DNA of 64,000 nucleotides from an uncultured Blastocatellia bacterium (GTDB lineage: Bacteria; Acidobacteriota; Blastocatellia; HR10). The stretch spans positions 1 through 64,000 of the forward strand of contig CALHAI010000007.1 of NCBI GenBank assembly GCA_937934295.1, given 5' to 3'. The translations under genes were made by a program, and so were the position numbers. The first letter of the stretch is position 1; each line of letters opens with the position of its first letter. A model generated the notes under the pieces. That model did not search any database. It worked only from the letters and a program-made list of their open reading frames with translations, and was not told the origin of the DNA. Positions 1 through 64,000 of this stretch are shown one piece after another.

Positions 1-115
1 CCTCCCCCACCTTCACCCGCCGAAACTCCATCGCCCGCACCGCCCCCCCCTCAATCGCTATCTCATAGCTCCGCCCCGTCCGATTGTCGATCACCGTCAA
101 CGTCTCTTTGCCCAT
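1..115 (-). CDS. gltA: Citrate synthase, N-terminal fragment
   Basis: Only the first 38 codons lie in the window; the rest runs off the left edge. The translation opens with TLTVIDNRTGRSYEI followed by EGGAVRAMEFRRVKVGE, which matches the beta-structured N-terminal arm of type II (GltA) citrate synthases. The enzyme condenses oxaloacetate and acetyl-CoA to citrate at the entry of the TCA cycle in the cytoplasm. The ATG at 113-115 is preceded on the minus strand by a GGGAGGGGAGC ribosome binding site. The catalytic His and Asp residues lie outside the window. The upstream gap (116-245) separates it from the glycosyltransferase on the same strand. Confidence 0.85.
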   Translation of the reverse strand, partial: MGKETLTVIDNRTGRSYEIAIEGGAVRAMEFRRVKVGE

Positions 116-245
116 GCTCCCCTCCCGTTATAGGGTTTCAACCGACACCGAGGTTAATTCTACCAAGCCCTCAGGACAAGAGACCACTCCCGCTGTGCGA
201 AAACTCAGGTGGGCGAACCACTCCGTCTCCACGCCGGAACGTACC

Positions 246-2108
246 TCATGTCCCACGAGCCGACACTTCATAGACCTTCGTCGTCACAAGACCAGCGACG
301 CGCACCTCCAGGATCGGACGAGCACATCGCTCCAGCGCATCGAGCCACCGTTGATTCTCAAAATACCGGCGCCCCTTTTGAACGATGATGTAAAGGGGGC
401 GCGAGTTCGGAGCGAGCGCGAACTCGGGGCTCGACAGCTCAACACTGACCAAATCTTCGCGGCCAAACCGACGAATGTAAAACTGCACGACTCCGGGCGC
501 ATCATGTCCGAGGCGACTGCCCCGGGGCGCGCGCGCGGCGATCTCGGCGATCGCCTCGCGCAGGCCCGCGTCGTAGACTTCATCGTGAGGGAAATAATAC
601 GCTCGCTTCGCCTCTCCCCCTCCGAGCCGGTTTACATAGAGGGAGTAGTAGGGGCTCGCCTGGGCCGCTGCCCACGCCGGCGTACCGAGGAAGAACACGA
701 GCACAGCCGCCGTGAAGCCGTGGCGCCCCAAGACCACCGGAATTCTCCGAAGTCCCTCGCGGATCACAAGCGCGAGCCCCACGGCCGCCGTCATGTATAC
801 GAACGGCATGAGGCTCAACGTGTACCGCAGCCATTTCGCTCCGAAGAGCGAATACGGGACGAACCAAAAGACGAGCATGAAGCGCAAGAAGAATGGGCCT
901 TCCTCCTTCCGCCCCCACAAAACGAACACGAGCGCCAGAAGGAACGAAATCACTGTGAACGCGGCCACGCGATAGACGATGGGCGTGAAATGCGCGAGCA
1001 TTCCTGCTCCGATGCCAAACACAAGCAGAGCACCGAGGGCAACCGCCCCCACCTGCGCGCGGCGATCCCACGCCGTCCCCACCATCACCGCCGCTTCCTT
1101 GGAAGGCCTCGCGCGACAGATGATCGCAATCAAGCCGATCACGAACGCGAGAAGAAGCGCGGGCGGCACTTTCACCGCGAGGAAGAGGGCGTAGAAGTAG
1201 AGTGGCGTGCGGTTCGTGAACTTCCACGCATTGTTGTAGTAGAGTTCCCCCATCATCTCATATCCGTGGTGGGGAACGGTCGTCTCCGTGAGATAGATGG
1301 CCAGATACCGTAGCGTCTCCGGATGAAGGAGCAGCGGATTGGTGGCGACGAAGGCCAAGAAGAAGGCGAGGAAAAAGCCCATCATCGCGCGTCGTCCAAG
1401 CGGCGCATTTGTTTGCCGATCATGCGGGCGCAAGTAGTTGTAGAGGAAGATGAGCCCCATGTAGTGTGGGAAATACTTCGATGCGAGCATGAGCCCGAAG
1501 CTGGCGCCGCTCAACCGATACAACCACTGACGCCGCGCCGTCTCCACCGGCCCCTCATGCTTCGCTTTCATGAAGAAGAAGAAGGCCAACCACATGAAGA
1601 AAACGAGCAGCGTATCCTCCTTCGCCACACGATTGATGGCGATGGCGTTTATCCCCGTCGCCCAGAGAATGGCCGTCAGCCACCCGACCATGGGATCGAA
1701 CACCTCGCGGGCGAAGAGGAAGAGGACAACGGTCGTCAGCGCGCCCACCAGGACATTCGGGAAGCGGAGAGCCGTCTCCTGAGAGATGTGCCAATCCGGA
1801 TGAGAGGCCGCGATCGCCCGGTTCCACCTCTCGGCCACGAGAAAGGAGACGAGGATGAGCGACTTCATGAGCATCGGATGTTCGGCGTTCGGCGTGAAAT
1901 TGCCCCGCCGATAGGCTTCGACGGCCGCGATCTTCCGCGCTTCGTCCTCGCTCACGCCGACAGCATCCAACTGGACAGCCCGTAAGGCGAAGGCCACCAC
2001 GACGAGAAGAGCGAGAGCGAACCCTTCGCGGCGCTTCCCCTTTGGGCGCACGCCGGACCGAACAGCTCGTTCTTTCTCTGCACCGAGGGCGGAGATGGAA
2101 CCCGGCAT
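246..2108 (-). CDS. GT39/PMT-like membrane glycosyltransferase
   Basis: A 620-residue polytopic membrane protein of the GT-C fold (ArnT/dolichyl-phosphate-mannose mannosyltransferase-like). After a basic cytoplasmic tail and a first hydrophobic helix (about residues 30-47) comes an acidic SEDE motif at 53-56 in the first periplasmic loop, where GT-C enzymes place their catalytic acid, then AEHPMLMK, similar to the HPPL motif of the family. Many hydrophobic helices follow, then a soluble C-terminal domain. Such enzymes move a sugar from a polyprenyl-phosphate donor to lipid or protein acceptors on the outer face of the inner membrane. The substrate cannot be read from the sequence. Its ATG lies 2 nt after the stop of the receptor gene upstream, so translation is probably coupled. 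Confidence 0.8.
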   Translation of the reverse strand: MPGSISALGAEKERAVRSGVRPKGKRREGFALALLVVVAFALRAVQLDAVGVSEDEARKIAAVEAYRRGNFTPNAEHPMLMKSLILVSFLVAERWNRAIAASHPDWHISQETALRFPNVLVGALTTVVLFLFAREVFDPMVGWLTAILWATGINAIAINRVAKEDTLLVFFMWLAFFFFMKAKHEGPVETARRQWLYRLSGASFGLMLASKYFPHYMGLIFLYNYLRPHDRQTNAPLGRRAMMGFFLAFFLAFVATNPLLLHPETLRYLAIYLTETTVPHHGYEMMGELYYNNAWKFTNRTPLYFYALFLAVKVPPALLLAFVIGLIAIICRARPSKEAAVMVGTAWDRRAQVGAVALGALLVFGIGAGMLAHFTPIVYRVAAFTVISFLLALVFVLWGRKEEGPFFLRFMLVFWFVPYSLFGAKWLRYTLSLMPFVYMTAAVGLALVIREGLRRIPVVLGRHGFTAAVLVFFLGTPAWAAAQASPYYSLYVNRLGGGEAKRAYYFPHDEVYDAGLREAIAEIAARAPRGSRLGHDAPGVVQFYIRRFGREDLVSVELSSPEFALAPNSRPLYIIVQKGRRYFENQRWLDALERCARPILEVRVAGLVTTKVYEVSARGT

Positions 2109-2110
2109 CC

Positions 2111-4666
2111 TCAGAACTCGATCTCGAACTTCCCGCGGAATGTGCGCGGCACACTGTTGTAGAACGTCCCAAACGCAGGACTATGAATGTTGCTTTGGAC
2201 GTCGCGCGGATTCCAATGGTTCATCACATTGAAGATCTTCACGCCCATGCGCGTTCGATACTTCTTTCCGAAGAAGGGGATGGTCACCCCCTTGGTGATC
2301 TGCAGATCGAGGGAGAAGAAGCGCGGGAAGCGCCCGCCGCGATTCCGCAGCCCGACGAAATTCTGCTCTTCATCCACGAGCGAGAAGGGGAAGCCATCGC
2401 GCCAATCCACGACCGGCGAGAGGAGGAGATCGAAGGGCAAGCGGACATCCCCCCAAAGGAGAAGACGATTCGGCGCATCGAAGGGGAGTCGCGAGTATTC
2501 GTTCGGCCGAACGATGGGATTGTGAAAGTTACCGATGTAGGTCGAGAACGAGTTGAGATCGCCTTCGGCGCGCGAGCGGACGTAGGCCAGGAAGAGATCG
2601 TGCTGCTCCTGAAGGCGAAGCCGCGCGACGATCTGGAACTCCCGGTAGCGCGAACGCCCCCGATTGCTGAGGACGAGCGCGCTCTCGCCAGTCGGAGACG
2701 TCTGCGGCTCCAGGAGGAAGTCGCGCCGAGAGCGTCGCTCCTCATATCCGAAACGCAGGAGCACGCGTCGAGTCAACTCGCGGTCCACTTGTACGCTCCA
2801 CGCCGTACTGCGCGGCGTTCGATACCGTCCGCTCTCGACGACGTTCCGAAAGACGCGCGGGCCATCGAGGATCGTCTCCCCATCAGGACCGAACCGCACG
2901 ATCTGCATGGCTTGGTACTGCTCGAAGGCCCCGACATTGAGCGGGACTTTGTCGTAGAAGATGCCGATCCCTCCGCGCACGATCACCCGCGGATCGGAGA
3001 AGGGCAAAAGCACAAATCCCACACGCGGCGCGACGTTATTCTCCCGCGCGATCCCACTCCAATCGTAACGAATCCCCCAATCGAGCGTCAGCCGCGGGTG
3101 AATCGTCCACTTGTCTTGCCCGTAGAGCGTCACCTCGGTATTCCGACGCTGCAGCTGACCTTCTCCCAGGAACGTCAGCAATTGAGCTAACGTCCCATTG
3201 GCGCGCAGGATGTGCACGGCATCGCTTCGGTCGTCCCCTGTGAACGTATTGACGGCAACGTTGCTCCCCATTTTGAACGCATGCCGGCCGCCCCAGGAGA
3301 GCGTCGGGAGATGATAGACCTCCATCCACTCGTAACGCCGACTGTCCCGATGCTGCCGATTGAACCAGCCGCCGGCGTTACCATGGGGCGTGATGCGAAG
3401 CGGCGGCGGACTATTGCCGTAGATCTCCGCATCGAAGTCCTTGAGGCTGAAGCTCGATTGCAAGAGTGAGCCGTTGCGGAAAGCTACTTGTTCGTGTAGG
3501 GCGACGAACCAACCGCGCTGATGGAGATTCGGCGTCGTCTCCATCGGGTTGAACGTATTCAGATTGACGAAGTCGAGTTTCTGCGGGAAGACCGAGGCGA
3601 TGAGCGTCAGGCGATTCGTCGCCGTGAGGACAATATCGAAGCGGGAGAACGAGTCGAACGATTCCAACCGCGTGTCGTTTTGCAGATCCGGCAAGCTCGG
3701 AACGCGCGTCCGCACGAAGCGGTATTCGAGGCCTTGGAAGAAGAAGAGCCGATCCCGCAGGAGCGGCCCGCTCAGGGCGAAGCGCGGCGTCGCGGATTCG
3801 ATCCCCATGATCGTCCCAGCACGCTTGCGCAATCGAGGGATGAAGTTCGTGAGCAGATATTTCCATTCGTTCGTGCCGGCGCGCGTCTCGATGGCCGTGA
3901 CGGCTCCGGTGAACTTACCGAACTCCGCCGAATAAGGGTTCGAGTAAACTTGGACGTTCTCGACGGCCTCAATCGGCAACTCAATGGCCGACTGTCCGGT
4001 CACCGGATCCGTGGCGTTGAGGCTGGAGACGAGCATGCCACTTTGCGTCGCCCGCGCGCCCTTCACGTTCAAGAGCCCATCGGGGCCGCGCACGACGCCC
4101 GGCAAAAGCGGCAACGCATCCTGAAATCTCTCGTTCACCAAAGGCGCATGGCGCAAAAGCGGGGCTCCAAGCTGTGCCGGAACGTGCGACTCGATGCGGC
4201 GCAGCTCATCCTCGCCTGCCATGATCGTGACGGCCTCGCGCACGGCCTTCGGCCTCAATTCGACCGCCACCTCCACAACGGCACCAAGCGGCACCATGAT
4301 CTTTTTCGCGAACCGCTCGAACCCCTCGATGTCAACCGAGAGCACATAGTCCCCCGGGGGAAGATCGCCGAAGCTGTAGTTCCCCTCTTCGTCGCTGATC
4401 GTCTGTGTCACCTTCCCCGGCAGGAACTCCCCACTCAGAATAAGGAGCACGCCAGCTAAGGGCTCACGCCGATCGGCCGTCACGGCGATGACCTTTCCTT
4501 TAATACGCCCGACCTGCACAGAAGCGGCCGCGCTCGCAGCGCGCTCCCACAGACATGCCCATCCAAGGCCCAGGAGCAGGACAAAGGAGATGAATCGCCA
4601 GCGGGTCTTCTCGACATCACCGCCCTGATGTCTCATCCTCATCCCCTCCAAACGGGATATCCTCAC
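2111..4666 (-). CDS. TonB-dependent receptor with carboxypeptidase-like N-terminal domain
   Basis: An 851-residue outer membrane receptor, the shortest of six in the window. A hydrophobic signal segment (about residues 26-46) is followed by a carboxypeptidase-regulatory-like beta-sandwich (about 52-135, with GNYSFGDLPPGDYVLSV), a plug region ending in ETRAGTNEW, and a long beta-barrel ending in KFEIEF with the terminal aromatic residue typical of outer membrane proteins. Family members import large or scarce substrates with TonB energy; the ligand is unknown. The annotated ATG overlaps the OsmC stop as ATGA. Internal ATGs at residues 9 and 11 are possible starts that would shorten the tail before the signal. 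It has no sigma-54-type promoter of its own, unlike the receptors at 5987, 11241 and 17876. Confidence 0.88.
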   Translation of the reverse strand: MRISRLEGMRMRHQGGDVEKTRWRFISFVLLLGLGWACLWERAASAAASVQVGRIKGKVIAVTADRREPLAGVLLILSGEFLPGKVTQTISDEEGNYSFGDLPPGDYVLSVDIEGFERFAKKIMVPLGAVVEVAVELRPKAVREAVTIMAGEDELRRIESHVPAQLGAPLLRHAPLVNERFQDALPLLPGVVRGPDGLLNVKGARATQSGMLVSSLNATDPVTGQSAIELPIEAVENVQVYSNPYSAEFGKFTGAVTAIETRAGTNEWKYLLTNFIPRLRKRAGTIMGIESATPRFALSGPLLRDRLFFFQGLEYRFVRTRVPSLPDLQNDTRLESFDSFSRFDIVLTATNRLTLIASVFPQKLDFVNLNTFNPMETTPNLHQRGWFVALHEQVAFRNGSLLQSSFSLKDFDAEIYGNSPPPLRITPHGNAGGWFNRQHRDSRRYEWMEVYHLPTLSWGGRHAFKMGSNVAVNTFTGDDRSDAVHILRANGTLAQLLTFLGEGQLQRRNTEVTLYGQDKWTIHPRLTLDWGIRYDWSGIARENNVAPRVGFVLLPFSDPRVIVRGGIGIFYDKVPLNVGAFEQYQAMQIVRFGPDGETILDGPRVFRNVVESGRYRTPRSTAWSVQVDRELTRRVLLRFGYEERRSRRDFLLEPQTSPTGESALVLSNRGRSRYREFQIVARLRLQEQHDLFLAYVRSRAEGDLNSFSTYIGNFHNPIVRPNEYSRLPFDAPNRLLLWGDVRLPFDLLLSPVVDWRDGFPFSLVDEEQNFVGLRNRGGRFPRFFSLDLQITKGVTIPFFGKKYRTRMGVKIFNVMNHWNPRDVQSNIHSPAFGTFYNSVPRTFRGKFEIEF

Positions 4667-5100
4667 GCCGAGACGAGGATCTCCGGTTCCAGCCGAACGA
4701 TCGCTTTGATCGAATTCGAGATAAAGCAGCTCTGTTCGGCCTTCTTCAGGAGCCGCTCGGCGCGCTCACGATCGACTTCGGATCGAATCATGAGCAGCGG
4801 TTTGACGAGGATCTCCGTAATCTGGTAGCCCGCGCCTTCGCCCTTCTCCAATTTCCCCCACGCGCTCACGCGTAGGTCCACAATCGGCAATTTGGAGAGG
4901 TGCGCGATCGCCAGAAAGGTGAGGATGAAACACGCATTGACCGAAGCCACAAAGAGCGTCTCCGGCGTCCACACTCCCGCCTGCCCCTGGAACTCCGGCG
5001 GAGAGGAGACCTCGAGCACCGGCGCTCCCGGAGATCGAACTTGCGCCCGACGCTCGCCCACCCACACGGCTTCCGCTTCGTACATATACGATCTCGTCAC
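4663..5100 (-). CDS. OsmC/Ohr family protein
   Basis: A 145-residue protein of the OsmC/Ohr family, which use two cysteines to reduce organic hydroperoxides or act in osmotic stress. The sequence shows the family layout: a Cys in SVNACFILTF about one third into the protein and a second in AEQSCFISNS near the C-terminus, with the TPE motif upstream of the first. The start is a GTG at 5098-5100 preceded by AAGGAGGGACGAAC, a strong ribosome binding site. It is the first gene of a chain of overlapping genes with the receptor and the glycosyltransferase downstream. A peroxidase role for this subgroup is inferred from the paired cysteines. Confidence 0.88.
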   Translation of the reverse strand: MTRSYMYEAEAVWVGERRAQVRSPGAPVLEVSSPPEFQGQAGVWTPETLFVASVNACFILTFLAIAHLSKLPIVDLRVSAWGKLEKGEGAGYQITEILVKPLLMIRSEVDRERAERLLKKAEQSCFISNSIKAIVRLEPEILVSA

Positions 5101-5321
5101 GTTCGTCCCTCCTTAATGCCATCACCGCGCGATGCACACTCTATGGGAGATCAATCCCACATCGCCCGAGAGATTTCATTTTAAACGGAAGTGTCCTCCC
5201 CCGCAAAAGGAGCACGCCACATGACGAACCACCTGTGCCGCATTCCATCCAGCGCACGGGGAGGTTCAGCACGTGCGCGAGTCTCTGGAATTCCGTGGGC
5301 GGCCTGATAAAATTTCTCCGC

Positions 5322-5726
5322 ATGCAAGGCCGACGGGATCAAGCGCTGCGTCCGCTTCGTCCGGTGTGGCGTGCCTCCCTGATCATGCTGGGCACAGCGG
5401 CCCTCATCCTGGGCCTTATCGGGATCTTCATCCCAGGACTGCCGACGACGCCTTTCCTCCTCATCGCCAGCGGGTGCTATGTGCGTAGCTCGGAACGACT
5501 CTACCGATGGCTCGCGAGCCGATCTTGGTACAGAGAATCGGTAGGCACACTCATCGAGAAACAAGCCCTTCCGGCAAAGACGAAGGTGATCGCGCTCATC
5601 ACGGGCTGGAGCATGCTCGGCTATCTCGCTTTTTTCGTCGCCGAAGACCTCGCCCTGAAGATTCTGGTTCTGGTTGTAGCTCTGATTAAGACCTCGGTTA
5701 TCGTACTCATCAAAACAGCCCGATGA
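5322..5726 (+). CDS. DUF454 (YbaN-like) small inner membrane protein
   Basis: A 134-residue membrane protein from the ATG at 5322. The first helix contains the hallmark GLIGIFIPGLPTTPFLLIASGCYVRSS-like stretch (residues about 28-50, here split by the family's invariant PGLPTTPF), followed by RLYRWLASRSWY and two further hydrophobic helices. This pattern defines the DUF454/YbaN family, whose function is unknown; E. coli YbaN is an inner membrane protein. The open frame extends upstream to 5235, but residues before MQGRRDQ do not look like the family and the length from 5322 fits the usual 120-135 residues. It is divergent from the OsmC gene. Confidence 0.8.
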   Translation: MQGRRDQALRPLRPVWRASLIMLGTAALILGLIGIFIPGLPTTPFLLIASGCYVRSSERLYRWLASRSWYRESVGTLIEKQALPAKTKVIALITGWSMLGYLAFFVAEDLALKILVLVVALIKTSVIVLIKTAR

Positions 5727-5785
5727 CCATTTAGCCTCACAAGACTTTCCTCCATTCAGCAGAGAGGCTTTTGAAGTCCCGAAGA

Positions 5786-5824
5786 TTTCCAAAATCCTGG
5801 ATGAAATTTCCGAAAATTTGGAAA
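5786..5824 (+). promoter_or_regulatory. Tandem dyad, putative enhancer-binding site A
   Basis: Two copies of a dyad of form TTTCC-N8-GGAAA. Copy one starts at 5786 (TTTCC, AAAATCCT, GGATG) and copy two at 5807 (TTTCC, GAAAATTT, GGAAA), exactly 21 bp apart. They lie about 100 bp upstream of the -24 element at 5924. The same arrangement recurs at 11066-11104 and 17708-17746. Two sites on the same helix face upstream of a sigma-54 promoter are the usual layout for a bacterial enhancer-binding protein; the protein itself is not identified. Confidence 0.7.
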
Positions 5825-5922
5825 GTCAAGAGGCTCCGCGCTCCTTACTCTCGCGCCGAATGTGGATTCAAGATCAAAATATTCAAACTCTTACCCGCTC
5901 AACGGTCATCTCTTGGTCAAAA

Positions 5923-5938
5923 AGGCACGCAACTTGCT
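5923..5938 (+). promoter_or_regulatory. Sigma-54 type -24/-12 promoter A
   Basis: AGGCACG-CAAC-TTGCT, differing from the sigma-54 consensus TGGCACG-N4-TTGCW only at the first base. The invariant GG (5924-5925) and GC (5936-5937) are 12 bp apart as required. The predicted start near 5949 gives a leader of about 38 nt before the receptor ATG at 5987. Confidence 0.75.
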
Positions 5939-5986
5939 TACTTGAAATGTGGCAGCTCACAGTTAAGGTCCTAAGGAGGTGAGTCT

Positions 5987-8900
5987 ATGAACAAGAAAAA
6001 CTTGACGGTAATGGTCATGCTCGGGTTGCTGGCGTGGGCTTCAGTGGTCCCGGCTCAAGTACGGCCTGTCGGTCAGCTTACGGGGATCGTGCAAGACCCG
6101 GCGGGAGCCGTCGTGCCGGGCGCTGAAGTGAAAGCGCAAGATGAAGCGACCGGAGCCACACAAACACAGAAGACAGGGTTTGATGGAGGATTCACCTTTG
6201 TGAACCTCCAGGTGGGCACCTATAAGATCACAGTGAGCATGCCGGGATTTAAGACGACGGTCCTCTCAGGTCTCAAGGTAGACGCGGGGCGAACGACGAC
6301 TGTCGTCGTGACCTTACAGGTCGGTGAGATCGCTGAGACCGTAGAGGTTGTCGGGGGGCTCGAAATCTTAGAGCGGACGACGACGACTGTCGAGACGACC
6401 GTTCGGGGCGATGTGATTCGGCGACTCCCCTTGAACAATCGTGATACACTTGATTTCACGCTCCTGATGCCTGGAGCCCAGCAGGGCGGAACGGCGCGTC
6501 AGAGCACATTCCTCGGCCTGCCCAAGGGAGCCATCAACATCACGATGGATGGCGTGAACATTCAAGATAATCTGCTCAAAAGCGCTTTTGGCGGCGGCAT
6601 GTTCACGATTGTCCGGCCGCGCCTGGATGCCGTCGAAGAGGTGACGGTCAAGACGGCCGGCGTGGGCGCGGAGGCCGCCGGTGAAGGAGCCGTTCAGATC
6701 CAGTTCGTCACCCGCCGGGGGACGAATACCTTCCGGGGAACGCTCTTCTGGGACCATCGCAATGATGCGCTCAATGCCAACACCTGGTTTAACAACGTCC
6801 TCGGATTGCGGAAGCCCAGGAACCTGCTCAATGTCTTCGGCGGCAATGTGGGCGGACCGATCTGGAAGGACAAGATCTTCTTCTTCTTCAACTACGAAGA
6901 GTTCAGATTGCCGGAGTCGCGTCCGCGGGAGAACTTGATCCTGACGCAAGAAGCAGCGCAGGGCATCTTCCGATATCGTGGTACAGATGGGGTCGTGCGC
7001 GCAGTGAACCTACTACAAGTAGCGGGAGCAGCCGGCTTCCCGAGCACCATTGATCCCACTGTTGGGGATATGCTGCGACAGATCGATGCGGCGCGATCGC
7101 GCGGAGCGATCAGCCCGTTCGACCTCTTCCGCGAGCGCTATCGGTTTGAGGCTCCGAGCATGCAGGTGCGGCGCTTCCCCACTCTGCGCATGGATTACCA
7201 CATCACGGACAAGCTGCGGTGGCATGGCGTCTGGCATTACAACTTTTTCTCCTCCTTCCCGGACACGCTGAATTTGATGGACCCCACATTCCCCGGCCTG
7301 GGGAAGCCAGCCGGTCAGTACTCCAATCGCTTTTCTGTGACGACGGCCCTTCAGTATACGATCACACCGAGTGTGAATTATGAATTTCGCTTTGGGGTTC
7401 AGGGAGCGCCCGTGCAGTTCTTCCCCGAATCGGGACCGGAGATCTATCCGGCAGGCGTGCGCATCCTCTGGCCCCTTGGGTTGCAGAGCCTGCACGCGCG
7501 TCCGGGAGCCGCAGGAACCTCACGCGCGCTTCCATCGAGCCGAAACACCCCGGTCTACAATTTGCAGAACACTCTGGGGCTTGTGCGCGGAAAGCACTCG
7601 TGGGTCTTCGGGGGAACCTTCACGCGTGTAGGGTTCATTGACAATTCCTTTGGTGGAGCGGGAGTTCCCACAGTCTCCTTTGGTGTCGTTGGCGGAGACC
7701 CCGTCGCATCAGCGATTCAGGCGGGACTGCCCAATATCAGCACGACCGATCTGGGGAATGCGCTGGCGCTCTATGCCCTGCTGACAGGTCGCATCTCCGG
7801 CGTCTCCGGCACCCGCAATGTGGACGAGAGGACGAAGCAGTACGTCCATCTTGCCCCACTGGTACAGCGGGCGCGGCAGGACGAATTCGGCCTCTACTTT
7901 ACGGATTCCTGGCGCGTGACGCCGTCGTTGACGCTCAATTACGGCTTGCGCTGGGAGTTCCAGGGGGCAGCCGAGAACACCAACGACATCTACACGAGCC
8001 CGCGGGCGGAAGACCTCTGGGGCATCTCCGGCGTCGGTAATTTGTTCAAGCCGGGTGTCTTCCGTGGGATCGCCGATCCGCAAATTGACCAACGCTCACG
8101 CAAGATCTATAACCGCGACTTCATCAATCCGGCGCCGAGCTTCGGGCTGGCTTGGAATCCGCGATTCGAGAATCCCTTCTTCCGGTTCCTGTTTGGCGAT
8201 GAGCGAAAGTCGGTCTTCCGCGGGAGCTACTCGATCGCTTACACGCGCGAAGGGCTCGCTCACTTCACGACCTTCGCCGGAGGGAATCCCGGTCTGACGC
8301 AATCCATCTCGTTGACGGCGGGCGTGAACTTTCCAATTGGAGGATTGCTCTTGCGGGATCGGTTGCCGGCATTCAGCGAAGATCCGCCGAGCTTCAGTTT
8401 CCCCACACCGATGGCGCGCTTCACCTTCATCGGAGGTAATTTCTTCGCCTTTGATCCCAATATCCGCACGCCGTACATCCAAAGCTGGTCCTTCGGTTGG
8501 CAGCGCGAGCTGACGCGAGATATGGCCCTGGAGATTCGCTACGTGGGCAATCGAGGGACGAAGCTCTGGCGTGGGTTCAACCTCAATGAGGTTAACATCT
8601 TCGAGAACGGGTTCCTGCAGGAGTTCATTAATGCTCAGCGGAATCTGGCCATCAGCCGCGCTCAAGGACGAGGGGCGCGATTCGATAACCAGGGATTACC
8701 GGGTCAAGTGCCACTGCCGATCTTTGAGGCGGCCTTTGGCGCCCGTGGCCGTCAAGGGGCGCTCCCGCTGGCGTCTGGATTTGGAAGCGCCACCTTCATC
8801 ACGTGGTTGGATCAGGGTCAAGCGGGAGCCATGGCCAATGCGTTGGCCTCGACGGCGACCTTCCTCTGCCGGGCGGTGGGAAGTGCTCTGCCGCGCTGCG

Positions 8901-9817
8901 CGGCTCTGGGCTTCGATGCGCCCGGTCCGCTGCCGATCAATTTCTTCCAGGCCAATCCCTATGCGGCTAACCGCGGAGTGTGGCTGCTGACGAACGCCTC
9001 CTTCTCTACGTACAACGGGTTGCAACTCATCTTCCGACGTCGTCTGGCGCAAGGCTGGCAGATGACGGCTCATTATACCTTCTCGAAAGCCCTCACGGAC
9101 CTCTATGCCGATTCGGCCACCTCGAGCGTCGCCTTCAGCACGCTGCGCAATCGGCGGATGGACAAGGGGCCCTCGCCCTGGGATCTCAGGCATGTCTTCG
9201 TGAGCGACTTTCAGTATGAGCTGCCCTTTGGTCCCGGTCGGCGCTGGTCGTCCGGTTCCGGTGTCCTGAACCGGTTCATCGAGGGATGGCTTGTCGGCGG
9301 GATTGTTCGCATCCAATCTGGGCGCGTGTTCCGGCTCACCAGTGGGCGAGCGACGGTAAACCAGTTCGAGTCAGGAGTCATTCTCAAAGGAATCACCATC
9401 AAGGAGCTTCAAGAAAAGATCGGTGTGCGAAAGGTTCCCGGCGCCCGGGACATCTTCTTTGTGACTCCGGATCTGATCGGGCCCGATGGCCGCTCCAACC
9501 GGGCGATTCTGGACGTCCCGACGACGCCGGGTCAGTTCGGCTCGCTGGTTTTCCTACGCGGCCCTCGATTCGTTAAGCCCGATCTCACGCTCCAGAAGCG
9601 CACGCGGGTGACCGAACGGATCAACGTCGAGTTCTGGGCCGAGTTCTTCAATGCCTTCAACTTCCAGAACTTCTTGATTGGCGGCCCCAGTGCGGCGGGC
9701 ATCACCCACAGCATTGACAGTACGGCCTTCGGGCGCACGACCGAGTTCTTCAACGACCTCGGCAATCAGGATCCGGGTCCGCGCATGATCCAGTTCCGCA
9801 TTCGGGTGAACTTCTGA
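5987..9817 (+). CDS. TonB-dependent receptor (Oar-like), 1276 aa
   Basis: The largest receptor in the window. It has a cleavable signal peptide (residues 1 to about 23, ending VVPAQ), a carboxypeptidase-regulatory-like domain (about 28-108, starting GIVQDPAGAVVPGAEV), a plug domain with NNRDTLDFTLLMPG and the family signature RRGTNTFRG near residue 242, then a long beta-barrel ending IRVNF. It sits in the outer membrane and would import an unknown ligand with TonB/ExbBD energy. A textbook ribosome binding site (AAGGAGGTGAGTCT) precedes the ATG. Expression is probably sigma-54 dependent: a -24/-12 element at 5923-5938 and a paired dyad at 5786-5824 lie upstream. No SusD-like partner follows it. 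Confidence 0.92.
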   Translation: MNKKNLTVMVMLGLLAWASVVPAQVRPVGQLTGIVQDPAGAVVPGAEVKAQDEATGATQTQKTGFDGGFTFVNLQVGTYKITVSMPGFKTTVLSGLKVDAGRTTTVVVTLQVGEIAETVEVVGGLEILERTTTTVETTVRGDVIRRLPLNNRDTLDFTLLMPGAQQGGTARQSTFLGLPKGAINITMDGVNIQDNLLKSAFGGGMFTIVRPRLDAVEEVTVKTAGVGAEAAGEGAVQIQFVTRRGTNTFRGTLFWDHRNDALNANTWFNNVLGLRKPRNLLNVFGGNVGGPIWKDKIFFFFNYEEFRLPESRPRENLILTQEAAQGIFRYRGTDGVVRAVNLLQVAGAAGFPSTIDPTVGDMLRQIDAARSRGAISPFDLFRERYRFEAPSMQVRRFPTLRMDYHITDKLRWHGVWHYNFFSSFPDTLNLMDPTFPGLGKPAGQYSNRFSVTTALQYTITPSVNYEFRFGVQGAPVQFFPESGPEIYPAGVRILWPLGLQSLHARPGAAGTSRALPSSRNTPVYNLQNTLGLVRGKHSWVFGGTFTRVGFIDNSFGGAGVPTVSFGVVGGDPVASAIQAGLPNISTTDLGNALALYALLTGRISGVSGTRNVDERTKQYVHLAPLVQRARQDEFGLYFTDSWRVTPSLTLNYGLRWEFQGAAENTNDIYTSPRAEDLWGISGVGNLFKPGVFRGIADPQIDQRSRKIYNRDFINPAPSFGLAWNPRFENPFFRFLFGDERKSVFRGSYSIAYTREGLAHFTTFAGGNPGLTQSISLTAGVNFPIGGLLLRDRLPAFSEDPPSFSFPTPMARFTFIGGNFFAFDPNIRTPYIQSWSFGWQRELTRDMALEIRYVGNRGTKLWRGFNLNEVNIFENGFLQEFINAQRNLAISRAQGRGARFDNQGLPGQVPLPIFEAAFGARGRQGALPLASGFGSATFITWLDQGQAGAMANALASTATFLCRAVGSALPRCAALGFDAPGPLPINFFQANPYAANRGVWLLTNASFSTYNGLQLIFRRRLAQGWQMTAHYTFSKALTDLYADSATSSVAFSTLRNRRMDKGPSPWDLRHVFVSDFQYELPFGPGRRWSSGSGVLNRFIEGWLVGGIVRIQSGRVFRLTSGRATVNQFESGVILKGITIKELQEKIGVRKVPGARDIFFVTPDLIGPDGRSNRAILDVPTTPGQFGSLVFLRGPRFVKPDLTLQKRTRVTERINVEFWAEFFNAFNFQNFLIGGPSAAGITHSIDSTAFGRTTEFFNDLGNQDPGPRMIQFRIRVNF

Positions 9818-9826
9818 AGCATCGAA

Positions 9827-9850
9827 GGGGGGCCTTCCTTTAGGCCCCCC
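9827..9850 (+). terminator. Hairpin terminator after the receptor at 5987
   Basis: GGGGGGCC (9827-9834), an 8-nt loop, and GGCCCCCC (9843-9850) form a perfect 8-bp GC stem 9 nt after the receptor stop codon. The following T-tract is short, so efficiency is uncertain. The hairpin could also serve the convergent TPR gene. Confidence 0.6.
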
Positions 9851-9967
9851 TTGAATCCCAAACGGGATGGCGATCCCCTCATTCAAGAAGGGGAACTCAC
9901 CCCTATCGCCCGTATCAGATCAGCGCCCTCGAAGTTTTCTCTACCAACCAGCGCGCGATTCGCTCAC

Positions 9968-10963
9968 TTATTTTTGCGGATAGCCGAGCTGAACAAGTAG
10001 CGCGCGGATACGTTCAGCATTCGGCGAGCTTGGATCCATTTGCAGATACACGTTCCAAGCTTCGACCGCCTTCGGAATCCGGTCCGTCTGTGCGTAGAGC
10101 TTCCCCAGATACAAATAAGCCAACGCGCGCTCTAAGCCTTCGGCCTTCGTCCCACGGATAAGATGCGACTCGGCCTCCTGCACGTCATCGCTCTCCAAAA
10201 GCGCGATGCCCAGATAGACGTGAGCCGTCAACCAATTTGGGCTCTGTTCAAGAACATGTCGAAGAGGGGCGATGGCTTCCCGATAACGGCCGAGATGGTT
10301 CAAACAGATCCCGAGGTTCAAAAGGGGATAGAGCGCTTCCGGATCCTTTTCCAAGGCTTGGCGCAACAGTCGTTCGGCCTCCGCATACGCCTTCTTCCCC
10401 ATCTGCAGGACAGCCAATTCATTATAAGCGTCCACGAACTCAGCATCGCGTTTGAGGGCTCGCCGCAGTTTCTCCTCAGCGGAAGTGAGCTTCCCTCTCT
10501 CAATCTCCTCAAGCGCTTCTTGATAGAGCCGAGCTGCCACTTTGTCTGGAGCGCGTCTCAAACGCGAGATGGCAATAGTGCCCGGGCGCGGAGGAACTTC
10601 CTTCTTCTCCAGGGGGAGCAGATTCACCGGCAGATATCCCCGCGGCTGCGCATAGAAGGTCACCGTCGTCGTCGCATATCGGCGCCCATCTCCCTCGATC
10701 GTGAGCGTGTAGGCCCGAAATGGAACCAACCCCCGCAGGATGAACCGTCCCTGCCCATCAGTGAAGACGAACTCCACATCGCGCCGCGGATCATCGCTTT
10801 TCAGGGTCAGACGGACGACTTCTTGAAGCAGATCGCCCGTCGGGAGGAAAACCTGTCCCTGCATGCTCACCTGTGCCCACCCCGCACCGTGCAAAAGGAA
10901 AAAGCTCACTCCGAGGAGCACAAGACCCCGAAACCGAATTGCCGTGACCCGGCAGTTTTTCAT
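9968..10963 (-). CDS. Secreted TPR protein with carboxypeptidase-like N-terminal domain
   Basis: A 331-residue exported protein. A basic start and hydrophobic core (residues about 12-30, ending GAGWAQ) form a signal peptide. Residues about 31-120 are a carboxypeptidase-regulatory-like beta-sandwich of the kind found at the N-terminus of the neighbouring receptors. Residues about 140-325 hold four to five tetratricopeptide repeats (AEEKLRRALKRD, AERLLRQALEKDPEALYPLLN, YREAIAPLRHVLEQSPNW and others). TPRs bind other proteins, so a periplasmic adaptor for a receptor is plausible, but this is inference from context. It is transcribed away from the receptor at 11241 across a shared 277-bp region. 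The ATG has no clear ribosome binding site, so leaderless initiation is possible. Confidence 0.8.
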   Translation of the reverse strand: MKNCRVTAIRFRGLVLLGVSFFLLHGAGWAQVSMQGQVFLPTGDLLQEVVRLTLKSDDPRRDVEFVFTDGQGRFILRGLVPFRAYTLTIEGDGRRYATTTVTFYAQPRGYLPVNLLPLEKKEVPPRPGTIAISRLRRAPDKVAARLYQEALEEIERGKLTSAEEKLRRALKRDAEFVDAYNELAVLQMGKKAYAEAERLLRQALEKDPEALYPLLNLGICLNHLGRYREAIAPLRHVLEQSPNWLTAHVYLGIALLESDDVQEAESHLIRGTKAEGLERALAYLYLGKLYAQTDRIPKAVEAWNVYLQMDPSSPNAERIRALLVQLGYPQK

Positions 10964-11065
10964 GTAAGAGATCTTATGAGAGGGCTCAGGGCAAAAGCAA
11001 GGCGACTCCGCTCTCTTGCACCCAATCGGTCTCCAATTGCGCTCTGCAAGACCACGCCTGGTTCA

Positions 11066-11104
11066 TTTCCAGAAATTTGGAAGCTGCTTCCAAATTTTCG
11101 GAAG
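11066..11104 (+). promoter_or_regulatory. Tandem dyad, putative enhancer-binding site B
   Basis: Copy one starts at 11066 (TTTCC, AGAAATTT, GGAAG) and copy two at 11087 (CTTCC, AAATTTTC, GGAAG). Both halves of both dyads are intact, and the copies are again exactly 21 bp apart. The pair ends 76 bp before the GG of the -24 element at 11180. This is the best-conserved example of the element. Confidence 0.75.
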
Positions 11105-11178
11105 TCTTGGAGGGGACCCGAAATTGCCCCAAACCCGCAAGTGATTGATAGTCTGAGCACTGGCGGAGCAGAGTCGAG

Positions 11179-11194
11179 TGGCACGCAAATTGCA
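11179..11194 (+). promoter_or_regulatory. Sigma-54 type -24/-12 promoter B
   Basis: TGGCACG-CAAA-TTGCA is a perfect match to the sigma-54 consensus. GG is at 11180-11181 and GC at 11192-11193. The predicted start near 11205 gives a 36-nt leader to the ATG at 11241. Confidence 0.85.
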
Positions 11195-11240
11195 TATCTT
11201 TTTGAGCTATGCCTCACTATACCTAAGGAGGGAGACGACA

Positions 11241-14200
11241 ATGCGAGGACGAATATTGATGGCACTGCTTCTGGGGCCAGTGCTCCTTCTGAGCGCGTTT
11301 CCGCGTGTGAATGCTCAGACGGCAACGGGGACGATCACGGGGATCGTCACCGACGTTACAGGAGCCGTTGTCGCGGGAGCGACGGTGACGATTCGAGAGG
11401 TGAAGACGAACCTCTCGTACACGATCATGACGGATGCCACAGGGTTATACCGGCTCACGAATCTGCCGCGCGGTTTTTATGAGGTGAAGGTCGAGCAGAC
11501 GGGCTTTAAGACGGCCATTGTGAGCAACATCGAGCTGACTGTGAACGAGGTCAAGCGCGTGGACGTGACGCTGGAAGTCGGTGAGATTGCCGAGACGGTC
11601 ACCGTCACCGGCGAGCTTCCCTTGATCAACACCGAGGAAGGAAGGCTCTCGGGGCTCGTGGACAAGCGGCGCATTGTAGACTTACCGCTGGTGACGCGCG
11701 ATTTCACACAACTAGCCCTCTTGCAGCCGGGCGTCGTCGCCGGAGGAGTTGGAGCGAATACCGGGGGGTTCTCCATTGGGGGCGCGCGCAGCCGAGGGAC
11801 GAACTTCCTGGTGGACGGGATCGAGAACAATGATCCTGTCGTCGCGGGATTCACGCAGATCACGGTACCGCTTGACAGCGTGGAGGAATTCCGCTTGATC
11901 CGGAATACGTTTGGCGCCGAGTTCGGTCGGCTCTCCGGCGGGGTGCTGAGCATTGTCACGAAGGCGGGGACGAATGAGTTTCACGGGACGCTCTGGGAGT
12001 TCCACCGCAATCGTTCGTTGCGCGCGCGGAATTTCTTCGAGCGGGAGAAGCCGCCTTTCGTGCGCAATCAGTTCGGCTTCGACGTGAGCGGCCCCTTCAT
12101 TAAGGATACGCTCTTCGGCTACGGATCGTATGAGGTGACGACGCTCCGCTCTTCGACGACGCAACGGGCGCGCTTCTTCACGGCCGAGGCCGTTCGAGCG
12201 GCGACCGGACCGATCGCACGCGAGCTGTTGCAGAAGTATCCACGGCCGCCGGCCACGGAGAACCCGCGCTTTGTCACCGTCGGCGATGAGCGGATTCCTG
12301 TCTCGGCTGAGACGGTCATCACGCGGCCGAGCAGTTCCGATACCCACGCCTTCGTCATCCGCGTGGATCATCAAGGCTTCAACGGGCGGAACCGCATCAG
12401 CAGCCGCTACATCTTCAACCAAACGAACAATCTGGCTCCGCTGGCTTCGAACTCCTTGCTCACGGAGTTCTTCGGGCTGGATACGAGTTTCCGGAGCCAG
12501 AATTTCGGCCTGACCAACACGACGACGATTCGACCGAATATCATCAACGAGCTGAAGTTTGGCGTCACGCGGGATGCCTTTGATTGGCGGCCGCGCAATC
12601 CGCAGGTTCCGACAATCACGATCACGGGCGTGAACGGCTTCGGCGCCGATACGAACATGCCGCAGAATCGCTTCCCCGTGGTGTTCCAGATGGACGAGGG
12701 CCTCTCGATCATCAAAGGCGCGCACGCGGTGAAGACGGGCTTCCAGTACCGCTTCATTAAGCGCGTGCGCACGTTCAATGCGCTCTATCGCGGGGCTTAC
12801 AGCTTTGCGAACGAAGCCGCGTTTCTGGCCGATCAACCGCTCACTTACAGCGTGCGCATTGACCTGACGACGGGAGATCGCGGAGATGGCTATCGCATTT
12901 ATTCGCGGCATGAGCTGATGGGCTTTGTGCAAGATGATTGGAAGATGCGCCCAAACTTCACGCTCAACTTCGGCGTGCGGTATGAGAATTTCCGGCCGCC
13001 GAAGGAGTTGACCAATCGCATCGCGCAGGTGCTGATCCCTTCGGGAGCGACCATCTACGACATCTTTCACACCTTGGAGCCGCGGCCGACGAAGTTCTTC
13101 TATCATTCGGATGACAACAACTTCGCACCGCGTCTGGGCTTCGCCTGGAGTCCAAGGGGACCACGATGGTTGACCGGAGGCGAGGGTAAGATGGCCATCC
13201 GAGGCAGCTACGGCGTCTTCTACGAGCGGCTGTTCCAGAACATTGACGAGAACATCCAGTTCAATCCGCCGTTTGGAGCGACGCTGACCTTCGATACGCG
13301 GGCGCGTCAGACGTTCGTCTACTCGATCCCCTCGTGGGTGCCACCGGGATTGAAGGGTGCGGCTCCGCCACGCGGGACGGCCTTGAACCCGGTGTTCGAT
13401 CCGAATCTGCGCACCTCGTATATGCAGAGCTGGTTCTTCGGAATCCAGCGCGAGCTGCCCGGCGAGTTCTCCTTCGAGGTCAACTACCAGGGGACGAAGG
13501 GGACGAAACTCCCGCTCAATGTGAACATCAATCGGTTCGATGGCGATCTGCTCGATGGCACGCTCGATCGGGTCAACTCCTTCTGGGGCGCCGTGGGGCT
13601 GGCCGGCAATCGCGTCAATTCGATCTACCATGCTATGCAGGTCGAGGTGAAACGGCGCTTCAGCCGAGGCTTCACGATGCAGACGGCCTGGACCGTGTCG
13701 AAGATGATTGACGAGGACTCAGATTATTTCGCCTCGGACGGCATCGTCTCGGTCACGAGCATCAAGCGCGAGCGCGGGCTCTCGCGGTTCCACGCCCCGC
13801 AGCGGTTGGTCATCAACGCCATTTGGGACATGCCGTTCTTCCGCGGGCGCGGCGGCGCGCTCGAGCACATCCTGGGCGGGTGGACGATCTCGGGGATCGC
13901 GACCTTCCAAAGTGGGCGTCCGTTCAACGTCTTCTCCAGCGCCCCTTATCCGCGCGGCGATTTCAACGCCGATGGGACGAATAACGATCGTCCCAATATC
14001 AAGACGGACAAGAAGGGAGCGATCCTCAAACGGAGCCCGGCAGATGGGATCCTCGATCCTAATGCCTTTGACACGAATTTCCGAGGCATTGGGAATCTCG
14101 GGCGGAACGTCTTCCTCGGCCCAGGCTTCGCGAATCTGGACTTCGCCGTGTACAAGAACTTCCGCCTGACAGCGCTCGGCGAACAGGGGCGACTGCAATT

Positions 14201-14339
14201 CCGCGCCGAGATATTCAACCTACCCAATCATGTGAACTTCGCGCTGCCGACGGGCAATCTCGCCAGCACGCTCTTCGGCAAGTCGAACGAAGCGGCGGCG
14301 CCGCGCACGTTCCAACTCGCGTTGAAGCTCTACTTCTGA
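11241..14339 (+). CDS. TonB-dependent receptor (Oar-like), 1032 aa
   Basis: The open frame extends upstream to 11178, but that would place the start inside the sigma-54 promoter. The ATG at 11241 is preceded by AAGGAGGGAGACGACA and begins a proper signal peptide (to about residue 26, VNAQ). A carboxypeptidase-regulatory-like domain follows (about 32-112, GIVTDVTGAVVAGATV), then a plug region with LPLVTRDFTQLALLQPG and the signature KAGTNEFHGT near residue 240, and a beta-barrel ending LALKLYF. It is an outer membrane importer energised by TonB, ligand unknown. It carries the clearest enhancer-like dyad pair and sigma-54 promoter of the set. A 12-bp perfect hairpin follows the stop codon. Confidence 0.92.
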   Translation: MRGRILMALLLGPVLLLSAFPRVNAQTATGTITGIVTDVTGAVVAGATVTIREVKTNLSYTIMTDATGLYRLTNLPRGFYEVKVEQTGFKTAIVSNIELTVNEVKRVDVTLEVGEIAETVTVTGELPLINTEEGRLSGLVDKRRIVDLPLVTRDFTQLALLQPGVVAGGVGANTGGFSIGGARSRGTNFLVDGIENNDPVVAGFTQITVPLDSVEEFRLIRNTFGAEFGRLSGGVLSIVTKAGTNEFHGTLWEFHRNRSLRARNFFEREKPPFVRNQFGFDVSGPFIKDTLFGYGSYEVTTLRSSTTQRARFFTAEAVRAATGPIARELLQKYPRPPATENPRFVTVGDERIPVSAETVITRPSSSDTHAFVIRVDHQGFNGRNRISSRYIFNQTNNLAPLASNSLLTEFFGLDTSFRSQNFGLTNTTTIRPNIINELKFGVTRDAFDWRPRNPQVPTITITGVNGFGADTNMPQNRFPVVFQMDEGLSIIKGAHAVKTGFQYRFIKRVRTFNALYRGAYSFANEAAFLADQPLTYSVRIDLTTGDRGDGYRIYSRHELMGFVQDDWKMRPNFTLNFGVRYENFRPPKELTNRIAQVLIPSGATIYDIFHTLEPRPTKFFYHSDDNNFAPRLGFAWSPRGPRWLTGGEGKMAIRGSYGVFYERLFQNIDENIQFNPPFGATLTFDTRARQTFVYSIPSWVPPGLKGAAPPRGTALNPVFDPNLRTSYMQSWFFGIQRELPGEFSFEVNYQGTKGTKLPLNVNINRFDGDLLDGTLDRVNSFWGAVGLAGNRVNSIYHAMQVEVKRRFSRGFTMQTAWTVSKMIDEDSDYFASDGIVSVTSIKRERGLSRFHAPQRLVINAIWDMPFFRGRGGALEHILGGWTISGIATFQSGRPFNVFSSAPYPRGDFNADGTNNDRPNIKTDKKGAILKRSPADGILDPNAFDTNFRGIGNLGRNVFLGPGFANLDFAVYKNFRLTALGEQGRLQFRAEIFNLPNHVNFALPTGNLASTLFGKSNEAAAPRTFQLALKLYF

Positions 14340-14346
14340 AGCGCGT

Positions 14347-14374
14347 CCCCTGAGAGGCGTGAGCCTCTCAGGGG
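14347..14374 (+). terminator. Hairpin terminator after the receptor at 11241
   Basis: CCCCTGAGAGGC (14347-14358), loop GTGA, GCCTCTCAGGGG (14363-14374): a perfect 12-bp stem starting 7 nt after the stop codon. A second, smaller hairpin (AAGGGG/CCCCTT) followed by TCTTT lies at about 14397-14416 and may act with it. Confidence 0.75.
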
Positions 14375-14446
14375 TTCGCCCGAAGGGGTGGGCCTGAAGG
14401 GGCCTTCCCCTTCTTTATAAAGAGTCGCTGCTTTTAGTGAACCCGT

Positions 14447-14529
14447 ATTCCGAAAAGCTCGGGAAGGAACTCTCCCGAAACTTGGAAGTTTCAACCGTGA
14501 AAGATGGGGAGCGTTGAACCGCTGATGCT
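14447..14529 (+). promoter_or_regulatory. Degenerate dyad and -24/-12-like element D
   Basis: A diverged version of the element found at the other three receptor genes of this cluster. One dyad, TCTCC-CGAAACTT-GGAAG, lies at 14471-14488. A looser one with TTCC and GGAA ten bases apart lies at 14448-14465, so the 21-bp register is lost. A TTGAACC-gctg-ATGCT sequence at 14514-14529 sits exactly where the promoter is expected (about 39-nt leader) and keeps the -12 GC but has TG instead of GG at -24. It is either a weak or a decayed sigma-54 promoter. Confidence 0.35.
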
Positions 14530-14578
14530 TATCGGGTAAACTCCCACATGACATGATTGAAAACGGAGGAGGTGCCTT

Positions 14579-17500
14579 ATGGACAGAAACCGCCTTGGGC
14601 TTCTACTGTCCTGTGGCTTAATCTGTGTGCTCCTGGCAAGCCAGGGAGTAGGCGCACAGACGCAGGCGACCGGGACAATCGAAGGCGTCGTCCGAGACGA
14701 GCGCGGCGCCGTGATCGCCGGGGCGAAAGTGAGCGTGCGCCATTTGGGGACAAATGCGACACGCGAGCTCACGACGGATGTCTCCGGTCGTTACCGCGCT
14801 GTCTTCCTGCCGCCGGGCTCCTATGAGGTGACGGCCGAAATGCCGGGCTTCGCCACAACGACCCAGTCAGGGATCACGGTGCTCGTTGGTGGAACGGCGA
14901 CCGTAGACCTCACGTTGAAGGTCGCGCCGGTGGCTGAGACCGTCACGATCACGGCAGAAGCGCCAATTGTCGAGCCCGAGCGCACGGAGTTCACTTCAGT
15001 GGTCAGCGAATCGGCCGTTCATAATCTCCCGATCAACGGGCGGCGATGGGAGAACTTCGTGCTGCTCACGCCAGGGGTGAATCCCGACGGCACGTTCGGA
15101 CTCGTGAGCTACCGCGGGATCTCCGGGCTTTACAATAACAATACGGTCGACGGAGCCGACAACAATCAAGCATTCTTCTCCGAAGCGCGGGGGCGCACGC
15201 GCGTCGTCTACACGACGAGCCTCTCCTCGATCAAGGAATTTCAGGTTGGCTTGAGCAACTTCTCTGCCGAATTCGGACGCGCGGCTGGCGGAACCGTCAA
15301 CGCGGTGACGAAATCGGGGACGAACGAGTTTCATGGTGAAGCGTTCTATTTCCTGCGCGACGATGCCATCATGGCACGTGAGCCGTTTCAACCCTTAGAG
15401 CCAGAGGAACGGCGACAGCAGTTCGGATTCTCATTGGGCGGCCCCTTCATCAAGGATAAGCTGTTTTACTTCGGGACCTACGATCAGCAAGTGCGGAACT
15501 TCCCGTATTTCGTGACCCCCTCGAGCCCAACCTTCTTGACCTCTCCATGCACGGCTCCCGGATGCGCGGCGACGATCCAATTCTTCCAATCGTTGCAGCG
15601 TTTCGTCCCACGAAAAGCACACAATAACGTCGCCTTTTACAAAGTGGACTGGGTGCTCTCGCCGCGGCACACGTTCACCGGACAATACAACTGGCATCGG
15701 TGGCGCTCGCCCAACGGGATTCGTACGGCGCCCATTCAATTCGCGGCCGAATCGGACAACGGGTTCGATGGAGTGAAGACGGACTTCCTGCTCTTCCGCC
15801 TCTCTTCGGCGCTCAGCCACACGCTCGCCCATGAGGTCCGTTTCCAGTATGGGCGCGATTTCGAGTTCCAGCGACCTAACGCGCCCGGGCCGAGCACGAC
15901 CGTCACCGGAGGGATCAGCTTCGGTATGCCGAGCTTCCTCCCGCGACCGGCTTTCCCCGACGAGAAGCGCTTCCAATGGGTGGACAACATCTCCCTCATT
16001 CGCGGACGGCATAACGTGAAGGCTGGGCTCGACATCAACTACGTGCGCGATTTGCAGATCAACCTCTTCCAGGGGGGCGGCGTCTACAGCTACGATGGGT
16101 TGAACCAAATCGCGCAGGATTGTCCGAAGGGAGCCATCGGGTGTGTCCCCTTAGACGATGGACCGCGCACGCGACGACATTATCGCTTCTACGTTCAAGC
16201 CTTCGATCTCCGGGGATTCACGGGCGAGCAGGCTGGACGCGTCTTCTTCACCACGACGGATTACAATTTCTACATCCAGGACCGGTATCGCGCGCATCCG
16301 CATCTGACGCTCGATTTCGGCCTTCGATACGAATTCCAGAAACTGCCGCAGCCGGAGATCGGGAACCCGGCCTTCCCTCAAACCCAGCGATTCAATCAAG
16401 ATACGAACAACTTCGGACCACGCGTGGGGATCGCTTGGGATATCGGCGGCCATCACACAACGGTCCTGCGTATGGGCTATGGGCTTTACTATGGGCGAAC
16501 GAGCAACAGTGCCATCTCCAATGCCCTGACGAATAATGGGAAGATCCTCGCTTCGTACTTCTTCACGCCGACAACGCCGGGAGCGCCGCAGTATCCGGAC
16601 GTCTTCAGCGCGCCGCCAGCCGGACCGGGCTCGGCCCCAGACATTCAGTTCTTCTCGTCGGACTACGTGCGGCCGCTTGTGCATATGGCGGAACTGTCGC
16701 TCGAACGCGAGGTCGTTCGCGATCTGAGCGTCTCGGCCTCGTACCTCTTCAGTCGAGGCCAGCGCTTACCTTCATTCCGCGATATCAACCTGAACCCGCC
16801 GACGGCGCAAGTGATCTTCATCCTTCCCGATGGAACGGTGACGCCCCCATTCCCCTTCTTCACGGGACCGCGCCCGATAGCTGGTGTCGGACGGATCATC
16901 ATCAGCGAGAGCGTGGTGAACTCGAAGTACAATGCCTTCGTGCTCCAGGTGACGCAACGAATGCGACGCGGCGTGCAATTCAACGCGAACCTCACGATCG
17001 CTAAGGCCATTGATGACGGACAAACCTCACAGACGTTCTTCGGTGGGAATCAGCTCTTCAACACCTTCGACCGGCGCAGCGAGCGCGCGCTCTCGACCTT
17101 CGACATCCGCAAGCGCTTTGTCACGAGCTTCGTCTGGGAGCCGAGACTACAAGGCCTCACCGATCCAACAGCTCGCGCTGTGCTCAACGGCTGGCGGTTC
17201 AGCGGGATCATCACGGCCTCTGACGGTGTGCCCGTCACCGGCATTATTTCCGGAAGCCTCTCGGCCGCAACGGGAGCGACCGTGACGGCCAGCCCCAATG
17301 GCAGCGGCGGCTCGACGCGCGTCCCCTTCCTCGCCCGCAATAGCTTCCGTGGGACGGGATTCGCCAATGTGGATTTCCGCATCGCGCGCGACATCAAGGT
17401 GACCGAAGGCACGCGTTTCGAGATCATCTGGGAAGCGTTCAATCTCTTCAACCGCGTCAACTTCACGAGCTTCTCGACCATCCAGTACCGCATCGCCTCT

Positions 17501-17632
17501 TCGAGCGTAGATCCAACCGGCGTCCGCCAAGTGCGGCTCGCGAGCGACCCCGGCTTCCTTCAGCCGCGTGCGGCAAGCACGACACTGTGGGGGCCACGAG
17601 AATTCCAACTCGCGATCAAGTTCCATTGGTGA
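14579..17632 (+). CDS. TonB-dependent receptor (Oar-like), 1017 aa
   Basis: Signal peptide to about residue 26 (GVGAQ), then a carboxypeptidase-regulatory-like domain (about 32-112, GVVRDERGAVIAGAKV), a plug domain (LPINGRRWENFVLLTPG) and the signature KSGTNEFHGE near residue 244, and a beta-barrel ending LAIKFHW with a terminal aromatic residue. It is an outer membrane TonB-dependent transporter, ligand unknown. The ATG follows GGAGGAGGTGCCTT. Upstream sequence holds only degenerate copies of the dyads and the -24/-12 promoter seen at its three neighbours, so its expression may differ from theirs. Confidence 0.92.
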   Translation: MDRNRLGLLLSCGLICVLLASQGVGAQTQATGTIEGVVRDERGAVIAGAKVSVRHLGTNATRELTTDVSGRYRAVFLPPGSYEVTAEMPGFATTTQSGITVLVGGTATVDLTLKVAPVAETVTITAEAPIVEPERTEFTSVVSESAVHNLPINGRRWENFVLLTPGVNPDGTFGLVSYRGISGLYNNNTVDGADNNQAFFSEARGRTRVVYTTSLSSIKEFQVGLSNFSAEFGRAAGGTVNAVTKSGTNEFHGEAFYFLRDDAIMAREPFQPLEPEERRQQFGFSLGGPFIKDKLFYFGTYDQQVRNFPYFVTPSSPTFLTSPCTAPGCAATIQFFQSLQRFVPRKAHNNVAFYKVDWVLSPRHTFTGQYNWHRWRSPNGIRTAPIQFAAESDNGFDGVKTDFLLFRLSSALSHTLAHEVRFQYGRDFEFQRPNAPGPSTTVTGGISFGMPSFLPRPAFPDEKRFQWVDNISLIRGRHNVKAGLDINYVRDLQINLFQGGGVYSYDGLNQIAQDCPKGAIGCVPLDDGPRTRRHYRFYVQAFDLRGFTGEQAGRVFFTTTDYNFYIQDRYRAHPHLTLDFGLRYEFQKLPQPEIGNPAFPQTQRFNQDTNNFGPRVGIAWDIGGHHTTVLRMGYGLYYGRTSNSAISNALTNNGKILASYFFTPTTPGAPQYPDVFSAPPAGPGSAPDIQFFSSDYVRPLVHMAELSLEREVVRDLSVSASYLFSRGQRLPSFRDINLNPPTAQVIFILPDGTVTPPFPFFTGPRPIAGVGRIIISESVVNSKYNAFVLQVTQRMRRGVQFNANLTIAKAIDDGQTSQTFFGGNQLFNTFDRRSERALSTFDIRKRFVTSFVWEPRLQGLTDPTARAVLNGWRFSGIITASDGVPVTGIISGSLSAATGATVTASPNGSGGSTRVPFLARNSFRGTGFANVDFRIARDIKVTEGTRFEIIWEAFNLFNRVNFTSFSTIQYRIASSSVDPTGVRQVRLASDPGFLQPRAASTTLWGPREFQLAIKFHW

Positions 17633-17655
17633 ACGCTAAACCCGGATACGGGAAT

Positions 17656-17676
17656 GGGGGACGATCCTCGTCCCCC
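17656..17676 (+). terminator. Hairpin terminator after the receptor at 14579
   Basis: GGGGGACGA (17656-17664), loop TCC, TCGTCCCCC (17668-17676) followed by TT. A perfect 9-bp stem 23 nt after the stop codon and just upstream of the dyads of the next receptor. Confidence 0.7.
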
Positions 17677-17707
17677 TTCCTCAGCTCCGGCCTTTTTGAT
17701 TCTCGAG

Positions 17708-17746
17708 CTTCCAAAATTTCGGATAAAATTTCCAAAAATTTGAAAG
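17708..17746 (+). promoter_or_regulatory. Tandem dyad, putative enhancer-binding site C
   Basis: Copy one starts at 17708 (CTTCC, AAAATTTC, GGATA) and copy two at 17729 (TTTCC, AAAAATTT, GAAAG), 21 bp apart as at sites A and B. The left half-sites are intact and the right half-sites slightly diverged. The pair ends 63 bp before the GG of the -24 element at 17809. Confidence 0.65.
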
Positions 17747-17807
17747 CCGCACTTGGCTTCAAAATGAAAGGTCATTGAATCTACGGGAGTTAACGCGAAG
17801 GCGAATA

Positions 17808-17823
17808 TGGCACGAGATTTGCT
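17808..17823 (+). promoter_or_regulatory. Sigma-54 type -24/-12 promoter C
   Basis: TGGCACG-AGAT-TTGCT is a full match to the sigma-54 consensus, with GG at 17809-17810 and GC at 17821-17822. The predicted start near 17834 gives a 42-nt leader to the ATG at 17876. Confidence 0.85.
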
Positions 17824-17875
17824 TGCTTATTGAGCAGTGTGACGGTTAATCGAAAAAGCTGAGGAGGGACACGTT

Positions 17876-20800
17876 ATGAAGCCATATCGCAAAAGGAGTT
17901 GGAGGATGTGGATCTCGACCTGTCTGATCACGGGGGCCATCTTTCTGCCTTACTTGACGACTCCGATTACGGCCCAGACGACGACGGGAGGTCTCCGTGG
18001 CGTCGTCATGGACGTGACCGGAGCCATCGTGCCCGGAGCCACGGTCGTGGCGAAGAACGCCGCGACGGGCGTAGAGCATCGGACCACGGCCACGAGCGAG
18101 GGGATCTACACGATCCCACGAATCCCGCCCGGAAAATATGACATACGGGTAGAAGCTCAAGGGTTCAAGGTGGCCGAAGTCACGGGTGTAGAAGTCGGCG
18201 TGGGGAAAGATACGGTCGTGGACTTTCGTCTGGAGCCGGGAGCGATCACCGAGGTCGTGACGGTGACCGGTGGCGGCGAAGTGCTCCTTGAGCGGGACAC
18301 GGCGCAGATCTCGGCGACGATTCAATCGCGAAAGATTCAAGACCTCCCGATCAATGTTGCGGGTGGCGGTTTGGATCGTGTGGTTTTGTTGCTGCCGGGT
18401 GTCCGAACGGGCTTCGGCAATGTCAATGCCAACGGGGTGACGCTCTCGGTCAACGGCAACCGCGCCCGGTCCAACAACTTCACTATAGACGGCGTGGACA
18501 ATAATGATCTTTCCATCGGTGGTCCCAACTACTTCGTGCAGAATCGCGACCTGATCCAGGAGTATCAGGTGATCACCAACAACTTCTCTGCTGAATACGG
18601 GCGCAATCAGGGAGCCATCGTCAACATCGTCAGCAAGTCGGGGACGAACGAGTTCCACGGGACGGTAGCGTGGTACCACCGGGACCGGAAGCTTTGGGAC
18701 TCGCTGACAAATCTGGAGCGCCGTTCTGGGCAGAAGGAGCCGCTGCCAGATCTGGTCAACGTGTTCGACTACACGATCGGCGGCCCGATTGTGAAGAATA
18801 AGGTCTTCTTCTTCCACGCCGGTCACTTCATCCGCAACCCTCAGTTTGCTGATCTGCGGACGACGTCATTGGCGCCGACGCCCGAAGGCATCCAGATGTT
18901 GAAGAATGCCTTCCCGAATAATCCGGCCATTCAGTATTACGCCGACTTTTCGGCCTTCGCGCTCCCGATTGGCAATCCCACGATTCGCCCAGATGTGCCG
19001 GCTTCCACGATCACGATCGGGAACCTGAAGGTCCCGGTCGCCGCCGTGCGTCGAGCCGTGCCTCTGTCGGGGCGATTGGACGAGATCAACGTGCGCAGTG
19101 ATGTGCATCCGAGTGATCGGGATCGCATCTGGGGACGCTACTTCATCCAAGACCGGCCAGGAAAAGACTTCCTGGTGGACGTGCGCGGGTGGACCGGCGA
19201 CATCCCCTTCCGAACCCAACAGGCCGGCGGCGGATGGACGCGGAACATCTCCATGCGATCGGTCAATGAATTCCGGTTCAACTTCTCGCGGCTATTTGTG
19301 ATCTTCGGGGGTGGGGGAAGTGGTGGCAAGGGGAACATTCCACACCCGGATAAGATTGATAAAGCGCTGACATTTCTCAACCCCATCTTCCGGGCGGATA
19401 ACGGGGCACCGCTTCTGAGCGTCGGCCCCGCCACCAACCTGCCCCAGGGGCGCACGGTCGAATCTTTCCAGTTCAACGACAATTTCACGCTCACGGTTGG
19501 ACGCCACCAATTGAAGATGGGGATTGATATTCGTCGTTTGAGAAATGCCGTGCCGTTCTTGCCGAACGTCAACGGAGCATTTACCTTCTCGACAGCCCAA
19601 CGATTGGCCGATAACAATCCCAACTTCCTGACGGTGGCGCTCGGTCCGGCGACGCTCAAGTACACGGAGACCGATCAATTCTATTTCTTCCAGGACGACT
19701 GGCGCATTCGCCCCAATCTCACGCTCAATCTCGGCCTCCGGTACGAGAACACGGGTCAGCCGATGAACCTCTTGAACGAGATCACCGCGGCGCGCGAGCG
19801 GGATCCGCAGCGAGCGTTCTGGCGACAGGACCTACCGCTTGAAGCTCGCATTGTGCCACGCGTTCCCACGGACAACAATAACTTCGCGCCGCGCTTTGGG
19901 TTCGTCTACACGCCGCGTTGGGGCAAGTGGCTCTTTGGCGAAGACCGGACGGTCATTCGAGGCGGCTATGGGATCGCCTACGATCCGGCGTTCTACAACC
20001 TGATGCTCAATATCTCGACCTCGTCGCCGCTCGTCTTCCTGACGAGCGTGGCGAACTTCCCCGTTCCCGATCCTGTGCCGACGGGAGACAAGGTGCGCGA
20101 TGCCGCTGTGCGAGCTGGGGTCATTCGCTTCAATACCTTCGATCCTCGGTTCTTCGCCCGTACGGTTCCGGCCTTGGACTTCCGCCAGCCCTATGTGCAA
20201 CAGTGGTCGCTCGGAATCCAGCGCGAACTCGTCCGCGAGAATGTGCTTGAAATCCGGTATGTCGGGAACCATCAAGTTGGCCAATTTCAAACGGTCAACT
20301 TCAACCCATTCATCGGGAATCTGGTCCGAGGATTTGGCCCCGTCCGGTATGTGGACCCGGCGGACAATCAGGTGAAGACGCTCACCTTCCCCGGATTCCC
20401 GCAGATTCTGCCACGAGGCGTCGCGCCGCTCACCTGCACGGACAATCCGGCGACGGCGGATAACGAGGCCCTTTGCGATGGGCGGTTGTTCCCGTCTGGC
20501 GTCGCCCGAGTGCGCATTAATGGCGTTTCGGCCAGCCACAACGGGCTGCAACTGCGATTGGACGGCCGAGTCCGGCAGCAGTGGACCTACACGGTCAGCT
20601 ACACCTGGAGCCACACGATTGACAATTCGAGCGAGGTCTTCAATTTCGATACCGGGAATTCCGTCACCGTCGCCCAGAATCCGCTCAATCTCACGCGCGC
20701 CGAGCGTGGGAACTCCGGTTTCGATGCGCGGCATTTGTTCGCGGCCTCCTGGATCTGGGACCTCCCGTTCCGGCGCGATCAGCGCGGCTTTCTCGGGCGG

Positions 20801-21433
20801 CTCATTGGTGGTTGGCAGTTTAACGGGATCGTGCGCATCCAAAGTGGACAGTGGTTCACGCCGGTTCAGCAGCAGCTCATCAACCCGTATGAAGATCAGC
20901 CCTTCGTTCAGTCCTTCATCGGGCGTTCCCACCTGCGCCCGTTCAACGGCAATCCGGCCGCTCCGATTGATCGGGTCGGCATCACGGACGTTGACGCCTG
21001 CGTCTTCTATCGGTTGGCGGTGTGCGGCACAAGCGCAGGAGTCCCCATTCTTCGATCCAGTCCCACGGGCTTCTGGCTCCTGAACGATCTCAACCGAGGG
21101 GTCTTCACGCCGGTGACACCGAACGACGTGCGGGTGATCGTCAACGGTCCGGGAGCAGCTCAGCGCTTCGGGACACCTTTTGGGACGCTCGGACGGAACA
21201 CTTTCAAAGGAGATCGCTTTGAGGGTGTTGACCTGAGCATCTTCAAGAGCACGCGCGTCACCGAGCGCGTCTCGATCCAGTACCGGTTGAACCTCTTCAA
21301 TGCCTTCAACCACCCCTTCTTTGGAATCCCCAATAGCATCTTTGTTGAGCAAGCGGGCCGCACCTACTTCAACTTCCAGGAGAATAACGGTGGTCGCCGG
21401 ACGATTGAGATGGCCCTGAAGATCATCTTCTGA
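17876..21433 (+). CDS. TonB-dependent receptor (Oar-like), 1185 aa
   Basis: Signal peptide with an unusually long basic start (cleavage about residue 33, TITAQ), a carboxypeptidase-regulatory-like domain (about 40-118, GVVMDVTGAIVPGATV), a plug domain with LPGVRTGFGNVNANGV and FTIDGVDNNDL, the signature KSGTNEFHGT near residue 253, and a beta-barrel ending MALKIIF. It would import an unknown ligand across the outer membrane with TonB energy. The ATG is preceded by GAGGAGGGACACGTT. Its promoter region has a consensus -24/-12 element and a paired dyad, and a strong intrinsic terminator follows the gene. Confidence 0.92.
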   Translation: MKPYRKRSWRMWISTCLITGAIFLPYLTTPITAQTTTGGLRGVVMDVTGAIVPGATVVAKNAATGVEHRTTATSEGIYTIPRIPPGKYDIRVEAQGFKVAEVTGVEVGVGKDTVVDFRLEPGAITEVVTVTGGGEVLLERDTAQISATIQSRKIQDLPINVAGGGLDRVVLLLPGVRTGFGNVNANGVTLSVNGNRARSNNFTIDGVDNNDLSIGGPNYFVQNRDLIQEYQVITNNFSAEYGRNQGAIVNIVSKSGTNEFHGTVAWYHRDRKLWDSLTNLERRSGQKEPLPDLVNVFDYTIGGPIVKNKVFFFHAGHFIRNPQFADLRTTSLAPTPEGIQMLKNAFPNNPAIQYYADFSAFALPIGNPTIRPDVPASTITIGNLKVPVAAVRRAVPLSGRLDEINVRSDVHPSDRDRIWGRYFIQDRPGKDFLVDVRGWTGDIPFRTQQAGGGWTRNISMRSVNEFRFNFSRLFVIFGGGGSGGKGNIPHPDKIDKALTFLNPIFRADNGAPLLSVGPATNLPQGRTVESFQFNDNFTLTVGRHQLKMGIDIRRLRNAVPFLPNVNGAFTFSTAQRLADNNPNFLTVALGPATLKYTETDQFYFFQDDWRIRPNLTLNLGLRYENTGQPMNLLNEITAARERDPQRAFWRQDLPLEARIVPRVPTDNNNFAPRFGFVYTPRWGKWLFGEDRTVIRGGYGIAYDPAFYNLMLNISTSSPLVFLTSVANFPVPDPVPTGDKVRDAAVRAGVIRFNTFDPRFFARTVPALDFRQPYVQQWSLGIQRELVRENVLEIRYVGNHQVGQFQTVNFNPFIGNLVRGFGPVRYVDPADNQVKTLTFPGFPQILPRGVAPLTCTDNPATADNEALCDGRLFPSGVARVRINGVSASHNGLQLRLDGRVRQQWTYTVSYTWSHTIDNSSEVFNFDTGNSVTVAQNPLNLTRAERGNSGFDARHLFAASWIWDLPFRRDQRGFLGRLIGGWQFNGIVRIQSGQWFTPVQQQLINPYEDQPFVQSFIGRSHLRPFNGNPAAPIDRVGITDVDACVFYRLAVCGTSAGVPILRSSPTGFWLLNDLNRGVFTPVTPNDVRVIVNGPGAAQRFGTPFGTLGRNTFKGDRFEGVDLSIFKSTRVTERVSIQYRLNLFNAFNHPFFGIPNSIFVEQAGRTYFNFQENNGGRRTIEMALKIIF

Positions 21434-21459
21434 GGGTTGACTTCTTCTGCGTCTGTTCG

Positions 21460-21495
21460 GCGGGCTGAAGCCGATGGGCTTCAGCCCGCTTTTTT
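21460..21495 (+). terminator. Intrinsic terminator after the receptor at 17876
   Basis: GCGGGCTGAAGCC (21460-21472), loop GATG, GGCTTCAGCCCGC (21477-21489) followed directly by TTTTTT. A 13-bp perfect stem with U-tract, separating the receptor cluster from the convergent nuo operon. Confidence 0.88.
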
Positions 21496-21531
21496 CCTCC
21501 CCGAGGATTTCTCCGACTGAGACTCCGAGAC

Positions 21532-23079
21532 TCAGAAGGCGGCGATGGCTTCGCGGGTCGCCTGCATGAGCTGTTCCGCGGCAATACGGGAGAAGTCCAC
21601 CCAAGGCGGCGGATAAATCCCCACGACCAAGACCATAAGGGCAGCCATGACCAACGCCGTCCTCATGAGCGGGGTCAGCGCGAGCGGCGTTGGCTCCAGG
21701 ATGGGCCCCATGAACATCGCCTTGATGAACCGCGCGTAGTAGTAAAGCGAAACGGCCGTATTGATCACGGCGATGACGGCCAGTGCGGCGAGCCACCGAT
21801 TCCCCGTCTCAATAAGCCCAGCGAAGAGGAAGTACTTCCCCAGGAAGCCGGCCGTCGGCGGAATTCCCGCCAGGCTGATCAGGAAGATCGTCATCAAAAC
21901 AGCCATCAAGGGATTCGTATGAATGAGCCCATTAAAATCCTCCACGCGATCTCCCGCAATGCCCCCGCGCCGTAGGGCGATGATCGCTCCCCAGGCGCCG
22001 AGATTCATGAAGACGTAGACGAAGAGGTAAATGACGAGACCGATATAACCGGTTCGATTCCCCGCCACCAGACCCAGCAGCAGAAATCCCGCGTGCGAGA
22101 TCGAGGAATAGGCCATGAGCCGTTTGGCGTTCGCCTGCGTGATGGCGGCCAGATTCCCCCACGTCATCGTCAGAGCCGAGACAGCGCCGATCAACGCCAT
22201 CCATCCGAGGTTCTCCAGCGACGTCGTCCCTCGCAGGGAGGGTAACCCGTAAACGAAGATACGGGCGAAGATGGCGAACGCCGCCGCTTTCGACCCGACG
22301 GACATGAAAGCCGTCACCGAACTGGGCGCCCCCTCATAGGCGTCCGGTGCCCACATGTGGAAGGGCACGGCGGCGACTTTGAAGAAGAGGCCCGCGACGA
22401 TGAAGACCATGGCCAGGATCGCTAAAAAGCCCGGCGTCTGCTCGGCCGCGAGCGCCGATGCGATCTTCTGCAAATTCGTCTCTCCGGTGACGCCATAGAG
22501 CAGTGAGACCCCATAGAGAAAGATGCCCGAGGAGAAGATGCCGAGCAGGAAATACTTCAAGGCCCCTTCGTTCGACTTCCGATCCCCCTTGAAGTACGCG
22601 ACGAGCACGTAGACGGAAATGGCCGCCAGCTCGAAACTGATGAAGATGGCCAGCAGATCCATGCCCGAGGCCATGAACATCATGCCGACGGTCGCAAAGA
22701 GGATGAGGGCGTAATACTCACCACGCTGCTCGCGCTCGATGTCGAGGAATTTGATCGAGAGCGCGATGGCGAGCGCCGCCGTCACCAAGAAGATCACTTT
22801 GAAGACGATGGCGAAGGAATCCAGAACGTACATCTCATAGAAGCCGAGGGCTTCATGCCCGCGTAAATTGAGGGAGGTTTGCGCGAGCGTGGCGGCACTC
22901 GCTCCGATCCCACCCAACGCCAGATAAGCGGCCCATCGGCGCTCGGTCGCCCGCCATCCGACATCGAGAATGAGCAGCAAACAGGCGAAGGCCGCCAGCA
23001 TGATCTCCGGCATCAAAAACATCACCGCCTGCTCGACCAACCATCGCCAATCGAGTCCTTGAAAGAGCAGTGCCCTCAT
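21532..23079 (-). CDS. nuoN: NADH-quinone oxidoreductase subunit N
   Basis: A 515-residue polytopic membrane subunit of complex I, one of the three antiporter-like proton-pumping subunits. The translation from the ATG at 23077-23079 (MRALLFQGLDW) has about 14 hydrophobic helices and the family stretches FISFELAAISVYVLVAY and KYFLLGIFSSGI. It also has the lysine-bearing helix region KVAAVPFHMWAPDAYEGAP found in NuoL/M/N proteins. The frame is open upstream, but AAGGAGGAGGA sits right before this ATG and an earlier start would run into nuoM. It is the last gene of the nuo cluster, 10 nt after nuoM. Confidence 0.93.
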   Translation of the reverse strand: MRALLFQGLDWRWLVEQAVMFLMPEIMLAAFACLLLILDVGWRATERRWAAYLALGGIGASAATLAQTSLNLRGHEALGFYEMYVLDSFAIVFKVIFLVTAALAIALSIKFLDIEREQRGEYYALILFATVGMMFMASGMDLLAIFISFELAAISVYVLVAYFKGDRKSNEGALKYFLLGIFSSGIFLYGVSLLYGVTGETNLQKIASALAAEQTPGFLAILAMVFIVAGLFFKVAAVPFHMWAPDAYEGAPSSVTAFMSVGSKAAAFAIFARIFVYGLPSLRGTTSLENLGWMALIGAVSALTMTWGNLAAITQANAKRLMAYSSISHAGFLLLGLVAGNRTGYIGLVIYLFVYVFMNLGAWGAIIALRRGGIAGDRVEDFNGLIHTNPLMAVLMTIFLISLAGIPPTAGFLGKYFLFAGLIETGNRWLAALAVIAVINTAVSLYYYARFIKAMFMGPILEPTPLALTPLMRTALVMAALMVLVVGIYPPPWVDFSRIAAEQLMQATREAIAAF

Positions 23080-23089
23080 TCCTCCTCCT

Positions 23090-24847
23090 TCATCGTTCGT
23101 GCTCATGGCCTGTGGGTCGAGGACCAACCGATGAAGCTTCGCGCGAATGGAACGCCGGGAGAGACAATGGCTGGCCCCCTTCGGCGCGTTCCAAGAGGCC
23201 CCGCGCATATCCCGGTCGCACCTGTTCGACGACCACCGCCACCGGCCTCTCGAAATAGCTCAAAAAGGGCTTGGGATAGATACCGATCCAGAAGGCCAGG
23301 ATCACCAACGGGAGGAAATACGCCCACTCGCGCGGATAGAGGTCGGGCAAGTGGCGATTGTCCTCCTTCACCTCGCCATACATCGTACGCTGATAGAGCC
23401 AGAGCATATATCCGGCACCGAGTACGATGCCGGTTGCCGCGAACGCCGCCCAGAGCCGATTCTCCTCGAAGACGCCGCGCAAGATGAGGAACTCCCCAAT
23501 GAAGCCGTTGAGCATGGGCAATCCGATCGAAGACATCATCATGATCATGAAGACGGCGGCGAAGCCCGGCATGACGTGACTCAATCCCCGATAGTCGTTG
23601 ATCATGCGCGTATGGTGCCGCTCGTAGACGACGCCGACGATCAAAAAGAGCGCGCTCGTCGAGATCCCATGATTGATCATCTGTAAGACGGCGCCATGAA
23701 GCGCGCTCGGATTGAAGGCGAAGATGCCGAGCATGATCATCCCCATGTGGCTGATCGAGGAGTAAGCGACCAGCCGTTTCCAATCCCGTTGGGCCATGGC
23801 GACGAGCGCCCCGTAGACGATCCCCATGATGGCGAGAAACGCCATCACCTGGACGACGCGGGGATCGCGGCTCGCATCGGGGAAGATCGGGAGATTGAAG
23901 CGAACGAACCCGTAGGTCCCAAGCTTGAGCAAGATACCGGCCAGGATGACCGATCCTGCCGTCGGCGCCTCCGTATGGGCATCAGGGAGCCAGGTGTGGA
24001 AGGGGAACATCGGGACCTTAATGGCGAAGCTCAGAAAGAAGCCGGCGAAGAGCCACATCTGCAGCGAGAGCGGAATAATCGGCCCTCCGCCCAGCCGCGC
24101 GGTGCCCAGCGCTTGCATCGCCATGATGTTGAACGTCCCTTTGCCCTGCATGCCGAGGTGCAGGGCCGATTCGATCATGCGATACATCGGCTCGTTCTCG
24201 CCCGAGATGAATCGCGCCGCCTGCAGAACGGCCTGTTGCACCTCGGGTTGCTTCAGGTAGTCGGGGAAGATGAAGTAGAGCTTCAAAATGGCGAGCAGCA
24301 TCACGACCGAGCCAAAGAGCGTGTAGATGAAGAACTTGATCGCCGCATAGAGCCGATTCTCGCTCCCCCATACCCCGATCAGGAAGTACATCGGCACGAG
24401 CATCACCTCCCAGAAGACATAGAAGAGGAACATGTCCATGGAGACGAAGACGCCGATGATGCCCGTCTGCAGGAGGAGCAGGACGACATAATATTCCTTC
24501 ACACGCTCTTGGATGAAGCCCCAGGAGCAGGCGACGGCGATCACGCCGATCAAGGTCGTCAGCAGCACGAGCACGACCGAAATGCCATCCACGCCCAGCT
24601 GATACCGCGCGCCGATCTGTGGGATCCACTCCACATCCTCGATGAATTGAATCCCCCCCAACCGACGATCATACGCCAGCAGCAGCAACGACGGCAGAAA
24701 GCTCACGATCGCCCACACATTGGCGAAGAGGCGAATCGCTTGCTTCCGCTCCCGGTGGAAGAAGAAGATCAGGATGAGCGCCCCGAGAACGGGGAGCCAC
24801 GTGATGATCGAGAGCAGATGAGCATCGGCGAGACGTCCCGGCGACAT
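23090..24847 (-). CDS. nuoM: NADH-quinone oxidoreductase subunit M
   Basis: A 585-residue antiporter-like subunit of complex I. Hallmarks are the conserved Glu in FYVFWEVMLVPMYFLIGVW on helix 5, the KVPMFPFHTWLPDAHTEAPT stretch and the helix-12 region RDWKRLVAYSSISHMG. These residues form a proton path through the inner membrane. The protein is longer than the roughly 500 residues usual for NuoM because of a loop around residues 205-245 (between LKLYFIFPDY and the next helix) and an extended hydrophilic C-terminal tail of about 45 residues. nuoL ends 9 nt upstream of its start. Confidence 0.93.
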   Translation of the reverse strand: MSPGRLADAHLLSIITWLPVLGALILIFFFHRERKQAIRLFANVWAIVSFLPSLLLLAYDRRLGGIQFIEDVEWIPQIGARYQLGVDGISVVLVLLTTLIGVIAVACSWGFIQERVKEYYVVLLLLQTGIIGVFVSMDMFLFYVFWEVMLVPMYFLIGVWGSENRLYAAIKFFIYTLFGSVVMLLAILKLYFIFPDYLKQPEVQQAVLQAARFISGENEPMYRMIESALHLGMQGKGTFNIMAMQALGTARLGGGPIIPLSLQMWLFAGFFLSFAIKVPMFPFHTWLPDAHTEAPTAGSVILAGILLKLGTYGFVRFNLPIFPDASRDPRVVQVMAFLAIMGIVYGALVAMAQRDWKRLVAYSSISHMGMIMLGIFAFNPSALHGAVLQMINHGISTSALFLIVGVVYERHHTRMINDYRGLSHVMPGFAAVFMIMMMSSIGLPMLNGFIGEFLILRGVFEENRLWAAFAATGIVLGAGYMLWLYQRTMYGEVKEDNRHLPDLYPREWAYFLPLVILAFWIGIYPKPFLSYFERPVAVVVEQVRPGYARGLLERAEGGQPLSLPAFHSREASSVGPRPTGHEHER

Positions 24848-24856
24848 ACCCTCCCC

Positions 24857-27046
24857 CTACCACGAGATGATCAGATACAGAGCCGTGAGCAAAAAGAGAC
24901 CGGCCGTGATGACGAGCGCATAATTCTGCGCGAATCCCGTCTGCGCCATGCGGAAGACGGTCGAGAAGAGCTTCGTCATCGCGCCGATGGCGTTCACCAG
25001 GAAATCCACGACGTAGAGATCGAACCAGCCGGAGACCTTGCTCCAGAAGACGGTCATCCACGCCGAGCCATTGACGCCGCCATCCACGCCATGCGCATCC
25101 ACGCGCCAAGAGAGCCGACTCAATCCGAGCGCCAGTCCATGGACGAAGACCCCTTCGTAGAACTCATCGACCCAATACTTGTTCGCGCTGGCGACATAGA
25201 GTGGACGAATCGCGCGGACGATGGCTTCCAGTCGGTCGCGCCGTCGAAGATAGAGCGTCGCGCACCCGTACATGATCCCGACGGCCAAAAGGACCGACGC
25301 GAGCATGAGGAGGTACTCGATCGCCGAATGCGCCTCCGCATGAGCGCCGACTTCCGCAAGCGCCGTCTCCCCATGCTCGATCATCGGCGAGATCCTCCCT
25401 TCCGCCCGATGCCAGATCACCGGCTCCAACCACTTCTCGAAGCGATTTGTCCCCCCAAGCGATTCCGGCCACCCGATCCACCCACTCGCCAGAGCGCCAA
25501 TGGCCAGGACGATGAGTGGAATCGTCATGACGCGCGGCGATTCTCGAACCTCGTGCGCGCCGTGCTCCTCATGTCCGTGAGAAGCGCCGCCTCCCCCAGC
25601 CACGACGAACCGTGGCTCCCCCCAAAAGGTCAAGGCGACGAGCCGCGTCATGTAGAAGGCCGTCATCCCCGCACCCAGGAATCCCAGCAGCCACAGCCAC
25701 CGCCCACCCGGAATCCCCCCCGCGGAAAACGTGCGCCATAGGATCTCGTCTTTGCTGAAGAAGCCGGAGAAGAGCGGGATCCCACAGATGGCCAACCATC
25801 CCGCCAGAAAGGTCTTATAGGTGATCGGCATGAAGCGGGCCAATCCCCCCATGCGCCGCATGTCCATCTCGTGATGGAGCGCGATGATGACCGACCCCGC
25901 CCCCAGAAACATCAAGGCCTTGAAGAAGGCATGCGTGTAGAGGTGAAAGATGCCCGCCGCAAAGGCCCCCACCCCGCAGGCCAGAAACATGTACCCCAAT
26001 TGCGAGATCGTCGAGTAGGCCAGGACCTTCTTGATGTCCGTCTGCGTGAACCCCATCGAGGCCGCCCACACGGCCGTGAGGACGCCCACGAGCGCGACCA
26101 CGAACATCATCGTCGGAGATTTCTGGAAGAGCACGTTCGTACGCGTGACCATGTAAACGCCCGCCGTCACCATCGTCGCCGCATGAATGAGCGCGGAGAC
26201 GGGCGTCGGCCCCGCCATGGCATCCGGCAACCAGACATAGAGCGGAATCTGCGCGCTCTTGCCCGTCGCGCCAATGAAGAGCCCGAGCGCGATCCAGGAT
26301 GCCAATCCCCACATCCCGAAATGTTCCTGCGGCAGATAGGCGTCGTTCTTGGCCAGTTCCATCACTTCGGTGAATTGCAGCGTCCCGAAGAGCGAGAAGA
26401 TGGCGAACATCGCCAGCAGGAATCCGAAATCCCCAACCCGGTTCACGATGAACGCCTTCTTGCTCGCATAGGCCGCATAGTTCCAGTGGAAGTAATACCC
26501 GATGAGGAGATAGGAGCAGAGGCCCACGCCTTCCCAGCCGACGAACATCATCAGGAAGTTCGAACTCATCACGAGCACGAGCATCATGAACATGAACAGG
26601 TTCATCTGCGCGAAGAAGCGGTAGAATCCCCCGTCGCCGCGCATGTACCCGATCGAGAAGACATGGATCCAAAAGCCCACGAACGTGACAATGAGGATCA
26701 TCACGGCCGAGAGCTGATCCAACTGGTACGACCACTCAATGCGCACGGGGACGGTCTTGCCCGCCTCCGGTCCCAGACTCAGACGCGCATCGCCTCCCAA
26801 CACCCAGGTGAACGAATGCGGGAACCCACCGGCTTCGCGGGAGAGATACGGTCGCCCGTGCGTCGGCCAATACGCCGTCGCGAACTCGTAGACCGCCCCG
26901 ATTGAGATCACGAGCGAGAGGAAGACCGAACCGCACGCGATCCAAGAGATCGTCTTCTCCGAGAGTCTCAACGTCCGACCGAAGAGGCCAAGACATAGAG
27001 CGCTGAGCAATGGAAGCGCTGGAATGAGCCAAATCAGTTCCAACAT
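24857..27046 (-). CDS. nuoL: NADH-quinone oxidoreductase subunit L
   Basis: A 729-residue subunit of complex I, the distal proton pump that also carries the long lateral helix. Conserved stretches include MFVGWEGVGLCSYLLIGYY, KSAQIPLYVWLPDAMAGPTP and the NuoL-specific VSALIHAATMVTAGVYM. The start at 27044-27046 (MLELIWLIPALPLL) matches the family; the open frame continues 14 codons further to 27088. A histidine-rich loop (GGGASHGHEEHGAHE) lies around residue 500. The product is larger than E. coli NuoL (613 residues), mainly in this loop and the C-terminal part. A 198-nt gap separates it from nuoK upstream. Confidence 0.93.
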   Translation of the reverse strand: MLELIWLIPALPLLSALCLGLFGRTLRLSEKTISWIACGSVFLSLVISIGAVYEFATAYWPTHGRPYLSREAGGFPHSFTWVLGGDARLSLGPEAGKTVPVRIEWSYQLDQLSAVMILIVTFVGFWIHVFSIGYMRGDGGFYRFFAQMNLFMFMMLVLVMSSNFLMMFVGWEGVGLCSYLLIGYYFHWNYAAYASKKAFIVNRVGDFGFLLAMFAIFSLFGTLQFTEVMELAKNDAYLPQEHFGMWGLASWIALGLFIGATGKSAQIPLYVWLPDAMAGPTPVSALIHAATMVTAGVYMVTRTNVLFQKSPTMMFVVALVGVLTAVWAASMGFTQTDIKKVLAYSTISQLGYMFLACGVGAFAAGIFHLYTHAFFKALMFLGAGSVIIALHHEMDMRRMGGLARFMPITYKTFLAGWLAICGIPLFSGFFSKDEILWRTFSAGGIPGGRWLWLLGFLGAGMTAFYMTRLVALTFWGEPRFVVAGGGGASHGHEEHGAHEVRESPRVMTIPLIVLAIGALASGWIGWPESLGGTNRFEKWLEPVIWHRAEGRISPMIEHGETALAEVGAHAEAHSAIEYLLMLASVLLAVGIMYGCATLYLRRRDRLEAIVRAIRPLYVASANKYWVDEFYEGVFVHGLALGLSRLSWRVDAHGVDGGVNGSAWMTVFWSKVSGWFDLYVVDFLVNAIGAMTKLFSTVFRMAQTGFAQNYALVITAGLFLLTALYLIISW

Positions 27047-27244
27047 GGCACGGCCCTCTCCTCCTGGAATCGCGAAATCACCCGCCATGAATTCCCGCCT
27101 TCCTCAAGGCTTCGGCCAACGCCGCCTCCAATCGCCGTTCCCGCTCCGGCGCGCGCGTATGCCCCTTTGTCCCCATCAAGACGAGGCCACCCCACAACCC
27201 CCGCATCGGAAATCTCACCTGATGCGCTGCGCGGCATTCCCACA
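27047..27244 (-). other. Gap inside the nuo cluster, no supported gene
   Basis: The other nuo genes in this run are separated by 0-24 nt, but nuoK and nuoL are 198 nt apart. A 69-codon open frame on the minus strand (27034-27243) overlaps the nuoL start, is rich in Gly/Ala/Arg and resembles no subunit. No clear hairpin or promoter was found. Confidence 0.5.
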
Positions 27245-27640
27245 TCACCATTTCAAGAGATTGATCTCATCAATGGCCACCGTCTGGCGATTCCGATAGA
27301 GGGCGATGAGGATGCCTAAGCCGATAACGGCTTCGGCCGCCGCCACGACGATGATGAAGATCGTGAAGATATGCCCCATGTTCTCGGAGATGCGCCCCAT
27401 CGCCTGCCAATAGCGCGTGAAGGCGATGAAATTCAGATTCGCGGCATTCAGGATCAACTCGATGGACATGAAGATGATGAGGATATTGCGGCGGGTGAGC
27501 ACACCCAGCACCCCGATGGCGAAGAGCATGAAGCTGACCACGAGGAAATCCACGATCCCTTTCGGGGCCGTGAGGCCTTCGAAGAATCGGCCCACGAAGG
27601 ACGTCGGCTCTTGGAGCGCCCAGATCATGGCCACGTGCAT
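27245..27640 (-). CDS. nuoK: NADH-quinone oxidoreductase subunit K
   Basis: A 131-residue membrane subunit of complex I with three helices. The core [20 protein letters not shown] includes the conserved membrane Glu of NuoK, and a second acidic residue follows in [20 protein letters not shown]. Both belong to the proton path next to NuoJ. The chosen ATG (27638-27640) is preceded by GGGGAGGGGAAG; a TTG at 27667 would overlap nuoJ. The protein is about 30 residues longer than usual at the N-terminus, so the ATG at 27626-27628 is an alternative start. Confidence 0.9.
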
Positions 27641-27663
27641 CTTCCCCTCCCCTGCCACGGCCT

Positions 27664-28215
27664 TCAATCGAATGTCTCCTCCTGACGTCGCGTGCGAGCC
27701 AGGATCACCGATCCGACGATCGCCACAAGCAACAACAGGGACGCGATCTCGAAAGGTAAGGCGGCGCGCGTATAGAGCGCGCTCCCCACCCGCTGCGTGT
27801 CCTCCGCGAGGGCGAGCGGCGTCTCTTCCATCGGCGCATGGGCCGGCGGCAAGAGATGCGCTTCGCGCCGCAGGGCGATGATCGTCGCGATGAGCATCGC
27901 ACCCACGAGCGCCCAGGCCACGGCCTCTTGCCGTGTGAATAAGCGCGTCGCTTCGGTGATCTCCTCACGCACGTTCACGAGCATGATGACGAAGATGAAG
28001 AGGACGACTACGCCACCGACGTAAATGAGGATCTGCGCGCCGGCCACGAACTCCGCATGCAGGAGCACAAATAAACCGGCCACGCCGATCAACGCTCCCA
28101 TGAGATAAAGCGCCGCATGCACGGCCGATCGCGCCCGAATGAGCGAGACAGCCATGATGAGCACGAAGAACGCCAATCCGTAGTAGAAGACGATCTGCGC
28201 CCCTTTCAACTCCAT
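27664..28215 (-). CDS. nuoJ: NADH-quinone oxidoreductase subunit J
   Basis: A 183-residue membrane subunit of complex I with five predicted helices. The third contains the well-conserved [21 protein letters not shown]-type sequence (here residues about 57-77). This helix carries the pi-bulge involved in coupling quinone chemistry to proton pumping. The ATG at 28213-28215 is preceded by GAGGAGGGGGCGGAC; frame upstream of it is unlike NuoJ and overlaps nuoI. It lies between nuoI (13 nt upstream) and nuoK. Confidence 0.9.
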
Positions 28216-28228
28216 GTCCGCCCCCTCC

Positions 28229-28726
28229 TCATCGCGTATAGAGCGGTTGCTCGATCCCTTTCTCCAGCATCTCCCACGACCAGACGAAATCTCTCCGCCG
28301 ATAGATGGCCAGCTCAAACTCCTGCGTCAACTCGATGGCGTAGGTCGGACAGACATCCTGGCAATGGCCGCAGAACATACAGCGCGAGGTGTCATAGGTG
28401 TAGTCTACCAAGACGCGCTTCTTCTTCGTCTTCCCCTCATGATCCACGTACTCGCGGATGGCCTCCACGACCGTGATCAAATCCTCCGGGCATGCGACGG
28501 CGCACAAATTGCAGGCGATGCAGAGGCTCTCCCCCGTCTCCGGATCCCGATTCAACCGAGGAGCCCCACGGAATCGCTCGGCGACTCTCGGTCGAACGAG
28601 CGGATACTGCTCCGTATAGCAATGCTTCGGCGCCTGATACTTGAACGTGACGAGCAGCCCCTTGATCAAGTCCAGGAGCAGGAATCGCGAGAGGACCTGC
28701 TTCCAATTTCGTCTCGGTTCCGCCAT
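28229..28726 (-). CDS. nuoI: NADH-quinone oxidoreductase subunit I (2x 4Fe-4S)
   Basis: A 165-residue ferredoxin-like subunit of complex I. Two complete 4Fe-4S motifs are visible: Cys69-x2-Cys72-x2-Cys75-x3-Cys79 followed by Pro, and Cys116-x2-Cys119-x2-Cys122-x3-Cys126 followed by Pro. They correspond to clusters N6a and N6b, which pass electrons to N2 in NuoB near the quinone site. An amphipathic N-terminal stretch (residues about 9-28) anchors it at the membrane. It starts 18 nt after the nuoH stop. Confidence 0.95.
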   Translation of the reverse strand: MAEPRRNWKQVLSRFLLLDLIKGLLVTFKYQAPKHCYTEQYPLVRPRVAERFRGAPRLNRDPETGESLCIACNLCAVACPEDLITVVEAIREYVDHEGKTKKKRVLVDYTYDTSRCMFCGHCQDVCPTYAIELTQEFELAIYRRRDFVWSWEMLEKGIEQPLYTR

Positions 28727-28744
28727 GAAGGCCCCTCCATAGGC

Positions 28745-30010
28745 TCACACCTCAGCGAAGATCTCCTCTTCGCCTCTCTCGGGCAGACGAATCTGCCGTT
28801 GGACGCGCAGATTGAAATCGGTCGAGCGGCGATTGATCACCGCCAGCACGAGCCACACGATCGGAATACCGATCAGCAGTGAGGCCGCCATCAGGAAGAG
28901 CTTCCCCCACGGCCACACGCTCACCAGTCGTTCGCCGGTATCGGTCCGCACCGTCTCCACCAACCCCCAATGTTGCGCCAGGACAAGTATGGCGCCCGTC
29001 ATCAAGATGTTCGCCAGTCCAGCCGGAATCAACCACTTCCATCCCAGGCTCATCAGTTGATCGTACCGATAGCGCGGGAACGTCCACCGAAACCAGATGA
29101 AGCAATACACGATAGCGAAGACCTTCACCGCGAAGACGAGCACGGCCAGTAGAGCATAGGACCACGTCCCGGGCTCGGCCAGCTTCGTCATCCCCGGGAA
29201 ATGCCACCCCCCGAGGAAGACCGTCACAGCAAGGGCCGCCGAGATGACGATGTTCGTATACTCGGCGACGAAGTAGAGCGCCCAGCGGAAGCCACTATAT
29301 TCGGTATGATACCCGGCGACGATCTCCGATTCCGCCTCCGGCAGATCGAACGGCGCGCGATTGGTCTCGGCCAATCCTCCAACGAGGAAGATCAGGAAAG
29401 CGACCGGTTGATAGAAGATGTACCAGATGCGATCGGTCATCTGCGCCTCGATGACCCCGACCATCGAGAGCGTCTTCGCGAACATCAGAGGCCCGACCAA
29501 GGCTAGGGCGATGGCGACTTCGTAGCTGACCATCTGTGCCGACGACCGCAGCGCCCCCAAAAGCGGGTACTTGCTATTGGAGGCCCATCCGCCCAAGATG
29601 ATCCCCAAAACGCCCACCGAAGAGACGGCCAGGATGAAGAGCAACCCGATATTGATGTCCGTGATCGTCGCGCGCCCAGGACCGAAGGGGATCACGGCCA
29701 AAACGACGAGCGACGCGACGACCGAGATCATCGGCGCGATCACGAAGATCGAGCGCTCGGCCCGCGCCGGGATGATGTCCTCTTTCGAGATCAGCTTCAA
29801 CGCGTCGGCCAACGGCTGCAACAGCCCATACGGCCCGACGCGCATCGGTCCCAGCCGCGCTTGAATGAAGGCGCTGATCTTGCGCTCGGCATAGACCAAA
29901 TACGCCGCCACCGTGAGGATCACGAAGAGCACGATCACGATCGTCGGCAGTCGCCGCAGAATGTACTCGGAGACGACCGGATTGTTCCAAACCGCCCAGA
30001 ACAGGTCCAT
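28745..30010 (-). CDS. nuoH: NADH-quinone oxidoreductase subunit H
   Basis: A 421-residue membrane subunit of complex I, which forms much of the quinone chamber and links it to the proton-pumping arm. Family stretches are AERKISAFIQARLGPMRVGP near the N-terminus (residues about 42-61), GGLAETNRAPFDLPEAESE with the conserved acidic loop, and FRWTFPRYRYDQLM. About eight hydrophobic helices are apparent. It is longer than E. coli NuoH (325 residues), partly through an extended hydrophilic C-terminus (about 30 residues). It begins 9 nt after nuoD. Confidence 0.95.
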   Translation of the reverse strand: MDLFWAVWNNPVVSEYILRRLPTIVIVLFVILTVAAYLVYAERKISAFIQARLGPMRVGPYGLLQPLADALKLISKEDIIPARAERSIFVIAPMISVVASLVVLAVIPFGPGRATITDINIGLLFILAVSSVGVLGIILGGWASNSKYPLLGALRSSAQMVSYEVAIALALVGPLMFAKTLSMVGVIEAQMTDRIWYIFYQPVAFLIFLVGGLAETNRAPFDLPEAESEIVAGYHTEYSGFRWALYFVAEYTNIVISAALAVTVFLGGWHFPGMTKLAEPGTWSYALLAVLVFAVKVFAIVYCFIWFRWTFPRYRYDQLMSLGWKWLIPAGLANILMTGAILVLAQHWGLVETVRTDTGERLVSVWPWGKLFLMAASLLIGIPIVWLVLAVINRRSTDFNLRVQRQIRLPERGEEEIFAEV

Positions 30011-30019
30011 GTCCCCCTC

Positions 30020-31162
30020 CTACCGATCCACCTCACCGAGCACGATATCAATCGAGCCGATCAAGGCGACGACATCGGCCACCAGATGCCCAATGGCCAT
30101 CTTCTTGAGCGCCTGGAGATTGATGAGCGAGGGGGGACGAATGCGCAAGCGCTCGGGAAAGGACGTCCCGTTGCTCACCAAGTAAATCCCCAACTCCCCC
30201 TTGGGTGACTCAATGGAGTGATAGACCTCGCCGACCGGAGGACGAATGATCTTCGGGACCTTCCCCATAACCGGCCCCGGATGCAGCTTCCTCAGCGTGT
30301 CCAAGCACTGGAGGATGATCAAGCGGCTCTGGCGCATCTCCTCCATGCGCACGAGATACCGATCGTAGGTATCTCCGTTCTCCCCCACCGGGATCTCGAA
30401 CTCGACCTGATCGTAAACCTCATAGGGGAAGGCCTTGCGAATGTCCCACTTGACGCCGGAGGCGCGCAGCACCGGTCCGGTGACCCCCAGATCCTTCGCC
30501 TCTTCTGCCGTGAGGATGCCGATCCCAACGGTGCGCTGGAGCCAAATGCGGTTCTCGTTGAGGATGGTCTCGTACTCCTTGAGCCGCTCCGGCAAGATGC
30601 GACAGAAGGCGCGCACCTGTTCCTCAAAGCCATCGTAGATGTCGTACTGCAAGCCGCCGATGCGAAAGGCGTTGGCCGTCAATCGCGCGCCGAAGTAGTT
30701 CTCGAAGATCTTCAAAATCTCCTCTCGCTCCCGAAACGCATAGAGGAAGATCGTGACTGCCCCGATGTCCATCGCGTGCGTGCCGAGCCAGAGCAGATGG
30801 CTCGCGATGCGCTGCAGCTCAGTCAGGATCACGCGAATATACCGCGCCTTCTCAGGCACTTCGATCCCAGCGATCTTCTCCACCGTCTCCACGTAGCAGA
30901 GATCGTTGGAGACGGCCGCCACGTAATCGAGCCGATCGAAGTAAGGCTCAATGTGGACGTAGGTGCGGTTCTCACAGATCTTCTCCACGCCGCGATGCAA
31001 ATACCCGATGTCGCAGTCCAGATCAATGACCGTCTCCCCATCCAACTTCAGGATCACCCGCAGCACGCCATGCGTCGAAGGATGCTGCGGGCCCATGTTG
31101 AGCACCATCTCGCGGGCGGCGAGCAAACGTTCCCGGGTGATGGCGATCTCTGGCTTGTGCAT
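30020..31162 (-). CDS. nuoD: NADH-quinone oxidoreductase subunit D
   Basis: A 380-residue 49-kDa-type subunit related to the large subunit of NiFe hydrogenases. It lines the quinone pocket. The N-terminal [14 protein letters not shown] motif (residues about 22-35) carries the quinone-site histidines; [13 protein letters not shown] and the C-terminal DIVLGEVDR end are also typical. The ATG (31160-31162) overlaps the nuoC stop by one base (TAATG), which indicates coupled translation. A longer frame upstream overlaps nuoC and is not family-like. Its protein is separate from NuoC; there is no NuoCD fusion. Confidence 0.95.
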
Positions 31163-31773
31163 TACTCGAATCTCCCGCTGTATTCGGTCCCTTCGCGAAA
31201 CTCGATCATGCCCAGGTGCTTCTCGCACCAGCGATTGTAGCGAAACTCCAACGGATAATCCTTCCGCAGCGGATGCCCTTCCCAATCCTCCGGCAAGAGC
31301 AGCCGCCGCAGATCAGGATGCCCCTCGAATCGCACGCCGACCAGATCATACGCCTCCCGCTCCATCCAATTAGCCGAGCTCCAGACCGAGACGATGCTCG
31401 GACACGCCTCCCCCTCGGCCAGGTTCACTTTCAATCGCCACCGCACGTTCCGCGGGAAGGAGTAGAGGTGATAGATCACCTGAAAAGGCTTCTCCGCATC
31501 CGGGATATGCCGCGCCGTCAGATCGGTCAGGAAATCGAACTGCGCTTCCTCGTCATCCCGAAGGAAGCGACAGACCTCCAGGATCCGCTCCCGCGCGATC
31601 GTCAGCGTGGGCATGCCGAGAATCTCCACAGCTTCGAGGATAGCATCGGGAAATCGGTCCCGTAATTTGTTCAGAACGGGATCGTCGGTCATCTCAACGA
31701 TCGGAAGCGTCTGGGACGCTTTCGTCACAGAGGCCCCCGTGGGCGTTGGTCTGTCCTTCTTCTCCTCCGGCAT
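31162..31773 (-). CDS. nuoC: NADH-quinone oxidoreductase subunit C
   Basis: A 203-residue 30-kDa-type peripheral subunit of complex I. The family signature is near the C-terminus: [20 protein letters not shown] followed by [13 protein letters not shown]. It is the first nuo gene of this cluster; nuoA, nuoB and the NADH-module genes nuoE, F and G are not here. No Shine-Dalgarno precedes the chosen ATG (31771-31773), and the ATG at 31690-31692 ([14 protein letters not shown]) is a possible alternative start. The first 25 residues are Lys/Pro/Thr-rich and not conserved. A promoter lies 49 bp upstream on the minus strand. Confidence 0.92.
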
Positions 31774-31821
31774 ACGGCGTTGTACGTCGGCGTGCGGCGA
31801 TCCATGCTCAAACAGCACGAC

Positions 31822-31850
31822 TTTGTAACACAGACGCTCTGGTTTGTCAA
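31822..31850 (-). promoter_or_regulatory. Sigma-70-like promoter of the nuo cluster
   Basis: On the minus strand TTGACA (31845-31850) and TACAAA (31822-31827) are separated by 17 bp. The -35 hexamer is perfect and the -10 matches at four positions. A start near 31815 gives a leader of about 42 nt to nuoC. Confidence 0.6.
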
Positions 31851-31914
31851 CGCGCGGCAAAGAACGGCTTCGCCTCGCCGTCGAACCGAAGACGCTTCAT
31901 GCATGAGGCCTCGA

Positions 31915-31943
31915 TTGGCAAGTCGTGCCGAAAGGAATATAAT
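31915..31943 (+). promoter_or_regulatory. Sigma-70-like promoter of sat-cysC
   Basis: TTGGCA (31915-31920) and a perfect TATAAT (31938-31943) are separated by 17 bp. A start near 31950 gives a leader of about 34 nt to the sat GTG. It is back to back with the nuo promoter, 64 bp away. Confidence 0.75.
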
Positions 31944-31983
31944 CGGTCATTTGCATGAGGGCACACAACGTGGGAGGGAAGCG

Positions 31984-33156
31984 GTGAAGCATGCGGGGAT
32001 TCCCCCTCATGGCGGACGTCTCGTCAATCGGCTCTCGCACGGCGCAGAACGGGATGCCGAGGAGCACATCGCGCGCACAGCCCCTCGCATCGTGCTCGAT
32101 GCGTGGGCGATCTCGGATCTGGAGTTGATCGCCGTCGGGGCCTTCAGCCCTCTGGAGGGCTTCATGGGGAAGGATGATTACGAATCCGTCCTCGAGCGCA
32201 AGCGGCTGGCCAACGGTCTTCCGTGGACGATCCCGATCACGCTTGCGGTGACGCGCTCGGAAGCCGAGAAGCTCGGCGAGGGAGAGCCCGTCGCGCTGAC
32301 CGATGCCGGTGGGCGCGTGCTCGGCGTGCTCTATCTGGAGCAGAAGTATCGCGTGGAGAAGGAGCGCGAAGCGCGCCTGGTCTTCGCAACGACTGATCCG
32401 ACTCATCCGGGCGTCCGGCGTCTCTCTGAGACAGGAGAGATCTACCTCGCTGGGAAGATCAGCGTCCTGCATCGTCCCGAGCATCGGGAGTACCAGGCGT
32501 ACTGGCTCGATCCGGCCGACACGCGCCGCATCTTCCAACAGAAGGGCTGGCGCACGATCGTGGGATTTCAAACGCGCAATCCCGTCCATCGCGCGCATGA
32601 GTACATTCAGAAGTGCGCGCTGGAGATCGCGGACGGCCTCTTCCTGCACCCGCTCGTTGGCGAGACCAAAAGCGACGACATCCCGACCGCCGTGCGCATG
32701 CGCTGCTATGAGGTCTTGTTGCAATACTACTACCCACGGGATCGCGTCGTGCTCGGCGTCTATCCGGCCGCGATGCGGTACGCCGGACCGCGCGAGGCCA
32801 TCTTCCACGCCATCGTCCGCAAGAATTACGGCTGCACGCATTTCATCGTCGGACGTGACCACGCGGGCGTTGGGAATTACTACGGGAGCTTCGAGGCGCA
32901 CCGCATCTTCGACGAGTTTGATCCGGAAGAGCTGGGGATCACCCCACTTCTCTTCGACAACGCGTTCTATTGCCGGCGATGCGGGGGCATGGCGTCGGCC
33001 AAAACGTGTCCCCACGAGAAGAGCGAGCACCTCATCCTCTCTGGGACCGAAGTGCGGCGCCGCCTGCGCGCAGGCGAGCCGCTGCCGCCGGAATTCACGC
33101 GCCCGGAAGTGGCCGAGATCCTGGCGGCCGCGTTCGGTGGCGAAGGAGGAGGTTGA
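31984..33156 (+). CDS. sat: Sulfate adenylyltransferase (ATP sulfurylase)
   Basis: A 390-residue single-chain ATP sulfurylase that makes adenosine 5'-phosphosulfate from ATP and sulfate. The start is a GTG (31984) after GGGAGGGAAGCG; the product then opens [15 protein letters not shown] as in the family. Catalytic motifs are [10 protein letters not shown] (196-205) and GRDHAG (290-295). A Cys330-x2-Cys333-x8-Cys342-x-His344 site looks like the zinc site seen in some bacterial Sat enzymes. The frame is open to 31780, but that would include the promoter. cysC follows with a one-base overlap, so the pair probably makes PAPS. No APS reductase gene is present in the window. Confidence 0.94.
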
Positions 33157-33698
33157 TGGAGGGTATGCGGGAGCACGGATTCGCCCTCTGGTTCACCGGT
33201 CTGCCCAGCTCCGGCAAGACGACGATCGCGCGCCTGATCGAGCACGAGCTGCGCGCTCGCGGCCTGAAGGTCGAAGTGCTCGACGGCGATGAAGTCCGAC
33301 AACAGCTCAGCCCACAACTGGGCTTCAGCAAGGAAGAACGGGACATGCACATCCGGCGGATCGCCTACGTGGCCAAGCTCCTTGTGCGCAACGGCATCAT
33401 CGCGATCGTCGCCGCCATCTCCCCCTATCGCGAGACGCGTCAGTACGCGCGCGATGTGATCGGCCGCTTCGTGGAGGTCTATGTGAACTGCCCCGTGGAG
33501 GTCTGCATCGAACGCGATGTGAAGGGCCTCTACAAGCAGGCCCTGCGGGGAGAGATCGCGAATTTCACCGGCATCTCCGATCCCTATGAGGAGCCTCTTG
33601 CTCCAGAGCTGGTCCTCTATAGCCATCGAGAGACGCCCGCCGAGAGCGCCCGCCGCGTCATCACGCGATTGATCGAGCTCGGCTATCTGCGCGCTTGA
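33156..33698 (+). CDS. cysC: Adenylylsulfate kinase
   Basis: A 180-residue APS kinase that phosphorylates APS to PAPS, the donor for sulfonation or for PAPS reduction. The Walker A loop GLPSSGKTT is at 15-23, DGDEVR at 43-48 and the family FSKEERDMHIRR stretch follows at about 57-68. The ATG shares its A with the sat stop (TGATG), so the two are translationally coupled. Its open frame extends upstream inside sat, but only the part from 33156 matches the family. Confidence 0.94.
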   Translation: MEGMREHGFALWFTGLPSSGKTTIARLIEHELRARGLKVEVLDGDEVRQQLSPQLGFSKEERDMHIRRIAYVAKLLVRNGIIAIVAAISPYRETRQYARDVIGRFVEVYVNCPVEVCIERDVKGLYKQALRGEIANFTGISDPYEEPLAPELVLYSHRETPAESARRVITRLIELGYLRA

Positions 33699-33710
33699 AC
33701 GAGCGCCGCC

Positions 33711-34169
33711 TCACGTCTCCGACGAGGAGAGGCGCGCGCGTACGATCTCAGCGACGCGACGCCCTTCGACCACCTGCCCGGCGAGCTTCGCCATCACGGC
33801 CTTCATGACCGGCCCCATGTCCTTCAGCGTCTTCGCTCCCAGTTCGGCGATCGTCTCCTGGACGAGACGCTCGATCTCGGCCTCGCTCAATGGAGCCGGC
33901 AGATACCCCTCCAGGATCGCGAGCTCCCGAGCCTCCTTCTCGGCCAGCTCCGGACGCCCACCCTGATGGTATTGCTCGATCGCCTCCCGCCGCTGCTTGA
34001 TCAACCCCTTCAAGACCTCGATCACATCCGCATCCGTGAGCGCCCGCATTTCGGCGACCTCGCGATGCTTGAGCGCTGTCTTCACCATGCGGAGCGTGCT
34101 CACGCGAAGCTCCTCGCGCGCCTTCAAGGCGGCGATGAAATCCCGTTCGATGCGTTCCTGCAAGCCCAT
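33711..34169 (-). CDS. GatB/YqeY domain protein
   Basis: A 152-residue protein of the YqeY family, which shares the C-terminal helical tRNA-binding domain of the GatB amidotransferase subunit. Typical stretches are LRVSTLRMVKTALKHREV near the N-terminus (residues about 21-38) and YHQGGRPELAEKEARELAILEGYLP-like sequence in the middle (about 67-91), ending in the GatB-like GPVMKAVMAKL helix. The exact function of stand-alone YqeY proteins is unknown. It is convergent with cysC and lies 15 nt downstream of the small gene at 34185. Confidence 0.9.
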   Translation of the reverse strand: MGLQERIERDFIAALKAREELRVSTLRMVKTALKHREVAEMRALTDADVIEVLKGLIKQRREAIEQYHQGGRPELAEKEARELAILEGYLPAPLSEAEIERLVQETIAELGAKTLKDMGPVMKAVMAKLAGQVVEGRRVAEIVRARLSSSET

Positions 34170-34184
34170 CGCCCCTCCTTTCGC

Positions 34185-34379
34185 TCACGAAGGCTTCCCT
34201 AATGCGCTCCAGAGCTGATCCCGCTCCAACTTGCGCACCAGCTCGAGCGCTTGGAGCAGGTTCTCTTTCACGACGCTCCAATCTGGGTAGGTTTCCGTCT
34301 CGATCCCTTGCTCGATCTCAACGAGCACCGGATGCAGGAGCTGCCGAAGCCGTTCCAGGTCTATCTTCAATTCGGCCAT
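34185..34379 (-). CDS. Small protein of unknown function, 64 aa
   Basis: A small protein from the ATG at 34377-34379, preceded by GAGGAG with 8-nt spacing. It starts MAELKIDLERLRQLLHPVL and looks entirely alpha-helical, with heptad-like leucines that could form a short coiled coil. No family was recognised. It sits directly upstream of the YqeY gene on the same strand and is probably co-transcribed. The frame is open to 34493, but the extension is basic, not helical and lacks a ribosome binding site. Confidence 0.6.
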   Translation of the reverse strand: MAELKIDLERLRQLLHPVLVEIEQGIETETYPDWSVVKENLLQALELVRKLERDQLWSALGKPS

Positions 34380-34523
34380 CGCATTTACTCCTCGCCAAAT
34401 GTGACGCTCCGAAAATATACCACACTCTCGACACGGGGGGCGCGTCCGCGAAGCGTCCGTTCCCCTCAGAGGCGATCGCGCCCATCTCGACAAAGCGAGC
34501 CGCGATCGCTAAACTCAAGGCTT

Positions 34524-35006
34524 ATGGCGACGAAGCTGACAATCGGCGATCTCGCTCCGGATTTCGCACTGCCGGATCAAATGGGCAAGGTGCGTCGGCT
34601 CTCAGATTTCCGGGGGCGATGGGTCATCCTCTACTTCTATCCGAAGGACAACACACCCGGTTGCACGAAGGAGGCCTGCGGCTTCCGCGACCTCTTCCCG
34701 AAGTTTCAGCGGCGAAAGATCGCGGTCATCGGCATCAGCACCGACTCGGTCCGCAGCCACGAGAAGTTCGCTGAGAAATACGGTCTCCCCTTCCCCCTGC
34801 TCGCCGATGAGGAGAAGGCGGTCGTCCGCGCCTACGGCGTCTGGGGCCAGAAGTCTTTCATGGGGCGCACGACGATGGGCACACATCGCACCTCGTTCCT
34901 CGTGGATCCGGAAGGGCGTATCGCCAAAATCTATGAGCGGGTGAGACCAGAGACTCACGCCGAGGAAGTCTTGCAGGACCTCGAACAGTTGCAGAAAACC
35001 GGCTGA
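34524..35006 (+). CDS. bcp: Peroxiredoxin, Bcp/PrxQ type
   Basis: A 160-residue thiol peroxidase of the AhpC/TSA superfamily that reduces hydroperoxides in the cytoplasm at the expense of thioredoxin. The peroxidatic Cys47 is in NTPGCTKEACGFRD, and Cys52 five residues later is the resolving cysteine typical of Bcp/PrxQ enzymes. APDFALPDQMG at the N-terminus is also family-typical. The ATG at 34524 gives the usual length; the open frame upstream to 34251 covers the promoter region and overlaps the small gene on the other strand. Confidence 0.92.
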   Translation: MATKLTIGDLAPDFALPDQMGKVRRLSDFRGRWVILYFYPKDNTPGCTKEACGFRDLFPKFQRRKIAVIGISTDSVRSHEKFAEKYGLPFPLLADEEKAVVRAYGVWGQKSFMGRTTMGTHRTSFLVDPEGRIAKIYERVRPETHAEEVLQDLEQLQKTG

Positions 35007-35020
35007 CGCCGAACGCGGGA

Positions 35021-35839
35021 TCAGGACGACTCTCGATCTTCCCAGGCGCGATGTTTCCGCTCGCGTCGGAAGATCCACACCGTGCCCAGGATCGTCATCG
35101 TCCCCGGGATGAGCAGAAGGAGAAATCCCCAATCCGGCCTCCATCGCCCGCTCGTTGGGTCATATTGAAAGCATCGGAAGAGGACGTTGCGGCGGGGAAG
35201 AGGATAAGCGGGGACGAACTCCCCGCGCATCTCTCGAACCACCTCCTGTACGCGAACAGGAGAAACGGTCCCCCCGATCAGGAACCGCACGATGCGCCCC
35301 TCGCGAATGCCGATCACCATGGCCGGGTGATCGTATTGACGCGAGGCCTCCTCCCACTCGAACCAAAAGCCCGTCGCCCGAACCAGTCGAGCGATGTCCT
35401 CGGCCGAAGCGACGCCGAAAATCCACGCCCGATCCTTCGAGAGCTCCAAATGCTCTGCCAGCCCCGCCATATCCGAGGGGGTATCACGGGCATCAAAGCT
35501 CAGGACGACGAGCGTATATTCTCGTCCGGCTCCTCCAATCGAAGCGATGGCGGCTTTGAGAGACCGCAGCAGGGGAGAACAGACGCCTGCGCACCGTGTG
35601 AAGATGAGCGTCAAAAGGATCGGCCGCTCCCGCCAAAGCTCAGATAAGCGGACGGCCTCCTCGGGCCAAGAGTGAACCAGGATGTCCGGAACGGGCTTGT
35701 ACAGATACCGGCCTTCGTTCGGCGGGGAATCCGCCTTCTCTCCCACGATCTGAGCCATCGCGCCCGGTGAGGCCAGGAGTGCAGCGGTTGAGAGCGCGAT
35801 CCTCAGGATGACTCCGATGTGCGAAAGGCAAGGGCGCAT
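35021..35839 (-). CDS. SCO1/SenC family copper chaperone, membrane-anchored
   Basis: A 272-residue thioredoxin-fold protein that delivers copper to the CuA site of heme-copper oxidase subunit II. An N-terminal signal segment (about 8-29) is followed by the copper-binding Cys83-x3-Cys87 (CAGVC) and the third ligand His171 (QYDHPAMV). A C-terminal transmembrane helix (about 236-255, LLLLIPGTMTILGTVWIF) ends in a basic tail, an addition not found in the shortest SCO proteins. The ATG follows GGGGAGGCG and lies 37 nt inside the end of the subunit I gene, so expression is tied to it. A TTG 18 nt upstream is unlikely to be the start. Confidence 0.88.
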   Translation of the reverse strand: MRPCLSHIGVILRIALSTAALLASPGAMAQIVGEKADSPPNEGRYLYKPVPDILVHSWPEEAVRLSELWRERPILLTLIFTRCAGVCSPLLRSLKAAIASIGGAGREYTLVVLSFDARDTPSDMAGLAEHLELSKDRAWIFGVASAEDIARLVRATGFWFEWEEASRQYDHPAMVIGIREGRIVRFLIGGTVSPVRVQEVVREMRGEFVPAYPLPRRNVLFRCFQYDPTSGRWRPDWGFLLLLIPGTMTILGTVWIFRRERKHRAWEDRESS

Positions 35840-37290
35840 CGCCTCCCCGTCTCCCAAAGGTAGAGCAGGACACCCAGGAACAGCACCGCGATGAATCCGA
35901 GCGCGATCCGCGCGTAATCAACCCCCTGCATGACTTCCTGCGGATACACAGCATAGCGTCGCGGAACCGAATGCGCCCCTCCCACATAGAACATCGAGAG
36001 GAACCCATATCCCCCGATCACAAAGAGCGCGGCGATCAGCTTCGCGAGCCGGCCGTTTTCGGGTCGCTCGCTCACCTCGAGCCCAAAGTGGGCCGCAAAC
36101 CCCAAGAGCATGAGAACGACTCCCATCAAGTAGTACGTGTGGAAGTGGGCCGGCACCCAGAGCGTATTGTGGAACCGCAAGTTCACAGCGATCGTCGAAT
36201 CAATGACAGCCGCCACGCCTCCGATGGCCCATCCCATGACGCCCAGATACATCAAGAGCGAGCTGAGCGTCCACCGCATGGACGCCCCATAAACCAACAG
36301 GAGCGTGCTGAAGATGGTCACCACAGCCGCCGGCACCGAGATCAGGTAGGAAGCCACTTGCCCGAGCACCTGCATCCATTGCGGTTGCACGAAGTCCATG
36401 TAGAGGTGGTGGAAGTAGGCAAACAAGACGAGGAACAACACCGTGTTCCAGGCGATCGCCACGATGCGATTCGTCTTCCAGGGACGTCCGCTGTATCGCG
36501 GGAGAACGTCGTAGACCAGGACCACGCCCAGATACATCGTGATGTTGACCAGGACGTGTCCGAAGAAAAAGATGAGATTCTTCATGAGGAGCGCATCATT
36601 GGTGAATCCCGTCCCCGCCCATTCCAAGAACGAGAGCACGAGAATGATCACGGCAGCGAGGAAACCCGAAAGCGCCGAGATCAAGCTGACCGTGGTGATC
36701 AGAACAGCTGGGGGGATCTCCGGCTCCGTCTCCCCTCGGATGTAATGCCAGGCCAAAGCCGCTCGCAGCGAATAGTGCTGTGCGATCGCCCGCAAAAGGT
36801 CAACGGCCCAGATCGTCCATCCCACACCCAAGATCGCCAGCGAGAAGAGGAAAGCCCAGGTCGCCCATGTGGGCCAGATACCAGCCGGGTAAAAGGGGAG
36901 CGGATAGAGGAAGTACCATCCGACGCCAAATCGCCCGACGAGCGTCGTGGCCAGAAGCAGGACGACTCCCAGCAACGTCGCTCCCAAAGCCGTCCACGAG
37001 ACCTTCCGGCTGGGACGCACATATTGGGTCAAGATGTAGCTCACGGCTGCCATCGCGCCCACAAACCAGGTCCCCACCATCCCCAATCCATGCAGGGTCA
37101 TGACGGCATAGAACCACTCCGGCAGCAGCGTGGGCAACAGGTTCGCCTGAACAATCCGCATGAAGGCACCAAGGAGTAGGAGGATCGGGAACAAGAGCAA
37201 CATCACCATCATCCACGTGCTCGTCAAACGTCGCCAACGCTGTTGTTCCATCCCCAACCACACGGGTGAGACGACGGTCCTCTCCGCCAT
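35803..37290 (-). CDS. Heme-copper oxidase superfamily subunit I lacking the active-site Tyr
   Basis: A 495-residue integral membrane protein with about 13 helices, closest in pattern to the B (ba3-like) family. Visible ligands: His67 and His384 (low-spin heme), His382 (high-spin heme, in WVPAHFH), His245, His294 and His295 (CuB, in FGHVLVN and YFHH). The tyrosine that oxygen reductases cross-link to the CuB histidine is expected four residues after His245 (GHPxVY); here it is Asn249. Oxygen-reductase-derived nitric oxide reductases are known to have lost this tyrosine, so the enzyme may reduce NO rather than O2. The gene follows the CuA subunit by 15 nt and overlaps the SCO gene. The start is supported by GGAGGAAGAT. 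Confidence 0.9.
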   Translation of the reverse strand: MAERTVVSPVWLGMEQQRWRRLTSTWMMVMLLLFPILLLLGAFMRIVQANLLPTLLPEWFYAVMTLHGLGMVGTWFVGAMAAVSYILTQYVRPSRKVSWTALGATLLGVVLLLATTLVGRFGVGWYFLYPLPFYPAGIWPTWATWAFLFSLAILGVGWTIWAVDLLRAIAQHYSLRAALAWHYIRGETEPEIPPAVLITTVSLISALSGFLAAVIILVLSFLEWAGTGFTNDALLMKNLIFFFGHVLVNITMYLGVVLVYDVLPRYSGRPWKTNRIVAIAWNTVLFLVLFAYFHHLYMDFVQPQWMQVLGQVASYLISVPAAVVTIFSTLLLVYGASMRWTLSSLLMYLGVMGWAIGGVAAVIDSTIAVNLRFHNTLWVPAHFHTYYLMGVVLMLLGFAAHFGLEVSERPENGRLAKLIAALFVIGGYGFLSMFYVGGAHSVPRRYAVYPQEVMQGVDYARIALGFIAVLFLGVLLYLWETGRRCALAFRTSESS

Positions 37291-37305
37291 ATCTTCCTCC
37301 GCCCT

Positions 37306-37866
37306 TCATTCCACGAAAAATACTCCCCGCATGCGGTGATGCGCCGAACCACAAAATTCCAAACACAAGACGGTATAGCGCCCGCGCTCACTCAGCCGCA
37401 TGCGAAGGCGATTCACATATCCCGGCATAGCTTGCGTCTGCGCTAGAAGCTGCCCGTTCGGAGCATAGAGGCTGAACCCATGGTTCACATCAAAGCTCGT
37501 CACGCGGAACTCCACAAGGCGTCCGGCCGAGACCTTGACCGGCGGCGCAAACGAAGAGACCTCCTCCCATTGCTCGTCCGTCTCGATCGGCGTTTCCGAG
37601 ATCGCGAAGGCGAATTGCTTCCCCACGACATGAACGACTTGGTCCGGGAGTTGTCCATGGGCGGGATACGGCATGCGCGGCAGTGTGATCCCCAAAAAGA
37701 CCGTCAAGATCCCAGTGAGCGTGAAGAAGAAGACCTTCCGCATCCGGTCGGCTGCGCGATACGCCACATCGCGGACCTGTCGCGTGCTCCGTCCAACGAG
37801 CAGAAAGACGAAAGCGATGAACACTGCCAGGACAACGAAAAGATAAAAGATAGACACCTGCGACAT
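37306..37866 (-). CDS. Heme-copper oxidase subunit II with CuA site
   Basis: A 186-residue membrane-anchored cupredoxin. The N-terminus has two hydrophobic helices (about 5-25 and 45-62), and the periplasmic beta-barrel carries a complete binuclear CuA set: His129 (VNHGF), Cys168, Glu170, Cys172, His176 and Met179 (CLEFCGSAHHRM). It takes electrons from a soluble donor such as cytochrome c or a blue copper protein and passes them to subunit I. No cytochrome c domain is fused to it and no donor gene is adjacent. The ATG at 37864-37866 follows GGAGGTGGGGTT. It is the first gene of the operon. Confidence 0.9.
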   Translation of the reverse strand: MSQVSIFYLFVVLAVFIAFVFLLVGRSTRQVRDVAYRAADRMRKVFFFTLTGILTVFLGITLPRMPYPAHGQLPDQVVHVVGKQFAFAISETPIETDEQWEEVSSFAPPVKVSAGRLVEFRVTSFDVNHGFSLYAPNGQLLAQTQAMPGYVNRLRMRLSERGRYTVLCLEFCGSAHHRMRGVFFVE

Positions 37867-37894
37867 AACCCCACCTCCATGCCCTCGCACACTT

Positions 37895-37922
37895 AGTTTA
37901 TGGAGGCCCAATCGGACGTCAA
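37895..37922 (-). promoter_or_regulatory. Sigma-70-like promoter of the oxidase operon
   Basis: On the minus strand TTGACG (37917-37922) and TAAACT (37895-37900) are 16 bp apart. The start near 37888 would give a leader of about 22 nt to subunit II. Confidence 0.5.
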
Positions 37923-38251
37923 GTCATTACTTTTCAGCGACCTAGTTACCGAAAGGAAAACCCAGCGCACCACCCTCCATGCGTCCGCCGAGGCCATGTA
38001 GGCCCTCAGTCAGAAGGAGACCCTTGACGGGGAGGAGCAAAGTGTCCCGGTGCGACTCTCGTGCGCTACGGCGTAAACGTCATTCGCGAGGTTCTCGATG
38101 ACCGCTTCCCGGATGATCGCAGGACGCGAACACCGGAGTAGATCTCACACAGAGATCCGCGACCACGCCCCGCTCAATTGCAGCGTAGTGAAGGATCGCC
38201 GCATGGGCATGCCCCGCCCACGAGCCACGGATCGAGGAGATGGGAAAAGAA

Positions 38252-38283
38252 GAGGCCCCTCTCGTAAGGATCGAGGAGGCCTC
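38252..38283 (-). terminator. Intrinsic terminator after the Tes-like gene
   Basis: Read on the minus strand, GAGGCCTCCTCG and CGAGAGGGGCCTC form a 12-13 bp stem with one bulge and a 7-nt loop, followed by TTCTTTTCCC. It begins 6 nt after the stop codon. Confidence 0.75.
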
Positions 38284-38289
38284 GCGATC

Positions 38290-40359
38290 TCAATCCCCAA
38301 CGCCGACGCCCACGTTCGGCGCCTTGCGCTTCAAGCCCTTCAGTTGCACCAAAGGCTCAGCCGGCTCATCCAGCACGAGCTGACGATAAAGGCGCGCCAT
38401 CTGCTCGTTCTCAGCCTGACTCAGACGACGCCGCCATAGCTTCTCCTCGCGGGCGTTCTTCGGAATGCCCAACCGTTCCAGATCGTGCTGCACATCCTGC
38501 GTCACCAACTCCTCGCGGACAAGGAGCGAATGCGCGGTGCTGAAGAGCGGCACGCTCTTGCCCCCGGCGAAGATCTCATGCCGCCCGTGCTGTTCGTACC
38601 ACTTCGAGAGTGTCGCCGTCATATGCATCTTCTCGACGATCTTCCGCCAGCCGATACCCGTGTTATAGGCGCAGAAGGAGATCTCCCCTTCCTGCGTCGC
38701 ATAGGGGATGATGCAGCGTTCGGTCCGCCGGAAGTCGTAATTGAACAGGTCTTGGAACCACATGCCGGCGATGAAGAGGAAGTTCCAACGATCGCGCCGC
38801 CGCCGCTCGATGTCCTCGCGCGTGCGATTGCCGCTGACATCCCCATAGCTGCGACCCGTCGCTCCGAAGGACTTGTCGAATTTCACCAGGAGGTCCCACA
38901 GCTTGAAATGCTTCGGCGCCTTGAACGGGTCATAATTCTTCATGAGCGCCAGCGCCATGCCGAGGATCGAGAGCCACTTCCTGCGAGCGGCGTCGTTGAT
39001 CTTCATCACGTCGCGGGCCAGCTGATCCCCGTTGAGGAAGGCCGTGACCGGGACGGCCTCGCGCGTCTCCTTGTCCACCATCACCGCCATTCCCACACCG
39101 CAATTGGGATGGCAACCGCAGCCGACTTGTCCCCAATCCGCTTGCGGTCCGTGCACGAGATCGGACCAATCGCAGAAGGTGCTCACGAACGAGAGCGGGA
39201 ACCAATCACGCGCCGGTTCGCCCAACCCCAATTGGTTCTTCAGATCGTGCGCCAGGTGGCTGAGCGTATACCGCTGCGCCATGCGCCGCTCGTCGCTGAT
39301 CTCCTCATCACGACCGGTGAAGGAGACCGGCTGGAAGGCGACGAAGGCGATTTTCTTCGGATTGTCCAGGGCGAACTGCACGATCCGGCCCACCTGCTCG
39401 TTGTTGATCCCGTTGACGATGGTCGTCACCAGGATGATCTCCACGCCGGCGTTATGCAGATTCTCGATCGCTCGAAGCTTCACGTCGAAGAGATTGCCGA
39501 CGCGGCGATGGGCATTGGCCGCATTGCCGATGCCGTCAAACTGCAGATAGACGTATCGCAGACCAGCTTCGGCCGCCGCGCGGGCGAACTCCGGACTCTT
39601 GGCGAACTCGATGCCATTGGTCGCCGCCTGCACGCTGTTGTAGCCCAGCTTGCGGGCGTAGCGAATGGCATCCAGGAAATAAGGCGAAAGCGTCGGCTCC
39701 CCACCGGAGAACTGTACCGAGAGCTGCCGCTTCGGCTTGAGCGTGATCGCGTCATCGAGCAGCTTCTTGATGTCTTCCCAACTCAACTCGTGCACGAACC
39801 CTACCTGATTCGCATCCATGAAGCAGGGATCGCACATCATATTGCACCGATTGGTGAGATCAATGGTGAGAACGGCACCGCGTCCGTACTTGATCGTGCT
39901 CGACCCGTGATTGTGCAGTCGCTCGTCATTGTGCGCGCGGATATCGCTGCCCGGATAAGCCTGCTCCAAATGGCGCGTGAACTCCGGGTCGATCGAGATG
40001 ATGTCCTCGAAATGCCCGTGCTTGGGGCAATCCTTCACCATCCAGATCTTCCCCTCACGCTCGATGATCTGCGCCTTGATCTGTCCGACGGGTTCCTCCC
40101 GCAGAATATCCACCGGGAGCTTCCCATCCAGAATCTGCTGTCGGATCTCCGGCACGCACTTGGGACAGAGGCTATCGGTCGTGCGCGGCCATCCGAGCGG
40201 CGGCTTCACCTTCTCATAGGACTTCAAAAGCGGCCGATCCGACCACTTCGGCGTGAATGAGGGATTTGGCCGAATGCGATTCAACCGCTCGAAGACAAAC
40301 CAAGCTGCGCGCGCGACATAGGTCAGCGCTTTCTCCACATACTTGATCGGCTTATGCAT
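38290..40359 (-). CDS. Radical SAM enzyme of the MJ0619/Tes (tetraether synthase-like) type
   Basis: A 689-residue radical SAM protein. An N-terminal cysteine module (Cys65-x2-Cys68 in SLCPKCVPE and Cys111 in KDCPKHGHF) precedes the core, where the SAM cluster ligands are Cys172, Cys176 and Cys179 (TNRCNMMCDPCFMDAN) and SGGEP is at 218-222. Further cysteines (Cys396, 414, 416, 420 in VGCGCHPNCGVG) could bind extra clusters. This order resembles the MJ0619 subfamily, which includes archaeal tetraether synthase and candidate bacterial enzymes joining lipid tails into membrane-spanning lipids. The C-terminal 250 residues are not assigned. A lipid-coupling role is inference; family assignment rests on the cysteine pattern. 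Ribosome binding site: AAGGAGGGAGAGCTT. The partner gene at 40411 is 51 nt upstream. Confidence 0.7.
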   Translation of the reverse strand: MHKPIKYVEKALTYVARAAWFVFERLNRIRPNPSFTPKWSDRPLLKSYEKVKPPLGWPRTTDSLCPKCVPEIRQQILDGKLPVDILREEPVGQIKAQIIEREGKIWMVKDCPKHGHFEDIISIDPEFTRHLEQAYPGSDIRAHNDERLHNHGSSTIKYGRGAVLTIDLTNRCNMMCDPCFMDANQVGFVHELSWEDIKKLLDDAITLKPKRQLSVQFSGGEPTLSPYFLDAIRYARKLGYNSVQAATNGIEFAKSPEFARAAAEAGLRYVYLQFDGIGNAANAHRRVGNLFDVKLRAIENLHNAGVEIILVTTIVNGINNEQVGRIVQFALDNPKKIAFVAFQPVSFTGRDEEISDERRMAQRYTLSHLAHDLKNQLGLGEPARDWFPLSFVSTFCDWSDLVHGPQADWGQVGCGCHPNCGVGMAVMVDKETREAVPVTAFLNGDQLARDVMKINDAARRKWLSILGMALALMKNYDPFKAPKHFKLWDLLVKFDKSFGATGRSYGDVSGNRTREDIERRRRDRWNFLFIAGMWFQDLFNYDFRRTERCIIPYATQEGEISFCAYNTGIGWRKIVEKMHMTATLSKWYEQHGRHEIFAGGKSVPLFSTAHSLLVREELVTQDVQHDLERLGIPKNAREEKLWRRRLSQAENEQMARLYRQLVLDEPAEPLVQLKGLKRKAPNVGVGVGD

Positions 40360-40410
40360 AAGCTCTCCCTCCTTCGTTCGAAAACCTCGTACTCCGGCCC
40401 GTGATCGCCC

Positions 40411-41490
40411 TTATTCGGCGCGCCGCACCTCATACGTGGACGTGACCGGCGCCCGCCAGACCTTGACCCCAAGCGTCTGCGGATCGCGCCAGTTGTCCAA
40501 CTCGGCGACCTGCTGCACGCAGGAGATCGTGCAGTAGGGCGCACACGCTTTCTCTGTCAGATACTCCCGCCGCATGTCCTCGTGCGTGTACGTCTCCAGC
40601 GGCACTCCCGGATACCCCCGCTGCTGCGAACAGTAGTGCACGAATCCATCCTCACACACGTAGAGATAGCGCGCGCCCGCTCGACACCGCCACCGGTTGG
40701 GCTTCCCCTCAACCAGATTCCGCTGGAACCGATTCACCCGACTGTAGCTCCACTTCCCGAGCTTCTGCACGGCTAAGAAGATCTCTCGCTCCCGCTCCGA
40801 GAGCGGCCGAAGCCGCCCCCACTCGTCGTGGATCACCCCGACCGAGCACGAGAACCCTAATTCGACCGCCCGCCGCGCGATTGTGAGCGCATCCTCCGGG
40901 TTACGAACTCCACTGCCCAAGACCGTATTGATGTTCACCTTGAAGCGAGCCAGCTCCCGCAACTCCACGAGCTTCTGATCGAGCACCTTCAAGCTCTTCT
41001 TCGACACTTCGTCCGGCTGCACATTGTCAATGCTGATCTGCAAGTACTCTAACCCCGCCTCGTTCAACTTCCTGATCCGCTCGCGCGTCAGCAAATATCC
41101 GTTGGTGATCAACCCGGCGATGATCCCACGCCGTCGAATATGTCGAATGACCTCCTCCAACTCCGGATGCAAGAGTGGCTCTCCTCCACTGATCGTGATA
41201 ATGCTCGCCCCCAGTTCCGCCAACCGATCCACCCGCCGCCGCAACACATCCGTTGGCACCGGCGCCGAAACGCGATCGTACTCGTTACAATACCCGCAAG
41301 AGAGATTGCACCGCCGCGTCACGATCAAATGCGCCAGCACGACGTGATCGGTCGAAAGCAGCCCCCTCACGATCATCCGCAGCTCGCGCCAGGAACGAAT
41401 CGCCTCCCCAAAGATGCCCAGGACATACAAGGCCCCCTTGATCCAAGCCTTCGCCTGGCTATGCCACCCACTTCGCTCCAATGTTTCCAT
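40411..41490 (-). CDS. Radical SAM/SPASM-like protein
   Basis: A 359-residue radical SAM protein. The SAM cluster motif is Cys61-x3-Cys65-x2-Cys68 ([13 protein letters not shown]) and SGGEP is at 101-105. The C-terminal part has six cysteines (269, 279, 287, 316, 320, 324), consistent with one or two auxiliary Fe-S clusters of the SPASM/twitch kind. An N-terminal hydrophobic, amphipathic stretch (about 15-30) suggests membrane association, as expected if its substrate is a lipid. It is followed after 51 nt by the Tes-like gene and probably forms a two-gene operon with it. The substrate is unknown. The METLERSG start was chosen; upstream frame to 41547 lacks a ribosome binding site. A TATACT -10-like element lies at 41511-41516. 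Confidence 0.75.
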
Positions 41491-41812
41491 AGTAGCGCCC
41501 CGTTTCCGGCAGTATATTAAGCAAATTCTATGCCCAAGAACAAGCACTCCGCACGCACTTTCAACTCAAGTCAAGCCTTTTCTTTTAATTAGCTTGAGCC
41601 AACGCCTCTGCCTGGGAAACCATGATGGCTATTTTTGACACATGCTACTCGGCGAGGACCGGAACTCATTGGGCTTATAATGACGCAGAGCCTCCCAATT
41701 ATTTCAGCAAGTGGGTCATTTTGCCCAATCTGAAGAGCTGATCTCCTCGATCTCGAACGTCTATGCTATGATGCCAGCTCAGGCCCGATATGTGTGTTAA
41801 GGAGGCGAGCCA
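41491..41812. other. AT-richer divergent intergenic region
   Basis: 322 bp between the divergent radical SAM and LLM oxidoreductase genes. It is more AT-rich than the rest of the window. It contains TATACT (minus strand, 41511-41516), TTGACA at 41635-41640 and TATAAT at 41676-41681, but the last two are 35 bp apart and do not make one promoter. No gene or RNA was recognised. Confidence 0.5.
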
Positions 41813-42835
41813 ATGAAAGTGGACCTTATGTTGCCGCGATTTCGTTTGGAAGATGTTCCGGCACTTGCCCGGCGTGTGGAGGCCCTTGGCTTTGACGCTC
41901 TCTGGTTCGGCGAGACTGGAGGGGATCCATTCTTGGCCATCGCGCTGGCGGCCGAGCATACGGAGCGGATCACGCTGGGGACGGGGATCGCAGTCGCCTT
42001 CCCTCGCAGCCCGATGGTCACGGCGTACATCGCGTGGGACTTACAGCGTCTGTCGCGGGGCCGGATGATCCTCGGATTGGGGAGTCAGGTGAGGGGCCAC
42101 ATCGAGCGACGATTCGGGCTGAAGTGGAAGGCGCCGGCGCCGTGGCTGCGCGAATACATCGCGGCGTTGCGCGCGATCTGGACGGCGTGGCGCGATGGCA
42201 CGCCGTTGAATTTTCGCGGCGAGCAGTACACGGTGAACCTGATGACGCCGTTCTTCACACCCGAACCGAATCCGTATCCCGATATCCCCGTGTACATCTC
42301 GGCGGTGAATCGGACGATGTTGCGGCTCGCTGGCCAGGTGGCCGAGGGCGTGCATGTGCATCCTCTGCATTCGGAGCGAAGCGTGCGCGAGCTGGTGCTG
42401 CCAGAGCTTGAAGCCGGATGGCGCGCAGCCGGGCGAGAGCGCGCGCAGTTCGAGATCGTTGTGACCGCGATCATCGCCTCGGGGCGAGACGCGACCGAAT
42501 GGGAAGAGAGCCGACGCTTCGCCCGAGCACAGATCGGCTTCTACGGCTCGACACCAACGTATCGCGTTCTCCTTGAACTGCACGGCTTCACCGAGCCGGC
42601 CGAGCGGCTGCGCGCGCTGGCCGCAGCCGGACGATGGGACGAATTCGCCGATGTGGTCTCCGAAGAGATGCTGCAGACGTTCGCCATCGTGGCTCCTCCG
42701 GAAGAGGTAGCCGAGCGGTTGCGCGAGCGGTATCGCTCGCTTGTGGATCGGATCGTCTTTTACGGGCTGCGTCTGCCGCGCCCCTTGGTGGATGAGGCCT
42801 TTTGGCGGGCGACGATTCGAGCGTTAAAGGCGTGA
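41813..42835 (+). CDS. LLM-class (luciferase-like) oxidoreductase, F420-type
   Basis: A 340-residue TIM-barrel protein of the luciferase-like monooxygenase class. The N-terminus (RVEALGFDALWFGETGGDPFLAIALAAEHT) has the family pattern, followed by TGIAVAFPRSPMVTA and the RGRMILGLGSQVRGHIERRFG stretch around the cofactor phosphate site. Within the class it resembles the group predicted to use coenzyme F420, although FMN use cannot be excluded from sequence alone. The substrate is unknown. The ATG follows AAGGAGGCGAGCCA. It is a single gene, convergent with purA. Confidence 0.82.
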   Translation: MKVDLMLPRFRLEDVPALARRVEALGFDALWFGETGGDPFLAIALAAEHTERITLGTGIAVAFPRSPMVTAYIAWDLQRLSRGRMILGLGSQVRGHIERRFGLKWKAPAPWLREYIAALRAIWTAWRDGTPLNFRGEQYTVNLMTPFFTPEPNPYPDIPVYISAVNRTMLRLAGQVAEGVHVHPLHSERSVRELVLPELEAGWRAAGRERAQFEIVVTAIIASGRDATEWEESRRFARAQIGFYGSTPTYRVLLELHGFTEPAERLRALAAAGRWDEFADVVSEEMLQTFAIVAPPEEVAERLRERYRSLVDRIVFYGLRLPRPLVDEAFWRATIRALKA

Positions 42836-42844
42836 AGTGAATGC

Positions 42845-44149
42845 TCAGGTGAGCACTCGTTCCACGGCGTAGCCGGGTACGATGATCATCTCTTCTCGTT
42901 CGGCGCCAGTGGAGATGAAGGAGATGTCGCATCCGACCAATTGACTCAAGCGCTCGATGTAGCGTCGGGCCTTCGGCGGCAATTCCTCGTAGCGGGTCAG
43001 TCCACTGGTCGGCGTTTGCCATCCCGGAACGGTCTCGTAAATCGGCTCGCATTCGCGAAGGGTTTCACAAGAGGCTGGGTATTCGCGGAGCGTTCGTCCG
43101 CGATAGCGGTATCCCACGCAGATTTTGATCTCCGGCAGCGGATCAAGCACATCGAGCTTTGTGAGGGCCAGCGCCGTGCAGCCATTGAGCATGACGGCAT
43201 AAGCGACGGCGAAGGCATCGAACCAGCCGCAGCGGCGCGGGCGCCCGGTCGTCGCACCGTACTCCCCCCCTCCCTGTTGGAGGAGCTGTCCGATTTCGTC
43301 CTGGAGCTCCGTCGGGAAGGGCCCCTCCCCCACGCGTGTCGTGTAGGCTTTGACGACGCCCAAGATGGCCGTGATGCGCGTCGGCGGGACGCCCGTCCCC
43401 ACGATCGCGCCCCCGGCCGACGCACTTGAGGAAGTCACGAAAGGATACGTCCCATGATCGACATCGAGCATCGCCCCTTGCGCGCCCTCGAAGAGGACAG
43501 TTCGCCCCTCGGCGATCGCTTGATTCAGGTAGGCGACCGTATCCGCCACGAAGGGAGCGATCTTCTCGCCAAGCTCTCGGTACCGCTCGTAGAGCGGCTG
43601 CGGATCCACGGGCTCGGCATCGAAGGCGCGAAGCACGCGGTTGATGTGCTCGGCGATGAACGCGAGCTTCTCCCGCAGGAGATCGGGCTCGCACAGCTCG
43701 CCGATGCGTACGCCGCGCCGCCCGTATTTGTACTCATACGCCGGTCCGATGCCGCGCATCGTCGTCCCCACGCGCCGCTCTCCAAGCTCTCGCTCCAGAA
43801 TGGCCTCCAGAACGCGATGATACGGCAAGATGACGTGCGCGCGGTGGCTGACGAGTAACCGCTCGGGCGTCACCGAAACCCCCTCGCGCCGGAGCATCGC
43901 CATCTCCTCGAGCAAAGCCTCGGGATCCACGACGACTCCATTACCGATGACGCACACCTTCCCATCCCGAAGGATCCCAGATGGGATGAGATGCAGGATG
44001 AAGCGACGTCCCCCCACTCGGACCGTATGCCCGGCATTATGCCCCCCTTGATACCGGGCGACGATGTCGAAATGCGCCGCGAGCCAATCGACGATCTTCC
44101 CCTTCCCTTCATCGCCCCACTGGGCGCCGACGACGACGACGTTCCTCAT
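42845..44149 (-). CDS. purA: Adenylosuccinate synthetase
   Basis: A 434-residue cytoplasmic enzyme that forms adenylosuccinate from IMP, aspartate and GTP, the first committed step of AMP synthesis. Motifs: the GTP-binding loop AQWGDEGKGKIVDWLA at residues 8-23, NAGHTVRVGGRRFILHLIPSG, the switch KYGRRGVRIGEL and the C-terminal base-recognition TKLDVLDPL. Length is normal for the family. The ATG overlaps the trxA stop as ATGA, so the two genes are coupled. Confidence 0.96.
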   Translation of the reverse strand: MRNVVVVGAQWGDEGKGKIVDWLAAHFDIVARYQGGHNAGHTVRVGGRRFILHLIPSGILRDGKVCVIGNGVVVDPEALLEEMAMLRREGVSVTPERLLVSHRAHVILPYHRVLEAILERELGERRVGTTMRGIGPAYEYKYGRRGVRIGELCEPDLLREKLAFIAEHINRVLRAFDAEPVDPQPLYERYRELGEKIAPFVADTVAYLNQAIAEGRTVLFEGAQGAMLDVDHGTYPFVTSSSASAGGAIVGTGVPPTRITAILGVVKAYTTRVGEGPFPTELQDEIGQLLQQGGGEYGATTGRPRRCGWFDAFAVAYAVMLNGCTALALTKLDVLDPLPEIKICVGYRYRGRTLREYPASCETLRECEPIYETVPGWQTPTSGLTRYEELPPKARRYIERLSQLVGCDISFISTGAEREEMIIVPGYAVERVLT

Positions 44150-44481
44150 ATCCCTTCCAGATAGGGCGCGAGCATGCGGACGATGTTCTCCTTGGCCGTC
44201 ACGCCGATGAGGCGCTCCTTCTCCTCTCCGTCTTTGAAGAGGATCAGCGTGGGGATCCCTTTGATCCCATACCGACTCGGCGTCAGGGGATTCTCATCCA
44301 CGTTCAGTTTCGCGACCTTGAGGCGTCCGGTATATTCTTCGGCGATCTGTTCCACCGTCGGGGCGATCACCCGACAGGGCGCGCACCAGATGGCCCAGAA
44401 ATCCACGAGCACGGGAATCGGCGACTCCAACACCTCCGCCTGAAACGTCGCATCGGTGACTTCGATCACATATCCCGCCAT
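44146..44481 (-). CDS. trxA: Thioredoxin
   Basis: A 111-residue thioredoxin with the canonical redox motif Trp32-Cys33-Ala34-Pro35-Cys36, the buried Asp at DFWA and the cis-proline loop GIPTLILFKDG. It reduces protein disulfides and would supply the Bcp peroxiredoxin encoded about 9 kb away. It lies between glgA (33 nt upstream) and purA (4-nt overlap) on the minus strand. There is no signal peptide, so it is cytoplasmic. Confidence 0.95.
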   Translation of the reverse strand: MAGYVIEVTDATFQAEVLESPIPVLVDFWAIWCAPCRVIAPTVEQIAEEYTGRLKVAKLNVDENPLTPSRYGIKGIPTLILFKDGEEKERLIGVTAKENIVRMLAPYLEGI

Positions 44482-44514
44482 ATCCTCATCCCTCCCAAAG
44501 GTCTCGCCCCTCTG

Positions 44515-45999
44515 TCACGTGGGCTCTCCGAAGGGCCCTTCACAACGGATCACCCGCTCGTACAGCTCCCGATATTGCGCGGCCGAACGATCCCAGGAGA
44601 AATCGGCGCGCATGCCGTTCTCCATGCACGCTCGCCAAAGCGGCGGATCGGCATAGATCTCGAGCGCGCGCTCCAGGGCCGCCAGCAAGTGATCCGCTCG
44701 GTACTCGACGAACTTGAACCCATTCCCCGATCGCGTCGTGGGATCGAACGGCTCGATCGTGTCGTCGAGCCCCCCGGTCGCACGAACGATGGGAACCGTG
44801 CCGTATTTCAAGCTGTAAATCTGATTCAAGCCACACGGCTCATATCGTGAGGGCATCAGGAACATATCGGCTCCGGCCTCGATCTTGTGCGCCAACTCGT
44901 TATGGAATCCCAGATAGACGCCGATGCGATCCGGATGAGCGCGCTGCCAATCTCGAAAGAATTCTTCCAGCTCACGAGCGCCCGATCCAAGCAGAACATA
45001 CACGACGCCAGCCCGCAGGAGCCCGTCGGCCGCTTCGCGCACGAGATCGAATCCCTTTTGCGCGACCAATCGAGAGATCGAGCCGATCACGGGACGCTCC
45101 AGATCCTCCGGCAAGCCCATCGTCCGCAGCAGATCAGCCTTGCAGAGGCGCTTCCCGCTCATGTCCTCCAGTGAGTAAGGCGCGACGATGAACGGATCAG
45201 TGGCCGGATTCCACTCCTCGTAATCCACGCCGTTGAGGATACCGACAAGCCGCATCGCGCGCGCCCGCAGCAGTCCATCCAAGCCGTATCCGTACTCCGG
45301 CGTTTGAATCTCCTCGGCGTACTTCCGGCTCACCGTCGAAATCGCCGTCGCGAAGACGATCCCGGCCTTCATGGCGCTCGCCTGGCCGTAAAACTCGATC
45401 CCCCCCTCGGTTCGATAGACCTCCGGACTCAGCCCGAACCGCTCAAGGAGCGTCGGAGAGAAGAGCCCCTGATAGCCGATATTGTGAATGGTGAAGAGCG
45501 TCTTCGTCCGCTGGAGGCGCGGCTCCTCGCGATACGCTGTCCGGAGATAGAGGGGGATGAACCCCGTCTGCCAATCGTTGCAGTGGATGAGGTGCGGAGG
45601 AGGATCCAGACGCCGCGCCCACTCGATCACCGCGCGCGAGAAGAAGGCATAGCGTTCGACATTATCGGGATACTCCTCGTTCGGATTGGGGCCGTAAATT
45701 CCCGGACGCTCGAAGTACTCCGGCGCATCCACGAAATAAAAGGGGACCCCCTTGTACTCATCGGCGTAGATGGCGGCCACCTTCGTCCCGAAGGCGAAGG
45801 GGACGTCCACGCGCTCGTCCACGCAGCGGCCAACGGCGCCCGCTCGTTCCCCCCGATAGCGCGGGAGGATAACCTTCACCTCCACGTCCAATTTCGCGAG
45901 GGCGCGGGGAAGCGCTCCGGCGACATCCGCTAATCCGCCCGTCTTCGCATAAGGCGCGGCTTCGGAAATGGCGAAGATGACGTGCTGGCGTTCACGCAT
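44515..45999 (-). CDS. glgA: Glycogen synthase (GT5)
   Basis: A 494-residue GT-B glycosyltransferase that extends glycogen from ADP-glucose. The N-terminal nucleotide-sugar loop KTGGLADVAGALPRAL is at about residues 18-33. The C-terminal signature MPSRYEPCGLNQIYSLKYG carries the catalytic Glu region, followed by RATGGLDDTIEPFD. The ATG at 45997-45999 gives family-like length. The frame is open to 46050, but those residues are not conserved. No other glg gene is adjacent; trxA and purA follow on the same strand. Confidence 0.95.
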   Translation of the reverse strand: MRERQHVIFAISEAAPYAKTGGLADVAGALPRALAKLDVEVKVILPRYRGERAGAVGRCVDERVDVPFAFGTKVAAIYADEYKGVPFYFVDAPEYFERPGIYGPNPNEEYPDNVERYAFFSRAVIEWARRLDPPPHLIHCNDWQTGFIPLYLRTAYREEPRLQRTKTLFTIHNIGYQGLFSPTLLERFGLSPEVYRTEGGIEFYGQASAMKAGIVFATAISTVSRKYAEEIQTPEYGYGLDGLLRARAMRLVGILNGVDYEEWNPATDPFIVAPYSLEDMSGKRLCKADLLRTMGLPEDLERPVIGSISRLVAQKGFDLVREAADGLLRAGVVYVLLGSGARELEEFFRDWQRAHPDRIGVYLGFHNELAHKIEAGADMFLMPSRYEPCGLNQIYSLKYGTVPIVRATGGLDDTIEPFDPTTRSGNGFKFVEYRADHLLAALERALEIYADPPLWRACMENGMRADFSWDRSAAQYRELYERVIRCEGPFGEPT

Positions 46000-46150
46000 C
46001 GTCGAGCCCTCGCGTCTCGCAAAGTAGGTTATGGTAGGCTCTCGGTCCAAGGCTTGTCAAGAACGGAGGATCGGCGCGTTGAGTCTCTTTGCCTGGCTTC
46101 TCCCGTTCATGCTACAACGTCATCTCGGCACAGGAGACGTGCCCGTTTCA

Positions 46151-46984
46151 ATGCGACACGCGCCTCGAAAGCGGAGACGATGGATTCGTCGAGCCCTCGC
46201 GCTGCTTCTGCTGGGAGCCCTCGTCTATCACGGCACGATCCTCGTTCACATCGTTCGCTTCCGAACGGTCGCTCCGAAGATGACGGCCCTCATGCGACAA
46301 CGGGCTGAGGAAGCGCGAGCGCGCGGCCAGATGCCCCAGCGCGTGCACAGGTGGATGCCCTACGAGCGCCTCTCGCCACATCTTGTGCGCGCCGTCCTCG
46401 CGGGCGAAGACCCGCGGTTCTTCGTCCATCATGGCTTCGATTGGGGCCAGATTCGAGAGGCGATCAAGGAAAATCTCGAAGAGGGGGAGATCGTGCGCGG
46501 GGCCTCGACGATCACCCAACAATTGGCGAAGAACCTCTTCCTCTCGACCTCGCGAAATCCCTTGCGCAAGATGCACGAGGCTGTGATCACGGTGGAGCTG
46601 GAGGCGATCCTGGGGAAGCGGCGTATCTTGGAACTCTACCTGAACGTGATCGAGTGGGGGGATGGGATCTACGGGGCAGAGGCCGCCGCACGGCACTATT
46701 TCGGCATCTCGGCCACCCACCTCACGCCGGAGCAGGCGGCTTTCCTAGCGGCGATCATTCCCAATCCCCGTGAGACGTACAACCCGGCCAAGTATCCCGC
46801 CCGCGTCGAACGCCGCCGTCGGATCATCCAACGCCGCATGCGAGAGGTCCTCATCCCCGCGCGATTCCGCACCATGAGGGCTGCGAAAGTTCCCCCAGCT
46901 CTTCTCACCTTGACTCAGAGCGGCATCGCAGGTATGCTTTCTTGTTCGTCAATGGGATGTTTGGGATGTGGAGTTTGCCGGTGA
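46151..46984 (+). CDS. mtgA: Monofunctional biosynthetic peptidoglycan transglycosylase (GT51)
   Basis: A 277-residue inner membrane enzyme that polymerises lipid II into glycan strands in the periplasm. A basic N-terminus and one transmembrane helix (about 13-34) precede the GT51 domain with EDPRFFVHHGFDW (86-98, catalytic Glu) and RGASTITQQLAKN (116-128). The ATG at 46151 was chosen because it gives the standard start just before the membrane helix; the frame is open to 46031. The last 20 residues are odd: they contain four closely spaced cysteines (265, 270, 273, 276) not expected in MtgA, suggesting a recent C-terminal extension. Confidence 0.88.
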   Translation: MRHAPRKRRRWIRRALALLLLGALVYHGTILVHIVRFRTVAPKMTALMRQRAEEARARGQMPQRVHRWMPYERLSPHLVRAVLAGEDPRFFVHHGFDWGQIREAIKENLEEGEIVRGASTITQQLAKNLFLSTSRNPLRKMHEAVITVELEAILGKRRILELYLNVIEWGDGIYGAEAAARHYFGISATHLTPEQAAFLAAIIPNPRETYNPAKYPARVERRRRIIQRRMREVLIPARFRTMRAAKVPPALLTLTQSGIAGMLSCSSMGCLGCGVCR

Positions 46985-47174
46985 AGGGATCGCAGGTGTC
47001 GGTGACCTGACACGCTCGACGCCCTGACGGCAAGAGATCGGGCGCTTCGACTGGTCGCAAGATCCGCCGAGGTCCCCGTTTTGATGCTCAGAAGCCCCGC
47101 GCGCAGAGCGCGAAGCCGTTGTGTTTCTTCCGCCCTGCTTCGGTGGCTTCCAAGAACGATGCAGAGGAGACCGT

Positions 47175-47522
47175 ATGTCCGTGAAACTGTATGTTGGGAA
47201 TTTGCCCTACAGCGTGACGAGCGAGGACTTGGAAGACCTCTTCAGGCCCTTTGGTCCCGTGCTCTCCAGTCATGTGATCACCGACCGGATCACTGGGCGC
47301 TCTCGGGGATTTGGATTCGTCGAACTCGCTTCCGCCGAGGCGGCCGAAGCCGCCATCAGTCAGTTGAATCAGCGGGAGTATGAAGGTCGTACGTTGATCG
47401 TGAACGAAGCTCGGCCCAGGCCAGAACGCTCCTCGAATCAATTCGGGTACGATCGCGGAGGTGGTCCCTCTCGCGGTGGGCGTCGTCCGCCGCGGGGATC
47501 GGGCCGATCTCCCCGATGGTGA
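47175..47522 (+). CDS. RRM-domain RNA-binding protein with Arg/Gly-rich tail
   Basis: A 115-residue single-RRM protein. RNP2 is KLYVGNL (4-10) and RNP1 is RGFGFVEL (44-51), both with the aromatic residues that stack on RNA. A tail of about 35 residues is rich in Arg, Gly, Pro and Ser (GGGPSRGGRRPPRGSG), like the RGG tails of glycine-rich RNA-binding proteins. Bacterial members are often cold induced and bind single-stranded RNA as chaperones; induction here is not shown. The ATG follows AGAGGAGACCGT. The 190-nt region upstream could hold a regulatory leader but no defined structure was identified. Confidence 0.88.
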   Translation: MSVKLYVGNLPYSVTSEDLEDLFRPFGPVLSSHVITDRITGRSRGFGFVELASAEAAEAAISQLNQREYEGRTLIVNEARPRPERSSNQFGYDRGGGPSRGGRRPPRGSGRSPRW

Positions 47523-47660
47523 GGATCGGCCGAGGGGCTGCGCGCTTCTGAAGGAGCATAAGGCCCCTTCTCGATACCGCGCGCGAGCTCACAGAGCGAG
47601 ATCCCGCTCTCCTCGCCAAGGAGAAGTATACCCCTAGGCGGGCCTCGAAACACCGCATCG

Positions 47661-47688
47661 TTGACACAATCGTTCGCACGGTGATACC
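47661..47688 (+). promoter_or_regulatory. Putative promoter of grpE
   Basis: TTGACA at 47661-47666 is followed 16 bp later by GATACC (47683-47688), a poor -10. The ribosome binding site GGAGGGGGGAT precedes the ATG at 47713. No CIRCE-type inverted repeat was seen. Confidence 0.35.
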
Positions 47689-47712
47689 CTTTAGAGGTAT
47701 TGGAGGGGGGAT

Positions 47713-48432
47713 ATGGAGAAGCCGAACGTGCGACGTATCCCAATCCGTTTCAGTGAAGACTACGCGGAAGCTGAGCATCCGGTGCGCCCGTCCGAAGGAC
47801 TGTCGACGACGCGCGATACGACCGAGCCGGAAGCGGTAGAGCTCGGGGCGACGATTCGTGATCTCGGCCAGGAGCTGCTGGAGTCATCTCCCGAACCGAC
47901 ACCAGCGCCAGCGGAAGTGGAGTCTGAGATCGCCCGGTGGCGGCAGGAGAAAGAAGTTCTGTATGATCGGTTGGTACGCCTGGCTGCTGAATTCGATAAC
48001 TACCGAAAACGCATCGAGCGCGAGCGGGAGCGCATGCGAGAGGACGCGCTGGCCGAAGTCTTGACCGAATTCCTCCCCATCGTGGACGACTTCGAGCGCG
48101 CTTTAGAGGGGGCTGAACTGGTGCGCGACACGAATGGCTTGCTGCACGGGCTCCGTATGATCCACCGCCGACTCCTGGAACTGCTCGCCCGGTTCAACGT
48201 GCGCCCTATCGAGGCGATCGGACGCCGCTTCGACCCTACGCGCCACGAGGCCTTTGCTGTTGAACCCACAGACGAATTCGAGGAGAACACGATCCTGGAC
48301 GAATATCAGCGCGGCTATCTGATGGGCGATCGCTTACTGCGTCCGGCGCGCGTCAAGGTGGCCGTGCGCCCTGCGTCAGATGCCCTGCACCGGCGGCGCC
48401 GCGAGGTTCCGGAGGATCAAAACGGGCCGTGA
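47713..48432 (+). CDS. grpE: GrpE, nucleotide exchange factor of DnaK
   Basis: A 239-residue cochaperone that releases ADP from DnaK. Residues about 75-115 form the long dimerising helix (EKEVLYDRLVRLAAEFDNYRKR-like, with the conserved EFDNYRKR), followed by FLPIVDDFERAL and the beta-wing region ending RRFDPTRHEAF and GYLMGDRLLRPARVKV. The N-terminal 70 residues are acidic and probably disordered. dnaK, dnaJ and hrcA are not nearby. It is convergent with cinA. Confidence 0.94.
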   Translation: MEKPNVRRIPIRFSEDYAEAEHPVRPSEGLSTTRDTTEPEAVELGATIRDLGQELLESSPEPTPAPAEVESEIARWRQEKEVLYDRLVRLAAEFDNYRKRIERERERMREDALAEVLTEFLPIVDDFERALEGAELVRDTNGLLHGLRMIHRRLLELLARFNVRPIEAIGRRFDPTRHEAFAVEPTDEFEENTILDEYQRGYLMGDRLLRPARVKVAVRPASDALHRRRREVPEDQNGP

Positions 48433-48496
48433 TGTGAGGAGAGTTCGCGCCTGCGGCGCCATGATAGCGTTCCCCGCACGATCGAAGGGCGTGGTC

Positions 48497-49747
48497 CTAC
48501 AGCACGCGTTCGTACAGCAGGGCGAGGGCCGCTTGAGCCGCCAGCTCCCGAATGCGGGCACGATCTCCGGGAAACCAATGGCGATGGCTTTCGACGTGCA
48601 CATCATCGGCCAGCGCGATGAAGACGAGTCCCACGGGTTTCTCCGGCGTCCCACCCTGGGGTCCCGCAAGCCCGGTGATGGCCATGCCCATCGTCGTCGC
48701 CAACTGCACCTTCACCCGTTGGGCCATCGCTTCGGCAACCTCCGCGCTGACCGCTCCGTGCGTCGCGAGCAGATCGGCTGGAATGCCTAAAAGCGCTGTC
48801 TTCGCCTCATCCGAATATGCGGTGATCCCACCGCGGAAATAGCGCGAGCTGCCGGGGACATTGGTGAGCCGCTTGGCGACGAGACCGCCGGTCACGCTCT
48901 CGGCAACGGCGATCGTATAGCGTTTGATCAGACAGAGGCGTCCGATCACCTCCTCGAGCGATTCGCCGCGAGTCGTGAAGACGCGCGCGCCCAGCGCCCG
49001 CTCGATGCGATCCGACACCTCATTGAGGCGCGCTTCGATCTCCTCCTCGGTCGTCCCGACAGCCGTGAGATGGATCTCGATCCCGCTGGTGGTCGCCAAG
49101 ATGGTCGTTCGCGGATTCGCGTACTGCGTGTAGATCGGCGCGATCGCCTGGTCCACAGCGGATTCACTCATGCCGGCGACCCGCAGCGTGCGGTATCCGA
49201 TCTTGAGCCCACCGGCCAGAGGCTCCAGCAGCGGCATGACCTCACTCTCGAACATGGCTTGCATCTCCGAGGGAGGCCCAGGCAAAGCGACGAGCACGCG
49301 CCCTTGCTGTTCGAGGAACATCCCCGGAGCTGTGCCGTACCGATTCTCGAGTACGATCGCCCCCTCCAGCACAAGCGCTTGCCGCTCGTTGATCTTCGGC
49401 ATCACGAGCCCGCGGCTGGCGAACCGCGCCCGAATGCGCTCGAGGACTTGTTCATCGAGCGTGAGTCCCCGCCCGAGCGCGCGCGCGAGCGCTTTTCGCG
49501 TCACGTCGTCCTCAGTCGGCCCCAATCCTCCAGTCAGGATGAGGATTTCCGAGCGAGCCAGCGCTTCGCGAATGAGGCGTTCCAAGAGGGCTTCGTCATC
49601 GCCGACGATCGTCTTCACCACCACCTCGATCCCGAGCGCGTTCAACCGCTCGGTGAGCCACAGCGAATTCGTATCCACTCGAAACGGCGTCAGAAGCTCC
49701 GATCCGACGGCGATGATCTCCGCTTGGCGCGGTCGCTCCGCTCGCAT
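48497..49747 (-). CDS. cinA: CinA-like nicotinamide-nucleotide amidase/MoaB-type protein
   Basis: A 416-residue two-domain protein. The N-terminal MoaB/COG1058 domain (about 1-170) starts AEIIAVGSELL and contains TGGLGPTEDDVTRKAL. The C-terminal CinA domain (about 255-416) has VAESVTGGLVAKRLT and GLAGPQGGTPEKPVGLV, the region of the NMN amidase active site. Family members recycle NMN and remove toxic pyridine nucleotides. The ATG at 49745-49747 follows GAGGGAGGGCTG. It is the last gene of a run rimO-pgpA-cinA, 19 nt after pgpA. Confidence 0.92.
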   Translation of the reverse strand: MRAERPRQAEIIAVGSELLTPFRVDTNSLWLTERLNALGIEVVVKTIVGDDEALLERLIREALARSEILILTGGLGPTEDDVTRKALARALGRGLTLDEQVLERIRARFASRGLVMPKINERQALVLEGAIVLENRYGTAPGMFLEQQGRVLVALPGPPSEMQAMFESEVMPLLEPLAGGLKIGYRTLRVAGMSESAVDQAIAPIYTQYANPRTTILATTSGIEIHLTAVGTTEEEIEARLNEVSDRIERALGARVFTTRGESLEEVIGRLCLIKRYTIAVAESVTGGLVAKRLTNVPGSSRYFRGGITAYSDEAKTALLGIPADLLATHGAVSAEVAEAMAQRVKVQLATTMGMAITGLAGPQGGTPEKPVGLVFIALADDVHVESHRHWFPGDRARIRELAAQAALALLYERVL

Positions 49748-49766
49748 CAGCCCTCCCTCACGAGAG

Positions 49767-50306
49767 CTATCGCGCAAGAAGCAGGGCGACGTGGGTCGCG
49801 AGCCCCGCATATCCCCCCGCCAACACATCGTCCGCCATGATCCCGACGCCCGACGCCCACCGCTCGACCCGCCGAATGGGATACGGCTTCCAAATATCGA
49901 ACAGGCGAAAGAAGACGAAGCTCACACCGATCACGCCCCATCGCGGCCCTTCTTCTCCAGTCCCGAAAACGATCGCCAGCGCCAGATATTGCCCGACGAT
50001 CTCATCAATGACGATCTGCGGTGGATCGGCTCGCTCGAAACTCCGGCACGCGCGGGAAGACGCCCACAGGCCGATGCCCAAGAGGATGCTGACGACAATC
50101 CACTCCACAGCTCTCGCCCCAAAGGCGCGCTCTGCGAACAGGCTGCCCACGAAGAGCCCGACACCCAGAAATGCGCCGACCGTCCCCGGCGCGATCGGCG
50201 CGAGACCACTTCCCCCTCCCGTGGCGATCCACCAGGCGAGGCGGTCTCCAAGGGAGAGCTGAACCGGTGCTCGCTCGACGCTCTCTGACTCAACGCGCGT
50301 TCTCAT
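49767..50306 (-). CDS. pgpA: Phosphatidylglycerophosphatase A
   Basis: A 179-residue inner membrane phosphatase that dephosphorylates phosphatidylglycerol phosphate. The family pattern is visible: ATGGGSGLAPIAPGTVG near the N-terminus (about 28-44), DPPQIVIDEIVGQYLAL with the conserved acidic pair, FFRLFDIWKPYPIR, and GVGIMADDVLAGGYAG near the C-terminus (about 153-168). Three to four hydrophobic helices separate them. Its start lies 17 nt inside the end of rimO, so the genes are probably coupled. Confidence 0.92.
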   Translation of the reverse strand: MRTRVESESVERAPVQLSLGDRLAWWIATGGGSGLAPIAPGTVGAFLGVGLFVGSLFAERAFGARAVEWIVVSILLGIGLWASSRACRSFERADPPQIVIDEIVGQYLALAIVFGTGEEGPRWGVIGVSFVFFRLFDIWKPYPIRRVERWASGVGIMADDVLAGGYAGLATHVALLLAR

Positions 50307-51690
50307 GGCACACCCGTCCGATCAGATCATATCCAAGGGCGTCGAGGATTTCGACCCGCACGAATTCCCCTGGCTGAGGCGGCCGCTCCGCCTCCCCCAC
50401 ATCGAGGATCACGCCCCCGTCAATCTCCGGCGCTTGCGTGGCCATGCGCCCTCGCAACACAAGCGGCGTCGCCACACGATCGCCCGACGGAGGTGCGCCC
50501 ACCCCAACATACCCCTCGACCAAGACCTCGACGGTCCGTCCGATCCATCGCCGATGCCGCCGCTGCGCGATCCGTTCCACCTCGCGAAGGAGCTGCCGCT
50601 GACGCGCGCGCGCCACGGACGATGGGACTCTCCCCGCCAGCGCATGGGCCGCCGTCCCCTCCTCATCCGAATAGAGGAATACCCCCGCATAATCGAACTC
50701 CATCACCCGGCAGAAGTCGAGCAGCTCGCGAAAATCCCGCTCCGTCTCTCCCGGGAACCCCACGATGAACGTCGTGCGCACGGCCGCCTCCGGGAGGCGA
50801 CGACGAATGCGTTCGATCAGGCGTTCGAGCGAGCGCCGCGTTCCCCCGCGGCGCATAGCGCGCAGCAGACGCGCACTCACATGCTGCAAGGGGATGTCGA
50901 AGTAAGCGCAGACCTTCTCTTCGCTGGCGACGGTCTCGATCAAGGCATCGCTCACATGATTCGGATAGGCGTAGAGGAAGCGGATCCATCGAGGCCCTTC
51001 GATGCGCGCCAGCGCGCGCAGAAGCGCGACCAGCCCCTCTCGCATCCCCATATCCACACCATAGTGCGTCGTGTCCTGCGCGACCAGAACCAGCTCCCGA
51101 ACGCCACGCGCGGCCAACGCCTCGGCTTCTTTGAAGATGACCTCCATCGGGCGGCTCCGAAAGGGACCACGCAACCTCGGGATGATGCAAAAGGAACAGC
51201 CGTGATCGCAACCTTCGGCGATCTTGAGATAGGCCGTGTGGCGCGGTGTCGTCACCAGACGCGGATACGCGGGGCCCTCCACATACCGAGACGCGATCTC
51301 CGACGAGAGGATTGGCAAGGAGCGCTTCCGACGCTTTCCAGCGCCCTCGCGGCAGACCTCGACGATGCGCTCCAGCTCTCGCGTCCCCAAGATGGCGTCC
51401 ACCTCCGGCAATGCGCGCCGCAACGGATCCCCATAGCGCTCGACCAGACACCCCGTGACGATGAGCTGGCGACACCGCCCGCGCTCCTTCCACCGCGCCA
51501 TCTCCACGATCGTCTCAATCGACTCTCGCCGGGCCGGATCAATGAAGGCGCACGTGTTCACGATGAGGATCTCCGCGTCCTCCGCCCGTGCCGTGAGCGC
51601 GAACCCCTCGCGCACGAGCCATCCCATCATGACCTCGCTATCGACGAGGTTCTTCGGACAGCCGAGACTCACCACGCCGACTTTCGCCAT
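50290..51690 (-). CDS. rimO: Ribosomal protein S12 methylthiotransferase RimO
   Basis: A 466-residue methylthiotransferase that adds a methylthio group to an Asp of ribosomal protein S12. The UPF0004 domain begins KVGVVSLGCPKNLVDSEVMMG with the first cluster cysteine. The radical SAM cluster motif CDHGCSFCIIPRLRG (around residue 160) is the RimO version, distinct from MiaB. A C-terminal TRAM domain ends the protein. The start MAKVGVV fits the family; the frame is open upstream to 51852 but would overlap the ROK gene region. It is divergent from the ROK regulator. Confidence 0.92.
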   Translation of the reverse strand: MAKVGVVSLGCPKNLVDSEVMMGWLVREGFALTARAEDAEILIVNTCAFIDPARRESIETIVEMARWKERGRCRQLIVTGCLVERYGDPLRRALPEVDAILGTRELERIVEVCREGAGKRRKRSLPILSSEIASRYVEGPAYPRLVTTPRHTAYLKIAEGCDHGCSFCIIPRLRGPFRSRPMEVIFKEAEALAARGVRELVLVAQDTTHYGVDMGMREGLVALLRALARIEGPRWIRFLYAYPNHVSDALIETVASEEKVCAYFDIPLQHVSARLLRAMRRGGTRRSLERLIERIRRRLPEAAVRTTFIVGFPGETERDFRELLDFCRVMEFDYAGVFLYSDEEGTAAHALAGRVPSSVARARQRQLLREVERIAQRRHRRWIGRTVEVLVEGYVGVGAPPSGDRVATPLVLRGRMATQAPEIDGGVILDVGEAERPPQPGEFVRVEILDALGYDLIGRVCHENAR

Positions 51691-51802
51691 ACCCGGGCAT
51701 GGTAAATCGAATCGCGCCGCCATGTAAAGAGGGCGCTCGGGCCGCAGGTGACGGAAGGGCTTGACATGGGGGCGAATGTTTATTAACTTCTTGAACAAAG
51801 TC

Positions 51803-53017
51803 ATGGGCGAGCACGGGTACAAGTCGACAGCTGCCGCGATGGGCCCGGCCAATCATGGGCTCCTCAAGCGGTTGAACATGCTCGCGCTGCTGGAGCTGGT
51901 GCGGGCGTCAGGGAAGACCTCGCGGGCGGAGCTGGCGCGCCGTTCAGGCCTGAGCCCGCCGGCTGTCTCCGCGCTGGTGGCGAAGTTGGTGCACGCCGGA
52001 CTTCTTGTCGAGGAAGGCACGGGCGAATCGTGTGGGGGACGACCGCCGACGCTCTTGCGCTTCAACGCGCGCTTCGGATATGTGCTCGGTGCGGATCTGG
52101 GGGGGACGCGCGTGCGCATTGCCCTGGCGGACCTCAATGGCGATCTCCTCGCGCAATCGGAAGAGCCGACGCGAAAGGCACCGCCTTATGTGCGCACTGT
52201 CCTTGAGCAGATCGTCCGGCTCAGCCGCCAGCTCGTTGAGACGACGGGCGTGCGATGGCGTCAGGTGAAAGCGATGGCCATCGGTGCTCCCGGCATCACT
52301 GATGTTGAGAGCGGCCTCGTCCGCCACGCGCCGAATCTCCCGGGCTGGCGCGATGTCCCGCTGCGCCGGCTGCTGGAAGGAGCGCTGCGCCTCCCCGTTC
52401 ACGTGGACAATGACGTGAACATGGCCGTCTTGGGCGAGCATTGGCGCGGAGCGGCCCAAGGACGCCAGAACGTCATCTTCATCGCCATTGGAGCGGGGAT
52501 CGGGGCTGGTCTCCTCATCAATGGGACGCTCTATCGCGGCGCGACTCATGCGGCCGGAGAAGTCGGCTATATGCTCCTTGATCCGAAGGCCATCTGGCAG
52601 GAATTTCGCGAGTTGGGATTTCTGGAGCTGCGTGCTTCCGGACCGGCCCTGGTGGCTCGCGCCCGTCACCTGATGCAGCGCCCGCGGCTTTCAAGCGCCA
52701 AGGCTATTTTCGAAGCCGCGCGTCAGGGTGATGCCACAGCCGGACGCGTGGTGGAAGAAGCGATCGAGTACCTCGGTACAGCCGTCGCTAATCTGGCCAC
52801 GGTGCTCGATCCGGAGATGATCGTGCTCGGTGGGGGGGTGAGCCTCGCTGGGGAGATACTCATCGAACCTATTCGAGCGGTTATCGAACGAACCGTTCCG
52901 ACCAAACCGGCCGTTGTCGTCTCGGCGTTGAGGGATCGCGCGCAACTCTATGGCGCCATCTTCTCGGCCCTGCAGCTTGTCGAGCGACAACTCGCCGATT
53001 TGGTCTCGCGACTTTAA
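51803..53017 (+). CDS. ROK-family transcriptional regulator
   Basis: A 404-residue NagC/XylR-type protein. A winged helix-turn-helix (about 38-70, SRAELARRSGLSPPAVSALVAKL) binds DNA, and the ROK sugar-kinase-like domain follows with DLGGTRVRIALAD (98-110) and VHVDNDVNMAVLGEHW. The usual zinc site of ROK proteins (CxCGxxGC) is absent, and the conserved ExGH reads EVGYM, so the sugar-sensing site is altered. It lies 14 nt upstream of a receptor gene and probably regulates its own operon. The ATG at 51803 was chosen; ATG 51839 is an alternative. The TTG at 51761 coincides with a TTGACA -35-like box and is not a likely start. Confidence 0.85.
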   Translation: MGEHGYKSTAAAMGPANHGLLKRLNMLALLELVRASGKTSRAELARRSGLSPPAVSALVAKLVHAGLLVEEGTGESCGGRPPTLLRFNARFGYVLGADLGGTRVRIALADLNGDLLAQSEEPTRKAPPYVRTVLEQIVRLSRQLVETTGVRWRQVKAMAIGAPGITDVESGLVRHAPNLPGWRDVPLRRLLEGALRLPVHVDNDVNMAVLGEHWRGAAQGRQNVIFIAIGAGIGAGLLINGTLYRGATHAAGEVGYMLLDPKAIWQEFRELGFLELRASGPALVARARHLMQRPRLSSAKAIFEAARQGDATAGRVVEEAIEYLGTAVANLATVLDPEMIVLGGGVSLAGEILIEPIRAVIERTVPTKPAVVVSALRDRAQLYGAIFSALQLVERQLADLVSRL

Positions 53018-53031
53018 AGTGAGGAGGGGAT

Positions 53032-55878
53032 ATGAAGGGCATCCTTCTGGCGACGTTTCTGCTCGTGCAGGCGCAGGCGACCGACGGCGTCATCGAGGGA
53101 ATCGTCCTGGATCCCTCAGGAGCAGTCATCGCCAGCGCCACTGTGCGTATCGTCAATATGGACACGGGGTACGCGCGAACGCTGACGACGAACGAGCGGG
53201 GATTTTATCGCGCGACGCTGCTGCCGCTTGGCCGCTACGAGGTCAGCGTGGAGGTCACCGGCTTCAAACGCGCCGTGCGCTCGGGCATCGTCCTCACGGC
53301 CGGGCGAACGGCCGTCGTCGATTTCACGCTGGAGGTCGGGCAGATCGAGCAAGCGGTGATGGTCACGGCCGATGTCCCCGTGGCCGATATCGGAAAGATC
53401 GAGCACGGCAGCACGATCTCAACGCAAGAAGTGCGGAATCTCCCCTTGGTCTCTCGCAACATCTACAACTTCATGCTCCTGCAACCGGGAGTGAGCGCGC
53501 GCCCCAATCCCGAATTCGGCGTGCCCCGCAAGGTGAATACGAATGGGTTCATTGACCGGATCAATTACCAACTGGACGGCAACACGAACACGCAGGCCGA
53601 TCGCGCGGGCATTCGCCTGATGCCGATCTCGGAGGTGTTCATCCGCGAGATCCAAGTCGTCAACAACGGCTTCGCTCCGGAATTCGGGACGACGACAGGC
53701 ACCGTCTACAACGCCATCACCGATTCGGGGACGAACGAAGTGCATGGCGAAGCCGGGTATCGCTTCCGCCGGAAGTCCTTCTCGGCGCGCCCGACGCTAC
53801 TTGGACCCACGCAGCCCAAACCGGATTTCGCCGCCGATACGGTGACGGCGCGACTGGGCGGCCCGATCCAACGCGATCGACTCCATTACTTCAGCGCCTA
53901 CGAATTCACGCGACGCGACATCCCGCGCCCGATCACCATCACGCCGGAGAACGCCGCGCGCATCGGGTTGACGTCCAAGCAGATCGGCGTCGTCCCGGCC
54001 TCGCAGCGAGTCAACTTCTTCATCGCCCGGAGCGACTACACGATCTCCGAGAAGCATCGCCTGATGTCTCGATACAATCTCTTCCGCAACAGCTCGCCGA
54101 ACAACATTGGCGGCGCGCTCTCGGCCGGGCTCCTCGCGGTGACGCGCTCGACCGATTTCATTGATGCCGCCGACTCGGTGGCAGCGCAACTGACCTCGAC
54201 GATCTCGGCCCGCGCCATCAATGAATTCCGCTTCCAATACGCGCGACGCCGCTTCTTCCGTGTGGCCAATCCGGAGAACGCCGTGCGCGGCCCGGCCATC
54301 ACGATCTCCGGCGTGGCGCTGTTCGGCGGACCGACCGACGATGGGCAGCGCTTCCGCCAAACGAGCGTGGACATCGTGGACAATTTCACGCGCATTCGCG
54401 GGAACCATGCCTTCAAGTTCGGATTCGCGATGACGACCTATAGCGATTTCCGGAGAGAGCCGCTCTTCGCCGAATACGTCTTCCCAAACATCGATGCCTA
54501 TCTGAACGCCGTCAATGGGACGAATCCGAGAGGGTATACGACCTTCCGGCAACGGCTGGGGAACCCGGAGATCAGCGAGCGCGCGTTCTTCTACTCGGCG
54601 TTCTGGCAGGATGACTGGCGCGTGACGCAGAACCTCAAGCTCCTCTACGGCGTGCGCTATGAGCTGTACGATGTCCCGAATGCAGACCCGACCTCGCCGC
54701 TTCCGCTCTCGCGCGACTTCAAGGTGGATAAGAACAACTTCGCCCCACGCGTGGGTCTCTCCTATGGGATTGGGCGCGAGCGGAAGACCGTCGTGCGAGC
54801 GAGCGCCGGCATCTACTACGACTTCCCGAAGCTCGACTTCTATCGCCTGGCGATTCTGAACAATGGCAATCCGCGCTTCCGCGACATCTCGGTCTCGGGG
54901 ACGAGCCCCTTTGCGCCCGCCTTCCCGCAGACGCTCGAGCAGGTGCCGCCCGGCTTCCCCCTGCCGCGCGTGAGCGTGAACGCCGTCGCTTCGGATTTCG
55001 CCAACCTCTACTCGAGCAATGCGAATCTGCAGATCGAGCGCGCGCTCACCTCTGACATGTCCGTCGTCCTGAGCTACGTCTTCGCCAAAGGGACGCGCAT
55101 CCCCGTGCGGCGAAACATCAACCCGATCAATCCGATCCGCACGCTCGCCGATGGGCGCCCCATCTTCGATACGGCCGTGAATCCGCAGACGCGACGCTTC
55201 CCCGAATTCGACAACGTCTTCCTGGACGAATCCGTGGGGAATTCCAATTACAATGGCGTCACCGTTCAGCTCATCAAGCGGTTCTCACACGGGTATCAGA
55301 TCACGGCGTCTTACACGTGGTCGCACGCCATTGACGATGCGCCGGAAGTGAACGTGCTCGACAGCAACGTACAGCTCTCGGATCCGACCAATCGGCGTCG
55401 CGATCGCGGCAACTCGCTCTCGGATCGCCGCCACATCTTCTACGTGAGCAGCGTCCTGGCGCCCAAGGTGAACGTGGAGAACCGATTCTGGAACGCGCTC
55501 TTGAACGACAATCAGATGAGCCTCATCGTGAGCGCCGACAGCGGCGACACATTCAATATCCTGGCCAATCGCGATCTCAACAACGACCGAGTTCTGATGG
55601 ATCGGCCGCTCTTCATCGGCCGCAACACGGTGGATGGACCGAACAACTTCAACGTGGATCTCCGGTACTCGCGCTTCGTGCGCTTGGGCGAGCGCGCCAA
55701 CGTCGAGTTCTTCGCGGAGTTCACCAATCTGACCAATCATCCGAACATCACGGATTTGACGACGACGGTGGCGGTGAACGCCGATGGGAGTCTCGTCTCG
55801 CCGCTTCCGGCGCGCTTTCCGCGATCGGGAGCGCTCGAGTCGCGACAGTTGCAGCTCGGGTTCAAGCTGAATTTCTGA
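53032..55878 (+). CDS. TonB-dependent receptor (Oar-like), 948 aa
   Basis: An outer membrane receptor inside the ROK operon. The signal peptide is short (to about residue 16), followed by a carboxypeptidase-regulatory-like domain (about 20-100, GIVLDPSGAVIASATV), a plug domain (LPLVSRNIYNFMLLQPG, then DSGTNEVHGE near residue 231) and a beta-barrel ending QLGFKLNF. The start codon is preceded by GTGAGGAGGGGAT. Being co-transcribed with a ROK regulator and two glycan-type enzymes, it is the receptor in the window with the strongest hint of a sugar-derived ligand. No dyad or -24/-12 element precedes it. Confidence 0.92.
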   Translation: MKGILLATFLLVQAQATDGVIEGIVLDPSGAVIASATVRIVNMDTGYARTLTTNERGFYRATLLPLGRYEVSVEVTGFKRAVRSGIVLTAGRTAVVDFTLEVGQIEQAVMVTADVPVADIGKIEHGSTISTQEVRNLPLVSRNIYNFMLLQPGVSARPNPEFGVPRKVNTNGFIDRINYQLDGNTNTQADRAGIRLMPISEVFIREIQVVNNGFAPEFGTTTGTVYNAITDSGTNEVHGEAGYRFRRKSFSARPTLLGPTQPKPDFAADTVTARLGGPIQRDRLHYFSAYEFTRRDIPRPITITPENAARIGLTSKQIGVVPASQRVNFFIARSDYTISEKHRLMSRYNLFRNSSPNNIGGALSAGLLAVTRSTDFIDAADSVAAQLTSTISARAINEFRFQYARRRFFRVANPENAVRGPAITISGVALFGGPTDDGQRFRQTSVDIVDNFTRIRGNHAFKFGFAMTTYSDFRREPLFAEYVFPNIDAYLNAVNGTNPRGYTTFRQRLGNPEISERAFFYSAFWQDDWRVTQNLKLLYGVRYELYDVPNADPTSPLPLSRDFKVDKNNFAPRVGLSYGIGRERKTVVRASAGIYYDFPKLDFYRLAILNNGNPRFRDISVSGTSPFAPAFPQTLEQVPPGFPLPRVSVNAVASDFANLYSSNANLQIERALTSDMSVVLSYVFAKGTRIPVRRNINPINPIRTLADGRPIFDTAVNPQTRRFPEFDNVFLDESVGNSNYNGVTVQLIKRFSHGYQITASYTWSHAIDDAPEVNVLDSNVQLSDPTNRRRDRGNSLSDRRHIFYVSSVLAPKVNVENRFWNALLNDNQMSLIVSADSGDTFNILANRDLNNDRVLMDRPLFIGRNTVDGPNNFNVDLRYSRFVRLGERANVEFFAEFTNLTNHPNITDLTTTVAVNADGSLVSPLPARFPRSGALESRQLQLGFKLNF

Positions 55879-55989
55879 ACGGGATCGCGTGAAGCGGCCA
55901 AGGGGATGTCGGATGATTCGCCCACGCGTATGAGGAGGCAGCGCCGGCATCCCCTCATCCTGACGTCCGACAATCCACTAGGAGGAAAT

Positions 55990-58758
55990 ATGCCACGACG
56001 ATCAGTGACTCTCCACGCGTCCTGCGGCTTCCTCCTCTTCCTCCTCGCGCTCGGATCAGTCCCACGAGCGGTCTTGGGAACACCGCAGTTGGTTCCGATC
56101 CAGGAAGCTGACGAGCTATGGATGGAGGTCGTTCCGAAGCCGGCTGTGGATTCCGGTCTGCTGGGACTTGTGCAGGTGCTGCGGAAGTTGCGCACGACGG
56201 CGCGACTGTTGCATGTGACGGCGCATCCGGATGATGAGGATGGGATGATGCTCACGCTCGTCGCGCGCGGCTGGGGCGCCGAGGTGATGCTGCTGACGCT
56301 CACGCGCGGCGAGGGCGGACAGAACAAGGTGGGGCCGGAGTTGCTGGATGCCCTCGGCCTCTTGCGCACGCTCGAGCTACTCGCCGCCGATGCGCACTAT
56401 GGCGTCCGACAGCGCTTCACGCGGGTGGCCGATTTCGGTTTCTCCAAAACGGCGGAAGAGACGCTTCGGAAATGGAACGGGGGCGAGCCGGCACTCGCCG
56501 ATCTAGTGCGCGTGGTCCGCGCCTTTCGTCCCGATGTCATGGTGGCGCGCTTTCACGGGGCCCCGCGCGATGGGCACGGGAACCATCAAGCGGCGGGGAT
56601 CCTCGCGCGCGAAGCGTTCGAGGCGGCCGGCGATCCCGCCCGCTTCCCGGAACAGCTTCGAGAGGGTCTGCTCCCGTGGTCGCCGAAGAAGCTCTACGTC
56701 AGCGTGCGGGCCGATGAAGCGCACACCGTGCGCCTGAACACGGGGGCGTATGATCCGGCGCTCGGGCAATCCTACGCGCAACTGGCCATGACGGGGTTGA
56801 GCCTTCAACTCACGCAAGGTGTGGGCGGCGTGGTCGTCCCCCCGGGAGATCGGTATTCGTACTATCGGCTCATCGCCTCGCGCGTACCGACATCGGGGCG
56901 CGAGGAGAGTCTCTTCGATGGTTTGGATACGAGTCTGCCTGGGCTGGCCGCTCGATTGGGCGCTGAGGAGCACACCGTGCCCTTCCTTCGCCCTGCGTTG
57001 CGCGAAGTGGATCACTATGTTGTCGAAGCCCAGATGGCGCTTGCTCCGGAGCATCCGGAGCGCGCGGCGCGTCCCTTACTGCGCGGTCTCACAGTGCTCA
57101 CCGATCTCACCGCGCGCCTCGAACGCGCGTCGCTCTCGCCCGCAGCACGACAGGAGCTCTTGCTCCACCTGCGTACGAAACGCGCGCAATTCGCGCGCGC
57201 GATCGCTCTGGCGCTTGGCCTGACCTTGGAGGCGCTCGTGGATGCGTCAACGCCATCCGGCGCTCAAGAAGGCGAGATGTTCGGGTTCACGCGCCCGCGC
57301 GAGACCTTCGTCGTGGCTTCTCCGGGACAGACGGTCACGCTGACGGCGCGACTGTGGAATCGCGGTCGGGAGCGAGTGATCCCCGAAGACCTCGCGTGCG
57401 AAGCCCCGAAGGGATTCGCCATCACCACGCTTCGGCGCGAGCTGAAGCCGCTCGGTCCCAACGAGGGAGCTTTCGTCCAATGCCAGGTGACGATCCCGGC
57501 CGATCTTGAGCGCACGGCCTGGACACGCCCGTATTGGTGGCGTGAAGATCCGCAGCGAGAGCCGATCCTTCGACTCGACGTCCCGGACTATGCCACGCTG
57601 CCGCTGCCTCCGCTGCCCATGCGCGTTCGCGCACGCTACACGGTGGACGGGATGCCCAGCGACATCGCCGATGTCGTTCGCACGCGCGTTGTGGATCCTC
57701 TGTATGGCGAGGAACATCGTCCGCTTCTGATCGGTCCCCCCCTCTCGATTCATGGGCATCCCGAATCGGTCGTGATCCGCGCGTCTTCCGCCGAAGCCAT
57801 CCCGGTGACCGTGAGCGTGCGCTCTCACGTGCGCGACGAAGCGCGCGTCACGCTTCGCCTCGCCGCGCCGCCGGGATGGCGCGTTGAGCCCGCAGCGCAG
57901 ACCGTGAGCTTCTCGCGTGAGGGGGAAGTGCAGAGCGCCACGTTCCGGCTCATGCCCGAGAGCGTGCGCGAAGGCCGCTATGACGTGACGGCCATCGCCG
58001 AGTACCAGGGACGACCGTATGCGGAGGGCTATGCGCTTCTTGGGCGGCGCGAGATCGGATGGTTCCCATTCTTTCAACCGGCGCGCGTGCGCCTCCACGT
58101 CGTGGACGCCATCGTGCCGCCAGCCGACATGCGCATCGGGTATATCATGGGCGCGGGCGATGAGATCCCGCGCGTGCTCGCGCAGCTCGGATTAGACGTG
58201 GAGGTCCTCACGCCGGAACAGCTCGCCCGCGGAGATTTGAGCCGCTTCCACGTGATCATCCTCGGCATTCGAGCCTACGACGTGCGAGCGGATGTGCGAG
58301 AGCATAATCGGCGGCTCCTGGAATTCGTCGAACGTGGGGGGACATTGCTCGTGCAGTACAATCAAGACGTCGCGACGTTCAACAGTGGGCGTTTCACACC
58401 CTATCCCGCGACGCTCGGGCGTGGACGCGTGAGCGTGGAAGATGCCCCGGTCGAGATCCTCGCGCCGGAGGATCGGCTCTTTCACTGGCCGAACCGCATC
58501 ACCGAGCGCGATTTTCAGGGATGGGTGCAGGAGCGCGGCCTCTATTTCATGGAGCGATGGGATGAACGGTTCACACCGCTTTTGGCCTCGCAGGATCCGG
58601 ATGAGCCCTCCCTTCGCGGAGGGCTCCTGCGCGCTCGATACGGACGCGGGACGTATCTCTTCACCGGTTACGCGTTCTTTCGTCAGCTTCCGGCCGGCGT
58701 GCCCGGCGCCATTCGTCTCTTCGTGAACTTGCTCTACGCCGGACGAGAAGGGCGCTGA
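55990..58758 (+). CDS. Large PIG-L (LmbE-like) deacetylase family protein, multidomain, secreted
   Basis: A 922-residue exported protein. After a signal peptide (to about residue 30) comes a PIG-L domain (about 70-320) with the zinc motif AHPDDE (78-83) and the second motif GHGNH (195-199). PIG-L enzymes are zinc-dependent N-deacetylases, typically acting on N-acetylglucosamine conjugates. Residues about 440-700 look like two beta-sandwich modules (NEW3-like, TVTLTARLWNRGRERV). Residues about 715-920 resemble a glutamine-amidotransferase/ThuA-like fold (MRIGYIMGAGDEIPRVLAQLG, FVERGGTLLVQYNQD). The ATG follows AGGAGGAAAT. It is third in the ROK-receptor operon. Substrate unknown; domain limits are approximate. 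Confidence 0.85.
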   Translation: MPRRSVTLHASCGFLLFLLALGSVPRAVLGTPQLVPIQEADELWMEVVPKPAVDSGLLGLVQVLRKLRTTARLLHVTAHPDDEDGMMLTLVARGWGAEVMLLTLTRGEGGQNKVGPELLDALGLLRTLELLAADAHYGVRQRFTRVADFGFSKTAEETLRKWNGGEPALADLVRVVRAFRPDVMVARFHGAPRDGHGNHQAAGILAREAFEAAGDPARFPEQLREGLLPWSPKKLYVSVRADEAHTVRLNTGAYDPALGQSYAQLAMTGLSLQLTQGVGGVVVPPGDRYSYYRLIASRVPTSGREESLFDGLDTSLPGLAARLGAEEHTVPFLRPALREVDHYVVEAQMALAPEHPERAARPLLRGLTVLTDLTARLERASLSPAARQELLLHLRTKRAQFARAIALALGLTLEALVDASTPSGAQEGEMFGFTRPRETFVVASPGQTVTLTARLWNRGRERVIPEDLACEAPKGFAITTLRRELKPLGPNEGAFVQCQVTIPADLERTAWTRPYWWREDPQREPILRLDVPDYATLPLPPLPMRVRARYTVDGMPSDIADVVRTRVVDPLYGEEHRPLLIGPPLSIHGHPESVVIRASSAEAIPVTVSVRSHVRDEARVTLRLAAPPGWRVEPAAQTVSFSREGEVQSATFRLMPESVREGRYDVTAIAEYQGRPYAEGYALLGRREIGWFPFFQPARVRLHVVDAIVPPADMRIGYIMGAGDEIPRVLAQLGLDVEVLTPEQLARGDLSRFHVIILGIRAYDVRADVREHNRRLLEFVERGGTLLVQYNQDVATFNSGRFTPYPATLGRGRVSVEDAPVEILAPEDRLFHWPNRITERDFQGWVQERGLYFMERWDERFTPLLASQDPDEPSLRGGLLRARYGRGTYLFTGYAFFRQLPAGVPGAIRLFVNLLYAGREGR

Positions 58759-58809
58759 AGTCAAAATGGGCATCCTCGCGCCCGGACGACCGGACATTGG
58801 GAGAGAACG

Positions 58810-61446
58810 ATGATGCGAGAACTCCTCGCGACGATTCTCCTCCTCACCCATGTGGGCTCGAGCATTCTCGAGCGTCCCCAACCGCCCTCGCCGCTCCCTT
58901 CACGCATACGCATCCGCATTGAACATCCGCGTGAGGGAGCCCCCATCCTTCTCGGTCTGCCCTTCCCCAAAGGCGCTCTCCCCGCGCCCGAGCACGTGCG
59001 CGTCCTCACTCCGGAGGGGCGCGAGATCCCGTCGCAGATCACGGAAGTGAGCACGTGGGCGCCCGCCGATGAGAGCGTGAAATGGATCTGGGTCTTCTTC
59101 TTCGCCGAAGCCTCCGACGAATATGTCGTCGAGTATGGGCCGAGGATTCGACAAGCGGGGCCGCCCCCGCAGCGCGTGACCGTCATCAACAATCAGGGCG
59201 AGCGCGGATTCGCCGAAGTGACGACTGGGCCGCTGCGCTTCCTCGTGCGGAAGGGCGAAGGAGGCTTCTTGCACCGCGTGCAACTGGATATGGAGGGGAA
59301 TGGATTCGATGAATCAGACGTGATCGCCGAAGGCCCGCCCGGGCGCGGATCGTTCCTCGATCTCTTGGACGATGCCGGCGTGGACCCCTCGCGCGCGGTC
59401 ATCACGCGAACGGTCGTCGAGAAGGGATCGGGCCCGCTTCACGTCGTCTTGCGCGTCGAAGGCGAATACCGGTACGCACGCGCGGATAACCCGGCGGCGC
59501 CCTTTGTGATGCGCATTCACGCCTATGCCGGGAAGCCCTATATTCGCGTCCTCCACACGTTCGTCTACACAGGCATCCCCGATAAGCATCAGCCCGTGGA
59601 GGGAGAACATGCGCACGTCGCCACGCAGGGTGAGAAGATTCGTCGCGAGGAACCGGGTGATCCCGGATGGACACAACCGAATGATCGCATCGCGGCCGTC
59701 GGTCTGGCGCTCGATGTGAAGCTCTCGCCACGACGGCGAATGCGAACGAGCTTTCGGGAAGGGAGATGGTGGCAGGATGGAGCGCGGCGCGAGATCGCGC
59801 GCGAGATCTCAGGGGTGCGCACGCTCTCTCTGCTGCAATCCGGTCCGAAGCCCACGCGCCTGCCGCCTGTCCCGGAATCCACGCCCGATCGGCGAGTGGA
59901 AGGGTTCTTCGCCCACCTGGACGCAGACGATCGCGCGATCGCTCGCGCCGAACGCGCCGACGGGTGGATGGACATCTCGGACGAACGCTGGGGCCTCGCC
60001 CTCGGAGTCCGGCATTGCCTCGAAGAATACCCGAAAGAGCTTCGCTGGGAAGCGCCCGGACGCGTGACGGCCTTCCTTTGGTCGCCACGCGTGGAGCCAA
60101 TGAGCTTCGCCCGTTGGTCGAGCGAGCTGGAATATGAGGACGGCTCCGAAGGAACGGTGGAGAATTGGGCGCAGGGGCTCGCGAAGACGAGCGAGCTGAT
60201 CTTTTACTTCCACAAGAGCGAGGCCGCGGATATCGAGCGAACGATGAGCTATGTCCTCGACCCTCCGGTCGCTCATGCCGATCCACGATGGTATGCCGAG
60301 AGCGGCATCTATGGGAGGTTCGCGCCCCGCACAGAGCGGTTCCCCGAATTCGAACGCGCTCTCGATTACAAATTCGAGTGGTGGCTCTTCAATCAACGAT
60401 GGGTGCCGTGGTTCGGGATGTTCGACCATGGGGATGGGAAGTGGAATTTCGATGGAGAGAGATGGGACGTCTGGGTGTGCAACGAACCGGCGGTGGACTT
60501 CATGCTGTGGCTGCATTTCCTCCGCACGGGCGATCGCCGGCTCTATCTGGCTGCGGAAGCCGCGAGCCGCCATTCGATGGACGTGGACAACACGCATTGG
60601 CCGCCCGATCCGAAATACTATGGGGAGACGAATTCCGCGCTCGACTTTTGGGAGACGCTTCGGCAGCCGCCCGGGACGAAATACCTCGGCATCGGCCGCC
60701 GACATGGCCTGCAGCATTGGTCGCGCGCCTTGAGCGCGCATGTTTGGGTCGCCGGATGGCTGGCCAGTTATTACCTGACGGGATATCACCGGGGATTGGA
60801 CGTGGCGATCCAAACGGCCGAGACGTATCTCAAGCGCATCTGGGGTGAGCACGATCTGACCGGTCGTCGGCTGTATCTCTCGGCGTGGAACCTCGTCGAA
60901 GTCTGGGACGCCACGAAGGACGAACGCTACGAGCGCGAGTTGAAAGAACGGATCGCGCGCATGCTCTTTTGGCAGGAGCGGGAGCAAGGCGGCAGCCTCG
61001 TCATGGATCGCTACGGCTATGCGCAGAATTACGCCTCACACGCGCTGGCGCGATACCTCGATCTCACGGGGGATCGCCTCGTGCGCGCAGCGCTCGTGCG
61101 GCACGCGCGGCGCGTGCGGGACGTTCCCCCACTCAGCCATCGCATGGAATCCTATTTGGCGACGATTCACAGCCTCGTCGTGGGCTACGACCTGACGGGC
61201 GAGCCGAGCTTCCTCCAGGAGTTGAAGCGGCGAATCGAGCTGCTGAAGATGGACGCATTGCCCCGTCCCATTGACGATTCCTGGACACAGCGGGAGTTGT
61301 TCGCCGCTTTGGAGAAGGCGAGTCACTTGCCCAGGGACCCTGACGGCCGCCGCCCCCTCTGGAGCTTCACGCACGGATTGCGCGTCTTCGGATGGACGCA
61401 CGCCTATGGCCTGCCCTACGCCCTGCGCGTCCTCGCTCAGCCGTGA
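58810..61446 (+). CDS. PcRGLX/YetA-like secreted glycan-active protein
   Basis: An 878-residue protein with a short signal peptide. The N-terminal part (about 30-190, with GLPFPKGALPAPEHVRVL and ESVKWIWVFF) fits the RIFT-barrel domain of PcRGLX/YetA-like proteins. A central beta-sandwich and a C-terminal alpha/alpha-toroid follow (about 480-870, with repeated helix pairs and ETNSALDFWETLRQP). PcRGLX is an exo-acting rhamnogalacturonan lyase; YetA is uncharacterised. The enzyme may therefore be a lyase or hydrolase on acidic sugars, but the catalytic residues were not identified and the assignment is by overall pattern. It ends the ROK-receptor-PIG-L operon, 51 nt after the PIG-L gene. Confidence 0.65.
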   Translation: MMRELLATILLLTHVGSSILERPQPPSPLPSRIRIRIEHPREGAPILLGLPFPKGALPAPEHVRVLTPEGREIPSQITEVSTWAPADESVKWIWVFFFAEASDEYVVEYGPRIRQAGPPPQRVTVINNQGERGFAEVTTGPLRFLVRKGEGGFLHRVQLDMEGNGFDESDVIAEGPPGRGSFLDLLDDAGVDPSRAVITRTVVEKGSGPLHVVLRVEGEYRYARADNPAAPFVMRIHAYAGKPYIRVLHTFVYTGIPDKHQPVEGEHAHVATQGEKIRREEPGDPGWTQPNDRIAAVGLALDVKLSPRRRMRTSFREGRWWQDGARREIAREISGVRTLSLLQSGPKPTRLPPVPESTPDRRVEGFFAHLDADDRAIARAERADGWMDISDERWGLALGVRHCLEEYPKELRWEAPGRVTAFLWSPRVEPMSFARWSSELEYEDGSEGTVENWAQGLAKTSELIFYFHKSEAADIERTMSYVLDPPVAHADPRWYAESGIYGRFAPRTERFPEFERALDYKFEWWLFNQRWVPWFGMFDHGDGKWNFDGERWDVWVCNEPAVDFMLWLHFLRTGDRRLYLAAEAASRHSMDVDNTHWPPDPKYYGETNSALDFWETLRQPPGTKYLGIGRRHGLQHWSRALSAHVWVAGWLASYYLTGYHRGLDVAIQTAETYLKRIWGEHDLTGRRLYLSAWNLVEVWDATKDERYERELKERIARMLFWQEREQGGSLVMDRYGYAQNYASHALARYLDLTGDRLVRAALVRHARRVRDVPPLSHRMESYLATIHSLVVGYDLTGEPSFLQELKRRIELLKMDALPRPIDDSWTQRELFAALEKASHLPRDPDGRRPLWSFTHGLRVFGWTHAYGLPYALRVLAQP

Positions 61447-61520
61447 ACATCCCGAGTGTCCGATCCCTTGGCGAGGTTGAAGAGGCGAAGGGCGAGATGT
61501 CGCTCCGCGCTCCACAGCGC

Positions 61521-63272
61521 TCATCGAGAGTCCGTCGAGAGACGAATGTTGTAGACATCGAGTGTCGTCCCCATGACGCGCTGCAATTCGGCGATCGCCT
61601 TGTTATAGGTGATGAGGGCCTGAAGCTCCGCTCCGCGCGCTTGCGAAAGTTGGTTCTGATATTGCAGGACGAGGAAGTTCGTGGACATCCCGGCGGCGAA
61701 TCGCTCCTGCTCGCCTTCGAGCTGTCTCTCGCGGGCCAGACGCGCGGTGCGAGCGGCTTCGATGCTCTGGCGCGCGGCCTCGATATTCTGCAACGCGTTC
61801 CGCACTTCGATGGCGATCCGTTGAAGGAGCTGTTGCTCCTGAAAGTCCAGAGCGCGCGCCTGCGCCTTCGCTTGTCCCAGTTGCGCCTCAGCCGTGCGAT
61901 TCCGAAGGGGGAAGCTGATGCTCACCCCGATGGCCACGTTGCGAAATCGCTGGCGCAGGGCGCTCTCGATGGCTTGTCCGGGACCGCCGAGAAACTGCGC
62001 GGCGACTCCACCGGCTAAAAATGGGAATTCCGGCGGGGGAGGAGCCGCCGTCCCCGCCAGCCCGAAAGACGCATAGCGCATGATCAGATTGATCGTCGGC
62101 CGCGTCTGGTTCGCGAAGTACTGAATGGCAATGTCCGTTTGTTCCTTTTGAAGCTGCAATTGCTTCACCTCCGGACGATTCGCGAGCGCCACCCGCAAGG
62201 CGCTCTCCTCATCGATGGCCGGCGGCACATATTCGATGCTCTCGGTGGGCACGATATTGGCTCGCCAGAGCGGATCATTCAGATTCGGGAGGATCAAGCC
62301 CTTCAACGTATTCTCCGCGACCGCGACCTGCGCGACGGCGGCGATCAGCTCCTGGTTCCGCCGCTCGATCTCCGCGAGCGATTGATGCAACTCGATCGGC
62401 GGAAGCGTCCCCGCCTCCACGCGCGCTTGGTTCTCCTCATGCTGCCGCCGCGCCAGCTCGACGGCCTCCTGCAGGATCTCGACGTTTCGAATCGCGAAGA
62501 CGAGATCGTAATAGGCCCTCTGCACCTGCGTGATGATCTCGATGACGCGCTGCCGGAATTGGCTGTCGGAGAGATCAAGCGCTTTCTTCGCAATTCGAAT
62601 CTGCTGCTTCGTCGGATTCCACAGGAAGTTGCGCCAGAGCGGTTGGACGAGATCCAGAGCGAGCGTCGTGAAGAACTGTGGGTTCAGCGTGGCGAAGATC
62701 GAGTTGGTCGTCGTGCGTTGGTTCGAGAGGGCGAACTGCCAACTCCCTCCCGTCGGGAGCACCTGGCTCATCCCAAAGTTGTACGTGAACGTTCGACTCT
62801 GCTGGGCATGAGCATCGCGCCCCGCTTGCAAGCGCGAGGCGGCCGGTATCGCGCGGGATTCGAAGCCGAAGCCTTGCGCGGCAGCCCCTCCGGAGAATCC
62901 CGTGGCCGCCAGCGCCGCGGCCGGTGGCGGCGCGCCAATCAAGATGACGGGATCATACGCGCCTTGAGCAGCACGCAGCGCAAATTCGCTCACCTGAACC
63001 CCCGTGCGTTGTACCTGAATCTCGTTGTTGTTCTCCAGAGCCTTCAAAATGGCATCGTGCAGCGAGAGATACCAGAGGTTCTCCACGTCCACGCCCACGC
63101 GTTTGACCATGAGCGGCCGAACGCGTCCGAGCGAGACCGATTCCTGCGGCTCCAGTTTCTTCGATGATGGCACGGGATGCTGCGCCCTCATCTCGCGGAT
63201 GGGAAGGATGCTGAAGAGCAACCCCCACATGCTCATCCAGATGCCAACGACGACGTGTCGTTTCCTCCTCAT
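61521..63272 (-). CDS. TolC-family outer membrane protein
   Basis: A 583-residue outer membrane efflux channel of the TolC/NodT type. A signal peptide (to about residue 30, EMRAQ) is followed by two related halves of long helices and short strands. Typical are LHDAILKALENNNEIQVQR near the N-terminus, LDLVQPLWRN, and the paired helical segments ending LVLQYQNQLSQARGAELQALITYNKAIAEL-like sequence at the C-terminus. These proteins form trimeric tunnels with an inner membrane pump and a periplasmic adaptor. Neither partner is adjacent; they may lie beyond the ORF or elsewhere. Residues about 110-150 are Ala/Gly-rich and variable. Ribosome binding site: GGAGGGGCTGGCC. Confidence 0.9.
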   Translation of the reverse strand: MRRKRHVVVGIWMSMWGLLFSILPIREMRAQHPVPSSKKLEPQESVSLGRVRPLMVKRVGVDVENLWYLSLHDAILKALENNNEIQVQRTGVQVSEFALRAAQGAYDPVILIGAPPPAAALAATGFSGGAAAQGFGFESRAIPAASRLQAGRDAHAQQSRTFTYNFGMSQVLPTGGSWQFALSNQRTTTNSIFATLNPQFFTTLALDLVQPLWRNFLWNPTKQQIRIAKKALDLSDSQFRQRVIEIITQVQRAYYDLVFAIRNVEILQEAVELARRQHEENQARVEAGTLPPIELHQSLAEIERRNQELIAAVAQVAVAENTLKGLILPNLNDPLWRANIVPTESIEYVPPAIDEESALRVALANRPEVKQLQLQKEQTDIAIQYFANQTRPTINLIMRYASFGLAGTAAPPPPEFPFLAGGVAAQFLGGPGQAIESALRQRFRNVAIGVSISFPLRNRTAEAQLGQAKAQARALDFQEQQLLQRIAIEVRNALQNIEAARQSIEAARTARLARERQLEGEQERFAAGMSTNFLVLQYQNQLSQARGAELQALITYNKAIAELQRVMGTTLDVYNIRLSTDSR

Positions 63273-63342
63273 GGCCAGCCCCTCCGATGTGAGATCAGTA
63301 CGGCATATTCTTCCTCGGCCTCCATCGCTGAGGCAAGCGCTC

Positions 63343-63373
63343 TTGACAGAAGCGAGGCCTCTGTTCCTACAAT
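63343..63373 (+). promoter_or_regulatory. Putative sigma-70-like promoter of the M20 gene
   Basis: TTGACA (63343-63348) and TACAAT (63368-63373) are separated by 19 bp, longer than optimal. The start near 63380 leaves a leader of about 29 nt with GAAGGAGGGAGAGC before the ATG. Confidence 0.45.
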
Positions 63374-63408
63374 CCCGCCATCATCACCACAGCAGAAGGA
63401 GGGAGAGC

Positions 63409-64000
63409 ATGACGAGGAATAAGTGGGCGAAACGATTTCTCATCCTCACGCTCAGCATGGCAAGCTGGTGGTCGGGATACGCTCGGACGAACCTTCGGGT
63501 CATGGAACGTGGGACGGCGTCGCCCGCTCAGATCGAGGCCTACCGGCAAGAGCTGCTCACGACGATCGAGGGGATGCGCAAGTTCACCCAAGTCACGGTG
63601 GATATGATCTTCAGCTTCGCCGAATTGGGATTTCAAGAGTTCGAGACCTCACGATACGTGACCGGGATCCTAGAGCGAGAGGGCTTTCGCGTCGAGCGCG
63701 GCGTCGCCGGCATTCCGACGGCGTGGGTGGCGAGTTGGGGGCGCGGTCGGCCGGTGATCGGTTTCATCGCCGACATTGATGCCATCCCCGGCGCATCGCA
63801 AAAGCCGGGCGTCGCCTATCATGATCCAATCGTCGAGGGCGCCCCCGGACACGGCGAAGGGCACAATGCCGGGCAAGCCGTGATCGTCACGGCCGCCCTG
63901 GCACTCAAGCGGCTCATGGAGCAGCATCAGCTCTCGGGAACGCTCAAGCTCTACCCCGGCGTCGCCGAGGAGTTGCTCGGGAGCAAGAACCACTTCGTGC
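63409..64000 (+). CDS. M20D-type amidohydrolase/peptidase, N-terminal part
   Basis: The first 197 codons of a metallo-amidohydrolase cut by the window edge. The translation begins MTRNKWAKRFLILTLSMASWW, a probable signal peptide. It continues with ELGFQEFETSRYV, then GFIADIDAIPGASQKPG and the motif GHGEGHNAG. The Asp of the ADIDAIPG stretch and the His/Glu of GHGEGHN are positions that hold metal in M20D enzymes such as AbgB and the IAA-amino acid hydrolases. Such enzymes cleave an amide between an acyl or benzoyl group and an amino acid. Here the protein would be exported. The ATG follows GAAGGAGGGAGAGC. Confidence 0.85.
   Translation, partial: MTRNKWAKRFLILTLSMASWWSGYARTNLRVMERGTASPAQIEAYRQELLTTIEGMRKFTQVTVDMIFSFAELGFQEFETSRYVTGILEREGFRVERGVAGIPTAWVASWGRGRPVIGFIADIDAIPGASQKPGVAYHDPIVEGAPGHGEGHNAGQAVIVTAALALKRLMEQHQLSGTLKLYPGVAEELLGSKNHFV

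Follow-up and report, generated by a model that had tools for sequence, protein, structure and literature searches.

The window, that is, the whole stretch of 64,000 nucleotides that was analysed, contains four receptor genes of the same family on the forward strand: receptor A (5987-9817, 1276 aa), receptor B (11241-14339, 1032 aa), a fourth receptor (14579-17632, 1017 aa) and receptor C (17876-21433, 1185 aa). Receptors A, B, and C showed the Pfam domains CarboxypepD_reg and OMP_b-brl_4, with Plug just under the cut-off in receptor B, and the fourth receptor was also placed in this family by Pfam. The cluster is adjoined by genes for complex I (NADH dehydrogenase) subunits on the reverse strand (21532-31285), for which no link to the regulon described below was seen.

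Receptors A, B, and C are each preceded by a pair of dyads, to which no strand was assigned. Pair A (5787-5823) consists of the dyads 5787-5802 and 5808-5823, pair B (11067-11103) of 11067-11082 and 11088-11103, and pair C (17709-17745) of 17709-17724 and 17730-17745. Three such pairs with a 21-bp period had been proposed in the original prediction, and all six dyads were recovered in place, with a start-to-start distance of exactly 21 bp in each pair. The dyad had been described there as an 18-bp TTTCC-N8-GGAAA element. This form was matched perfectly only at 5807 and with one or two mismatches at the other five dyads, so the 16-mer TTCC-N8-GGAA is the better unit. The spacer had been described there as AT-rich (AAATTT-like) and different between sites. 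The central 8 bp were RAAAWTTY-like in 64 dyads (32 pairs) of the family, and these eight constrained bases are therefore part of the motif and not a free spacer. The operator consensus is a 16-bp palindrome, TTCC-RAAAWTTY-GGAA, paired with an offset of 21 bp.

A sigma-54 -24/-12 element follows each pair on the forward strand. These elements are AGGCACGCAACTTGCT at 5923-5938, TGGCACGCAAATTGCA at 11179-11194, and TGGCACGAGATTTGCT at 17808-17823, the latter two being perfect matches. Their distances from the respective pair starts are 136 bp (A), 112 bp (B), and 99 bp (C). The fourth receptor has no intact operator and no pair upstream. The interval 14340-14580 holds only a decayed dyad, the operator remnant CTCCCGAAACTTGGAA (14472-14487, no strand assigned), and the -24/-12 element is gone. 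Both the pair and the promoter are retained before the orthologs of this gene in two relatives (G002 and G004). The fourth receptor is a recent loss from the regulon.

Distribution of the operator in the genome and in relatives

The genome searched comprised 2.79 Mb in 25 contigs and was 94.5% complete. With up to two mismatches, TTCCNAAATTTNGGAA occurred at 13 sites in the whole genome and the reversed control at none, which indicated that the dyads are not a chance occurrence. The pair pattern with up to two mismatches was found at eight places, namely seven true pairs, a count that includes weaker partner dyads, and a GC-rich match at C24:25532. Besides the three pairs of the window on contig C7 (5787/5808, 11067/11088, and 17709/17730), the true pairs were located on C2 (70191/70212 and 79052/79073), C8 (46901/46922), and C3 (113279/113300). 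All seven were intergenic, and the start-to-start distance was exactly 21 bp in every one. The lone dyads C5:164827 and C6:73876 lay inside ORFs and had no partner. Six of the seven pairs stood before receptors with CarboxypepD_reg and OMP_b-brl_4 and the seventh (C2:70191) before an operon of a histidine kinase and an NtrC-type regulator, so pairs are not as common in coding regions as before receptors. When the spacing was left free in a single-dyad search of six genomes (neighbours less than 200 bp apart), a distance of 21 bp was observed 30 times, and 22 and 28 bp once each.

PF13620 and PF25183 scored above the cut-off in all six target receptors, and the TonB-dependent plug PF07715 came no closer than marginally below it, in two of the six. 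With both domain types over the cut-off, the targets are outer-membrane receptors with a CarboxypepD_reg domain (Oar-like, putatively TonB-dependent). The genome contains about 34 OMP_b-brl_4 genes, as counted from the match list, and six of them lie behind a pair. Upstream of the remaining genes, pairs were absent and good -24/-12 sites were rare. The regulon thus covers a defined receptor subset, and about 28 of the roughly 34 receptors stand outside it.

Each of the seven pairs in the genome was followed by a -24/-12 element, and RpoN is encoded in the genome (TIGR02395, 405 bits vs a cut-off of 277). The promoter count was extended to 41 pairs from eight genomes, comprising the own genome, five f1 relatives, and two genomes of family f2; these pairs are not independent because many are orthologs. 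An element with GG and GC 10 bp apart lay behind all 41 pairs, with no more than two mismatches in 39, and a comparable match was present in one of 238 shifted control windows. The distance from the pair start to the -24 element was 99-137 bp in 40 pairs and 179 bp in one, inside the range of roughly 80-200 bp expected of a conserved upstream activating sequence (UAS), and 40 of the 41 sat before a receptor or the kinase. After ortholog groups were collapsed, the distances clustered near 101, 112, and 135 bp. A helical phasing test gave a best period of 11-11.5 bp, with p = 0.02 at 10.5 bp under a crude null model, and the importance of helical phase between pair and promoter is therefore only suggestive.

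The operator was also conserved in the orthologous promoters of relatives. When a single mismatch was allowed, four congeners and a further genome of the family each had 3-8 matches to the pair pattern and none to the control, and the promoter spacing was nearly always kept. Pair A was retained in G001 and G003, pair B in G002-G005, pair C in G001, G002, G004, and G005, and the pair of the kinase operon throughout the five genomes of the genus. The pair-promoter distances within the genus were 136-137 bp for receptor A, 112-114 bp for receptor B, 99-101 bp for receptor C, and 115 bp for the kinase, and the receptor A ortholog in G005 had a distance of 101 bp. The sole clear 22-bp pair in the family (G001:C13:159193 and 159215), apparently before the receptor B ortholog, represents a natural one-base insertion between the dyads. 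The f2 genomes G006 and G008 contained one pair each, before a receptor. The pair pattern was rare and near the control level in the remainder of the class, and a stringent pair was found in one of 297 sampled genomes of the phylum, a sample without the other f1 genomes. As far as its sequence pattern goes, the operator in its sharp form is limited to the order of the window, mostly to its family.

The candidate regulator and its operon

The C2 operon behind the seventh pair encodes a histidine kinase (L030:6317-9250 in G000) and an NtrC-type response regulator (L030:9333-10748, C2:73333). The kinase consists of one TM helix, a PDZ-like domain, about seven TM helices, GAF, PAS, HisKA, and HATPase. 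The regulator has a receiver, an AAA+ domain with GAFTGA, and a Fis-type HTH, with the Pfam matches over the cut-off, and by this domain content it is an NtrC-type response regulator (group I bEBP). The receiver D55, GESGTGKE, and GAFTGA were invariant in 13 bEBP orthologs. The identity of the bEBP was 61-70% across the class outside the order and 51-56% in other classes of the phylum, and the HTH pattern QS-AA-LL--N-TTLN-K was nearly invariant across the class.

The original prediction had looked toward a bEBP gene that occurs together with the operator. The genome encodes 11 full bEBPs, and only the one at C2:73333 has a pair in its operon, which makes it a strong candidate. Since the operator precedes the operon of the bEBP itself, the system is probably autoregulated, and this autoregulation would be positive because a sigma-54 promoter lies before the kinase/bEBP operon. 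Autoregulation is frequent among two-component bEBPs. Downstream of the sigma-54 kinase promoter, the regulator is separated from the next receptor by genes for a metallophosphoesterase and a long AAA_23 ATPase (SbcD/SbcC-like; L030:10812-15017), which may be co-transcribed with the regulator.

In genus g11 of family f5, a receptor of the same family directly followed the bEBP ortholog in all ten genomes read, as identified by Pfam domains in four genomes and by tblastn in the others. The gap between the two genes contained a -24/-12 site at the same cut-off in seven of the ten, and a near site with TTGTC or TTGAC at -12 was recognized by eye in the other three. The best degenerate dyad pair of this interval had a gap of 20 in eight genomes and 21 in two, with p <= 0.01 in seven of the ten against Markov shuffles with equal gap choice. 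The top dyad of the 12-13-kb locus fell in the kinase promoter in G011, G013, and G019, and only the G019 pair clearly exceeded the background count. The dyads of G011 and G013 were rejected as strong support, since such scores recur by chance. No operator was found in the kinase promoter in family f2. In most families of the class, the genes for the kinase and the bEBP do not lie side by side.

The proposed regulon and rival explanations

In the original prediction the dyads were read as a shared operator through which an unrecognised bEBP controls the receptors. The pairs, promoters, targets, and candidate bEBP all speak for this reading, and at the sequence level they support a function of the operator as the paired UAS of a bEBP. 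We consider it very probable that the paired dyads are the UAS of a sigma-54 regulon whose activator is most likely the C2 kinase/NtrC-type regulator system. Besides the kinase/regulator operon, the regulon would comprise the six large outer-membrane receptors. Once phosphorylated, the regulator would bind cooperatively, as dimers, to both 16-bp palindromes, which lie on the same face of the DNA at a distance of two helical turns, and an AAA+ ring would assemble there. Through DNA looping, the sigma-54 holoenzyme would then be remodelled at the -24/-12 promoter 99-137 bp downstream. Binding, phosphorylation, and looping are the steps expected from the protein family.

The operator, the promoter, the targets, and one candidate regulator can thus all be named, so that the signal controlling a defined subset of the roughly 34 receptor paralogs is now testable. 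In related genomes, regulon members can be predicted from the operator. Furthermore, the strictly paired sites, with their natural 20-, 21-, and 22-bp variants, are a system for studying cooperative bEBP binding.

Another bEBP could bind the same UAS, with the kinase/regulator operon as one more target in a cascade. The ten further full bEBPs of the genome would allow this, as would the nearly family-specific range of the sharp operator compared with the class-wide range of the candidate bEBP. However, no other bEBP gene adjoins a pair, and the neighbour of the candidate bEBP in f5 is a sigma-54 receptor gene with dyads. A pair before the operon of the regulator also fits the autoregulation common for two-component bEBPs, and we regard the cascade as unlikely. 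Sigma-54 promoters require an ATP-driven activator bound upstream, which argues against a repressor or an ordinary activator that would use the dyads on the same promoters with no bEBP enhancer. Although palindromic operators of similar size are frequent in other regulator families, the dyads lie 99-137 bp upstream in nearly all cases and do not overlap the promoter, and no further conserved paired site was found between the two. An operator of this type is very improbable.

The pairs might also have been left behind by a recent duplication, or be a small mobile repeat carried with the receptor paralogs, three of the six regulon receptors being clustered together. Such an origin is hardly credible, in line with the original prediction, which had argued against a simple recent duplication. 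In the comparisons made, identity among the six receptors was only about 30-40%, the DNA separating the dyads from the promoter differs between sites, the kinase gene behind one of the pairs is not homologous to the receptor genes, and other species have kept orthologous pairs.

The sensor domain, known systems, and related dyads

The PDZ-like domain of the kinase comprises about 85 residues between the first TM helix and the group of about seven, and the number of TM helices suggests that it is periplasmic. A PDZ_6 fragment scored 21.2 bits vs a Pfam cut-off of 27. The AlphaFold model of the domain had a pLDDT of about 75-89, and its fold matched the PDZ of a C-terminal protease (TM-score 0.73 on the target) and the peptide-activated DegS with weak E-values of 5-6e-3. 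Similar to DegS/RseP, a system that senses envelope stress from outer-membrane proteins, the PDZ-like domain follows one TM helix and its predicted structure resembles the DegS PDZ, whereas the output is a histidine kinase and sigma-54 here and proteolysis of an anti-sigma factor there. The regulon receptors terminate in F or W. These ends are compatible with peptide sensing and give no evidence for it, because receptors outside the regulon share them. One conceivable route is that C-terminal F/W peptides of unassembled receptors would be bound by the kinase domain. The domain might then read the receptor state and adjust receptor synthesis via sigma-54, as a phosphorelay counterpart of DegS/sigma-E dedicated to uptake receptors and ancestral to one class within the Acidobacteriota; we put this forward as a long shot.

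The two-component bEBP regulon with tandem upstream sites is a known kind, and this regulon appears to be a new one. The nearest described design is PrsK/PrsR with RpoN, in which sigma-54 promoters with a predicted enhancer precede PEP-CTERM genes (TIGR02916/TIGR02915; PMC9850573). A kinase with a Fis-type bEBP regulator and dispersed genes for envelope or exported proteins with an upstream enhancer are common to both, while the targets are receptors here and PEP-CTERM proteins there. Membership in these families was rejected by the scores of 379.5 vs 502.6 bits for TIGR02915 and 103.6 vs 300 bits for TIGR02916. NtrB/NtrC shares the receiver-AAA+-Fis HTH regulator, the sigma-54 promoters, and the paired upstream sites, but the targets here are receptors. 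The operator differs from the NtrC consensus known to us, and the regulator scored 434.3 bits vs the cut-off of 558.6 for NtrC (NR(I)). AtoS/AtoC and ZraS/ZraR were the best-scoring named families for both proteins, with scores far under the cut-offs for AtoC (467.9 vs 714 bits) and AtoS (302.9 vs 646 bits) and below that for ZraR (384.4 vs 760 bits), and their sensor part and targets differ. A literature search, with most subscription papers outside its scope, returned no sigma-54 control of such receptors, nor any regulon described for the large families of receptors in these bacteria. Within the literature searched, the operator and the regulon appear undescribed.

TTCC pairs were also seen in the distant genomes G013, G016, G029, G030, G033, G049, and G055. 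No receptor with a suitably positioned promoter accompanied them, and they look like chance matches or parts of other systems. Two 21-bp pairs in G016 (L055 and L190) have the core TGAAATCA in place of RAAAWTTY, and 205 bp downstream of one of them a perfect -24/-12 site precedes a gene. In addition, the g11 genomes G047 and G044 carry three tandem TTCC-N8-GGAA dyads with a 21-bp period (L064 and L065, about 1480-1560). The core of these triple dyads is different and less AT-rich, no receptor lies behind them, and they are possibly the operator of another regulator.
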